A stretch of DNA of 40,050 nt from a virus: IMG/VR virus record IMGVR_UViG_3300047510_001522, positions 1 to 40,050 of that record; one strand, 5' to 3'. Below the pieces are notes generated by a model. It searched no databases. It saw only the letters and a program-made list of their open reading frames with translations, and had not been told where the DNA came from. The position numbers and the translations under genes were made by a program. Shown here piece after piece: positions 1 to 40,050 of this stretch (position 1 is its first letter; each line of letters begins with the position of its first letter).

Positions 1-3000
1 GACTCTCATTTGTTACCGACGAAGTAATTGATGACAGTGGTTGACTAAACGGGAGGTGGATATACAGACTTGTGTATGACGAGGTATAGTTTGCTCCGTA
101 ATATGAACCCGGGTCGTATGCTTGTGACACAAAGTCGTCGTTAGAGATGTTTTCTCCCCATACACGTACTTCGTCTACAACACCATCAAACTGATTGCCA
201 AGTTGAATTGACCCAGAACCCCCCACATAAATAAAGGTAGTTCCATTCCACAACGATGACAAGTCAGCGGATGCCGATTCTTGGAATAGAATTTGGTCAC
301 CGTCAGTCTGGATAATTGAAATATCACCAGATTGACTACGTAACATCAAATTGGTGTAGTCATCACTAAAGAGTGGGAAGTAACTACTGGTTGCGATAAT
401 AGTACGGCCAGAACCACTAACTACGTGAATTCTTCCATAGTCTAACTTAGACGCGGATGGATGTGGTACTAAATCGATTGCCCAATTGGTTGCCGTAATT
501 AACGACGAACTACGACGAAGTACCGGATTGAATGATAGTTGAACACTTGATGCCGTCAACGATGACGATACAAACGGAACGGTGATAAAGTTATCAACTG
601 ACCCAGTGAATCGTAATCCATATGTTAATTCGTCGGAACGGATATAATTTCCAGCCGATGGACTGGTTGTTTCCTTGATTTGTAATACTGGTGAATTGAT
701 ACCGTAGGTATTTAACAATGCATCGAATGAAGTACGTGACCCCTTTGTTTTGTTAAAGTATACCATACTGTGAAGGAATCGCTTCCATGTTTCTGCTACA
801 TACGAGCGCGACCCACTTTCACCAGAGAATTGTGCATTAAATGTTTGCAGATTTTCAAGTGCATATACGTTTGGAAGTTTTAATCCAAATGATTGTGCAA
901 CTTCGTATACTTGGTCCATCGACAAATCTTCTAATGGATTAATGTTAGTTGAGTATACATTTGGGAATTGGTCAATATATACCTTGATATTGTCTACCAA
1001 GTGACCAACCATTTCAAATAAAGTTAAGAAATCCGTAGAATCCGTATCTTCTTGAATGTATCGTGGTAAGTTAAGTATTAAATAATTTGGATTATTTGAA
1101 TCATAGCGTTGAGCAATCGCAGATTGTGCAGTTAACCAATTAATGGCTACTGTACTATATGGACTGTATGGCGTGCCATCTGATTGTTTTGGCCACGAAC
1201 CAGTGGCATTGTATTCCACTTCACCATTTACATAAAACGCACTTGCCGAATATGGTAGTGAACCGGTTGCATAATATAAGAATTGTTCGTACGGGTCAAA
1301 GTTTCTGATAACATTTTCTTTTTCCCGTGCCTTAAACTTCAATGATATAGTACTACTTGATACACTAGATGAAATACTTGCCGATGTTAATTCGTCAATT
1401 TTTATAAGTTTTTCATTGAACGCTTGGAGTCTCTTATAAGCGGAACCGAAGTGAACAAAGTTATTGTAGTCAGTAAAATCAACATTAAGTTCAGATGACT
1501 TAAAATCGCCAGTAAACCAACGACGAAATACTGTATCATCAAATGAAATTGTCGTGCCATTGATTATTGCGCCTTCTGACCCCGTTGCCAATCCAAGACT
1601 AGTCAACGTAGTATTAGTTGCGAACATCTTACCATCTATATAATTTCTTGAGTCGATATTATATGGACGTAAGTATGGGGTAGTGTCTCGTAATGGTCCA
1701 AGTTCAAAATTGACAATATCAACTACAGTTTCTGCAATTTCTCTACTGATAAATGCAGGTGTGTCTACGGTAATATCTGTATCAAGAGGTCTGGTAAGCT
1801 TTAATTGTACTGACCCAGTGTCTCTAGGTGCAATACGCCATGCTTCGGCAACATATTGTCTGTCATTACCGAAGTTAAGTAATGTCTTATATTCTCTATT
1901 TTCATCAAAAAATGTCAGTACTTTTTCACGAACCACTTGACGAGCTGTGGCGGAGAGAGCATCAAATAATCGAACATTCGCAGTAGATAAACTAATACTA
2001 AGTGGAATGTTAATTAATGCTTGTTCTACATCTGGTGAACGAGATAATGATTGTTGTTGTAAATTTAAAATGTTATCAATTAAATCAATATATGATTTAA
2101 GATATATTAAACCATTAACATAAGTTTGTTCTAATCTATCGTTACCTGTTGTTACTTGTGTAAATGGGAAGTGGCGCTTTAATGCATCTTTATTTACCCA
2201 CTTTTCTGCATTACCATTTCCACCAGGACCAGGATGTTCTGGTGATGTTATACCCGTACCATTTGGGGTTGATGTACAGAAGAGTGCATCAGCCAAACTT
2301 TCACGAATAAGTAGTGCAATAGCTTCTTGGGTACTAACATCAAATGTTTTAATTCCTCCTCGGTCATCATATAATCGTTCAATTGACCGACGAGTAGATG
2401 AGTTTTGAATTGCTTGTGCGGTAATATTAGGGAAATCCGCACGGGTCATTTTCCAAGGAGCGGCGTTATCTTCTCTTCCGGCTTGTCTAGTTGATTTAAT
2501 TGCATTGGTTATTGCAATAACTGGACTGAGTACTGCGGCTGCTGGTAATAATATTGCACTTGCACCCGCAACAACTGCTCCACCAATTGCACCTGCGGTT
2601 ACTGTTCCACCAAATGCTGTTAATAATCCTGCGGTTGCTAATCCCGTAAATGTTCCAGCAGCCACCGCACCACCGGCAGCAGCTACAGCAGCGGTTGTGC
2701 CCAACGCACCTGCTGCATTTACCGCTGCGTTACTTTCTCTTTGTACTCGTTCAGCTTCTAATCGTAAATCAGTTAAATATTTTTCTACTTTGTCAATTTT
2801 AACCGCACCGTCACCAAAAAACTTTGGGTCAGTAAAACTATCAAAGATTATTTGTATTTTACGCTTCTTATCCCGTAAGTCATCCGCACTAAAATATATT
2901 TCGTATGCTTGTTGTTGTAAACTAATACGCTCATCATCACTCAACTCCGTAGGTACACCTAGTCCAAATTGATATCCTTTAGAGTTTTGTACTACGGATT

Positions 3001-3043
3001 TATATGTTGAGTTTTGTGTATTAACAAATATTCTATGGCTCAT
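1..3043 (-). CDS. Large baseplate/tail protein with LamG-like domain (3' end beyond window)
   Basis: Reading the minus strand from the ATG at 3043, the frame stays open for 1014 codons to the window edge, so the C-terminus is missing. Residues about 104-180 form an Ala/Gly-rich hydrophobic stretch that could be a glycine-zipper or membrane-like segment. Residues about 804-975 look like a concanavalin/LamG fold, ending in the typical FDGVVDEVRVWGE motif. It is the last gene of the baseplate cluster and follows the gp6-like gene by four genes, roughly where T4 has gp7 (1032 aa), but I see no clear gp7 similarity. A role in the baseplate periphery or glycan binding is inference. The Ig-like gene upstream ends seven bases before its start, so the two are probably cotranscribed. 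Confidence 0.85.
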   Translation of the reverse strand, partial: MSHRIFVNTQNSTYKSVVQNSKGYQFGLGVPTELSDDERISLQQQAYEIYFSADDLRDKKRKIQIIFDSFTDPKFFGDGAVKIDKVEKYLTDLRLEAERVQRESNAAVNAAGALGTTAAVAAAGGAVAAGTFTGLATAGLLTAFGGTVTAGAIGGAVVAGASAILLPAAAVLSPVIAITNAIKSTRQAGREDNAAPWKMTRADFPNITAQAIQNSSTRRSIERLYDDRGGIKTFDVSTQEAIALLIRESLADALFCTSTPNGTGITSPEHPGPGGNGNAEKWVNKDALKRHFPFTQVTTGNDRLEQTYVNGLIYLKSYIDLIDNILNLQQQSLSRSPDVEQALINIPLSISLSTANVRLFDALSATARQVVREKVLTFFDENREYKTLLNFGNDRQYVAEAWRIAPRDTGSVQLKLTRPLDTDITVDTPAFISREIAETVVDIVNFELGPLRDTTPYLRPYNIDSRNYIDGKMFATNTTLTSLGLATGSEGAIINGTTISFDDTVFRRWFTGDFKSSELNVDFTDYNNFVHFGSAYKRLQAFNEKLIKIDELTSASISSSVSSSTISLKFKAREKENVIRNFDPYEQFLYYATGSLPYSASAFYVNGEVEYNATGSWPKQSDGTPYSPYSTVAINWLTAQSAIAQRYDSNNPNYLILNLPRYIQEDTDSTDFLTLFEMVGHLVDNIKVYIDQFPNVYSTNINPLEDLSMDQVYEVAQSFGLKLPNVYALENLQTFNAQFSGESGSRSYVAETWKRFLHSMVYFNKTKGSRTSFDALLNTYGINSPVLQIKETTSPSAGNYIRSDELTYGLRFTGSVDNFITVPFVSSSLTASSVQLSFNPVLRRSSSLITATNWAIDLVPHPSASKLDYGRIHVVSGSGRTIIATSSYFPLFSDDYTNLMLRSQSGDISIIQTDGDQILFQESASADLSSLWNGTTFIYVGGSGSIQLGNQFDGVVDEVRVWGENISNDDFVSQAYDPGSYYGANYTSSYTSLYIHLPFSQPLSSITSSVTNES

Positions 3044-3049
3044 GTTATA

Positions 3050-3814
3050 TTACTCGACCACTGTAGGAGTTCTGGGTTGACCTTGTTCATCACCAGGTTG
3101 TTGTGGACCAGCTGATGATGAAGTGCCTCGTACAATAAACGTTATACTCGTTTGTCGTTCTGGTCCTGCGGTAATAGTAACCGTTGTTTCTCCGGCAGAT
3201 ATGCCCCGTATAATTCGTGGAGTATATGGATTATAATCAACTTGAGTATTTTCTGGTTCTTCTACTTGAACAATACTTACATTATTTGACTTCCAAACTA
3301 CATTTGATGCATCCTTATCTGGCTTACCTTCAACATCGTATACAGTGATATCAATCTGTACGCGTTCTCCTTGGTCTATTGTATAAGTACTTTGTGGTAC
3401 TGTTATACTATTTTTATTGTTTGCTTGACTGCCAGTTGTTGCGGGAGGGGATATTATAGGAAAACTACCAGACTTAATATCTAAACTTATGTCTGGATAT
3501 ATCGATGAAGATGGTACATTTTCTATCTCTGGCGGTAAATCTATTTTTACCAAAACTACACTACTACTTGTTGGTCCTAATACAACATTACCACTTGGAA
3601 ATTTTAAATTAGCGCCAGTAGTAGGATTAACAATTTGTATCCACGGTACTGTGGTTGTTATGTTAACTGTGATTGGTATTTCTATATCACTATTTGACAT
3701 AGCCAACGGAATATCCGTAACGGTAGCTGTATTAAAGTTATAATTTCTTATATATTCAATACTACTTGTAGCTAATGCATATGAAAATTTTTCACGAATA
3801 TTGTAAGTACTCAT
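3050..3814 (-). CDS. Virion protein with bacterial Ig-like (BIG2-type) domain
   Basis: 254 aa. The C-terminal half (about residues 135-230) has the BIG2 pattern: a VDIT-like strand (RVQIDITVYD), a VVWKSNNVSIVQV strand and a closing GISAGETTVTITA strand. The last 25 residues are Pro/Gly/Gln-rich and look disordered. The N-terminal half is beta-rich and not recognised. The start codon overlaps the stop of the upstream gene as ATGA, which indicates translational coupling. Ig-like domains of this kind are common on exposed phage structural proteins and often bind surface glycans weakly. Placement in the baseplate module supports a structural or adhesion role; the exact role is inference. Confidence 0.8.
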   Translation of the reverse strand: MSTYNIREKFSYALATSSIEYIRNYNFNTATVTDIPLAMSNSDIEIPITVNITTTVPWIQIVNPTTGANLKFPSGNVVLGPTSSSVVLVKIDLPPEIENVPSSSIYPDISLDIKSGSFPIISPPATTGSQANNKNSITVPQSTYTIDQGERVQIDITVYDVEGKPDKDASNVVWKSNNVSIVQVEEPENTQVDYNPYTPRIIRGISAGETTVTITAGPERQTSITFIVRGTSSSAGPQQPGDEQGQPRTPTVVE

Positions 3815-4686
3815 ATTAAATCAAACCGATAATTTTGTGGATTTTGTGCTTCATCATCTAATGCAGCATCATACGCGATATCAATTGCGTTGACAACATA
3901 CTCAGACAATTCTGTTTCGGTGAAACTGGTACTACCCGATAACAACACCATATCTTCTACAGTTTGTAATGCAATCGGATATGCATCATCAAGTACGTTT
4001 TGCATAATAGTATTAATACCAATACGACTTCCATCATCATCGTCAAAATTATATTGAATAAGTTTTTCACCAGACCCACTTGCAAAGTTTTGATAGAGCG
4101 ATGCACTATTAATTTTTACTGGGCTGGTTGGTAATACTAATTCGTCTGACCCTTCTTGATTAAAAATTTGACGTAATATTGGTTTTATAAATTCTGCCGG
4201 TATTAATGGTGTAGCAAATTGTTCTAATACTGATTGCTGTGCCACATCTGTTAATTTTAGTTCGACTTCGGTACGTGATGTTGATATTCTATTGACTTTT
4301 AGGATTCTATCGTCATATGCACCAAGTTCATCTGCAAAAAAGTTTAGAGTAACCGAATATTCACCAGACGGTAAATTTAAATTTGGTACTTTAGCAAAAT
4401 CAATATATAACAACTTACGTAAACTGTTATCATTATATTGTAATGTTTCTGTGAATATTGACCCACTAACGTTTCGCACAACATCAGAGAATACTAATGA
4501 ATTGTCTGCTAAACTGTATAGGTTAACTTCAACATTATTTTGAAGCAGTGCTTCAGAAAAATCGGATGGAACCTCCATATCAAGCAAATCATCTTTTTTA
4601 TTTGCTATAATACGAGATACAGTATATTTGGTATACGAATCTGATAGTTCTTGTATGTTACTTTGATAATTTTGTTGTTCTGCCAT
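3811..4686 (-). CDS. Baseplate-cluster structural protein, unrecognised
   Basis: 291 aa, no signal peptide or membrane segment. The composition is acidic with many short beta-like stretches, such as SGEYSVTLNFFADELG around residues 105-120 which resembles a beta-sandwich strand pair. Its start overlaps the upstream stop by one base (TAATG) and its stop overlaps the downstream start (ATGA), so it is tightly coupled to both neighbours. I do not recognise the family. Position between the DNRLRE-like protein and the Ig-like protein suggests a baseplate wedge or peripheral component. Real gene with high confidence; function unknown. Confidence 0.75.
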   Translation of the reverse strand: MAEQQNYQSNIQELSDSYTKYTVSRIIANKKDDLLDMEVPSDFSEALLQNNVEVNLYSLADNSLVFSDVVRNVSGSIFTETLQYNDNSLRKLLYIDFAKVPNLNLPSGEYSVTLNFFADELGAYDDRILKVNRISTSRTEVELKLTDVAQQSVLEQFATPLIPAEFIKPILRQIFNQEGSDELVLPTSPVKINSASLYQNFASGSGEKLIQYNFDDDDGSRIGINTIMQNVLDDAYPIALQTVEDMVLLSGSTSFTETELSEYVVNAIDIAYDAALDDEAQNPQNYRFDLI

Positions 4687-4961
4687 TAGTCTAACTCTTC
4701 AAAGTTTTTATTAATTCTGGTTAGCCATACGTTATAATCCAACTTTTCTTTGTAAATTGGAGTATAATATACACTGCGGTCCATCAACCCTTCTTCGGGT
4801 AACGTTACGATTTGTACGGTTGCCGAATAATTGGTATGAATTGATGCACTTTGTCCAGATGCTGACACATCAAATAAAGTTAACGAAATATCAATTTGTT
4901 CTTTATTGATAATATTTTCACTATCTGGATTGGTACTACTTGATAAGAATGTTGTTGCCAT
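4686..4961 (-). CDS. Small baseplate-cluster protein, unrecognised
   Basis: 91 aa, soluble and acidic, with a central beta-like segment (SIHTNYSATVQIVTLPEEG). The C-terminal stretch NVWLTRINKNFEELD resembles the helical tail found at the end of several phage wedge and fibre-attachment proteins, but that is only an impression. It sits three bases downstream of the 346-aa DNRLRE-like gene and overlaps the next gene by one base. Operon membership supports a virion role. No family recognised. Confidence 0.7.
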   Translation of the reverse strand: MATTFLSSSTNPDSENIINKEQIDISLTLFDVSASGQSASIHTNYSATVQIVTLPEEGLMDRSVYYTPIYKEKLDYNVWLTRINKNFEELD

Positions 4962-4964
4962 AAA

Positions 4965-6005
4965 CTATTCAACTTTAAATAGAGTGTCGGTGTCGATTAC
5001 TCTAGAATAATCACCGTTTACAACTTTTAACTTTAATGTATAGAATCTGCCTGGATATAGTGGTGATGTATCTAAAATTACATATGACCCGCTTGTATCC
5101 GTATTTACTTTACTATAGTTATCAAACGGTATAACAGTTGTGTTACTTTGTGCGTCAACAATAGAAAAGTATGACGAGGTAGGTAAATAATACTTGTTTT
5201 TGTACCGTAATACAGAATCAAATGACTTTAATGGATATTGGTCACGGACTACCAAAGTTACTTTGTCTACATCACCCTTTGTGTATGTTTCCCGTAAATT
5301 AGATGCAACAACTTTTACGTTTAGTGTTGAAATTGGTAATAAACTTCCAGTGACTACTGTTTGCGTATCCCATATAATTTCAAGAGTTGGTTGATAAATT
5401 GTATGTGTTTGTGTAGAAAATACTTTAATGACTCCCTTGTTTGTGGAGTCTTGTTCATCGGCAATTGGAAAACGTAATGCCAATCCATAGAAAGTATTTT
5501 GTATAGATTGACTGACAAATGGTCGTAAGATATTTGTTACGTCTACACGAATATCTTGAAGTGGATATGATGATAGAACGATACTTTGACTGGTTGACCC
5601 CGTTAAGAAATCACCACCAGCACTACTCCAAGATACCGCAGATGTGCATCTTGCCCACGATGCCCCATCTTCTACGTTTTTTATATTTTGATAAAAATAT
5701 CCACTACCTTCATCCCACGAACGAGATACTTGATAGATAAGGATTTCTTGATTTCTTTTTACGTTATCTGCATTTGCTAGCTTTAAGTTTAAAAAATAAC
5801 TAGCGGTGGCTGGTACACTAGCCGTTGTTGGTAGTTCAAAGTAAATTAAAGAGCGTGCGGACCCAGTTGCATATGCAGTTGAACTGGTTGGTACCGATAC
5901 ATCGATAACTTTACCAATTTCAAGTACTTCGTCTAGTCCAGCATTGTTGTTAAGATACGCCTGATACAACGTGGTATCTTTACTGGCGGTTAGTATGGTT
6001 CTCAT
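4965..6005 (-). CDS. DNRLRE/CBM-like baseplate or adhesin protein
   Basis: 346 aa. Residues 1-215 match the DNRLRE/CBM96-like beta-sandwich pattern: an opening DTTLYQAYLNNNAG region, then ARSLIYFELPT, LLIYQVSRSWDEG-like strands with WSSAGGDF, a DVTNILRPFV segment and a closing QPTLEIIWD strand. In bacteria this module sits on secreted glycan-binding proteins. Residues about 225-346 form a second beta-rich domain (VKVVASNLRETYTKGDVDKVTLVV). The start overlaps the stop of the gp6-like gene as ATGA. Location between gp6 and smaller wedge genes suggests a baseplate component that touches the cell surface (inference). Confidence 0.75.
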   Translation of the reverse strand: MRTILTASKDTTLYQAYLNNNAGLDEVLEIGKVIDVSVPTSSTAYATGSARSLIYFELPTTASVPATASYFLNLKLANADNVKRNQEILIYQVSRSWDEGSGYFYQNIKNVEDGASWARCTSAVSWSSAGGDFLTGSTSQSIVLSSYPLQDIRVDVTNILRPFVSQSIQNTFYGLALRFPIADEQDSTNKGVIKVFSTQTHTIYQPTLEIIWDTQTVVTGSLLPISTLNVKVVASNLRETYTKGDVDKVTLVVRDQYPLKSFDSVLRYKNKYYLPTSSYFSIVDAQSNTTVIPFDNYSKVNTDTSGSYVILDTSPLYPGRFYTLKLKVVNGDYSRVIDTDTLFKVE

Positions 6006-7924
6006 TGGGTAGCGTTTCCTATAATATCAGTTGTTGGATATTTCAACTCAAAGATACTTGGGTCGAGACTTGGATAGATAACCCCATTAATTGTTGCTTC
6101 ATCGATATCATATCTATAATTTTGATACCCAGTACCATCTCTATATTGGTACTTATTAAAGATACGTACATTCTTTACTGTTTGAACCCCTTCTACCAAT
6201 CCAATATTATATGACAAATCTGCCAATACAATTGGTTGGTTGATATTCCATTTACTGGTGTCAAAGAAATCTTGTACAGTACCGATACTTCTTGCTAACA
6301 CATCATTAACATTGTAGTTTCTCAATACAGAGATGTCAAATTGTACTCCGATGTTGATGATAAATGCATCGAGAATATTAACATCATCTGTTAACATTCT
6401 AAATTGTTCAAGATATCGTGCTAGATTTTCCTTGACTAATGTATTTAGTGTGGACAGATTTCCGTTGGTGTCATATCCTAGTGTATATAAATTAATTACG
6501 TTAGGACGAACTGGATTATCTACATACACTCGGTCATTTCTAGAAGCCAGTATTCTGTTAATTTGCTCATCTCGTACAGCAAAAGTTTTTGCTACACGAC
6601 CAAATTTTGCTGGTAGTGCGTAGGAGCGAACGGCGTAGTCTTCTACCGTCACTACACGATTTTGTGCGTTGAAAAATGCTAGTGCATTTTCACGAATTTC
6701 ATCGATTGATTCTCCTGTACCACCGCCTGTTGCTGGTAAATCATTGTTGATGGTTATACTTTGTACGGCTGCATTGAAAGCGGTAAGCTCTCCAGCTGTA
6801 TAATCGGTAGTGTCGTTTGATGTAATTACACTAGCTACTCTATTGATGGTATTAGATGGTGTGTTTGTATTTACTCCACCGCCAACCAAATAGGTTACAG
6901 TTAGTGTGACGTTTGCTGGTGAAATGCCGTATGCGTTACTGTTAAGAAAGTTTACGTTATTGATAGCCACATTACCCAGTGCGGTTTCTATGGTATTACC
7001 GTATTGAGAGTTTGCTACTTGTCTAGAATCTAATGTTGTATTGACTTCTGCTTCGTTATCTGTTCCAGAACCGAACACTAATTCCATTCTGTTGTCTCTG
7101 TTGATTCTGGTTACAAATCTACGAGGAACTTTACGAAGTCGTAATTTAGACGATGGTAAAATTCCAGTTTCACCGTTACTGGTTACGTCCAATTCATCCA
7201 TAATAACATCTTGTGCTAGATAATCCACTTCATACCAAGTGTTACCGTTAGAATCAACAACACTTTCAATACCAATTACGGATTCATCTGGCATTAATAC
7301 TGAGGTGAATCGTTGTGGACTTCCAAATGTAAATGTTGTGATTCTTTCTTCTGCGGACACCAATCGAGCTGGCTTACTAACTATGAATGTTGATGGGTTA
7401 CCGCCAGAGAACGTATTAACAATATAATTTTCAGCTGTAATATCAGAGAAATCTATATCTTCGGTCAGTCTAAATTGAACTGATGTTTGTCCAGTTGTAA
7501 CGAATGTACTCCCCTTTGCTACTTTAATCAAGTATTTTGGGTCAGTAACATATACACCGTTTTCAAGTATAGCTGGAGCTAGTTGATATATAGTTGCTGT
7601 TGTAGTAGATGGTGAAATTAATTTTGGTTTATACCCAAGAAATTGTGAAATAGAAATAACATTTTCTTGTTGTTCTGCATATGCTAATAAGTTTTCTTTA
7701 AACTGATTATCAATATAAAACGAAAGGACATCACCAATGTAGGATGCCATTTCAATAAACATCATACCAGGCGAGGTTTCATTAAAATCTGAGTATGTGT
7801 TTGGGTAATATGCTTTCGCAAATTCTATTAAATTTTGTCTAAAGTCCGTGAACGTCTTTGAGACATAATTAATTTGCTTGACATTTGGTCTTGGTTGTAT
7901 AGTTACTGATTGGTTCGTTGCCAT
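6002..7924 (-). CDS. Baseplate wedge protein, T4 gp6 / baseplate J family
   Basis: 640 aa, close to T4 gp6 (660 aa). The N-terminal region has the typical gp6 opening: KQINYVSKTFTDFRQNLIEF, then PGMMFIEMASYIGDVLSFYID and QENVISISQFLGY. The middle carries the baseplate-J signature GESIDEIRENALAFFNAQNR followed by VTVEDYAV. In T4, gp6 dimers form the ring that joins the wedges. It lies directly downstream of the gp25-like gene (13-base gap) and overlaps the following gene by four bases. The assignment is secure from the motif order plus neighbours. Confidence 0.92.
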   Translation of the reverse strand: MATNQSVTIQPRPNVKQINYVSKTFTDFRQNLIEFAKAYYPNTYSDFNETSPGMMFIEMASYIGDVLSFYIDNQFKENLLAYAEQQENVISISQFLGYKPKLISPSTTTATIYQLAPAILENGVYVTDPKYLIKVAKGSTFVTTGQTSVQFRLTEDIDFSDITAENYIVNTFSGGNPSTFIVSKPARLVSAEERITTFTFGSPQRFTSVLMPDESVIGIESVVDSNGNTWYEVDYLAQDVIMDELDVTSNGETGILPSSKLRLRKVPRRFVTRINRDNRMELVFGSGTDNEAEVNTTLDSRQVANSQYGNTIETALGNVAINNVNFLNSNAYGISPANVTLTVTYLVGGGVNTNTPSNTINRVASVITSNDTTDYTAGELTAFNAAVQSITINNDLPATGGGTGESIDEIRENALAFFNAQNRVVTVEDYAVRSYALPAKFGRVAKTFAVRDEQINRILASRNDRVYVDNPVRPNVINLYTLGYDTNGNLSTLNTLVKENLARYLEQFRMLTDDVNILDAFIINIGVQFDISVLRNYNVNDVLARSIGTVQDFFDTSKWNINQPIVLADLSYNIGLVEGVQTVKNVRIFNKYQYRDGTGYQNYRYDIDEATINGVIYPSLDPSIFELKYPTTDIIGNATQ

Positions 7925-7937
7925 TTAAAACTCCAAA

Positions 7938-8423
7938 TTAATTAAGTCTTCTGATACGACGAGCGTTTTGAAGCGCTGTAATTTCTTCCTGTGTGGGTTC
8001 CGCATTTTCTGGCACTTCTATAAACCCTACTGTTGGTACTCCAAATTGTCGAGCTGCTACTGTTATTTGGTCGGTTACATTTGGGTTATTTCTGAATCTA
8101 TATAAACATTTTATATCAATGATATTATTATCATCCGTTTTAGTGATTTGAAAATCAGTTAATTCGATGAACGGTAACCAACGGTCTACAGCTTCAGCTA
8201 CTGCTAATCGGGCGTTTTCTAGAGTTTCTTCTGTTAATGGCTCAAACAATATTTTCCACAAATCGCATCCTAAATCAGGTTGTCCAACACGTTCTTTTTT
8301 CTTTGTAAGAATTAAATTCTTAAAGTTAGAACGAACTTGTTGGATTACCGTGGTAGATTGGTCAAACATTCCTGTTTGTCCCAAACGAATTGGTAATACG
8401 ACACCAATAAACTTCTGAGCCAT
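7938..8423 (-). CDS. Baseplate wedge protein, T4 gp25 / GPW family
   Basis: 161 aa. The core has the family signature: VRSNFKNLILTKKKERVGQP followed by LGCDLWKILFEP, then a helix (LENARLAVAEAVDRWLPFIEL) and a beta strand pair. In T4, gp25 docks on gp6 and helps start sheath assembly; it is related to a type VI secretion baseplate subunit. The C-terminal tail of about 30 residues is charged. An AT-rich leader with a weak GGAG-like site precedes the ATG. Immediately upstream of the gp6-like gene, the same order as in related phages. Confidence 0.92.
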   Translation of the reverse strand: MAQKFIGVVLPIRLGQTGMFDQSTTVIQQVRSNFKNLILTKKKERVGQPDLGCDLWKILFEPLTEETLENARLAVAEAVDRWLPFIELTDFQITKTDDNNIIDIKCLYRFRNNPNVTDQITVAARQFGVPTVGFIEVPENAEPTQEEITALQNARRIRRLN

Positions 8424-8435
8424 TTATATCTCCAA

Positions 8436-8795
8436 TTAGGTCAACTTCATTGCTTTCATTAGAGCTGAATAATCTCTATTGATAGCTTGTAACGTAGGAT
8501 TATCTTCACTTACACCTGGTGGAGCTGACATTACTGGACCGACATTCTTTGATGTGGCAGTAATGGTGTCACCGTGGCGTTCTAATCCCATCATTGCTGC
8601 GAGTTGACTACGAGAAAGTTTTGGTTTAGCTGCTGTTGCTTCATTAACCTTCATTGGTTGCTGTACACTTTTAATTTCCGCAATAGCTTCTCCAAGAACT
8701 TCTGGAAGAATCTTCTTTACTGCTTTTTCTACTGACTCTTCAATTTGTTCCTTGACCAATTCCTTGACGTATGCTCTGAATAATGCTTTATCCAT
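8436..8795 (-). CDS. Small helical baseplate-cluster protein
   Basis: 119 aa. Residues 1-45 form a strongly charged amphipathic helix (KELVKEQIEESVEKAVKKI), then comes a Pro/Ala linker and a short conserved-looking block LSRSQLAAMMGLERHGDTI. The C-terminus (LQAINRDYSALMKAMKL) is another short helix. No signal peptide. It lies between the 184-aa PSNLLPIN protein and gp25. I do not recognise the family; a chaperone-like or connector role in baseplate assembly is possible but not shown. Confidence 0.7.
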   Translation of the reverse strand: MDKALFRAYVKELVKEQIEESVEKAVKKILPEVLGEAIAEIKSVQQPMKVNEATAAKPKLSRSQLAAMMGLERHGDTITATSKNVGPVMSAPPGVSEDNPTLQAINRDYSALMKAMKLT

Positions 8796-8806
8796 ATTAT
8801 TACCCT

Positions 8807-9361
8807 CTACTGGTTATTGAATCGTCCAAGAACCGTATTTTTTGTTGCTTGATTTTTTAACGATTGTCGATACTTGAACGGGTTTTCTTGTTTCTTAAGT
8901 TCTGCATCCAATGCCTTAACAGATGCTTGTTGTCGTTGTTGTTTAATTCTATCTATTTTAGTCTTGATATAGTTCTTAATTTGACCATATGATGGTATTC
9001 TTGGTTTAGGAACTATTAATGTTGGTACTGCTGGAATTGCTGGTAACGCTGGTAATCCACTAGTATATGTTTTTGCTGCATTTAACGTTCGTGCTCTAAT
9101 TTGGTCAACACTTCCCGTTGTAAAAAGTCTGTCTGGTATAACCGTGTTTAGTATTGGAAACTGTGGTATTTCTGGTGCATTAACTGTCGGTATATTTCCA
9201 GTTAAAGATTGAAACGACCCAGATATATCACTTGTGTTAATCGGTAATAAATTACTTGGTATTCTGGTAACACTAGCGGTCGGTAATGTTATTGTTGGAA
9301 GTTCCTCTACCTCTGCTCTAATCGGATTATTTATGGGTAATAAATTACTTGGTATTGCCAT
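8807..9361 (-). CDS. Proline-rich protein with repeated IPSNLLPIN motif
   Basis: 184 aa. The motif IPSNLLPIN occurs twice, at residues 3-11 and about 34-42, each followed by a Pro-rich beta-like segment. The middle is Pro/Ala-rich (LPALPAIPAVPTLIVPKPR) and residues about 130-184 form a very basic, Gln-rich helix (KTKIDRIKQQRQQASVKALD). It lies directly downstream of the gp5-like hub gene (2-base gap). The extended repeat at the N-terminus may bind a repeating surface on the spike; this is inference. No known family recognised. Confidence 0.7.
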   Translation of the reverse strand: MAIPSNLLPINNPIRAEVEELPTITLPTASVTRIPSNLLPINTSDISGSFQSLTGNIPTVNAPEIPQFPILNTVIPDRLFTTGSVDQIRARTLNAAKTYTSGLPALPAIPAVPTLIVPKPRIPSYGQIKNYIKTKIDRIKQQRQQASVKALDAELKKQENPFKYRQSLKNQATKNTVLGRFNNQ

Positions 9362-9363
9362 AA

Positions 9364-10746
9364 TCAGTCGTTAGTTTTAGAAGTAAAATTACTAGTACTA
9401 TTGAATATAGCCGATTGTGGTATTCCAGGTACACCAAGTTTTGCTAACAAATCAAACAATTTTGCGGTAACCGTTGGATTAAAGAACGCTGGTCCGGTCG
9501 ATGTTAATACTGTAGCGGTTGATAATACTCGAACCAAATCAGTCAACCACGTTGCCAACTCACCGCCCAACACCATTGGTTGTGTTGTATCGTTTGGTGA
9601 CGCCCCTATAAATATCTTTTTACCCGATATTGTGTAGTTTCCTGAGGTTCCCTGGGAAATATCGTTTGTTACATTTATATTAATAGAACGACCCGAAAAT
9701 ATTAAATCTCTGGGGGTTGATATCTCGATGTCTCTTTCCGCCGTAATAAACACAGATTTACCAGAATCTATGGTAATCGATTCTACTGCACTTAGATTTA
9801 TTTCCTTTTTCGCAAACAGAGATATTTCATTTACTTTACTGTTTAAAATAACTCTATCTGAATTCAAGAATATTTGTGCCCCAGTATACTTTGTAGAATC
9901 AGATGATTCTGTTGACCGTAAATGAGCTATACTAGATTTGGTAGCTGGATCTAGTACTACTTTTTCGTCTACTAGCATCCAAATACTACTTTTGTCTTTA
10001 TTAATATCTTCGTAGGTTAATCCGTATGGACCTCCAGCAACAGTTTCGTTAGTACCATCGTTATTAATATCAATAGATGTAACTTTATCTGGACTTTGAC
10101 CAACCGAAAATATTAGGTTTGCTTGTGGTGCTGGGGTATTTGGGTTACTGAACAAGCTAGAACCAAAACGAATGGTGTTTCCAAATCTTCCGTTTATAAT
10201 TAAGTCCCCTTCATTTGGACGAATCATACGAACTGAAGGGTTCTCACTGAATTCATCACCTAAACTGAATTGTTGTTTCATTCCCCACGGACGATATGGA
10301 GTCCCTCCTTGAGCGGCAATTTGAGCAGCGTCACTTCTATCTACCGATTGTACTTGTGGAGAAAATCTGTCACTCAACCCCGGCCACGAACTTTCCGTAA
10401 CTTTATTGGTAGAGTTGATTCTACGTGTGTAGAACAATCGCCCTAAAGAATAAAATACCAACACTAATTCATTTTTTAGTGGGTATTCTCGTATACTAGA
10501 GTCTATTGGTGCTACCCAATTTAACTTATCTTTTGGAACATCACGGTCACCTGGAATGAACCTTACTTGTATCATTCCCACATTACTTCCATCTACTGCA
10601 TATTGAGGATGTAATTCGTTTAAAATAACATCTTCAACCAATCCGTCTTGATATGGAGTGGGTTGTGTTACAGCAAACCGCGGGAACTGCGATGCTCCCA
10701 GTTGGTTGATATCTATGTTATATGCGGTCGGTCCAAATGATGACAC
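9364..10746 (-). CDS. Baseplate hub/spike protein, T4 gp5-like without lysozyme domain
   Basis: 460 aa. Residues about 38-115 look like the gp5 N-terminal OB-fold (VEDVILNELHPQYAVDG then MIQVRFIPGDRDV). Residues about 180-400 are a series of short beta repeats (VILNSKVNEISLFAKKEINL, SVFITAERDIEISTPRDLIF) typical of a triple-stranded beta-helix spike, as in gp5C/VgrG. T4 gp5 has a lysozyme domain between these parts; none is visible here, so wall digestion must come from another protein. A segment with DINNDGTNE may bind a metal ion. Its start directly abuts the stop of the upstream 127-aa gene. Confidence 0.85.
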   Translation of the reverse strand: MSSFGPTAYNIDINQLGASQFPRFAVTQPTPYQDGLVEDVILNELHPQYAVDGSNVGMIQVRFIPGDRDVPKDKLNWVAPIDSSIREYPLKNELVLVFYSLGRLFYTRRINSTNKVTESSWPGLSDRFSPQVQSVDRSDAAQIAAQGGTPYRPWGMKQQFSLGDEFSENPSVRMIRPNEGDLIINGRFGNTIRFGSSLFSNPNTPAPQANLIFSVGQSPDKVTSIDINNDGTNETVAGGPYGLTYEDINKDKSSIWMLVDEKVVLDPATKSSIAHLRSTESSDSTKYTGAQIFLNSDRVILNSKVNEISLFAKKEINLSAVESITIDSGKSVFITAERDIEISTPRDLIFSGRSININVTNDISQGTSGNYTISGKKIFIGASPNDTTQPMVLGGELATWLTDLVRVLSTATVLTSTGPAFFNPTVTAKLFDLLAKLGVPGIPQSAIFNSTSNFTSKTND

Positions 10747-11130
10747 TTACTTCTCCGCAAAAACATCATCCAAGTCCTTCACATCTTCTTGAAGGTCTTG
10801 GATTTCTGTAGTTATATCCTTAAGTAATGCTTCTTTTTCCGATTCCGACAACAATCCTTCTAATGAGGCATTAGATTTGACCCCGACCGACACAATTCTT
10901 TGTGCGATTTGAGCAACACGTACTAAATGTTCATCATTTTTGACATTGACTTCCAAAAATCCCTGCACAATCGGTCCAATCACAGCCGCATCTTCTGGAG
11001 TACGAATGAGTTGGACCATTTTCATAATAAACGAGTTGATTTGTGCCCGTTTACTATCAGTATTTTTGTGTATTTCAGTAAAAATGTCGGCTAGACTTTT
11101 TCCATCATACAGTTCCGAATTAATATCCAT
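10747..11130 (-). CDS. Small helical protein at head of baseplate operon
   Basis: 127 aa, all-helical appearance, no membrane segment. The C-terminal 45 residues are a strongly acidic coiled coil (LKDITTEIQDLQEDVKDLDD). It is the first gene of the structural run; its ATG follows a GGGGG-type ribosome-binding site five bases upstream (GGGGGTCTTT then ATG). The stop touches the gp5-like start, so it is probably a hub partner or chaperone. I do not recognise the family. Confidence 0.75.
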   Translation of the reverse strand: MDINSELYDGKSLADIFTEIHKNTDSKRAQINSFIMKMVQLIRTPEDAAVIGPIVQGFLEVNVKNDEHLVRVAQIAQRIVSVGVKSNASLEGLLSESEKEALLKDITTEIQDLQEDVKDLDDVFAEK

Positions 11131-11169
11131 AAAGACCCCCTAAATTCCTATATTATAAATAGATAGGAT

Positions 11170-11916
11170 TTATTTTTTATACGAGAAATATGTGGTTGGG
11201 TCCGAAAGATGTCCGTTGCGTCTAAACTCACCAAGCATCTTCAAAATCTGGGGTCGCATCTTGTTGATGACCTTAGTGATATGGGCAGTCTTATAGTTAG
11301 TCATTTCCCGTACCATAAGGTATAGGGCTTTTTTGTTAAAATTATCAATATTATCAATGCGTTCTATAAGTTTTACTATTGCCGCCGCAATTTCCTTGTC
11401 TCGCTTCTTCTTAAAAAAGCGGTCAAGATTGAATTCCCAGTATTCTACCAACAGTTTTAGGAATTCCTTCATGTCTACCGTAGAATCCCGTGTTTCCGGC
11501 TCTACGACAAGCATTTCTTCCAAACTAAATGAATCTTCCGTTTGGTCTGAGAAGTACAGTACTCGTTTTTCTTCTTTATAGGAGTTATTATTGTGTAAAA
11601 TCAAATAATTTTTAGCTATGACACTAAAGTAGGAGAATGCTTTACCTTTATCTTCAGTAAATTTATGAAGATTGATAACCAGAAAGGAGACTACCTGCGC
11701 TTTGATTTCATCGAAGGTACCCTCCATATATGGAAATTTGAACCGATTGATAACATTCTCTGCTAGCTTATCAAGCGGTCCTTGTATTTTACTTCTAAAT
11801 AATTGTTCTCTTACATCTAAATCGTCAGATTTATTGTATGCGATTATTGCCTTTTCAGTTTCTTCTGTGAAATAGACCTTATCGTTCTTCTTCCTCGCTG
11901 GGGTTGTTGTCGCCAT
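11170..11916 (-). CDS. Late-transcription sigma factor, T4 gp55-like
   Basis: 248 aa. The region about residues 75-130 resembles sigma region 2 of gp55-type factors (KAFSYFSVIAKNYLILHNNN then SYKEEKRVLYFSD), and the C-terminal half has a helix-turn-helix-like ALYLMVREMTNYKTAHITKVI stretch. T4 gp55 is 185 aa, so this is a longer variant. Such factors replace sigma70 on host RNA polymerase to read late promoters. A GGAG site precedes the ATG. The upstream TM gene overlaps its 5' end by 38 bases. It lies at the entrance to the structural genes it would activate. Confidence 0.75.
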   Translation of the reverse strand: MATTTPARKKNDKVYFTEETEKAIIAYNKSDDLDVREQLFRSKIQGPLDKLAENVINRFKFPYMEGTFDEIKAQVVSFLVINLHKFTEDKGKAFSYFSVIAKNYLILHNNNSYKEEKRVLYFSDQTEDSFSLEEMLVVEPETRDSTVDMKEFLKLLVEYWEFNLDRFFKKKRDKEIAAAIVKLIERIDNIDNFNKKALYLMVREMTNYKTAHITKVINKMRPQILKMLGEFRRNGHLSDPTTYFSYKK

Positions 11917-12172
11917 TACGTGTCTCCGTAACGAATGCGTATAATAAATCTACACATTCTACCAATTGTTTAAAAACATTTCCTACTTCGTCATCTTGTT
12001 CAAAGATTTGACGGTCATCAAAATGCCTCATCAGTCTTACAGTCGCATTTGTTCGACCATAAAACTGATTGATGACATCTTCTAATTCTTCGTTCTTTCT
12101 TAACAGGTTATATGTTGCGAAAGATAACACCGCAACTAGAATTGTCAAGAGTGCAACCAAAAATATTAACAT
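11879..12172 (-). CDS. Single-pass membrane protein
   Basis: 97 aa. Residues 1-24 are a hydrophobic segment (MLIFLVALLTILVAVLSF), followed by a charged helical cytoplasmic part with many Glu/Asp and a Glu-rich C-terminus. The N-terminal helix could be an uncleaved signal anchor. It overlaps the transglycosylase-like gene by one base at its start and the sigma-factor gene by 38 bases at its end. Function unknown. Confidence 0.7.
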   Translation of the reverse strand: MLIFLVALLTILVAVLSFATYNLLRKNEELEDVINQFYGRTNATVRLMRHFDDRQIFEQDDEVGNVFKQLVECVDLLYAFVTETRNGDNNPSEEEER

Positions 12173-12699
12173 TAGAAATTTTCCCGTAATTTATACTTGT
12201 TGAATTCCTCTAAATAATCACGAATTGAGGTTCCGTTTGCATCCGTTCGACCATGCATATCTCCGTTCACAAAATACTTCTTCACATTCCCCGCACCAGC
12301 CAAATGAGCGGCGGCGAGAACACCAGAACGGGTAATACGAACTCCCTTAAACTTTTTACCTTCGTAATTTTCGATAATACGGTCCAGTAGAGAGTTATTC
12401 TCTCTCATATACTTCACCATCACGCTGTCCTGTAATTCAGGATTGCGTAGGAATTGATTCTTTGATATATTGAACCCCAGCACCTTAACCGTGCGTGGGT
12501 CAAATTGATACTTTCCCATCATACCAAACCGATTAACTACATGCGGAGTATTGTCGCTCTCCCTTTGCGCCATATGGTCAAGGAACTTTTCCAATTCTGT
12601 TGGTTCTGACCGCACGATGCCATCTGGTATATGGACCTTCTTAATTGTCCCTGCTAACAAAACCATTAATGCTACCGTAAGAATAGAAAGGTACTTCAT
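12172..12699 (-). CDS. Secreted lytic transglycosylase/lysozyme-like protein
   Basis: 175 aa. Residues 1-18 form a signal-like hydrophobic segment. Residues about 40-80 carry a lysozyme-superfamily pattern: FLDHMAQRESDNTPHVVN with a likely catalytic Glu in QRESDN, then GMMGKYQFDPRT. Later LAAAHLAGAGNVKKYF and a DANGTSIRDYL end resemble SLT-type domains found in phage and bacterial wall enzymes. Strong AGGAGG ribosome site before the ATG. It follows the IMPDH-like gene. Role: peptidoglycan cleavage in the periplasm, either at lysis or during infection (inference). Confidence 0.7.
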   Translation of the reverse strand: MKYLSILTVALMVLLAGTIKKVHIPDGIVRSEPTELEKFLDHMAQRESDNTPHVVNRFGMMGKYQFDPRTVKVLGFNISKNQFLRNPELQDSVMVKYMRENNSLLDRIIENYEGKKFKGVRITRSGVLAAAHLAGAGNVKKYFVNGDMHGRTDANGTSIRDYLEEFNKYKLRENF

Positions 12700-12710
12700 A
12701 TATCCTCCTA

Positions 12711-13742
12711 TTAGAGTAAATGTGGTTGTGCCTCACGAACACCGGCATTAGTCACCACCACATATTCTGGAAAATACTCCCGAAGATTGTTTGCACCAGC
12801 ATAAGATAATGCAGAACGCAATCCGTCAAGAAGTCCATCCACCACAAACTTCACCTTACCCTTAAATGGTACGATAGTTGATTCACCTTCAACATTCCGT
12901 GTTGCTTGACCGTGGATACTCTTTGTTTCCAACGATGCCGCACCACGATACCGCTTATACAACCCATTTGCCTTCTCAATCATCGGGCCTGGAGCTTCCT
13001 TCGTTCCTGCGATAAGTGAACCGAGGATAACGGAATTTGCTCCAACTCCCAGTGCCTTCGCAATGTCACCACCATTCCGAATACCACCACATGCGATAAT
13101 CGGAACTTGGACTGCATGTGAACAATTAATCAACGATGTCACATTTGGAACACCAAATCCCGTTTTGATACGGGTAGTACAAAGTGACCCACCACCAATC
13201 CCAACACGAATTGCATCAGCTCCTTCTTCTTGTAACCTAAGAGCCGCATCACCAGTTGCAACATTTCCTGCAACAATATCAATATGTGAAGGAAGGGTGT
13301 TCTTCATAGTACGAATTGCATCTACTACAAACTTATGGTACCCGTGTGCAACATCAATCAAAATAATATTGGCTCCGTTCTTAACTAACTCTTGTGCTCG
13401 TTCTAAGTAATCGCCATTAGCACCGACTGCTGCCATCACATGCGGTGTAAACCAATCCTTGTTCTTTACATTATTGGTAACTCTAAGTACTTGTTCGGCT
13501 TCTTCTTCAATTGTATAAAAACGATGAATACATCCGATTCCACCAAGTGCTGCCATTGCGATTGCCATTTCACTATCACATACTGTGTCCATTGGAGATG
13601 CAACAAGTGGAACCCTAATTCTATAATTAGTAGTCAGTTGTGTAGATAGGTCAATATTCTGACGAGATTCAATATCCGAATATGCAGGGATAAGTTGAAT
13701 ATCGTCGTAGGTGAGTGCTTGTTTACCGTGTAATTGTGTCAT
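12711..13742 (-). CDS. IMP dehydrogenase / GMP reductase family enzyme without CBS domains
   Basis: 343 aa from the ATG at 13742; a TTG at 13772 would add ten residues, but the ATG gives the usual family N-terminus (ALTYDDIQLIP). Single (beta/alpha)8 barrel, lacking the CBS insert of ordinary IMPDH. The catalytic loop is GIGGGSLCTTRIKTGFG with Cys188. The phosphate-binding motif normally reads DGG, but here it is ACGGI (Cys218), so the Asp that contacts the IMP ribose hydroxyls is replaced. The flap lacks the Arg-Tyr dyad of IMPDH, while the end (VTNAGVREAQPHLL) is IMPDH-like. The reaction could therefore be IMP oxidation, GMP reduction or use of a deoxynucleotide. It overlaps the glycosyltransferase stop by 20 bases. 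Confidence 0.85.
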   Translation of the reverse strand: MTQLHGKQALTYDDIQLIPAYSDIESRQNIDLSTQLTTNYRIRVPLVASPMDTVCDSEMAIAMAALGGIGCIHRFYTIEEEAEQVLRVTNNVKNKDWFTPHVMAAVGANGDYLERAQELVKNGANIILIDVAHGYHKFVVDAIRTMKNTLPSHIDIVAGNVATGDAALRLQEEGADAIRVGIGGGSLCTTRIKTGFGVPNVTSLINCSHAVQVPIIACGGIRNGGDIAKALGVGANSVILGSLIAGTKEAPGPMIEKANGLYKRYRGAASLETKSIHGQATRNVEGESTIVPFKGKVKFVVDGLLDGLRSALSYAGANNLREYFPEYVVVTNAGVREAQPHLL

Positions 13743-14358
13743 AATAGTCGTTTTGTTTGCGTTGACGGTCAATATCCTTGATGTGATACAGACTCCATTC
13801 TTCTTCTGCTGGTAATGAAGCTGTGGTGTTATATCCTACAATGCGTTCGTGTACTGTTCCTTGCCACTTAATATGTTCAGCATTCTTATATAAACGAGTC
13901 TGATAGTCTGGGAACATTACCCAACCTTTTTCATTGATTCTCCATCCCCAACGACGAATATCCTCATCAGTTAATCCACCCACAATATTCACGCGAGGAA
14001 TCATAAACAAATCTACATGCTTATTGTTATCTACAATATCATGCATATAGTTGAGAAGATTACTATGAAACTTTTCGTCCGCATCAACTTGGAAAATGTA
14101 TTCTCCGTTACACTTACTGTTCAAGAAATTCTTGTGTTCACCGAAGTTGTGATTAAGTTCGTGACTATACAGTTGGATTAAATCTGCGTTCTCATAGTCA
14201 TATAACATACTTGTGGTGAACGGGTCGGTAGAATTATCGTCCACGACAACAATTTCATCGCCGGTTTGCTCACAGTGTGGAACAAGCTGATCAATGAGTT
14301 CACGAATGTATTCACCTTCGTTATGTGTTGTAATAGCAAAAGAAATGAGCGGTGTCAT
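13723..14358 (-). CDS. Glycosyltransferase family 2 (GT-A fold)
   Basis: 211 aa. The N-terminus has the family 2 start ISFAITTHNEGEYI, then EIVVVDDNSTD (nucleotide-sugar site) and FQVDADEKFH, a DxD-type metal motif. No membrane segment. Likely transfers a sugar from a nucleotide donor to phage DNA, a virion protein or a host surface glycan; the target is not visible. Its start overlaps the stop of the 49-aa membrane protein as ATGA and its end overlaps the IMPDH-family gene, so all three are coupled. Confidence 0.85.
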   Translation of the reverse strand: MTPLISFAITTHNEGEYIRELIDQLVPHCEQTGDEIVVVDDNSTDPFTTSMLYDYENADLIQLYSHELNHNFGEHKNFLNSKCNGEYIFQVDADEKFHSNLLNYMHDIVDNNKHVDLFMIPRVNIVGGLTDEDIRRWGWRINEKGWVMFPDYQTRLYKNAEHIKWQGTVHERIVGYNTTASLPAEEEWSLYHIKDIDRQRKQNDYYDTITR

Positions 14359-14504
14359 TGTAGTTTTTCTTTAAGGTACTTGAAAAGTTCTTGAAATAGA
14401 ACAAAAGTCACAAATCCCAAATAGATAACCCCCAATACAGCGATTATTATAAGTGATACAATAACATATATCGTTCCCCGTAAAATGTCAAGTAGTGTAT
14501 TCAT
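14355..14504 (-). CDS. 49-aa single-pass membrane protein
   Basis: Starts at ATG 14504, overlapping the UV-endonuclease stop as ATGA, with GGGAG five bases upstream, and ends overlapping the glycosyltransferase start as ATGA. The peptide has one hydrophobic segment from about residue 11 to 38 (YVIVSLIIIAVLGVIYLGF) and a basic amphipathic tail (FKYLKEKL). Such perfectly interlocked overlaps on both sides make it a real gene. Function unknown. Confidence 0.75.
   Translation of the reverse strand: MNTLLDILRGTIYVIVSLIIIAVLGVIYLGFVTFVLFQELFKYLKEKLQ
14463..14491 (-). promoter_or_regulatory. Possible internal promoter inside the 49-aa gene
   Basis: Minus strand TTGACA, 17 bases, TATGTT within the coding sequence. 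It would drive the glycosyltransferase and IMPDH-family genes separately from the UV endonuclease. Could be chance in AT-rich coding DNA. Confidence 0.35.
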
Positions 14505-15400
14505 ACTAACTCCCGATATTTGAATAGTGCTAGTTCTTTAGCTTTTGCTTCGAGGTCAACATCCAACGTGAGTCCAAAATCGTCAATACGAGAAAAGACA
14601 TAATCAGCATGAGCCCGAGGATTGCCTGTAACATTTTCATTGATATTTTTACTCTCACTATAATGGAAAAGTGGTGTGATACCTTCCGGCCAAGTGCCGG
14701 CGGCAAGTTCTGCTGCTTCTTGGGTGGTCAATCCATCGGGGTGAAACTGATGATGGAAATAGTCGAAGGTAAGTGGAATACCCAACTCTGTGTGTAGGTA
14801 TGTAAACAGTTGAACGACAGAGAATGAGTTTTCTTTGTCATCGTTCTCGACCACCATACGAGCTTGTAGATTCGGTGACAACCTGCGGAAATTGTCAATC
14901 CATCGTTGAGCAGTTTCTTCGGAGAAGTTCATACCCACATGAATATTGATTGCGTTGTAGGGAGTTGTATCAAGCCCCATAAGGTCAAATACTTCGGAAT
15001 GTAGTTCCAAGTCTTTGATAGAATTCTCTACAGCTTTAGGATTTGTTGACCCCAACTTTACAAAGTGGTCAGGGTGAGCGGTAATACGTTGGCCCGTATG
15101 CTTTGCGAAGTTACCGCAGAGTCGTAAGGTACTGGCAATCTCAAAGAAGTCTGGAAGACTTGTGGACTTGTATTCGGTACCCCACGGAAAGATACCAGAC
15201 CCCATACGAAACACTTTGACACCATTATCGGCATTCCACATAAGGATTTCAAGGAGGTCTTTGGTATTTGCAAGTGCAAGTTCAGAAGCGTATTTAATGC
15301 CCTTAGCCTCGAACGTGGCCTTACGCATGGCACGTCCCGTGGTAATACCCTTCTCATTTAGTGTATTGTTGATGCAACAGTAACCAATGTTGATAGGCAC
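14501..15400 (-). CDS. uvsE: UV damage endonuclease UvsE/UvdE family
   Basis: 299 aa. The start is taken as GTG at 15400, because it gives the family opening (INIGYCCINNTL) and has a GGGGG site five bases upstream; a TTG at 15412 is the longer alternative. TIM-barrel repair enzyme: MGSGIFPWGTEY, RITAHPDHFVKLGS, ELHSEVFDLMGLD, INIHVGM, VVENDDKENSFSV and LTFDYFHHQFHP carry the metal-binding His/Asp/Glu residues. The family nicks DNA 5' of UV photoproducts. A sigma70-type promoter lies just upstream (15428-15456), so it is likely expressed early by host polymerase. Confidence 0.93.
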   Translation of the reverse strand: MPINIGYCCINNTLNEKGITTGRAMRKATFEAKGIKYASELALANTKDLLEILMWNADNGVKVFRMGSGIFPWGTEYKSTSLPDFFEIASTLRLCGNFAKHTGQRITAHPDHFVKLGSTNPKAVENSIKDLELHSEVFDLMGLDTTPYNAINIHVGMNFSEETAQRWIDNFRRLSPNLQARMVVENDDKENSFSVVQLFTYLHTELGIPLTFDYFHHQFHPDGLTTQEAAELAAGTWPEGITPLFHYSESKNINENVTGNPRAHADYVFSRIDDFGLTLDVDLEAKAKELALFKYRELV

Positions 15401-15427
15401 AAAAACCCCCAATTAAGTAGTATACTA

Positions 15428-15456
15428 AATATACACCAAATTGGGGCTTTTGTCAA
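15428..15456 (-). promoter_or_regulatory. Sigma70-type promoter for UV endonuclease
   Basis: Minus strand TTGACA, 17 bases, TATATT; start of transcription expected about 20 bases before the GTG at 15400. A CCCCAATT/AATTGGGG inverted repeat overlaps the spacer and the leader, and may serve as an operator or leader hairpin. Confidence 0.75.
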
Positions 15457-15471
15457 GTACTAATTTATTAA

Positions 15472-16494
15472 TTATCTTTTATCTATTATCTGCGATTTAT
15501 AGAGTCTTGCTACTGGATTATTTATCCATAGCTCAGTATTGTCCCAATTAAATCCAGGTTCCATCCAATCAGGAATACCATTTCCATTTAAGTCTAAATA
15601 TTGACTTAACGTGTCCTTAGCGGGTACTTGGACTTCTTTTATTACAGGAACTTCAATTATTTGTGGTTCTGGGGTGTTTATAGTGTCACCATATAGTTTC
15701 AGCGGTTTTGGTTCTTGCTCTTTTTGTTCTCTCTTTTGTAAAAAGTTATATGCCAGTACTAAGCAGATAGAAAGAGGGTCAAACACCAGTACGATAACTA
15801 ATATGAACCACTTAACCACCGTGTCTAACGGAACACCAATTGCACGAGAAATATAAACGAAGGTTCCAATATCTGAGTTTGTTGTGATTGCAACATCTGT
15901 GGTCAAACTCTTTGCTTTCAAACTATCACGTTGTGCCGACGCTTGATTGATTTCTTTTTGTAATGTGTTTGCAGTTCTATTCAATTCTGTTAAACTATTT
16001 TGTGCTGACCGAATAGATGTATTAGAACCCGTGGTACTTTTACTAATAAGATTATCAATACGATTTTCTTGTTGACCACGAAGTGATATGATTTGGTCTA
16101 ATCGTTGCGTCTTTCGTTGTATTTCTTCATCAAGTGTTTGTGCTTGTGAATTTAATATTTGCACTTCTGCGTTCATCTTTAATGGGTCAGCTGCAACCTT
16201 TGCATATGCAGACGATAGATATCCATAGATACCCGCTGATGTAATACCGATAAGCACAACGCTTGCCACCAACATATAACTTTTTAGTACTTTTGGTATT
16301 TCACTCCAATAACGATATAAGAACGAAATACCCACCAACTTACCTAATTCCAAAGCACCAGCCATTACCATCGCTGCAGTGGCTGCTCCTGCAAACAACG
16401 TGCCAATACCTGTTACAGAAAACAGTGCAGCTGTTGCTGCAATTGTTAACGCTGTAAATGACACTAGTGTTTTGAAATTAAAAATTTTACTCAT
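15472..16494 (-). CDS. Multi-pass membrane protein with long coiled coil and EF-hand-like tail
   Basis: 340 aa. Predicted membrane helices lie at about residues 10-30, 35-58, 72-95 and 225-250. Between the third and fourth is a coiled coil of about 95 residues (EIQRKTQRLDQIISLRGQQE and onward, heptad-like). After the last helix comes a Glu/Pro-rich linker and a calcium-loop-like DLNGNGIPDWMEPG near residue 305. The helix with FDPLSICLVLAYNFLQKRE recalls a family seen in T4-like phages. Ribosome site GGAG before the ATG; an intrinsic terminator sits just upstream. It probably spans the inner membrane with a periplasmic coiled coil; function unknown. Confidence 0.8.
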   Translation of the reverse strand: MSKIFNFKTLVSFTALTIAATAALFSVTGIGTLFAGAATAAMVMAGALELGKLVGISFLYRYWSEIPKVLKSYMLVASVVLIGITSAGIYGYLSSAYAKVAADPLKMNAEVQILNSQAQTLDEEIQRKTQRLDQIISLRGQQENRIDNLISKSTTGSNTSIRSAQNSLTELNRTANTLQKEINQASAQRDSLKAKSLTTDVAITTNSDIGTFVYISRAIGVPLDTVVKWFILVIVLVFDPLSICLVLAYNFLQKREQKEQEPKPLKLYGDTINTPEPQIIEVPVIKEVQVPAKDTLSQYLDLNGNGIPDWMEPGFNWDNTELWINNPVARLYKSQIIDKR

Positions 16495-16507
16495 ATATTC
16501 TCCAAAA

Positions 16508-16545
16508 GAAAACAGGCCGAACCAGTAAGAACCAGTCCGGCCCGT
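16508..16545 (-). terminator. Intrinsic terminator upstream of the 340-aa membrane protein
   Basis: On the minus strand ACGGGCCG and CGGCCTGT pair (8 bp with one G-U) around an 18-base loop that contains two copies of ACTGGTT, followed by TTTTCTTTT. It closes the hsp20/micropeptide transcript. The T-run directly precedes the GGAG site of the next gene. Confidence 0.6.
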
Positions 16546-16589
16546 TATATTTCTAGTTTATCTCCTCAATCTTAAAGGTTTTCACCAGA

Positions 16590-16627
16590 CATAACCGATG
16601 TGGATCACCTCCCGTTAATCGGTTATG
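16590..16627 (-). promoter_or_regulatory. Hairpin with a near-perfect Shine-Dalgarno in its loop
   Basis: A perfect 10-bp inverted repeat (CATAACCGAT / ATCGGTTATG) encloses an 18-base loop carrying GGGAGGTGATCC, an almost complete match to the 16S anti-Shine-Dalgarno partner. The only ATG behind it lies in the 3' arm and opens a six-codon frame. It sits between the micropeptide stop and the leader of the 340-aa membrane protein. May be a ribosome decoy, a translation regulator or a processing site. Confidence 0.5.
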
Positions 16628-16671
16628 TGGTTAGTACAGCAACTACACTTACATTCTACGCAACAGCACAT
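16615..16671 (-). CDS. 18-residue cysteine-rich micropeptide (metallothionein-like)
   Basis: An ATG at 16671 with a strong AGGAGG five bases upstream opens a reading frame encoding MCCCVECKCSCCTNHITD and then TAA. Seven of 18 residues are Cys, arranged as CCC, CxC and CC, plus one His. It follows the hsp20 gene by 28 bases. The spacing of the Cys residues resembles metal-cluster peptides, but no family can be named. The stop codon lies within a stable hairpin loop (16590-16627). Could be a real metal-binding peptide or a regulatory leader peptide sensing cysteine supply. Confidence 0.5.
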   Translation of the reverse strand: MCCCVECKCSCCTNHITD

Positions 16672-16699
16672 ACGAACCTCCTGTTGGTTAAAGTGTGAA

Positions 16700-17179
16700 T
16701 TACTTGATTGTAACCTTTGTACTTTCTGGTTCCTTTGTCAATTTTTGGATAGTAACCGTTAATAACCCGTTATCGAATTTTGCTCCGACTGCTGAGGCAT
16801 CCAATTGGTCACCGAGCTTAAATGAACGACTGAACGAACTACGCTTAAGTTCACGAAGCAGATAAACGGATTTATCAGTTTGCTCGTTCAATTGAGATGC
16901 GCCACCTGAAATAGTCAAGACACCTTCCTTGACCTCAATATCAATGTCATCCTTCTTGTAACCAGCGAGTTCTGCTTCAATTGTTACAGACTCGTCATTT
17001 GAAATTACATTGACCTTTGGATAGGCTGACTTTCCAAAAGGCTCTGCCCCAAAATGTTGAAAGAGTTCTGGGAAATCTCTTCGGGTAATTTCATCAAACA
17101 TCTTATCAAAGGTACTGATGAAATTGTCCCGACTGTTCAAAACCGTTGACCCGAATGGGCGAAATACTAAATGAGTCAT
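16700..17179 (-). CDS. Small heat shock protein, Hsp20/alpha-crystallin family
   Basis: 159 aa from the ATG at 17179, chosen because a perfect AGGAGG lies seven bases upstream. The alpha-crystallin domain spans about residues 50-150: YPKVNVISNDESVTIEAELAGYKKDDIDIEV, GVLTISGGA, LLRELKRSSFSRSFKLG and GLLTVTIQKL, with the FxRxFxLG motif. The end ESTKVTIK resembles the usual IPI-type tail but lacks it. It acts as an ATP-independent holdase. T4-like cyanophages also carry hsp20 genes, thought to help folding of phage proteins. Its long leader (17180-17300) carries repeats and hairpins described separately. Confidence 0.92.
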   Translation of the reverse strand: MTHLVFRPFGSTVLNSRDNFISTFDKMFDEITRRDFPELFQHFGAEPFGKSAYPKVNVISNDESVTIEAELAGYKKDDIDIEVKEGVLTISGGASQLNEQTDKSVYLLRELKRSSFSRSFKLGDQLDASAVGAKFDNGLLTVTIQKLTKEPESTKVTIK

Positions 17180-17256
17180 AAAATGACCTCCTATATTATG
17201 TGACCTCACCATTGAGCGTCACGTTGGTATGACCTCGCACTGTGCGCAGGTCTAAT
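17180..17256 (-). promoter_or_regulatory. hsp20 leader with triple GAGGTCA repeats and hairpin
   Basis: GAGGTCA occurs three times on the minus strand, at 17184-17190 (part of the ribosome site), 17201-17207 and 17230-17236. A hairpin GACCTGCGCA / TGCGAGGTC (17231-17252, one bulged base) can form. Its GACCT arm could also pair with the other AGGTC copies, including the one at the ribosome site. The arrangement suits a structure-controlled leader such as an RNA thermometer, common before hsp20 genes; not demonstrated. Confidence 0.4.
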
Positions 17257-17295
17257 ATAAATATAACCGTCCAAGTGATTTTGAACGGTTATATT
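17255..17295 (-). terminator. Intrinsic terminator between HD-domain gene and hsp20
   Basis: Perfect 11-bp inverted repeat AATATAACCGT / ACGGTTATATT with a 14-base loop, followed on the minus strand by an AT-rich TATATT tract. It lies in the 124-base gap between the two genes. The stem is AT-rich at the base, so strength is moderate. Confidence 0.5.
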
Positions 17296-17303
17296 AAACA
17301 ATA

Positions 17304-17927
17304 TTAAAATCGTGAATTATCGTTTTCTGATTGACTGGACATATGGTCAGCCCAGTGAATAATACGAGGAAGGTTGGTTTTCATCGCATATGGAGCGTAA
17401 TTAATCAGATACGACTTTGCTCCTTCATCATAAATACCATCGGACAACTTGATACCAATCCATTCCTTCTGTGTAATCTTGATATCGTAGTGTTGAAGAA
17501 GATAGAGGGCGCGGTCGGGAACCTTCATATATTGAATGTTCTCGTTCTGCTTATACATCTCACCACGCTTACGGTGCCAATCCGAATCTTGGTCAACATA
17601 ATATGGCCCTTCAACTGGATTACCTAGCTTACCCAAATCGTGATGAAGTGCAGCAAACACCAGCTCTTGCTTGGTGAAGTCTATATCACCGCCAATCTTC
17701 TTATATACCGACGCCAGCTGGAGTGCTGTTTCCGTCACCCGAACCACGTGGTCAAGATATCCGCCGGGAAACGCATTATGAAAATAGGTCTTACCTGCAG
17801 CCGGAGCGGTGGTCAACTCCGTACTGAAATCTTCGTACATTGCGAGAAGTTGCTCAGAACGTTCGTCAGCTTTAACAAACTCTAGAAACTTCTCGTACCG
17901 TTCTTTAAGTTGCTCTTCCGTAACCAT
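17304..17927 (-). CDS. HD-domain phosphohydrolase-like protein
   Basis: 207 aa. HD superfamily metal motifs are visible in order: GGYLDHVVRV, AALHHDLGKLG (the HD pair), LLQHYDI and IIHWADHMSS. Length and pattern fit the HD enzymes that hydrolyse nucleotides or (p)ppGpp-like compounds, but the substrate cannot be read from the sequence. An AAGGAT site lies nine bases before the ATG. Next to the HNH endonuclease, with a 15-base gap. Confidence 0.85.
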   Translation of the reverse strand: MVTEEQLKERYEKFLEFVKADERSEQLLAMYEDFSTELTTAPAAGKTYFHNAFPGGYLDHVVRVTETALQLASVYKKIGGDIDFTKQELVFAALHHDLGKLGNPVEGPYYVDQDSDWHRKRGEMYKQNENIQYMKVPDRALYLLQHYDIKITQKEWIGIKLSDGIYDEGAKSYLINYAPYAMKTNLPRIIHWADHMSSQSENDNSRF

Positions 17928-17942
17928 TGTGTTTATCCTTGT

Positions 17943-18455
17943 TTAGTGATAGTGTTTTTTCTGTTGCCTAGTCCACAATTCAAATATAGTAGGTGCTGTC
18001 GGAATTTTCAAGAGGGTCATATTAATATCTTCTAATAGATGATACGCCTTCTTGTTATTACACGAATTACAGCAGGTGACCACATTTTCCCAAATGTCCC
18101 GACCACCTATGTGACGAGGTACCACGTGGTCCCGTGTAAGGAATTCAGAATGCTTAATTTGTTGTTTGTTGCGACCGCAGTACTGACAAGTATACTGGTC
18201 ACGAATAAATAGATTTCGTTGTGTCAGTAGTGCTTTAGTCCGAAATACCATACGACCCTTTACAAATTCCTTTAGCACAATGCTAATCGGAACAGGGAAC
18301 GTCTGACTCGGTGACCGCACCACCAACTCTGGATGTTCTTCGACAATCATAGCTTTACCTTCAAGGTAAAGTACGAGTGCCCGTTTGGATGAGACAATTG
18401 TAATCGGTTCGTATGTGGCATTAAGAACTACGCATCGCGCAGATTCAAATCCCAT
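17943..18455 (-). CDS. HNH endonuclease
   Basis: 170 aa. The HNH core is at about residues 88-145: RDQYTCQYCGR, DHVVPRHIGGRD, NVVTCCNSCNNKK, with two CxxC zinc pairs and the DHV/N/N catalytic set. The N-terminal half (residues 1-85) with ARCVVLNATYEPITIVSSKR is the standard N-terminal part of a common bacterial HNH family, so this is a full-length protein rather than a homing insertion. The start overlaps the ribosome site inside the upstream gene's end. It may be a phage nuclease or a mobile endonuclease. Confidence 0.9.
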   Translation of the reverse strand: MGFESARCVVLNATYEPITIVSSKRALVLYLEGKAMIVEEHPELVVRSPSQTFPVPISIVLKEFVKGRMVFRTKALLTQRNLFIRDQYTCQYCGRNKQQIKHSEFLTRDHVVPRHIGGRDIWENVVTCCNSCNNKKAYHLLEDINMTLLKIPTAPTIFELWTRQQKKHYH

Positions 18456-18457
18456 AA

Positions 18458-18775
18458 CTACTCCGTTGGTTTTTCGTTTATTACTTGTTCAATCTTCCAC
18501 TTGTTTAACAAATCTCGTGCGAACGCAGCATGTTCATATTCTTCTGCGTCACTAAAATGCTTTATTGCATCAGACAATACTTGTTCGTAATCACTTTTCT
18601 TGACCACTGCGATATTTTCACTACTACCACCGAACGAAAATAATTCAGTCTTATCGGTATTTTCCTTAATAGACTTTGAAATACTCAATGTCATATACCA
18701 GTATACTAATGCTTCGTTATCTTGAAGAAATTTTTGTATAACTTGGAATGGCTTATTTGGTGGTAATTGGAGCAT
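18458..18775 (-). CDS. Small protein with UVR-like motif
   Basis: 105 aa. The C-terminal part (about residues 72-95) reads DAEEYEHAAFARDLLNKWK, which matches the UVR helix-hairpin motif of UvrB/UvrC-type proteins (YE-AA-RD). The rest is helical and not recognised. It sits directly against the stop of the zinc-ribbon gene. In UvrB this motif mediates partner binding; here it may link to nucleic-acid metabolism, with no stronger evidence. Confidence 0.6.
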   Translation of the reverse strand: MLQLPPNKPFQVIQKFLQDNEALVYWYMTLSISKSIKENTDKTELFSFGGSSENIAVVKKSDYEQVLSDAIKHFSDAEEYEHAAFARDLLNKWKIEQVINEKPTE

Positions 18776-19144
18776 TTACTTTCTCCGCTTTGGAGTTTTT
18801 TTCTTTGCTGTTTTCTTTACAGTAATCTTTCTTTCCTTCTTTGGTTTTGGAGCTTCTGGTGTTTCAATTTCACCAGTGTCCTTCCCCTTAATAAATACTC
18901 TACCATCTGTGTGAACATACCGTTGCTTCAATGCCCAACCACGGGGAAACTTCTCACCTTCCGGCTTTGGCTTGATACCAGCGGGAGGAGCGACTTGTCG
19001 TTGAACGCAATATGCACAAGTTACAGCTTTGATATCACTTGCCACTTCGACGGTAACCACATCACATTCTTGGCATACCAGAGTCTTGCGCTCCTTTGCT
19101 CTAAGTTTACCACCAGTAAACTTCGTAACCTTTTTCTTTAGCAT
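18776..19144 (-). CDS. Zinc-ribbon protein with lysine-rich tail
   Basis: 122 aa. Two CxxC pairs (LVCQECDVV and VTCAYCVQR) near residues 24-45 form a zinc ribbon. The last 35 residues are extremely basic with PKPKKERKITVKKTAKKK, suggesting nucleic-acid binding. Its ATG overlaps the preceding gene stop by one base (TAATG), with GAGG upstream. Function unknown; a DNA- or RNA-binding accessory protein is likely. Confidence 0.7.
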   Translation of the reverse strand: MLKKKVTKFTGGKLRAKERKTLVCQECDVVTVEVASDIKAVTCAYCVQRQVAPPAGIKPKPEGEKFPRGWALKQRYVHTDGRVFIKGKDTGEIETPEAPKPKKERKITVKKTAKKKTPKRRK

Positions 19145-19437
19145 TATATACCTCGTCCTCTGTTACGTTTCCAGTACCTATACTTGATAGTCCATACCCG
19201 ATGAAGGTCCGTCAGATATGGTCGAGTCCACGATTCTTCCTTAACATCTATTGCACCTTGTTGGAAGTCTCTTATAAGTTTACGTGATTCTAACAGCTTT
19301 GTCAAGTCATTAGCATTTCTTACTTGTTCAAATATAAGCTTATATTCTTCAAGGATGCATTGCCGACGAAGTGATGTTTCATAATTTTGTTCTTTAAAAA
19401 ACAATTTACGAATCTGTCCTAAAATTTTTTTGTACAT
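19144..19437 (-). CDS. Small basic helical protein, unrecognised
   Basis: 97 aa, rich in Arg/Lys/Tyr, mostly helical, with a C-terminus KYRYWKRNRGRG that looks nucleic-acid binding. No motif recognised. It is the first gene after the tmRNA; a run of seven T on the minus strand (19449-19455) and a GGAG site lie between them. Confidence 0.65.
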   Translation of the reverse strand: MYKKILGQIRKLFFKEQNYETSLRRQCILEEYKLIFEQVRNANDLTKLLESRKLIRDFQQGAIDVKEESWTRPYLTDLHRVWTIKYRYWKRNRGRGI

Positions 19438-19473
19438 AGGTTCTCCAAAAAAATTGTGATTCGTAACTATTAG

Positions 19474-19826
19474 TGGACCTGAGGGGAGTCGAACCCCTGT
19501 CCGAGTCTGCTTCCTACTGAGTTTTTATGTGCGTAGTTCTTTATTGATGTTCATCTAACTCTGGTCAAAGAACAAACCCAAATTAGATATAGGGTAGTGA
19601 GATTTGATATTAGTTACCACCCTTCACTAATACTACACCACATGATAAGTCCGAACACCCTTATGTGGGTCAGATATTCGGTCCTTCGGCTCTACTGCTT
19701 ACGCAGCGAGGGCGAGGGCTGGACTGTTATAGTTGCCAGTTAATATTTTTTGGTCTGTTTTACCAGATTTACCAAGCTGGGCACAATGCTCAATCATCTA
19801 CATCCCGTCGAAACCATGACAGGCCC
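19474..19826 (-). ncRNA. ssrA: Transfer-messenger RNA (tmRNA)
   Basis: One-piece tmRNA of about 353 nt. The 5' end GGGCCTG pairs with 3' CAGGTCC, including the G3-U70 wobble that marks alanine charging, and a T-arm with GTTCGACTC lies at the 3' end. The 5' part has the conserved TGGTTTCGACGG element after the acceptor stem. The tag frame is read at 19737-19699: GGC AAC TAT AAC AGT CCA then GCC CTC GCC CTC GCT GCG and TAA, encoding GNYNSPALALAA, ending in the expected LAA degron. CCA is not encoded. The upstream C39-like gene stops one base before the tmRNA 5' end. Established role: rescue of stalled ribosomes. Confidence 0.95.
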
Positions 19827-20273
19827 TTACTTTACATCAAAAATCTTATCGGTCACTTTCCAAACACCAGTGATTCCAAACACTCGTTGATACATTGAGA
19901 TATCTTTGATACGCTTATTAGACGGGTCATAAATTGTTCCATCTTTTAACATCACCACCGCGTGCATTCCAGGCGGATTCGTTGACCACACATCTACGAT
20001 ATGAATTGGAGCGAATGGTTTGACTGGCCATTTTGGAATTAACAACTTGTTAGGTTCGTATTCGTGACTAATACGCTGAATTGCGTATCCATTTTTAGAA
20101 AGATACTGGTCAACGATGTTATCTTCAATTCCTTGATATCGACCTTCGTTTTCCCAATGTTCGTAAATTTCTTTGATTACTCTTGTGAGTGTTTTGCCCG
20201 TAACCATAGCGAGGCACGCAGGGACGCAACTATTTGTCAATGTTGCTTTTACATACTTAGTTGGTTTCTGCAT
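19827..20273 (-). CDS. Papain-like/C39-like cysteine peptidase fold protein
   Basis: 148 aa. A Cys in NSCVPACLAMVTGK near residue 16, a His in GMHAVVMLKDG near residue 105 and an Asp in TIYDPSNKR give the Cys-His-Asp order of C39-type peptidases. No signal peptide. It may cleave a peptide or act as an anti-defence protein; the substrate is unknown. The TAA is directly adjacent to the tmRNA 5' nucleotide, so the mRNA 3' end would be set by tmRNA processing. Confidence 0.7.
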   Translation of the reverse strand: MQKPTKYVKATLTNSCVPACLAMVTGKTLTRVIKEIYEHWENEGRYQGIEDNIVDQYLSKNGYAIQRISHEYEPNKLLIPKWPVKPFAPIHIVDVWSTNPPGMHAVVMLKDGTIYDPSNKRIKDISMYQRVFGITGVWKVTDKIFDVK

Positions 20274-20309
20274 AACCGCTCCAAAATGTAGACTTATTTA
20301 AATATCAGT

Positions 20310-20441
20310 TTACTTTTGTTTTCTTTCTTTTTGACGAGAAATCTGGTCTTTTAGGGCTTCAACGTATCGTTCCCCAAGTTTTGTTGCTTCTTCCATAAAA
20401 GATTCTGTGTTCTGTAATACATTTAGTTCATTCGGATGCAT
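20310..20441 (-). CDS. 43-aa charged helical protein
   Basis: Begins at ATG 20441 with a perfect AAAGGAGG site and ends at TAA 20310. The peptide is a single amphipathic helix (LQNTESFMEEATKLGERYVE) with a basic Lys/Gln/Arg tail. No family recognised. It lies after an intrinsic terminator and before the C39-like gene. Strong ribosome site and compact placement support it being real. Confidence 0.65.
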   Translation of the reverse strand: MHPNELNVLQNTESFMEEATKLGERYVEALKDQISRQKERKQK

Positions 20442-20455
20442 AATAACCTCCTTTT

Positions 20456-20494
20456 AGGTGAAAAGGGATTCCATCGAAAAGACAGAATCCCTTT
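20456..20494 (-). terminator. Strong intrinsic terminator after tRNA-like element
   Basis: Perfect 10-bp stem AAAGGGATTC / GAATCCCTTT with a 13-base loop, followed on the minus strand by TTTTC. It ends the transcript that includes the lipoprotein and the tRNA-like element. Confidence 0.8.
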
Positions 20495-20498
20495 AAGA

Positions 20499-20568
20499 GC
20501 GGTTCCACGGAGTTGCACCGGACCTGTAAGCTGGACGCCTACCGTGCTATCTATTACACTAGAACCGC
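20499..20568 (-). tRNA. Degenerate tRNA-like element (possible tRNA-Gly UCC relic)
   Basis: A perfect 7-bp acceptor stem GCGGTTC/GAACCGC, a 4-bp D-stem and a 5-bp anticodon stem are present, 70 nt total. But the anticodon loop CGTCCAG lacks U33, the D-loop lacks GG, the variable loop is only three bases, and the T-stem has a mismatch with TGCAACT in the loop. It looks like a decayed or structurally unusual tRNA. A functional tRNA-Gly(UCC) exists at 21453-21524. Confidence 0.5.
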
Positions 20569-20572
20569 AGGA

Positions 20573-20595
20573 GACTGTGGGTATTAGCCACAGTC
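20573..20595 (-). terminator. Hairpin after small lipoprotein gene
   Basis: Perfect 8-bp repeat GACTGTGG / CCACAGTC with a seven-base loop, between the lipoprotein stop and the tRNA-like element. No T-run follows, so it is more likely an mRNA 3' end stabiliser or processing site than a terminator. Confidence 0.4.
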
Positions 20596-20602
20596 CGAAA
20601 TA

Positions 20603-20794
20603 TTACTTAGCTGCTTCGCCTTCTACTACTGGCTTTACTTCTGGTGACTTGATTGAATCGGTATCAATCTTGGTTGAATCTGCAACAACTGGTGCTACAA
20701 CTGTTGAATCAGCTGCAACTTCACCTTGAACTTCTTCCTTTGCTGCACATGCTGAAAGACTGATTACTGCAACTGCGAGAATGAACTTGTACAT
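20603..20794 (-). CDS. Small lipoprotein with acidic low-complexity tail
   Basis: 63 aa. The N-terminus MYKFILAVAVISLSACAAKE is a lipoprotein signal with Cys16 as the lipidated residue. The mature part is a Val/Ala/Asp/Ser/Glu-rich linker with no fold apparent. It has a GGAG ribosome site and follows the tRNA-Gln by about 40 bases. Probably an outer- or inner-membrane-anchored peptide; function unknown. Confidence 0.7.
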   Translation of the reverse strand: MYKFILAVAVISLSACAAKEEVQGEVAADSTVVAPVVADSTKIDTDSIKSPEVKPVVEGEAAK

Positions 20795-20834
20795 GGTGTA
20801 CTCTCCATAAAGTGTTAATGTAACCTACTTCAAG

Positions 20835-20905
20835 TTGCCCCCCGTGGATTCGAACCACGATAGCCAGGTCCAAAGCCTGGCGTCCTGCCATTGAACGAGA
20901 GGGCA
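20835..20905 (-). tRNA. tRNA-Gln(UUG)
   Basis: Cloverleaf with acceptor TGCCCTC/GGGGGCA, anticodon loop CTTTGGA between CCAGG and CCTGG, and T-loop TTCGAAT. CCA is not encoded. Followed by a weak TTGAAG -35-like element. Confidence 0.93.
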
Positions 20906-20947
20906 ATACGGGGTATGTGTTATGAGGTATCAGCTCACTTATTCAAA

Positions 20948-20975
20948 TATATAGGCGGACACACAACTCCGTCAA
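20948..20975 (-). promoter_or_regulatory. Sigma70-type promoter for tRNA-Gln/lipoprotein unit
   Basis: Minus strand TTGACG, 16 bases, then TATATA, about 40 bases upstream of tRNA-Gln. Confidence 0.6.
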
Positions 20976-20991
20976 GTCTCCCCAACCGCCT

Positions 20992-21018
20992 ACTAGTTTA
21001 TCCGTATGCCAAACTAGT
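20992..21018. repeat. Inverted repeat next to the promoter
   Basis: Perfect 8-bp arms ACTAGTTT / AAACTAGT with an 11-base spacer, just upstream of the -35 box at 20970. Could be an operator or an RNA hairpin. The remaining stretch 21019-21131 holds no convincing gene, only a 26-codon frame without a ribosome site. Confidence 0.4.
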
Positions 21019-21131
21019 CAAAACGCTCCAATCATAACGACACTGGCCCCGCCCTATCATTTTTAAAAGTCTTTCCATTCGCCCGAAGGCTGTTAACGAG
21101 GTGAAAGGTAGGGAAAAGGCCTCGGATAGTA

Positions 21132-21224
21132 CTAATGCTTACGCTTTCTATTTTTCCAACGATTGTTTCGCTTCTTTGAGCCAATCTTACGACGACCCTT
21201 TCCGCACTTTTTTGGATGTGGCAT
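21132..21224 (-). CDS. 30-aa strongly basic peptide
   Basis: ATG at 21224 with GGAG seven bases upstream; ends at TAG. The peptide has 14 Lys/Arg residues in 30 (PHPKKCGKGRRKIGSKKRNN) and one Cys. It resembles a ribosomal-protein-like or DNA-condensing tail, but no family is named. It sits among the tRNAs, as does another basic micropeptide at 35228-35338. Confidence 0.6.
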   Translation of the reverse strand: MPHPKKCGKGRRKIGSKKRNNRWKNRKRKH

Positions 21225-21245
21225 ATTTGACTCCGTGAATATTCA

Positions 21246-21317
21246 TACCGCGTACGGGAATCGAACCCGTCTTACCAGAGTGAAAGTCTAGCGTCCTAGC
21301 CGATAGACGAACGCGGC
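21246..21317 (-). tRNA. tRNA-Glu(UUC)
   Basis: Acceptor GCCGCGT/ACGCGGT (first pair G-U), anticodon loop CTTTCAC, T-loop TTCGATT. CCA is not encoded. Confidence 0.93.
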
Positions 21318-21336
21318 GTATAGAAATATAAATATA

Positions 21337-21365
21337 AACATAAACAACCAATTCAAATTTGTCAA
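21337..21365 (-). promoter_or_regulatory. Sigma70-type promoter abutting tRNA-Leu 3' end
   Basis: Minus strand TTGACA, 17 bases, TATGTT. The -35 box begins two bases after the tRNA-Leu(CAA) discriminator base and points to tRNA-Glu and the basic peptide. Confidence 0.7.
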
Positions 21366-21366
21366 G

Positions 21367-21448
21367 TGCTCCCGGTGAGACTCGAACTCACAAGCCTTTA
21401 GGGCAGAAGTTTTTGAGACTTCCGTGTATACCATTCCACCACAAGAGC
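21367..21448 (-). tRNA. tRNA-Leu(CAA)
   Basis: Acceptor GCTCTTG/CGGGAGC, anticodon loop CTCAAAA in stem GAAGT/ACTTC, long variable arm, T-loop TTCGAGT. CCA is not encoded. Confidence 0.93.
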
Positions 21449-21452
21449 AAAG

Positions 21453-21524
21453 AGCGAGTGGCGGGAGTCGAACCCGCGTCTCTAGCTTGGAAGGCTAGGA
21501 TAATAGCCGTTATATGACACTCGC
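21453..21524 (-). tRNA. tRNA-Gly(UCC)
   Basis: Acceptor GCGAGTG/CACTCGC, anticodon loop CTTCCAA in stem CTAGC/GCTAG, T-loop TTCGACT. One base separates it from tRNA-Val. Confidence 0.93.
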
Positions 21525-21525
21525 A

Positions 21526-21599
21526 TGGGTAGTGAGGGACTCGAACCCCCGACCCTCTCGGTGTAAACGAGATGCTCTAACCAACTGAGCTAACCACCC
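21526..21599 (-). tRNA. tRNA-Val(UAC)
   Basis: Acceptor GGGTGGT/ACTACCC, D-arm TAGCTCAGTTGGTTAGAGC, anticodon loop TTTACAC, T-loop TTCGAGT. Confidence 0.95.
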
Positions 21600-21614
21600 G
21601 TGAACCACATTCTA

Positions 21615-21643
21615 AATATAATGTATGTCACCCAAAATGTCAA
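21615..21643 (-). promoter_or_regulatory. Sigma70-type promoter for first tRNA cluster
   Basis: Minus strand TTGACA, 17 bases, TATATT, immediately upstream of tRNA-Val. Near-consensus, so likely read by unmodified host polymerase. Confidence 0.75.
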
Positions 21644-21661
21644 GGGGTCTATATAAATACT

Positions 21662-22507
21662 TTATATTACAGCCCTACCTTTGTCCAATTCCCAATCCCT
21701 TTCGGGACGCATTTCGAGGTTTTTCTCCCACACCGCATTTAATAACGGGGTGTTTTGTCCGTTCGTATTTCCAAATTGAATTAAGGCATTTATATCTTTT
21801 GGAAAACACGTACCGCCAAACCCAAATTTTCCATCATGCCCAGGCACGTTCCAATGAGTACTTCCCAGCCGTTCATCTTGGTTCAACACGGTAATCATAT
21901 GGTCATAATTGATTCCCGTCTTTTGACAGATTTGCCAAATTTCATTCAAATAGGCAACCTTTGTGGCAAGGAATGTATTTGCAACATACTTAACCATTTC
22001 GGCTTCATCAGAATTGATGATTATTATATTTGCTTCACCGAATCGTTCTCTGTACAAATCATTAACAACTCTAACTTCTCTAGCGTTATTGACATATCCT
22101 AAAATAACATTGACTTGTGACAAGAAATCATTGATATAATTCTTTTCTGTCAAAAATTCTGGGTTAAAGCATATGGTTAGATTTGGGAACTGTTTCGCAA
22201 GTCTCTTTGTTGTACCAGGAGTGATAGTTGATTTCAGTACACAAATCGGTGATGCACTTTCTGACTGGTTTGTAGTTGATATTTCTTGTAAAACTGTTTC
22301 TACAATGTTCGTATTACATGTTCCATCTGGATTCATCGGTGTTGGAACACAGATGAATACTACTTGTGATTTATTAGCTATCTCACCAATAGATTGTTCT
22401 GTACATTCTTTAGCTATATCGTATGTACGAACTTTAGTAATTGTTTCAAATCCCTTAAAAACAGCTGTTCCCACATAACCAAGTCCTATCACTCCAACAT
22501 TTACCAT
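21662..22507 (-). CDS. UDP-glucose/GDP-mannose dehydrogenase family, short form
   Basis: 281 aa. The NAD-binding Rossmann motif GLGYVG is at residues 8-13. Catalytic elements are present: NPEFLTE (116-122), Lys173 in AEMVKYVANTFLATK, and Cys234 in FGFGGTCFPKD. Ordinary family members have about 390-450 residues with a C-terminal nucleotide-sugar-binding domain; this one ends right after the central domain. It may therefore work as a compact phage version or partner with another protein. It oxidises a nucleotide-sugar C6 hydroxyl to a uronate. Close to PurA-like gene (7 bases). Confidence 0.85.
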   Translation of the reverse strand: MVNVGVIGLGYVGTAVFKGFETITKVRTYDIAKECTEQSIGEIANKSQVVFICVPTPMNPDGTCNTNIVETVLQEISTTNQSESASPICVLKSTITPGTTKRLAKQFPNLTICFNPEFLTEKNYINDFLSQVNVILGYVNNAREVRVVNDLYRERFGEANIIIINSDEAEMVKYVANTFLATKVAYLNEIWQICQKTGINYDHMITVLNQDERLGSTHWNVPGHDGKFGFGGTCFPKDINALIQFGNTNGQNTPLLNAVWEKNLEMRPERDWELDKGRAVI

Positions 22508-22514
22508 AAAAACC

Positions 22515-23528
22515 TCAAATTCCGTTCGGGGTCATTGACCATACAATTTCTTCTACATCGGTATACTCATATAGAATATCATTAATTTGCGCTTTGAATT
22601 CGTCTAATGTTAGAACTTCGTACACTACTCCACCATAGACATATTTGAATACACCGACTTGAGCCAAAATATCTGCTTTATTGATAATTAAGTCGGTAAC
22701 ACCATTGATATTGGCGGCTTTAATAACGCCATCTAAATCTAACCAACGAACCTTCCGCTTCCGGCCAGTAGTAGCACCGAATTCACCACCTGCTTCTTGA
22801 ATTTTTTGAAGGTCTGGGTCATTTTCATCTTGGAATGTGGTCTTAAAACCTGAGTAGGTTTCATATGCTTTCATAATTCCATAGATGTGACGAAGGCAGC
22901 GGGGGGAAATTCCATTCAAGATTGCCGAACCGACTGTACAATGTGAACTCGTCACATATGGGTAATCACCCCAATCAATATCAATCTGGAATCCTTGAGC
23001 GCCTTCACACAAAATACGCCAATCGTTGTGTTTGTTGTGGAACAATTCATAAGTATCAATGACACTAAAATCTTTTATGGAACTTGTGTCCAAATCACCG
23101 ATACGCGTTCCTTGACGGGAGTACTTATCACGATAGGCGGGACCAATACCTTGACGAGTTGTTCCAATCTTGGAATCGCGGGTATCTTCATCTATATGAT
23201 ACCCAAACACTACATGAGCTCGTTTATCGACGAAGATTAATCCGTCTGTCTTGATTCCTTGTGCTTGTAAATCACGAATTTCTTCTACCAACTTGGGAAT
23301 ATTGACCACACATCCCAATCCAATAACACTTGGAATACCAAATAGCACACCAATCGGAACAAGATGAGTTACGACTTTCTTCCCATCGTGATATACCGTG
23401 TGACCGGCGTTTGACCCACCATTATACCGAAAAATCATATCATAATTTTTAGCAAGTGCGTGAGCAACCTTCCCCTTACCAGTATCACCTGCTTGTAAAT
23501 CTACAATTACATCAGCATGTTTAATCAT
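22515..23528 (-). CDS. Adenylosuccinate synthetase family (PurA/PurZ-like), short archaeal-type length
   Basis: 337 aa, the length of archaeal PurA and phage PurZ rather than bacterial PurA (about 430). P-loop region: DLQAGDTGKGK with Asp15 (the PurA catalytic Asp) retained but the next residue Thr instead of Glu. NAGHT with His43, IGTTRQGIGPAY (121-132), Arg138, EGAQG (175-179), an L-Asp loop FGATTGRKRK (250-259), and NKAD (283-286) for guanine recognition. PurA joins Asp to IMP; PurZ joins Asp to dGMP in 2-aminoadenine phages and lacks the Asp. Mixed features leave the substrate open. Another purine enzyme is encoded at 12711-13742. An AAAGG site precedes the ATG. Confidence 0.9.
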   Translation of the reverse strand: MIKHADVIVDLQAGDTGKGKVAHALAKNYDMIFRYNGGSNAGHTVYHDGKKVVTHLVPIGVLFGIPSVIGLGCVVNIPKLVEEIRDLQAQGIKTDGLIFVDKRAHVVFGYHIDEDTRDSKIGTTRQGIGPAYRDKYSRQGTRIGDLDTSSIKDFSVIDTYELFHNKHNDWRILCEGAQGFQIDIDWGDYPYVTSSHCTVGSAILNGISPRCLRHIYGIMKAYETYSGFKTTFQDENDPDLQKIQEAGGEFGATTGRKRKVRWLDLDGVIKAANINGVTDLIINKADILAQVGVFKYVYGGVVYEVLTLDEFKAQINDILYEYTDVEEIVWSMTPNGI

Positions 23529-23543
23529 AACCTTTGACCTTTA

Positions 23544-24044
23544 TTATAGTGTATCTATTACTATTCTATTTATATCAAATGTTTCCCCAGGGTCTTTCTT
23601 TCGTCCCCACGGAAACGCAATTTCAGAATGTGTATACAGTTGGTGACCGACATTTCTATATCTAGATTTTAACTGATTCACCATCAACTGTAGACTTGCG
23701 TATTGTTTATCAGTATATCGTAATCCGTTTTTACCTTGTAAACAAATACCAATACTAAAATCATTCCAACTTAACATTCCGTCTTTTAGTGAAATTCCTG
23801 CGTGTTTTGCAACATATTTGGGGTCCACATACTGATATATTTTTCCGTTTCTATCTATAAAATAATGATATGCTAATCTCCGTCTACGAAGTACACTATG
23901 TGTTTGCCGTGCGGACATATTAGAGCCATCATTATGAATCACGATAAAGTTTCGTGTCGTGTCTCGTAATGTTTTTGCAGGTAACGGCATCCTTGTTATC
24001 TGCGGTGCTTGTATTGCTAAAACAAGTAATAAAGTTTTAATCAT
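23544..24044 (-). CDS. N-acetylmuramoyl-L-alanine amidase (amidase_2/PGRP-like)
   Basis: 166 aa with an N-terminal signal-like segment (MIKTLLLVLAIQA). Family motifs: FIVIHNDGSNMSA with the first zinc His, LAYHYFIDRNGKIYQYVD, VAKHAGIS, FSIGICLQG, and THSEIA followed by KKDPGETFD carrying the last ligands. It cleaves the amide between MurNAc and L-Ala in peptidoglycan. Strong AAGGAGG site. It follows a terminator/promoter hairpin (24060-24096). Secreted form suggests periplasmic delivery without a canonical holin. Confidence 0.88.
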   Translation of the reverse strand: MIKTLLLVLAIQAPQITRMPLPAKTLRDTTRNFIVIHNDGSNMSARQTHSVLRRRRLAYHYFIDRNGKIYQYVDPKYVAKHAGISLKDGMLSWNDFSIGICLQGKNGLRYTDKQYASLQLMVNQLKSRYRNVGHQLYTHSEIAFPWGRKKDPGETFDINRIVIDTL

Positions 24045-24059
24045 AAGGCACCTCCTTAA

Positions 24060-24096
24060 AATATAAAGTGGGGATTGATTTTGTCAACCCCCACTT
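24060..24096 (-). terminator. Strong hairpin overlapping a possible promoter
   Basis: 13-bp stem AAGTGGGGGTTGA / TCAATCCCCACTT (one G-U in RNA) with a five-base loop, followed on the minus strand by TATATTTT. It ends the lipoprotein transcript. TTGACA inside the hairpin, 16 bases and TATATT also form a promoter for the amidase gene. The overlap would let the two functions exclude each other. Confidence 0.65.
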
Positions 24097-24124
24097 AAAT
24101 AAATAGATGTAAAATTCTATTTTA

Positions 24125-24607
24125 TTATGGTCTTGGACGATTTGTTATCAACCAATTTCTTTGTGCCGGTGTCAATACACCAAAAATTGCGATGTGTAAT
24201 TGACGAGTTGGTTCCCGTAATGATTCTGTAATTGGTCGTGCTTCTAATAATATAGTCATTACTTCTTGACGAGTTGCTCCATCACGACGAGCGAGGCGTG
24301 CTCGTTCAAATACTGCACGCAATGCCGTCAACTTTTCTTGATGTGTTTGGCGGAATTGGTCACGAAGTGCTTTGATTGCTGCCGCTTGTGTTGCGGTTAT
24401 CTTCAATGAATCTGGAAGTCTAGCAAATCCAGCAGTCCGACCGTCTGTTGGGTGTCCTCTATGTTGTTCTCCAAGAGTTCCTTCCAATGCCACACCAGTT
24501 TCACCAAATACAACTAATGAATAATCTTCAGCAGGAATAGTTGGTGCTACTGGTGACGAACATGCGGTAAGTAATCCAATCAATGAAATTAATAATAAAT
24601 TTTTCAT
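24125..24607 (-). CDS. Lipoprotein with LTxxQ-like (Spy/CpxP-type) features
   Basis: 160 aa from the ATG at 24607, chosen because GGAGG lies four bases upstream; an ATG 45 bases earlier lacks such a site. Signal MKNLLLISLIGLLTACSS with lipobox Cys16. The mature part has DSLKITATQAAAIKALRDQF, helix-rich Arg/Gln segments and a terminal VLTPAQRNWL, matching the LTxxQ-like helical pattern of periplasmic Spy/CpxP chaperones. High Arg and lower AT suggest it was acquired from a bacterial genome. Could buffer periplasmic stress during infection (inference). Confidence 0.7.
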   Translation of the reverse strand: MKNLLLISLIGLLTACSSPVAPTIPAEDYSLVVFGETGVALEGTLGEQHRGHPTDGRTAGFARLPDSLKITATQAAAIKALRDQFRQTHQEKLTALRAVFERARLARRDGATRQEVMTILLEARPITESLREPTRQLHIAIFGVLTPAQRNWLITNRPRP

Positions 24608-24661
24608 ACTACCTCCATTTAAGTTCGTATTATTAGACGCACAAAAAATCAAAATGTTAAA

Positions 24662-25261
24662 TTACTTCACTAATTCGTAGAATTCCTTGAAGTGCTTGAT
24701 ACGGTCTGCCAATCCGATGGTACCACCATTTACCTTCTTGGTGATTGCGGTTACATCTGCATCGGTTGCACCCTTGTCTGCTAATTCATTGAGCTTACGT
24801 GAATTCCAGAACCATGCTGCTGAAAGAAGTGGGTACTTGGTTGCTACGAGGTCTGGATTTGCAGTGATGTCTTCTGCGACAACCTTATCAAATGCTGAAT
24901 AATTGTCCTTACCAGTTAATTGAATATATCCACGACCACGATATTTGAAACCGTCACCAGATGCTTCTGGGCCGTTGCCCATACGACCACCATAAACCAA
25001 GTTTGCAATCTTTTCTGGCTTACGTTCGTATTCTGCTGCCTTTGCATCAGTTGGGAAGTACTTTCCAAAAATACCACGAAGTCCCTTTGCACCATAGTTT
25101 AGATTTTCATTCACTGCCTTGAAGTTGCCGGATTCGTGACCACATTGTGCAAGAAAGTGGCAAAGACGAAGTGGGGTGTTGATTTGGAACTTGTCCATTA
25201 CTTCTGGAATTTGAGCAATAACTGCGTCTGGAACGTGACCTTTGAGTTTACTGATGTCCAT
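24662..25261 (-). CDS. Glycoside hydrolase family 19 endolysin
   Basis: 199 aa, no signal peptide. GH19 signatures: FLAQCGHESGNF with catalytic Glu43, LNYGAKGLRGIFGKYFP, GFKYRGRGYIQLTGKDNY, and SAAWFWNSRKLNELAD. Phage members cleave peptidoglycan glycan strands. As it lacks a signal, it probably needs one of the holin-like proteins upstream. AGGAGAAACGT ribosome site. Follows the lipase gene by 17 bases. Confidence 0.93.
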   Translation of the reverse strand: MDISKLKGHVPDAVIAQIPEVMDKFQINTPLRLCHFLAQCGHESGNFKAVNENLNYGAKGLRGIFGKYFPTDAKAAEYERKPEKIANLVYGGRMGNGPEASGDGFKYRGRGYIQLTGKDNYSAFDKVVAEDITANPDLVATKYPLLSAAWFWNSRKLNELADKGATDADVTAITKKVNGGTIGLADRIKHFKEFYELVK

Positions 25262-25278
25262 ACGTTTCTCCTAATTGG

Positions 25279-26058
25279 TTAAGATTGTGATACGTCATTC
25301 ATTGCCCAGAATGTCAAGTTTTCCGTGTACAATTCTGATGAATGGTCCTTTGCATCTCCTGCGATTAACTTGAAAATGCCGTGTGGTAATAGCAGGGATA
25401 AAATACGTTTCCAACTAATTTTTCTATCAAACTCAACTATAACCTTTCCGTCACTACCGATGTGATGCATCGTACCGCAGTGATAGTAGAATGGAACAAA
25501 TGGAACTTTGGTTACAATATCACCGTCATTTACCCAACGATGATGTGTAATTTGACCATTGAATTCATTAATATATGCACGATTACCAACACGTGGACTA
25601 CCATATGTAAATAATGTTGGAACTCTCATACTGATGTCCAATACACAACGACGAGCCATCAAAGTTGCCATTGCCGCACCTAAACTATGTCCAGTAAACC
25701 AAATATCTTTGTTCTTAATTGGACTAATATGTGCTTTAATTGGTTCCCAAATCTTGTCGGTGTATGTTCTAAATCCACGATGAACCTTGCCGATACCCGT
25801 GCGTGATGGAGTCAATGCTATACTAAGGTCTGCACTAATATCACTCCATTCTTTGACTTCAGTACCACGACATACGACTACTACATCGTCTTTACTTTCA
25901 ATTACATATGCGTTACTACCTTCATTTCCGTAATATGTTACTTCGTCAAACCCTGCTTTCTTAAATAACTTGGTTGCTTCTTTTGGTGCTTGATATGCTA
26001 AATTACTAAATCTTGCAAATAATGCGCTTTGTTCTGAGAACGGTAATTCTTTAATCAT
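25279..26058 (-). CDS. Class 3 (fungal-type) lipase-like alpha/beta hydrolase
   Basis: 259 aa. The nucleophile elbow FTGHSLGAAMAT with Ser125, VVVCRGTEVKEWSDI (oxyanion/strand region), VNDGDIVTKVPF (candidate Asp) and a His in YHCGTMHHIG complete the lipase-3 arrangement. No signal peptide. It probably cleaves lipid ester bonds. Position between a lipoprotein and the GH19 lysin suggests membrane damage at lysis. Rare in tailed phages. AAGGAGC ribosome site. Confidence 0.88.
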   Translation of the reverse strand: MIKELPFSEQSALFARFSNLAYQAPKEATKLFKKAGFDEVTYYGNEGSNAYVIESKDDVVVVCRGTEVKEWSDISADLSIALTPSRTGIGKVHRGFRTYTDKIWEPIKAHISPIKNKDIWFTGHSLGAAMATLMARRCVLDISMRVPTLFTYGSPRVGNRAYINEFNGQITHHRWVNDGDIVTKVPFVPFYYHCGTMHHIGSDGKVIVEFDRKISWKRILSLLLPHGIFKLIAGDAKDHSSELYTENLTFWAMNDVSQS

Positions 26059-26067
26059 AACTGCTCC

Positions 26068-27504
26068 TTATAGTGTTACCCGTGAACCGATGAGTAAAAA
26101 GTGTAGAGGTTTTCCTGTTGACGGAACCATTACTCTGTGTGCGCCTGTCATACCGAATCGTTTGGTAATCTTATAGTCTACCGAGTTACCAATCATTGCA
26201 CTGAGTTGGTCACTGAATGTAAACTTGGTCATATCATTATATGAGACTGGTGCACCCAGTAAAAATACTTGTGGAGAAAGTGTTGCTCGTTCGTTTATTT
26301 GAATTGGATTATGCATCCAAAATGCAGCAAATGATGTTGCATAACTAATTGCTGTTTTCTTTTCCATTTCATCTGGTACTGCTAAAATAATTACATTACC
26401 ACTAATCCCGACCACACCCCATTTTGGACTTGGTTTGACCCAAGTTGCACCTGCCATATTCATCCAAGTTCCTTTGAGATATGCAGTAGTGTTTGCATAC
26501 GACATAATGTGTTTTAACTTACCCTTATCAAACTTCATTTTAGAATATGATGCGTTGATAGCTCCTTGGTCAAAAGTCAACCAAAGAATACCAGTGACCC
26601 CATAACTCTTATCACCTGCTAATGAAGATTGAGAAACACCCGTGGTCAACATTGCGGTCAAACTACCATCTGGATTTTGACCGGTTGTTAAATCGGATGC
26701 TACCAATAAAGGATTAACATTTTCACCACCCTTTTTCTTTTCTTCTTTCTTTTCGTCCTTCTTCTCTTCAGACTTTTCTTCAGACTTAGATTCAGATTTA
26801 CTTTCTTCTGACTTTGATTCCGATTTAGATTCCGATGAAGATTCTGACTTAGCCTCGGCTTTAGCTTCTGCGGGTTTAGATTCTGCCGCGGGTTCTCCAC
26901 CACCACCACTTGATGTGGGTGCTGGTTCTGACGATGAACTAGAAGGAGCAGGAGTAGAGGACGAACTACTAGATGGTGCGGGTGCAGCTGGTGCCGCAGG
27001 TGCTGCAGGAGCGGGTGGTGGTGTTGGGGGTGGTGTAGACGCCGCCGCTGACGTTGCAGCAGAACTTGCTGCACTATTTGCCGCCGAACTTGCCGCATTA
27101 CCTGCTGCTGATGACGCGGCGGATGATGCCGCAGATGACGCTGCCGCACTTGCTGCCGCTGATGCCGCAGCACTTGCCGCAGCGGACGCCGCTTGTGTTG
27201 CAGCTTGTGTTGCTACTGTCGTTGTTGTTTGTGTCACAACTGGATTATTCACCACAGGACACGGAATATTAACCGTAACTTGATTAATCCATGTTAATAG
27301 TTCACCTGCTTGTGCTTGTGCCGCAGTAAAAATCTTGGATTGACCACGATACGAAATCAGTACACCAGGCCCATTAATAGGAAATGTTGCCGTTTGAACT
27401 GTATTCGTACACGGGTCAACCCAAGTTTGTACTACAACTTGTGCTTTACCACAGCTTGATGCTACAAATAATAATAGTATAACTGCGGTTCTAATATATT
27501 TCAT
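26068..27504 (-). CDS. Lipoprotein with Ala/Ser and acidic repeats and barrel-like C-terminal domain
   Basis: 478 aa. Signal MKYIRTAVILLLFVASSCGK with lipobox Cys18. Residues about 95-165 are Ala/Ser repeats of AASAAASAA type, then Pro/Ala and Ser-rich linkers, then a Ser/Lys/Glu stretch (ESKSESKSEESKSESKSEEK) to about residue 260. The last 210 residues alternate hydrophobic/polar and end SVDYKITKRFGMTGAHRVMV ... LLIGSRVTL, clearly related to the end of the 290-aa protein at 29093-29965. Probably an outer-membrane barrel on a long surface stalk. Start overlaps the nuclease stop as ATGA. Confidence 0.75.
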   Translation of the reverse strand: MKYIRTAVILLLFVASSCGKAQVVVQTWVDPCTNTVQTATFPINGPGVLISYRGQSKIFTAAQAQAGELLTWINQVTVNIPCPVVNNPVVTQTTTTVATQAATQAASAAASAAASAAASAAASSAASSAASSAAGNAASSAANSAASSAATSAAASTPPPTPPPAPAAPAAPAAPAPSSSSSSTPAPSSSSSEPAPTSSGGGGEPAAESKPAEAKAEAKSESSSESKSESKSEESKSESKSEEKSEEKKDEKKEEKKKGGENVNPLLVASDLTTGQNPDGSLTAMLTTGVSQSSLAGDKSYGVTGILWLTFDQGAINASYSKMKFDKGKLKHIMSYANTTAYLKGTWMNMAGATWVKPSPKWGVVGISGNVIILAVPDEMEKKTAISYATSFAAFWMHNPIQINERATLSPQVFLLGAPVSYNDMTKFTFSDQLSAMIGNSVDYKITKRFGMTGAHRVMVPSTGKPLHFLLIGSRVTL

Positions 27505-28121
27505 TGTTTAATTAGTAACTTTGTAAGTTTCTTTACACTATCCAACGGTACCTTATGCATTTCAAATGACTTTGACCGTTCTGGAACATTTGGAAACACA
27601 TACGCTTCCGATTGTCCCTTGACCCAAATCACCTTCCAGCAGTGTGTAGGAACCGCGACGCGATTCATCTTTTGTGCTTCACCAACACATCCTGCCTTAA
27701 CAATGACTGAATCATTTTCTACAGCGAGAATACGAGTCCATTCTTCTAAGTTCTTCCATTGCCCACGGTTCAATCCTGGATATTGTGGAGCCATATTGGT
27801 GAAATAGAAACTTTCTGCCATATGTTTTTCATTACACCGTGCATCTGCGGCTGGTGAAATGTGTCCACGGTCAAATCCAGACTTGACATAATCTTCATCA
27901 ATATTACTTTCTTTCTTGATGTTTGGGTCTGGGAGGAACTTGTCCGTACGCTTTGCTGGATTCTTACATTCCAACTTACTACGAGTCACTGTCCATTCCA
28001 CAAGCACAGGATACCTCTTACTCACAGAAAATACCGATTCATAGTTGCCATGTTTCACCCGAACGGTATCCTGCGCTTGTAATGGAAGTGCTAATAAGAA
28101 AAATACTAATAGTTTTTTCAT
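27501..28121 (-). CDS. Secreted DNA/RNA non-specific endonuclease (NUC family)
   Basis: 206 aa with signal peptide MKKLLVFFLLALPLQAQ. Active-site motif SGFDRGHISPAAD with DRGH at 84-87, followed by FYFTNMAPQ and NRGQWKNLE carrying the metal-binding Asn and Glu. The family cleaves single- and double-stranded nucleic acid non-specifically and needs Mg. Export to the periplasm or outside suggests degrading competing DNA, or host DNA after lysis, without harming cytoplasmic phage DNA. Start overlaps the dockerin gene stop (TAATG). Confidence 0.9.
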   Translation of the reverse strand: MKKLLVFFLLALPLQAQDTVRVKHGNYESVFSVSKRYPVLVEWTVTRSKLECKNPAKRTDKFLPDPNIKKESNIDEDYVKSGFDRGHISPAADARCNEKHMAESFYFTNMAPQYPGLNRGQWKNLEEWTRILAVENDSVIVKAGCVGEAQKMNRVAVPTHCWKVIWVKGQSEAYVFPNVPERSKSFEMHKVPLDSVKKLTKLLIKQ

Positions 28122-28363
28122 TAGTTTTTCTTTTTACCAGTTATCTTCTTTGCACGTGGCTTACGAACCTTCTTGACCACTTCTGCTGCTGCCTTAACAT
28201 CCTTAAGGTCAACTTTGCCATCACCATTGACATCAAGTGTCTTTGCTACTGCTGCTTCAACCTTCTTGACAGTACCAACAAGCTTAAGTGGTTGTTGCGA
28301 CTTTCTGGTGAGTACGAATGCAACTGCTACTGCTACTAATAATAAAACAAATACCGTTGTCAT
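28121..28363 (-). CDS. Membrane-anchored dockerin/EF-hand protein
   Basis: 80 aa. Residues 3-19 are a transmembrane segment (TVFVLLLVAVAVAFVLT). Residues 44-55 are one canonical calcium loop, DVNGDGKVDLKD, of dockerin-I type, flanked by helices. The last 15 residues are very Lys-rich (RKPRAKKITGKKK). A single EF repeat is half a dockerin, so binding could need a dimer. In the same operon as a cohesin-containing protein (31455-33500). Orientation of the domain relative to the membrane is not known. Confidence 0.75.
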   Translation of the reverse strand: MTTVFVLLLVAVAVAFVLTRKSQQPLKLVGTVKKVEAAVAKTLDVNGDGKVDLKDVKAAAEVVKKVRKPRAKKITGKKKN

Positions 28364-28373
28364 AAAAAACTCC

Positions 28374-29084
28374 TTAGTTTGGGAAAATCTTCTTGCGGAC
28401 CATCCGCGTTACTATCTTTGCTGATGCATCTTCGAGTGCTTTCTTAGTACTGGTACCGATGGTACTTTGGTTGAACTTGATTTCACCAAAGTTATCATCG
28501 TTCATAAGGGTTAATTCACGAACTGTTTTTGCTTCCCCTAATCCAGAACCAGTAAAGTATTCACCAGTTTCTGCGTCAACGAACTTCACCTGCAAGCCTA
28601 AACGAGTAACCACTTTATTTTTAACACCATCTTTTAAATTGATGGTTTCATCTTCGGATACTGAAAAATCATAGACTTCAATATATACAAAGTAACGAGC
28701 TAACTTAATCTTTCCACGACCATCTAATTTGTTTTCAGTAAATCCAGATTGTGATGCTTGAAATTGCTTGACCATTCTGTTCTTGATTTCTGTCTTATCT
28801 TCGGTGAAGGTAAAACGATTGGTTTCTTCCAAGTATTCCACAACGATATTGGTGACCCCAAGACCAACACGCTTGTCTTTGAGTTCTGGGTACATTGCAA
28901 ATACTTCTTCACCGATACCGATGTTTAATAGTTGAATAGGAACTTTTGGTCCTTCGTAATCCATCAATGAATCAATATTGACCTTTTTTTCAAATGATGC
29001 CTTATATTCCTCGGTAACAGTCTTTCCAACAACTTGTGCTGAGAGAAGAGTTGGGAGTAATAATAATACGAGTAATTTTTTCAT
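28374..29084 (-). CDS. CsgG-like (curli secretion channel family) secreted protein
   Basis: 236 aa with signal MKKLLVLLLLPTLLSAQ, no lipobox Cys. CsgG/FlgT-type sequence: LGVTNIVVEYLEETNRFTFT, VKQFQASQSGFTENK, ARYFVYIEVYDFSVSE, LGLQVKFVDAETGEYFTGSG and a C-terminal helix ALEDASAKIVTRMV. CsgG normally forms a nonameric outer-membrane pore for curli subunits and is lipidated; this one is not. Homologs occur in some T4-like phages. May form a pore or modify host export. Follows the 290-aa barrel gene closely. Confidence 0.8.
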   Translation of the reverse strand: MKKLLVLLLLPTLLSAQVVGKTVTEEYKASFEKKVNIDSLMDYEGPKVPIQLLNIGIGEEVFAMYPELKDKRVGLGVTNIVVEYLEETNRFTFTEDKTEIKNRMVKQFQASQSGFTENKLDGRGKIKLARYFVYIEVYDFSVSEDETINLKDGVKNKVVTRLGLQVKFVDAETGEYFTGSGLGEAKTVRELTLMNDDNFGEIKFNQSTIGTSTKKALEDASAKIVTRMVRKKIFPN

Positions 29085-29092
29085 TGGATATC

Positions 29093-29965
29093 CTAAAATT
29101 GAAATTGTGTTCCAACCATAAATATAACTGGATTACTTTTTTTGTATCCTACCGATTCACCAAATTTGTCAAGTGTGGTGTTCAATCTAATGTTGGTGTT
29201 CAATACAAATCGTTTTGTGATTTTCCAATCCACAGATGTTCCGTAATACACATCTAAATTGAAATCACTGAAATATGCAATATTGGTTATACCGTTTTTG
29301 TAAACCTTATGTATATCGCTAAGTGCAAATATCTGTGGTGAGATGTTCACCTTGCCTGTTTTGAAGGTGTAGGTGTACATCAGCATGGCTCTGGTTATTA
29401 CTTGACTGGATGCTGGATTAATGGGATAGATGTTCTTCACCCAGTTTCCTTGTTCATCCACTATATATTCCCCTTGCCATGCACCCTCATATTCTCCCCA
29501 AAAGTTCTTGGATACATTCACAGTAGCACCGAATGTACCAAATGTTTTTGTTGGAAACAATTCTATCACGGAAAGTGTGATGTTCTTTTGAAAATCAAAA
29601 TCCGTGGAAACAAATGCTTGGAGCGTGGAGGTTACATGATTGGTGTTTCTGGTAATTCCATAACCAGCACCATAATAATCCCAAGCAGGATTTAGTGATG
29701 TTAGGAAGGATTGACTCCATGCTCCAGACAATGAAGATTTGTTGTATCCTAGATTCAAAGTTGTAGACACCTGTTTACCAACGATGCTTACAGATAGATT
29801 AGAGGATGACAACACATCTTTTTGAAAATCCACATACGATTGCACTACACCAATACCATTCCACGCAGAACTTGCTTCAAACAATTCTTTGGGTGATAGT
29901 TTTACTGTATCAGCCTGTGCCATCAACAATGACGGAACCAAAAGTAACCATAATAATTTTTTCAT
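29093..29965 (-). CDS. Outer-membrane beta-barrel-like protein
   Basis: 290 aa with signal MKKLLWLLLVPSLLMAQ. The mature part is a run of amphipathic beta strands (GATVNVSKNFWGEYEGAW, MLMYTYTFKTGKVNISPQIF, DVYYGTSVDWKITKRF) and it ends in VIFMVGTQFQF, a C-terminal Phe signal typical of barrels inserted by the BAM machinery. The last 80 residues resemble those of the 478-aa lipoprotein. It likely sits in the host outer membrane. Possible roles are superinfection exclusion, permeability change or surface display; none shown. Confidence 0.8.
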   Translation of the reverse strand: MKKLLWLLLVPSLLMAQADTVKLSPKELFEASSAWNGIGVVQSYVDFQKDVLSSSNLSVSIVGKQVSTTLNLGYNKSSLSGAWSQSFLTSLNPAWDYYGAGYGITRNTNHVTSTLQAFVSTDFDFQKNITLSVIELFPTKTFGTFGATVNVSKNFWGEYEGAWQGEYIVDEQGNWVKNIYPINPASSQVITRAMLMYTYTFKTGKVNISPQIFALSDIHKVYKNGITNIAYFSDFNLDVYYGTSVDWKITKRFVLNTNIRLNTTLDKFGESVGYKKSNPVIFMVGTQFQF

Positions 29966-30255
29966 TATTCTTCCTCTTCACCAGCCTTTGCTTGCTTGAC
30001 TGCTGTTGGTGAGAACTTTTCCAATCCTGCGATACCAAATGAACCTAATGTGATGACCATGAATGAATTGTATACGAATTCATGAATTTCCAATGGAATA
30101 CCCATAACACCTGTTACAAGGTCCACCAAAGAATACAAGGTCATCACTGCAAATGATAGGAAGCCAATTACTGTCTTTTCGTTATATTCATTGTTATCTT
30201 GGAAAATTTGTGAAAACTTTGATAACAATCCTTTTTGAATTTGTTTTGCATCCAT
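29965..30255 (-). CDS. Holin-like two-TM membrane protein
   Basis: 96 aa. Two hydrophobic segments, about residues 28-48 (VIGFLSFAVMTLYSLVDLVTG) and 62-80, separated by a short loop, then a Glu-rich tail. Size and layout match class II holins, and neighbours include membrane and wall-degrading enzymes, but no sequence motif proves it. Overlaps the barrel gene by one base. Confidence 0.65.
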   Translation of the reverse strand: MDAKQIQKGLLSKFSQIFQDNNEYNEKTVIGFLSFAVMTLYSLVDLVTGVMGIPLEIHEFVYNSFMVITLGSFGIAGLEKFSPTAVKQAKAGEEEE

Positions 30256-30256
30256 A

Positions 30257-30664
30257 TTAACCTCCTAACGTATTTGAGAAGGATTGTCCATCTTCTTCAT
30301 CCATCTTTTGTACCAACATCTTGTCCTTGTCGGTGTCTGAGAACCAGTAATCAATTATTTTACCATATGAACCGATGAAAGCACCTAACATAAGTAGAAG
30401 AAGTTCTTTCCATTCACCGTCGATTGCTGTTTGATTATATACTGCCATTGTAATACCACCAACAATTAACATAAAGGTGATAAGAACAATTGCCGTAATG
30501 TTCCAACGACGAGCCATCATCTTAAATAACATTTCTTGAAACTTACTTTCTTGTGCTGCTGATTTTTCTGCTGATGTAGTCATTGGAGTTTCCTCAATTG
30601 GGGTTGCATCTAAAACCGAAACTTCAGTTTCTTCAGATGTTGTAATTTCTTCTTCATTTCGCAT
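30257..30664 (-). CDS. Two-TM membrane protein with acidic N-terminus
   Basis: 135 aa. Residues 1-48 are acidic and disordered (EEITTSEETEVSVLDATP). Two membrane helices lie at about 55-75 (ITAIVLITFMLIVGGITM) and 86-105 (LLLLMLGAFIGSYG), followed by DYWFSDTDKDKMLV. Candidate holin or holin partner. The 5' end overlaps the 59-aa frame upstream by 55 bases. Confidence 0.7.
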   Translation of the reverse strand: MRNEEEITTSEETEVSVLDATPIEETPMTTSAEKSAAQESKFQEMLFKMMARRWNITAIVLITFMLIVGGITMAVYNQTAIDGEWKELLLLMLGAFIGSYGKIIDYWFSDTDKDKMLVQKMDEEDGQSFSNTLGG

Positions 30665-30789
30665 AGATTAATTTCCTCATTGGTATGAGTTGATTCATAG
30701 TAAAAGAAACCCCAACCTGCGTAAGCAGGTTCTTTTTTAGCCATAGCTTCTACTCGTTCACCGTAATCTTTAACCTCTTTGGGAGTCAT
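30610..30789 (-). CDS. 59-aa protein overlapping the two-TM gene
   Basis: Begins at ATG 30789, four bases after the stop of the 88-aa gene; a longer version upstream would overlap that gene and is not accepted. Residues 1-38 look ordinary (TPKEVKDYGERVEAMAKKEP, AGWGFFYYES), while the last 17 overlap the next gene out of frame. No good ribosome site, so translation would be by coupling. Function unknown. Confidence 0.5.
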   Translation of the reverse strand: MTPKEVKDYGERVEAMAKKEPAYAGWGFFYYESTHTNEEINLCEMKKKLQHLKKLKFRF

Positions 30790-30793
30790 ACGG

Positions 30794-31060
30794 TTACCAC
30801 TTTGGTTCTTCTTTTGCCCAATCGTCCTTCTTTTTTGGTGCTGGAGCTGGTGCTGCTGCACCACCACCTGAACCACCCTTGACTGTGTTGTTATTTTCAA
30901 GGTTGATAACTACTGGTGCAGCTGCTGGTGGTGGGGTTGTTGCTGCTTCATCGCCACCCATTAATTGCTTACCAACTACACCTGCGATTGCGGTCACAAT
31001 AATGGTTACTAAACCAATGATTGCGTTCTTTAATCCACCGCCTGAACTTTCTTCTGACAT
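30794..31060 (-). CDS. Single-TM protein with Pro/Ala and Gly linkers
   Basis: 88 aa. One membrane segment at residues 10-31 (LKNAIIGLVTIIVTAIAGVVG), then TTPPPAAAPVVINL, NNNTVKGGSGGGAAAPAPAP and a charged Lys/Asp/Trp tail. No lipobox. Looks like an anchored linker protein, perhaps a spanin- or Rz-like piece; not recognised. Confidence 0.65.
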   Translation of the reverse strand: MSEESSGGGLKNAIIGLVTIIVTAIAGVVGKQLMGGDEAATTPPPAAAPVVINLENNNTVKGGSGGGAAAPAPAPKKKDDWAKEEPKW

Positions 31061-31069
31061 AACGTTCTC

Positions 31070-31447
31070 CTATTGTTTGTTGATGATTACTGGAATCTTG
31101 ACAACGTTGCCAGAGACATCCAGTAGGTTTAAGTCATAAGAACCATTTTTAATCTTGGTGTAATCAAGGTTAATTACTTGATTCACTTTATCTGCAGTAA
31201 ATCCTTCAATTGCTAATACCTTACCATCAATACTGGTAAGTTGTAAACTATACAACGCACCTGGTGTGACTTCAACTAATACCGATGCGTGACCATCCGT
31301 AGTCGTAACTTTTTGTGTTCTAAACTTTGTGGAGGTTGATGTCACTCCCAAATCAAGTGGTTTACTCATATCTGGATTAAAAATATTATTGTCGTAGCAA
31401 CCAATTACCAAAAGGGAAATTATCCCGTATCGTAAATAGTTTTTCAT
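31070..31447 (-). CDS. Lipoprotein resembling a T9SS type A C-terminal domain
   Basis: 125 aa. Signal MKNYLRYGIISLLVIGCYDN with lipobox Cys17. The rest is one beta-sandwich-like unit: YSLQLTSIDGKVLAIEGFTA, INLDYTKIKNGSYDLNLLD and GNVVKIPVIINKQ, which is close to the order of strands in type IX secretion sorting domains (GKxL, L-x-x-G-x-Y). A Lys/Gln end fits too. Whether it is a sorting domain, a fold relative or a host-acquired fragment is open. Sits next to the cohesin protein. Confidence 0.6.
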   Translation of the reverse strand: MKNYLRYGIISLLVIGCYDNNIFNPDMSKPLDLGVTSTSTKFRTQKVTTTDGHASVLVEVTPGALYSLQLTSIDGKVLAIEGFTADKVNQVINLDYTKIKNGSYDLNLLDVSGNVVKIPVIINKQ

Positions 31448-31454
31448 ATTACTC

Positions 31455-33500
31455 CTATCGGAAGTTACTGATACCGACTAAACGGATTACAGTAGAGGAA
31501 AGGTTAATACCAACCTGATTACCTTTATTGTCTGCTGCGTCCATAACCTGTGTCAAAACCACAGAGGTGTTTAGGTCTACACCAGCCTTCAATGCTACGA
31601 GTTGTAACTTGAATGGGGTGAGATTTGCTCCTGTTAATGGGTTCTTTAAATCTTTATCAACTGCACCAAAACGAACAGTTCCGTCCACCATTGGATGAAC
31701 GAACGATACCCAACTTGGAGTATCAATATTCATTTTCACAAACTTCACCAATGTTGGGTCATACTTGACTTCATATTGTAAACCAGATAATACGATACCC
31801 TTTGTATCTACATTGAAAGGAATGTTAATAGTATCACCTGTAACTACTACGTTGTTGACCTTTGTATCAATACTTTGACCACTTGGAACCACCAAATTAC
31901 CCCAACCGTAAATCGCTGCTTGTTGTTCTGTGACCAATGAAGAATGTGATAGGTTCACATCACCCTTCAATGCGTAACGAAGGTCAAGGTTTTGTTCACT
32001 TGTAGTGGTTCGTGCGTGAACGTATCCTGATGTTTTATTACTGAACTTTGCATTGGAACTAATTGCGTAATCTACATTTTGATTATTAATATTTCTAATG
32101 TTACTATTAAATGCAGATGTTCCGTTGGTTGCTTTGGTGAAACTTGATGCAATCTTGTAGAATGCCCAACTTGCATCACTTGACATAAAGGTGACAGGTC
32201 CGTTATACACATCAAGAATATTCATCCACTTCACAGATGATGGTGTGACACCTGCTGGAAACTCACGCATATCTACATAGAATCTGGTTTGACCTGCACC
32301 ATATCCATTGAGATTGATGATGGCATATTCTGTTTGACCTGGAATGATATCAATGGTCTTGCCCGTCATTAAATCATTCCAATTGGTCAATGGTGTGTTG
32401 TCGTAATCTGCTCCGTGGAACAATGGAATACTGATACTACAGTTTGCTGCACATCCTGCTGGTGGTGCCATAATGGTATCCAATCCAGTTACGGCGTTGA
32501 ATAACACTTGAACATCCCCACCATCAAATACACCATCATTATTGACATCTGCTGCCCAATACTTCATACCCTTGTTGATGTTGTTGTTCTTAAATGTACG
32601 GTCAAGATTTTGGGTAATCCATTCTTGTTGTGCTGCGGTAAAGTCAGAGATAGTGGTTGCTGCCAAACTCAATGGTGCTAAACTATCTGCTGGTAATACC
32701 AATCGGAACTTGTATGGTGAGTTAACTTGCAGTTGTTGTGCAAATGCAAATTGCCCATTACCCCCCACTGCTGCATTAGCAACTTCAGTGGGTTGTGGTA
32801 GTGTATCAGTAATAGACAACCGCATCAAATTTTTCAATCCTGCGGTAGTATTTGCACTATGTTTTACTTCACCGACAATCAAGTTGTTTGCGTTAGGTGC
32901 TAAATTAATCCACACACCTTTTGCCCCAACGTTTTGTGTATTGGTCATAGTTCCACCATTTACATCATATCCAACAGCAAAGTTCATGTATACGGAATCG
33001 TATGGAAACCCCGCATCCGTCTTGGCAATTCTAAAACGGAGTTTGATGTATGTAGCGTGGTCCAAGTTTTGCGCACTGGACACATTCACTTGAATACGAT
33101 TGATGGCATGATAGGGAACAGTTGATGCGTTACAAGTGTATTGCGCATTCATATAATTGTTCCAAGCATTATCAGTGGTGTTAGTTGCAGTTCTGTTGAA
33201 CTTACAGTTAGGATAATAGTAGTTGGTGTAGGTGAAATTGGCTCCTTGCGGAATACCTGCACCTGATTGCACATCCAACAATGTGATGGCATCCTTCTGA
33301 TGTTGGAAATCAAAGAACACCGAACGAATCGTGGAGAAGTTTGGGTTCAACTTCACTTCCAAAGAAATCGTATCATTTTTTACAATTGGACCACCATTAG
33401 TATTGGTACTGATGGTGTTTGCGCCCCACCAAAGTGCGGGTTGCGCTTCTACTTTGACGAATGGCAGAAGTAGAAGAACTGCCATTAAAATGTTTTTCAT
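31455..33500 (-). CDS. Secreted cohesin-dockerin multidomain protein
   Basis: 681 aa with signal MKNILMAVLLLLPFVKVEAQ. Residues about 38-210 are a cohesin-like beta sandwich. Residues 318-329 hold a calcium loop DVNNDGVFDGGD of dockerin type, then a beta-rich middle region. A second cue, ALKGDVNLSHSSLV, near residue 510 resembles a dockerin-like repeat. The last 140 residues (GLQYEVKYDPTLVKFVKM, TPFKLQLVALKAG) are a second cohesin-like fold. Very large for an early or lysis-region secreted phage protein. Probably displayed at the cell surface, with a partner in the 80-aa dockerin protein (inference). Confidence 0.75.
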   Translation of the reverse strand: MKNILMAVLLLLPFVKVEAQPALWWGANTISTNTNGGPIVKNDTISLEVKLNPNFSTIRSVFFDFQHQKDAITLLDVQSGAGIPQGANFTYTNYYYPNCKFNRTATNTTDNAWNNYMNAQYTCNASTVPYHAINRIQVNVSSAQNLDHATYIKLRFRIAKTDAGFPYDSVYMNFAVGYDVNGGTMTNTQNVGAKGVWINLAPNANNLIVGEVKHSANTTAGLKNLMRLSITDTLPQPTEVANAAVGGNGQFAFAQQLQVNSPYKFRLVLPADSLAPLSLAATTISDFTAAQQEWITQNLDRTFKNNNINKGMKYWAADVNNDGVFDGGDVQVLFNAVTGLDTIMAPPAGCAANCSISIPLFHGADYDNTPLTNWNDLMTGKTIDIIPGQTEYAIINLNGYGAGQTRFYVDMREFPAGVTPSSVKWMNILDVYNGPVTFMSSDASWAFYKIASSFTKATNGTSAFNSNIRNINNQNVDYAISSNAKFSNKTSGYVHARTTTSEQNLDLRYALKGDVNLSHSSLVTEQQAAIYGWGNLVVPSGQSIDTKVNNVVVTGDTINIPFNVDTKGIVLSGLQYEVKYDPTLVKFVKMNIDTPSWVSFVHPMVDGTVRFGAVDKDLKNPLTGANLTPFKLQLVALKAGVDLNTSVVLTQVMDAADNKGNQVGINLSSTVIRLVGISNFR

Positions 33501-33501
33501 A

Positions 33502-33987
33502 TTACTCCGATAGTTTGTTAATCAAGCTCTCACAAGATTTCTTCAAGGCGTTTGAGAGACTTGTTTGGTTGAATTTGCCGCCTTCGTCAATTAACAAAGT
33601 AGACATAGAAATTTCCGAGGAACTTTCCTCAACAACCACGGGTTTCCCCTTCTTACCATTAACAACCATTGTTCCACGCAACCGTATAACAACCGTTTCT
33701 GCGTTTGAATGGAACACGGAGACATTCTTTTTGGTGGTCAGTACATCCAAGAATATAATTTCAACTTGAAGTCGTGCTGGTGATTTTGGATTAAGATTGT
33801 ATTCCTTTTCCAGTAGGAATTCTTCAAGGATATTTTTTACCCCAAATTCAAGACCACGATTTCCTGCTACTGGACCAATCACGACAGAATTGGTCACTTT
33901 TTCAACAAATATTTCTTTTTCTTGGGCTTGTAACGGTGAAGTTAATAACCAAAAAACGCCAAAGGCATAAGAAAACGGGTTCTTCAT
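33502..33987 (-). CDS. Secreted protein with partial CsgG-like features
   Basis: 161 aa with signal MKNPFSYAFGVFWLLTSPLQAQ. The pattern GLEFGVKNILEEFLLEKEYN, RLQVEIIFLDVLTTKKN, TVVIRLRGTMVVNGKKG and FNQTSLSNALKKSCESLINK parallels the last two thirds of the 236-aa CsgG-like protein, including the FNQ-helix ending. It may be a divergent partner. It is the first gene of the secreted block; a terminator and AT-rich TATATAA region lie upstream. Confidence 0.65.
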   Translation of the reverse strand: MKNPFSYAFGVFWLLTSPLQAQEKEIFVEKVTNSVVIGPVAGNRGLEFGVKNILEEFLLEKEYNLNPKSPARLQVEIIFLDVLTTKKNVSVFHSNAETVVIRLRGTMVVNGKKGKPVVVEESSSEISMSTLLIDEGGKFNQTSLSNALKKSCESLINKLSE

Positions 33988-34038
33988 AAACTGTCTCCTG
34001 TGAATGACATAGACAATTAAAAAGAACCCGTTATATAC

Positions 34039-34073
34039 AAAAATTCCATCGTAATATAAATATCACGATGGAA
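34039..34073 (-). terminator. Intrinsic terminator after tRNA-CAU cluster
   Basis: Perfect 9-bp stem TTCCATCGT / ACGATGGAA plus an inner ATAT pair, followed on the minus strand by ATTTTTG. It separates the tRNA unit from the secreted-protein block. Confidence 0.8.
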
Positions 34074-34093
34074 CCGATTTATTCTAAATTTTA

Positions 34094-34166
34094 TGGGCCG
34101 TGAGGGATTTGAACCCCCGCACTTTCCATTATGAGTGGACTGCTCTAACCGCTGAGCTAACGGCCC
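34094..34166 (-). tRNA. tRNA with CAU anticodon (Met or Ile2)
   Basis: Acceptor GGGCCGT/ACGGCCC, D-loop AGCGGTTA, anticodon loop CTCATAA, T-loop TTCAAAT. The D-loop is closer to the tRNA-Ile2 type (lysidine-modified) than the other CAU tRNA at 38855; identity is not certain. Not an initiator, as the 1-72 pair is G-C. Confidence 0.9.
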
Positions 34167-34171
34167 TACAG

Positions 34172-34245
34172 TCCGCGAGGAGGGACTTGAACCCCCATAT
34201 CTTCCGCATATAAGGCGGCTGCCTTCACCATTTAGCTACTCGCGG
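34172..34245 (-). tRNA. tRNA-Ile(UAU)
   Basis: Acceptor CCGCGAG/CTCGCGG, anticodon loop CTTATAT, T-loop TTCAAGT. Reads AUA. UAU-type isoleucine tRNAs are uncommon in bacteria. D-stem and anticodon stem each have a mismatch. Confidence 0.85.
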
Positions 34246-34248
34246 TTA

Positions 34249-34322
34249 TGCTCCCACTTGGATTCGAACCAAGACCTAAAAGATTAAAAGTCTCTTGTGC
34301 TAACCGTTGACACTATAGGAGC
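34249..34322 (-). tRNA. tRNA-Lys(UUU)
   Basis: Acceptor GCTCCTA/TGGGAGC, anticodon loop CTTTTAA, T-loop TTCGAAT. CCA is not encoded. Confidence 0.93.
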
Positions 34323-34332
34323 GTACTTCTTT

Positions 34333-34361
34333 AGTATACTACACTACGGGATGATTGTCAA
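34333..34361 (-). promoter_or_regulatory. Sigma70-type promoter between tRNA-Ala and tRNA-Lys
   Basis: Minus strand TTGACA, 17 bases, TATACT. The -35 box starts two bases after the tRNA-Ala discriminator base. Near-consensus, pointing to tRNA-Lys, -Ile and -CAU. Confidence 0.8.
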
Positions 34362-34362
34362 G

Positions 34363-34435
34363 TGGACCTGAACGGGATCGAACCGATGACCTCCTGAATG
34401 CAAATCAGGCGCTCTCCCAGCTGAGCTACAGGCCC
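34363..34435 (-). tRNA. tRNA-Ala(UGC)
   Basis: Acceptor GGGCCTG/CAGGTCC with G3-U70, the same acceptor as the tmRNA at 19474-19826; anticodon loop TTTGCAT, T-loop TTCGATC. Confidence 0.93.
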
Positions 34436-34441
34436 ATATTT

Positions 34442-34579
34442 TTACTTCTTATATATCTTATTCCAACACTCTTCACAAAGTTGACCAGCTCCTTCTACAT
34501 AAAAATTACGTAGGTCAATGTGCTCATTTACTGGTACGTTTGTTTTTACTTTACAATTTACACACGTTTCGGTTTCCAT
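34442..34579 (-). CDS. 45-aa zinc-ribbon protein
   Basis: ATG at 34579 with AAGGAG upstream; ends six bases before tRNA-Ala. CVNC at 6-9 and CEEC at 35-38 form a two-pair zinc ribbon in a short protein (ETETCVNCKVKTNVPVNEH). Function unknown; small nucleic-acid or protein-binding module. Confidence 0.7.
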   Translation of the reverse strand: METETCVNCKVKTNVPVNEHIDLRNFYVEGAGQLCEECWNKIYKK

Positions 34580-34588
34580 AATGTCTCC

Positions 34589-34780
34589 TTACTTTTTATC
34601 GGTAACAGTTAATGCTATCCCGATTGCCGATAACCACGTGTTGAGATTCTTCTTGACACTTTCTGTATCACCAAATTCCCACGACATAGTGAGGTTCAAT
34701 ACATCTTGGTTCGTTTGTGTATCACGTGCATAATACTGTACATTCCAACTTTCAGTCAACTTCTTTCCTTGACGTGCCAT
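34589..34780 (-). CDS. 63-aa protein, unrecognised
   Basis: Starts at ATG 34780 (AAAGGAG nine bases upstream); a longer frame would run into tRNA-Leu and is not used. The peptide has a basic start (ARQGKKLTESWNVQYYARD) and a C-terminal helix with SAIGIALTVTD. No motif recognised. Next to zinc-ribbon gene. Confidence 0.65.
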   Translation of the reverse strand: MARQGKKLTESWNVQYYARDTQTNQDVLNLTMSWEFGDTESVKKNLNTWLSAIGIALTVTDKK

Positions 34781-34801
34781 AATATTCTCCTTTAATAACC
34801 A

Positions 34802-34885
34802 TGCTCCCGGCGAGACTCGAACTCGCAAGCCCGATAGGGCAACAGATTTTAAGTCTGTCGTGTATGCCGGTTCCACCACAGGAGC
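34802..34885 (-). tRNA. tRNA-Leu(UAA)
   Basis: Acceptor GCTCCTG/CGGGAGC, anticodon loop CTTAAAA, long variable arm, T-loop TTCGAGT. Confidence 0.93.
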
Positions 34886-34899
34886 AACTCCTAGAGATG

Positions 34900-34927
34900 A
34901 AAAATCCTCCCATTGGGTTAGGGAGGA
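34900..34927 (-). terminator. Intrinsic terminator upstream of tRNA-Leu(UAA)
   Basis: Stem TCCTCCC / GGGAGGA with a nine-base loop, followed on the minus strand by TTTTTC. It closes the orphan unit that starts near 35114. Confidence 0.7.
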
Positions 34928-35114
34928 ACCTATCTATTATCATATAGTGTCATCCTCACTATATGTTTGTCTCATCAATTGACAGCGCTTCTCGTCGGAA
35001 ACTTCCCCGTGCCGTTATGGTGGCATCTCAACAACGAGGGGTCAAATGGAGCGGGGGGTTGTCCGACCCCGGATAGTTCCATAACTACTTCCCTTCACTT
35101 GTCAAACACTCAAC
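34900..35114 (-). ncRNA. Candidate structured noncoding RNA
   Basis: A near-consensus promoter (35121-35149) and the terminator at 34900-34927 bracket about 215 bases without a convincing gene; the only frame (about 35 codons from an ATG near 35078) has a weak site and an unlikely composition. Structure is plentiful: a 9-bp hairpin CATATAGTG/CACTATATG at 34941-34965, GGGGT/ACCCC, and TGCC/GGCA. Region extends the 342-base gene gap 34886-35227. Known RNA families were not recognised. Confidence 0.45.
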
Positions 35115-35120
35115 ACCTTA

Positions 35121-35149
35121 AATATACATAAGGTGAGCTTGTTTGTCAA
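35121..35149 (-). promoter_or_regulatory. Sigma70-type promoter for orphan RNA
   Basis: Minus strand TTGACA, 17 bases, TATATT. A second weaker TTGACA at 35098-35104 lies just downstream. Confidence 0.75.
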
Positions 35150-35174
35150 GTCCCACCTTAATATATAGTATTTA

Positions 35175-35229
35175 AATTAATAATATGTAATTCTTTTCCA
35201 AATTTGACAATTTTTACATATTATTAATT
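35175..35229. repeat. Perfect 16-bp AT-only inverted repeat
   Basis: Arms AATTAATAATATGTAA (35175-35190) and TTACATATTATTAATT (35214-35229), spacer 23. The second arm overlaps the stop codon of the basic micropeptide gene. A terminator without GC, a protein-binding site or an origin-like element are possible. Confidence 0.6.
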
Positions 35230-35338
35230 ATTTACGTTTCTTCTTACCAGTTTTAACAAATGCAGATTTAACAGTCACTCGTCTAAATCCGCCGCCCTTT
35301 GCCTTTATCTTACGTGAGTGTGATTTACGAATTGTCAT
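35228..35338 (-). CDS. 36-aa strongly basic peptide
   Basis: ATG at 35338 with AGGAG six bases upstream; stop TAA at 35228. Sequence begins TIRKSHSRKIKAKGGG and ends KTGKKKRK, with 16 basic residues. Resembles a ribosomal-protein-like tail or DNA-condensing peptide. Comparable to the 30-aa peptide at 21132-21224. Confidence 0.65.
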   Translation of the reverse strand: MTIRKSHSRKIKAKGGGFRRVTVKSAFVKTGKKKRK

Positions 35339-35363
35339 AATATCTCCTATTATGAATGGTGAA

Positions 35364-35448
35364 CGGACAGTGTAGGATTCGAACCCACGGTACCTTTCAG
35401 TACGAGAGATTAGTAATCTCCTGCTTTAGACCACTCAGCCAACTGTCC
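35364..35448 (-). tRNA. tRNA-Ser with ACU anticodon
   Basis: Acceptor GGACAGT/ACTGTCC, anticodon loop TTACTAA between GGAGA and TCTCT, long variable arm as in serine tRNAs, T-loop TTCGAAT. A34 is unusual; bacteria usually use GCU to read AGU/AGC. Confidence 0.88.
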
Positions 35449-35456
35449 CAACTACT

Positions 35457-35711
35457 TTACTTGGACTTGTTAGTTACAGTCTCGTATAACTTCTCAAATT
35501 CGTGATGGGTATTTACTTCGTCATCAAAGTTCTGCTTGTGGTACACCTTGGCTAACTTACGGAATACTTTCTTATTTAAATTAAGTTCTTCGCAGATGTC
35601 CCCGATGACATTCTTTTGAAGGTCACGTTCTGCTTCTACGCGTGTCATAGAAGTAGACATATCTTTGAGTGCGCCTTCTAACTTCAACTTATCATTTGGT
35701 GTCAAGTTCAT
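35457..35711 (-). CDS. DsbA-like dsDNA-binding late-transcription protein
   Basis: 84 aa from ATG 35711 (AGAGG upstream); a longer frame would run into the FkbM gene. The C-terminal half is close to T4 DsbA: LNLNKKVFRKLAKVYHKQNF and then EFEKLYETVTN, matching the T4 sequence FNRLLALYHKDN and ELYDTV. DsbA binds double-stranded DNA upstream of late promoters and assists late transcription. Agrees with the gp55-like factor at 11170-11916. Stop lies eight bases before tRNA-Ser. Confidence 0.8.
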   Translation of the reverse strand: MNLTPNDKLKLEGALKDMSTSMTRVEAERDLQKNVIGDICEELNLNKKVFRKLAKVYHKQNFDDEVNTHHEFEKLYETVTNKSK

Positions 35712-35722
35712 AATAACCTCTT

Positions 35723-36331
35723 TTAGTTTGTGATTATATCTTTTTTTGCATACAACATTACAATATCCCATCCTTTGTGTATATGCTCAAAATATATTTT
35801 ATATCCGTTTTTAGAGAACATTTCCATTATTTCTAGTAATTGCAAGATAGTATTAAATTTTGTTTCCCCAGAAGAGTTTGGGTTATTGTGCCATGTATGA
35901 AACTCTATTGCCCATTTATTTACTACATCAAATACCGATGGATTTATGTTTTTTAATAAGTCCCATTCATAACCTTCTATATCTAATTTAAGAAAATTTA
36001 TCTTATCTAAGTTGTGTTTTTCTATAATATCCGATATGGTTATTAAGTTATGTCCAATGTATCCTAGACAGAGTTCTGCTCGTTTATCGTGTATGTTTTG
36101 TGTAAGGTATTGATAGTTGTTATTATCACACTCATATGAAATAACTTTAGATGCTCCCATTTCTAATGCATATTTACAAAATATTCCTATGTTTGCACCT
36201 AAATCAAGTACAACATCATTTTTATTTATGTTTACGCCGAATCTATCGTATTCTTTTTCTTCAAAAATTTCTCTATAAAAATTTTCTATTAAAGACTTAT
36301 CGTTTTGATTATAATTTAGTGTTAAATGCAT
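35723..36331 (-). CDS. FkbM-family SAM-dependent methyltransferase
   Basis: 202 aa. SAM-binding motif DVVLDLGANIGIFCKYALE, acidic motif VISYECDNNNY, and INFLKLDIEGYEWDLLKNI, the FkbM signature. The substrate is often a sugar hydroxyl. Could modify a phage or host glycan, together with the glycosyltransferase-like genes at 13723 and 37478. Overlaps the end of the next gene upstream by 23 bases. Confidence 0.88.
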   Translation of the reverse strand: MHLTLNYNQNDKSLIENFYREIFEEKEYDRFGVNINKNDVVLDLGANIGIFCKYALEMGASKVISYECDNNNYQYLTQNIHDKRAELCLGYIGHNLITISDIIEKHNLDKINFLKLDIEGYEWDLLKNINPSVFDVVNKWAIEFHTWHNNPNSSGETKFNTILQLLEIMEMFSKNGYKIYFEHIHKGWDIVMLYAKKDIITN

Positions 36332-36605
36332 AGTGACCTAGTTCAATAAGTTGTTGTAGTATATTACCTATAACTGGTTCCAATTCTTCGTTGTCTGGAG
36401 TTAACCCTTCGGGTAAAAACAGTAAATTATATTCGAAGTTAAGTTTTTTATTATTATCGTCACCAGTTACGTGAAATAATATAAAGTTAAACTGCACTCC
36501 GGTCAAATCACCTTCGGTTATTTCTAAGAAATGATCGGTATACGCATAAGGGTATACTGGTCTATCTTGTGGATTTGGTTTAATTGTATAATTTGGTGTT
36601 GTCAT
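36309..36605 (-). CDS. 98-aa protein starting directly at tRNA-Cys 3' end
   Basis: The ATG at 36605 follows the tRNA-Cys discriminator by only one base, leaving no ribosome site in a processed transcript. The peptide is acidic and beta-rich (GVQFNFILFHVTGDDNNKK, LLFLPEGLTPDNEELEPVIG). No alternative internal start fits. Ends inside the FkbM gene by 23 bases. Function unknown. Confidence 0.65.
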   Translation of the reverse strand: MTTPNYTIKPNPQDRPVYPYAYTDHFLEITEGDLTGVQFNFILFHVTGDDNNKKLNFEYNLLFLPEGLTPDNEELEPVIGNILQQLIELGHYAFNTKL

Positions 36606-36606
36606 A

Positions 36607-36681
36607 AGGGCGAGGCCGGATTCGAACCGGCGGTTTTAGAGTTTTGCAGACTCTTGCATTGGGCCACTCTGCCACCCGCCC
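36607..36681 (-). tRNA. tRNA-Cys(GCA)
   Basis: Acceptor GGGCGGG/CTCGCCC, anticodon loop CTGCAAA in stem AGAGT/ACTCT, T-loop TTCGAAT. Confidence 0.93.
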
Positions 36682-36684
36682 AAT

Positions 36685-36828
36685 TTATCGGTATTGCTCT
36701 GTCTGTATTGCCCTTTCAATATTGCCACCTTGTAATTCTTGTGGTCTTGTCATAAAGAAAAGAAACACCAGATATAGTACAAGTGCAATTCCCGCAATGA
36801 TATGTGGTAACTTATCGTTTTCTTTCAT
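36685..36828 (-). CDS. 47-aa single-pass membrane protein
   Basis: ATG at 36828 with AGGAGG upstream and TAA three bases before tRNA-Cys. Hydrophobic segment HIIAGIALVLYLVFLFF from residue 9 to 25, then a soluble tail (RPQELQGGNIERAIQTEQYR). Function unknown. Confidence 0.7.
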   Translation of the reverse strand: MKENDKLPHIIAGIALVLYLVFLFFMTRPQELQGGNIERAIQTEQYR

Positions 36829-36839
36829 AATTCCTCCTA

Positions 36840-36913
36840 TCGGCGTGGAGGGATTTGAACCCCCGACCCCCTGCTCCCAAAGCAGGTGCGATACCAGGCT
36901 ACGCTACACGCCG
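36840..36913 (-). tRNA. tRNA-Pro(UGG)
   Basis: Acceptor CGGCGTG/CACGCCG, anticodon loop TTTGGGA, T-loop TTCAAAT. Confidence 0.93.
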
Positions 36914-36923
36914 TACTACATAA

Positions 36924-36952
36924 TATATAATACACTTTTACTTATTTGTCAA
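36924..36952 (-). promoter_or_regulatory. Sigma70-type promoter abutting tRNA-Arg(UCG) 3' end
   Basis: Minus strand TTGACA, 17 bases, TATATA. The -35 box begins two bases after the tRNA-Arg discriminator base; drives tRNA-Pro. Confidence 0.7.
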
Positions 36953-36953
36953 G

Positions 36954-37026
36954 TGCCCTTAGCAGGACTCGAACCCACATTCCTAGTTCCGAAGACTAGT
37001 GCTCTATCCAATTGAACTATAAGGGC
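36954..37026 (-). tRNA. tRNA-Arg(UCG)
   Basis: Acceptor GCCCTTA/TAAGGGC, anticodon loop CTTCGGA, T-loop TTCGAGT. Its first ten bases encode the end of the FeoA-like gene, including the stop. Confidence 0.93.
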
Positions 37027-37232
37027 TTTACTACTATACATTCCGAAATTTCTTTTCCTAGTGCGTATCTACAACCAAGAACATCTACTAATAGAGTACC
37101 GTTATTATTACGAAGAGGACATATTTCGCACCCCTCTATCATACCCATAGCAGACAATCGTTGTTCATAACCATTTTTATATATTTGAACTATCTCTAAT
37201 TTTTCATCTATTTTGGCATCAGTTAGTTTCAT
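37017..37232 (-). CDS. FeoA-like SH3-domain protein
   Basis: 71 aa from ATG 37232 (GGGGG site six bases upstream); a longer frame crosses tRNA-Thr. Matches FeoA: LEIVQIYKNGYEQRLSAMGM, then GTLLVDVLGCRYALGKEISE, the RYALG motif common in this family. FeoA normally supports ferrous iron uptake by FeoB, or acts as the regulatory domain of DtxR-type proteins. Stop codon lies inside tRNA-Arg. Phage FeoA homologs are unusual. Confidence 0.75.
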   Translation of the reverse strand: MKLTDAKIDEKLEIVQIYKNGYEQRLSAMGMIEGCEICPLRNNNGTLLVDVLGCRYALGKEISECIVVKPL

Positions 37233-37244
37233 AGGATACCCCCA

Positions 37245-37317
37245 AGCTGACAACCAGGATTGAACTGGTGACCTCCACTTTACCAAAGTGGTGCTCTACC
37301 AACTGAGCTATGTCAGC
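37245..37317 (-). tRNA. tRNA-Thr(GGU)
   Basis: Acceptor GCTGACA/TGTCAGC, anticodon loop TTGGTAA, T-loop TTCAATC. Confidence 0.92.
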
Positions 37318-37319
37318 AG

Positions 37320-37394
37320 GGCGAATGACGGGACTCGAACCCGCAACCCTCGGAACCACAATCCGATGCTCTAACCGATTGAGCTACAATCGCC
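37320..37394 (-). tRNA. tRNA-His(GUG)
   Basis: The extra G-1 pairs with C73, as expected. Acceptor GCGATTG/CATTCGC with one T-T mismatch; anticodon loop TTGTGGT. Confidence 0.9.
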
Positions 37395-37399
37395 ATATA

Positions 37400-37473
37400 C
37401 GCTCCTGGAGGGACTCGAACCCCCAACCCACTGAGTAGAAATCAGTTGCGCTATCCAATTACGCCACAGAAGC
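37400..37473 (-). tRNA. tRNA-Arg(UCU)
   Basis: Acceptor GCTTCTG/CAGGAGC, anticodon loop TTTCTAC, T-loop TTCGAGT. Confidence 0.93.
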
Positions 37474-37477
37474 TCTT

Positions 37478-38665
37478 TTATTTAATCCAGTTTTCATTCC
37501 ATCGAGTGTGCCTATAATCTTTGTCATCATCAAAAAAATGATTATAGTTGTATTCTACTATATCCTTCACATTTTTTTGCCATTCCATCCACTCATTTTC
37601 AGAAAAATTACTCAATCGTACAATTTCATTTGTAATATACTTTAGTCTCTCGTAATCATCCTGTATATTATCATAAGTTTCGTCTATGTACGGATGAAAT
37701 GTTTTATAACCACGATTTTTTAGTAATTGTAATATTCCAGTAAATCCGACAAATATGAATGGGTGTTTAGCTATTATGGGTTTAAATGTTTTTTCTGTTA
37801 TGAAATTGTATGCTGGTTCATAATTAAATACACACAAACCATTATTTTTATTTGTTACTTTATAAAACAGTGTTTCGGTTACGATAGAAAGATAACTATT
37901 TTCAAAGAAGTACATATCTTCTTGATTTACATCTAAGGGGTTCTTTCTCTCTTCGGTTATATTTAATCTTATTGGAAACTTGTGCTTGGTTTGTTCCAAC
38001 ACTTCTTTTACCCACTCTTCTAAATATGGATAACAAAACTCCTTATTTAGATAGCTATCATTGAACAAAATTTTTTTATCTATAAATTCAGGAATACTTC
38101 CTTCGAATGAATAGAATGATTTGTCAAACCATCCGTATTTTACTGAATGTGCGTATAAGTACACTCGTTGATATCTTTCTATTTTATTAAAACACAAAAA
38201 TAATTTTTCTTTTAGTTTAATATCAAATTGTGGTTCATTAACTTTAGAATGCGTATTACGCATAAAATATTCAAAGTGATGAAAACATATTACTTGAATA
38301 TTTTTTTTATAGTTGTACTTAACACGAAATTTTTGATAGGCCACTTCCCCATCTATCGCACCGCATAAACAAAAAAATGAACCATCTTCAACATCGATAT
38401 CCTCTATTATTTCGTGTATATATTGATATAGGTTAGTTAATATTGTTTCAGCAGAAACGTCAAATATTATTTTCTTCCCTTCTAATATTTTTTTATGTAA
38501 AAATGTTTTATATTCTTCTATTGGATATTTAGTCAGACTATTATAAGTTGTAGTTACTATATAGAATTTTTCTGCGTGTCCATCCAATTCAGGATATACA
38601 GACATAAGTTTTCTAATAGTATCTACACTGTTTTGTTCAGAAAAATCGTATTCGTCTACTAACAT
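37478..38665 (-). CDS. Glycosyltransferase-like protein (fucosyltransferase-type C-terminal half)
   Basis: 395 aa, AT-rich relative to neighbours, no signal peptide. The C-terminal third holds the pattern YFFENSYLSIVTET, FITEKTFKPIIAKHPFIFVG and LQLLKNRGYKTF, seen in GT10-like and exostosin-like transferases where the E-K-x-F-K-P motif contacts nucleotide-sugar. The N-terminal two thirds are not recognised. Low GC and Lys/Asn/Tyr richness suggest recent acquisition. Stop lies four bases from tRNA-Arg. Confidence 0.6.
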   Translation of the reverse strand: MLVDEYDFSEQNSVDTIRKLMSVYPELDGHAEKFYIVTTTYNSLTKYPIEEYKTFLHKKILEGKKIIFDVSAETILTNLYQYIHEIIEDIDVEDGSFFCLCGAIDGEVAYQKFRVKYNYKKNIQVICFHHFEYFMRNTHSKVNEPQFDIKLKEKLFLCFNKIERYQRVYLYAHSVKYGWFDKSFYSFEGSIPEFIDKKILFNDSYLNKEFCYPYLEEWVKEVLEQTKHKFPIRLNITEERKNPLDVNQEDMYFFENSYLSIVTETLFYKVTNKNNGLCVFNYEPAYNFITEKTFKPIIAKHPFIFVGFTGILQLLKNRGYKTFHPYIDETYDNIQDDYERLKYITNEIVRLSNFSENEWMEWQKNVKDIVEYNYNHFFDDDKDYRHTRWNENWIK

Positions 38666-38685
38666 ATTTTATATCCTCTTTTTAG

Positions 38686-38759
38686 TAGGCATGGCTGGAG
38701 TTGAACCAGCGACCCCTGACTTATCAGGTCAGTGCTCTAACCACCTGAGCTACACGCCT
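38686..38759 (-). tRNA. tRNA-Ile(GAU)
   Basis: Acceptor AGGCGTG/CATGCCT, anticodon loop CTGATAA, T-loop TTCAACT. Confidence 0.93.
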
Positions 38760-38762
38760 ATA

Positions 38763-38846
38763 TGGGAGTGGATGGATTCGAACCAACTAGGTCTATTGAC
38801 GGCAGATTTACAGTCTGCTGCAGTCCTCCAACTCTGCGGCACTCCC
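38763..38846 (-). tRNA. tRNA-Tyr(GUA)
   Basis: Acceptor GGGAGTG/CACTCCC, anticodon loop CTGTAAA in stem GCAGA/TCTGC, long variable arm, T-loop TTCGAAT. Confidence 0.93.
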
Positions 38847-38854
38847 TTGTGAAA

Positions 38855-38928
38855 TAGCTGGGGCCGGACTTGAACCGGCGACCCCGGCATTATGAGTGCC
38901 GTGCTCTAACCAGCTGAGCTACCCAGCC
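38855..38928 (-). tRNA. tRNA-Met(CAU), elongator-type
   Basis: Acceptor GGCTGGG/CCCAGCT with a first G-U pair, anticodon loop CTCATAA in stem CGGCA/TGCCG, close to bacterial elongator Met. Stop codon of the PspC-like gene directly abuts its 5' end. Confidence 0.9.
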
Positions 38929-39126
38929 TTACTGCTTTCTATATCCCGGATCGCGTGGAATAACCATCCAACATAATAGATAGAAAATTACCGATGGAAG
39001 TGGTGACAGAAACGCTGCCACAAAAAGTAGTCTGATGAACGTTGGGTCGATTCCTAATGATTCTGCGAATCCACCGCAAACACCAGCGATTTTGTTTTCA
39101 GTATTACTCAAATACACACGCTTCAT
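38929..39126 (-). CDS. PspC-domain membrane protein
   Basis: 65 aa from ATG 39126 (AAGGAG upstream); a longer frame would cover part of tRNA-Asp. PspC pattern: KRVYLSNTENKIAGVCGGFAE, SLGIDPTFIRLLFVAAF then LLCWMVIPRDPG, including the KIAGVCGGFAE motif. One membrane helix (LLFVAAFLSPLPSVIFYLLC). PspC proteins sense or counter inner-membrane stress. A phage copy may protect membrane potential before lysis (inference). Stop codon abuts tRNA-Met. Confidence 0.85.
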   Translation of the reverse strand: MKRVYLSNTENKIAGVCGGFAESLGIDPTFIRLLFVAAFLSPLPSVIFYLLCWMVIPRDPGYRKQ

Positions 39127-39150
39127 AATACACTCCTTCGTCAAGGGTAA

Positions 39151-39225
39151 CGGGATGGACGGGACTCGAACCCGCAACCACCGCAGTGACAGTGCGGTGC
39201 GCTAACCAAATTGCGCCACCACCCC
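39151..39225 (-). tRNA. tRNA-Asp(GUC)
   Basis: Acceptor GGGGTGG/CCATCCC, anticodon loop CTGTCAC, T-loop TTCGAGT. Confidence 0.93.
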
Positions 39226-39228
39226 AAG

Positions 39229-39663
39229 TTAATACATAACAATCTTTATAGTATCAGCTAATACTTTTTTCCCTACCTTTGTTGATGCAATAATAGTTGC
39301 CGTTTGTCCTCTCATAATTTCAAACGCACCGAACACGCTTTTCGCATAACCCTTGTAACTATAAGAACAGCAATTGACAGTAGTAACGGTGTCAACCCAC
39401 GGCCAATTAATTACTAATCGGTTTGTAATATAAGAAGAATCTACTCCAACTCTAACCTTCACCCAAATATCAGACTCCCATATAACTTTGGTCTGGTCTG
39501 GTAAGTTTGTTTGAAGCTCTAACGGTTTGAATGTCTGTACATTTCTAATAATCGATAAGGAATCCACATCTTTAACAAATCGTACATATGGTTCGTTAAC
39601 AACCTCAGTAGGCGACTCCGAAGAACAACCAATTAGTGCTAATAACAATACTAGTTTTTTCAT
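39229..39663 (-). CDS. Small lipoprotein with beta-rich domain
   Basis: 144 aa. Signal MKKLVLLLALIGCSSES with lipobox Cys13. Mature part has beta-like strands (TKVIWESDIWVKVRVGVDSS, GQTATIIASTKVG) in a single domain with a Cys pair in VNCCSYSYKG. No family recognised. Stop lies three bases before tRNA-Asp; tRNA-Trp lies 22 bases upstream of its ATG. Confidence 0.75.
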   Translation of the reverse strand: MKKLVLLLALIGCSSESPTEVVNEPYVRFVKDVDSLSIIRNVQTFKPLELQTNLPDQTKVIWESDIWVKVRVGVDSSYITNRLVINWPWVDTVTTVNCCSYSYKGYAKSVFGAFEIMRGQTATIIASTKVGKKVLADTIKIVMY

Positions 39664-39684
39664 AACCTTTTAGTTGAAGTGTTA

Positions 39685-39756
39685 CAGGCCCACAAGGACT
39701 CGAACCTTGAAAAGCAGTTTTGGAGACTGCTGTGTTGCCAATTACACCATGGACCT
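39685..39756 (-). tRNA. tRNA-Trp(CCA)
   Basis: Acceptor AGGTCCA/TGGGCCT with G73, anticodon loop CTCCAAA, T-loop TTCGAGT. Its first two bases are part of the upstream gene's stop codon. Confidence 0.93.
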
Positions 39757-40018
39757 AGTGATTAAACCAACGATACATTCCGATTGCGTCAATCAGTACC
39801 CACACTGCATTTACTACCATCATTGGAATATCACGTTTGTCGTAGAACGTATGTAACATTCCCAAATGACCAAATAGTAACAATGCGTATGCAAGTGAGT
39901 ACGGAACTGGAAGCTTTCCTGCCAACATTACACCGCCGATAATCAAAATCAAAATTGCCCACCACTTCCTTCTGTGGATACGGTGCTCTGCAGTTTCCGT
40001 TAATTCAATCGGTTTCAT
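39755..40018 (-). CDS. Small membrane protein with two or three TM segments
   Basis: 87 aa from ATG 40018. Membrane segments at about residues 20-35 (AILILIIGGVMLAG), 40-58 and 65-80. No clear ribosome site, and the frame stays open upstream to the window edge (codons for IRKTKELLE precede the ATG), so the true start could lie outside. The TAG stop overlaps the first two bases of tRNA-Trp. Function unknown. Confidence 0.6.
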   Translation of the reverse strand: MKPIELTETAEHRIHRRKWWAILILIIGGVMLAGKLPVPYSLAYALLLFGHLGMLHTFYDKRDIPMMVVNAVWVLIDAIGMYRWFNH

Positions 40019-40050
40019 TTCTAGTAACTCTTTGGTCTTACGAATTGGCA

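Follow-up and report, generated by a model that had tools for sequence, protein, structure and literature searches.

Does a virus gene whose product joins the catalytic aspartate of adenylosuccinate synthetase (PurA) to the P-loop threonine of phage PurZ point to 2-aminoadenine (Z) DNA, or is it a PurA of an unusual kind? The question is raised by a gene of 337 codons translated from a 40-kb virus fragment, which is called the window in its full length of 40,050 nucleotides. An earlier note on this DNA had read the gene as an enzyme of archaeal-type length and a possible intermediate toward Z-DNA. We examined its residues, its relatives, the genes around it, and the partner genes expected of Z-DNA phages.

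RESULTS

A virus-specific family of short PurA proteins

The 337-amino-acid protein belongs to PF00709 (E = 2e-83, 280.9 bits for a cut-off of 27), and its best score against the NCBIfam PurA equivalog models is 274 bits, below their cut-off of 402. The sequence features described earlier, namely a P-loop reading DLQAGDTGKGK with Asp15 and Thr16, an NKAD motif, and the segment TYSGFKTTF, are all found in the translation (Table 1). Asp15 and Thr16 are invariant across 42 aligned family members, and Asp15, Thr16, Asn283, Lys284, and Asp286 across 49, so that these motifs are not due to chance; because QAGDTGK was one of the two seeds of the second family search, the invariance of Thr16 is partly built in there, the first search having used no such seed. 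At the TRVG site the alignment splits the family into one part with TYSGFK-like segments and another with TYVGxK, in which Val is kept. Thus, replacement of the TRVG-type motif by TYSGFKTTF holds for the window protein, and Val is replaced in only part of the family.

Table 1. Features of the window discussed in the text
Feature	Positions	Strand	Basis
Short phage PurA-like adenylosuccinate synthetase, 337 aa	22515..23528	-	PF00709, AlphaFold2 model, dN/dS
P-loop GDTGKGK; Asp15 = E. coli Asp13, Thr16 = E. coli Glu14	23469..23489	-	Translation; alignment with E. coli PurA, PurZ, PurZ0
TYSGFK in place of PurA TRVGxG (E. coli Arg272/Val273 region)	22842..22859	-	Alignment
Aspartate-binding loop GATTGRKR; Arg256/Arg258 = E. 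coli Arg303/Arg305	22755..22778	-	Arg invariant in 42 members
NKAD guanine-specificity motif (E. coli Lys331, Asp333), residues 283-286	22671..22682	-	N, K, D invariant in 49 members
IMP dehydrogenase/GMP reductase-fold enzyme without CBS domains	12711..13772	-	PF00478, E = 7.5e-101
HD-domain protein, retained close to PurA in about 18 related loci	17304..17927	-	PF01966, 25.6 bits
UV-damage endonuclease UvdE/UvsE	14501..15412		Above NCBIfam cut-off
Class 3 lipase	25279..26058		
22 tRNA genes in two clusters	20834..39757		

A first scan of IMG/VR yielded 35 loci with 54 to 84% identity, and a profile scan extended the family to at least 107 loci on contigs of up to 294 kb, the GC content of loci and contigs being 28 to 47%. 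The family is monophyletic in the tree (support 100/100), and dN/dS toward close relatives is 0.04 to 0.13, with dS near saturation; judged from these ratios, it is under purifying selection. A search of 84,980 species genomes, run with two short peptide seeds and thus non-exhaustive, returned no closely related cellular gene and a single ordinary PurA fragment. The nearest match in the annotated phage collection (41% identity), found in a 735-kb uncultured phage, is a PurA with the usual DE P-loop that lies outside the family and whose sole relative found is one near-identical contig. The papers searched contain no account of such a subfamily, and that collection contains no close relative of it. 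By sequence, then, the family defines a large virus-specific PurA subfamily. Some records labelled as phage (e.g., OR846603 and MT837463) carry ordinary full-length bacterial-type PurA and are apparently contaminating chromosome pieces.

Residues, trees, and fold

Most of the catalytic and ligand residues of PurA that were checked are retained. In E. coli PurA numbering, Asp13, Lys16, Asn38, Gly40, His41, Thr128, Thr129, Arg143, Gln224, Thr239, Thr301, Arg303, Arg305, Lys331, and Asp333 are kept in the 42 members, the exceptions being Glu14, Val273, and the unaligned C-terminal guanine loop (414-416). Retention of NKAD supports the earlier suggestion that GTP is the phosphate donor. The catalytic Asp13 is present in 42/42 members and is Ser in phage PurZ and PurZ0; published counts give Ser at this position in 100% of 147 phage PurZ sequences and Asp13 in 99% of PurA sequences of the E. 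coli group (PMC12884076). Thr128, Arg303, Lys331, and Asp333, all kept by the family, are altered in PurZ, where the Arg303 position is Leu or Lys. In PurA, Arg303 balances the ribose O2' of IMP, and its displacement in PurZ accounts for part of the deoxy-specificity of that enzyme (PMC8342488). Eight columns set PurZ and PurZ0, which share a residue there, apart from all PurA; at none of them does the family majority carry the PurZ residue. Of 74 positions invariant in the nine bacterial-type PurA used, 49 are conserved in the family and 19 in the PurZ set. Relative to bacterial PurA, the protein lacks about 95 residues and carries substitutions at Glu14, at Arg272, and in part of the Pro/Gly loop, so that kinetics or substrate could differ; the new purine substrate that had also been envisaged may exist, and nothing found here gives it positive support.

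In the trees, which include a single archaeal PurA, the family falls on the side of bacterial PurA (95/100, with 95% bootstrap), and with bacterial PurA again (96/99.9, with 96% bootstrap) when a more careful alignment was used with positions 8 and 14 masked. This is the placement with ordinary PurA that the earlier note had expected to speak against its reading, and the AU test leaves a grouping of the family with PurZ formally unrejected on either alignment (p = 0.157, and 0.083 with the better one). An archaeal origin, i.e., a grouping with archaeal PurA, was marginally rejected (AU p = 0.049, one archaeal sequence). The AlphaFold2 model of the protein (pLDDT 86) retrieved bacterial PurA at 1e-27, archaeal PurA at 1e-22, and PurZ at 1e-18 in a fold search. 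Since the family groups with bacterial PurA in trees and fold, its archaeal-like length is most simply explained by independent shortening; the term "archaeal-type" is thus apt for length and fails for ancestry.

The mixed P-loop belongs to a pattern in which positions 8 and 14 covary in our sample: Gly8 goes with Glu14 in PurA, PurZ0, and Bacillus phage BpsS-140, Asp8 with Thr14 in PurZ and the short PurA family, and Asp8 with Ala14 in mycobacteriophage Sebata. The swap occurs irrespective of the residue at position 13. Thr16 in the window protein therefore probably reflects structural compensation, arisen more than once, rather than a step toward Z.

Z-DNA partner genes

The earlier note had proposed a search for Z genes, and the records of 25 relatives, which may be incomplete, lack DatZ and DpoZ. 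For DatZ (PF12917), one sub-threshold match was obtained in the 25 records and five of six Z-phage controls scored; a strong DpoZ-type PolA was found in none, all matches being weak and partial, and in five Z controls matches were strong. Family-B polymerase matches occur in 11/25 records, and DUF550 stands alone in 3/25: the 735-kb phage, which does not belong to the family, and two family phages that carry DUF550 (dATP/dGTP pyrophosphohydrolase) without DatZ or DpoZ (G042:191981-192262 and G044:61884-62165). The HD-domain protein of the window was considered as a stand-in for DatZ, and its model (pLDDT 73) gave no significant match in a fold search. Altogether, the missing Asp13-to-Ser change, trees on the bacterial PurA side, and the lack of DatZ and DpoZ in relatives leave the idea of an intermediate toward 2-aminoadenine DNA unsupported, and membership in PurZ or PurZ0 was rejected on the kept Asp13, the diagnostic columns (0/8), and the Z partners absent from the related records.

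A GMP reductase-like neighbor

The IMPDH/GMPR-fold gene of the window probably begins at the ATG at 13742. An alignment of its product with GuaC of E. coli and human GMPR2 shows that the catalytic Cys, Thr, and Glu (CTT and NVEG motifs) are kept. The flap of the enzyme is truncated and has no Arg-Tyr dyad. GMP reductases lack this dyad and have a truncated flap (PMC2525682); all IMPDH references carry it in a long flap, and it is absent from every phage sequence whose flap is full-length, as it is from GMP reductases. Because the dyad that IMPDH needs is absent, we read the enzyme as a GMP reductase, and an IMPDH function is disfavored. In the tree the enzyme is placed closer to IMPDH than to GMPR, and it reaches neither NCBIfam cut-off (GMPR 236 bits for 344; IMPDH higher, 282, also below its own), so that GMPR function is not certain and, on sequence grounds, probable.

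A gene of this fold is present in 20/25 and 6/21 related records (the 25 include the 735-kb phage). Among family contigs of at least 50 kb, which may be incomplete and some of which are near-copies of one another, 17 of 31 carry it and 14 do not. It lies about 2 to 26 kb from the short PurA gene, on the same strand in the cases checked. These neighbors fall into three separate lineages, all without the Arg-Tyr dyad, and one lineage is plain GMP reductase (NCBIfam 367 to 382 bits, compared with at most 173 for IMPDH; PDB GMPR2, E = 1e-90). As a rough background that is not size-matched, 73 of 50,697 annotated phage records match the GMPR-fold protein of the window, many of them bacterial contamination. 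Cultured phages such as Cr30, phage G, and YS40 have GMPR-like genes and are missing from the listed PurA matches, so that the two genes need not go together. A search of the open literature for a phage GMP reductase together with PurA gave nothing relevant.

Other genes around the locus

A UDP-glucose-dehydrogenase-like gene lies downstream of the short PurA gene, an amidase and a chitinase-class endolysin upstream, and the window also carries T4-like baseplate genes and numerous tRNA genes (Table 1). The lipase gene adjoins the lysis genes and is kept in related contigs, and 21 related loci have the UV-damage endonuclease gene close to PurA. In PADLOC, none of the PurA-like, GMPR-fold, and HD proteins matched a defense gene. 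One sub-branch of the family carries GTP cyclohydrolase I (FolE; G013:9758-10294, G016:88441-88977, G019:156715-157251, and G027:15856-16389) and a QueC-like protein near the PurA gene (L035:7064-7621), a lead toward 7-deazaguanine DNA modification. In the same FolE/QueC sub-branch, an IscA-type iron-sulfur assembly gene ends just ahead of the PurA start (L120:5665-5985 and nine other loci). A fusion of an APS-kinase/AAA-like and a cytidylyltransferase-like domain (possibly NMN adenylyltransferase) overlaps the end of the PurA gene (L035:5019-5810, with homologues in 10 other loci).

DISCUSSION

The gene product is, in our view, probably an adenylosuccinate synthetase of bacterial PurA descent that has been shortened and adapted to phage use, and that is fed IMP by the nearby GMPR-type enzyme. 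Family membership, the retained catalytic and substrate residues, the GMPR-type flap, the recurrent proximity, and purifying selection are all established at the sequence level. In the model that we propose, the partner would convert GMP and NADPH to IMP, and the short PurA would then join IMP and aspartate, at the expense of GTP, into adenylosuccinate. Since no PurB is encoded in 32 records, the lyase step would fall to host PurB (adenylosuccinate lyase), releasing AMP. Acting together, the two phage enzymes would, in the infected cell, draw host purine out of guanylate and into adenylate, from which AT-rich phages such as these would benefit, and family phages without a GMPR-fold partner could still draw on host IMP.

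An unlikely explanation, although one to be weighed against this model, is that the enzyme performs the ordinary PurA reaction freed from host regulation (e.g., by ppGpp or nucleotide inhibition), supplying AMP under infection stress, with the GMPR-fold neighbor incidental. It would suit a protein with intact catalytic residues but trimmed surface loops and C-terminal domain, as well as the larger contigs without a GMPR-fold gene (14/31) and the GMPR-like genes of other phages that lack such a PurA. The occurrence of three unrelated GMPR-fold lineages near one PurA family is, however, hard to call chance.

It is quite unlikely that PurA and its GMPR-like partner work on deoxynucleotides, from dGMP through dIMP to N6-succino-dAMP, whether to turn guanine of host DNA into adenine of phage DNA or to provide phage DNA with an N6-modified adenine. 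Very unlikely, too, is the version in which PurA acts on dIMP made by the GMPR-like enzyme from the dGMP of degraded host DNA, with dAMP as the product. Phages do degrade host DNA, and the ribose-facing TRVG segment is altered, but Arg303 is kept, unlike in deoxy-specific PurZ, Val273 is kept in part of the family, and GMPR substrates are normally ribonucleotides.

We regard as highly improbable a PurZ-type enzyme or PurZ0-like intermediate making a 2-aminoadenine precursor from dGMP for a phage with Z-DNA. Asp8 and Thr14 do match ATP-using PurZ, GTP use would parallel PurZ0, and the AU test tolerates the grouping; set against this are Asp13 in every member, the kept Arg303, the diagnostic columns, and the related records, with their missing DatZ and strong DpoZ-type PolA where controls score, their solitary DUF550, and their family-B polymerase matches. 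The view that the gene was recently captured from a host or is contaminating bacterial DNA, and has no function in the virus, suggested by PurA being a universal host gene and by the seemingly contaminating bacterial contigs among "phage" database matches, has a negligible probability and is refuted for the family as a whole by its many viral loci without a close cellular gene in the species genome collection, its flanking phage lysis, baseplate, and tRNA genes, its monophyly, and its strong purifying selection.

The preferred model, a short PurA coupled to a GMP reductase, suggests a two-gene phage route from guanylate to adenylate for which at least three different GMPR-fold genes would have been acquired, and makes purine rebalancing during infection testable. 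Our results also carry a warning for PurZ annotation. A "PurZ-like" P-loop Thr belongs, together with Asp8, to a recurrent G8D/E14T swap and is no indicator of Z-DNA, for which Asp13 versus Ser is the informative position; under the PHROG/GenBank label "2-aminooxy adenylosuccinate synthetase", genes of this kind would carry the wrong name.

Comparison with known systems

The phage GMP reductases of Caulobacter phage Cr30 and Bacillus phage G (gp120) represent the enzyme family of the neighbor gene, with a truncated flap and no Arg-Tyr, and among the matches listed in the annotated collection they were not seen with the short PurA family. The "PurA-like" protein of mycobacteriophage Sebata likewise keeps Asp13 and has Asp8 with a non-Glu residue at position 14, but it is 442 amino acids long, 27% identical, and on a very long branch of its own. 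Archaeal PurA (Pyrococcus horikoshii, 5k7x) has a similar length (~340 amino acids) and the catalytic residues, with sequence and fold scores below those of bacterial PurA. PurZ (S-2L and phiVC8) and PurZ0 (Gordonia phage Archimedes, 7vf6) are, like the family, phage-encoded, short, and of the same superfamily; the family shares Asp8/Thr14 with ATP-using PurZ and the GTP-motif Asp with PurZ0, and differs from both in having Asp13 and Thr128 in place of Ser, Arg303, and a full GTP motif, as well as in related records without DatZ and DpoZ. Bacterial PurA (PF00709; E. coli and B. anthracis, 4m9d) differs in its length of about 430 amino acids against 337, much of the C-terminal part being gone from the family, which also has the G8D/E14T swap, TY[SV]G for TRVG, and scores below the NCBIfam PurA cut-offs; it shares with the family the fold, Asp13 and His41, the residues for IMP, aspartate, and GTP, and the tree grouping.
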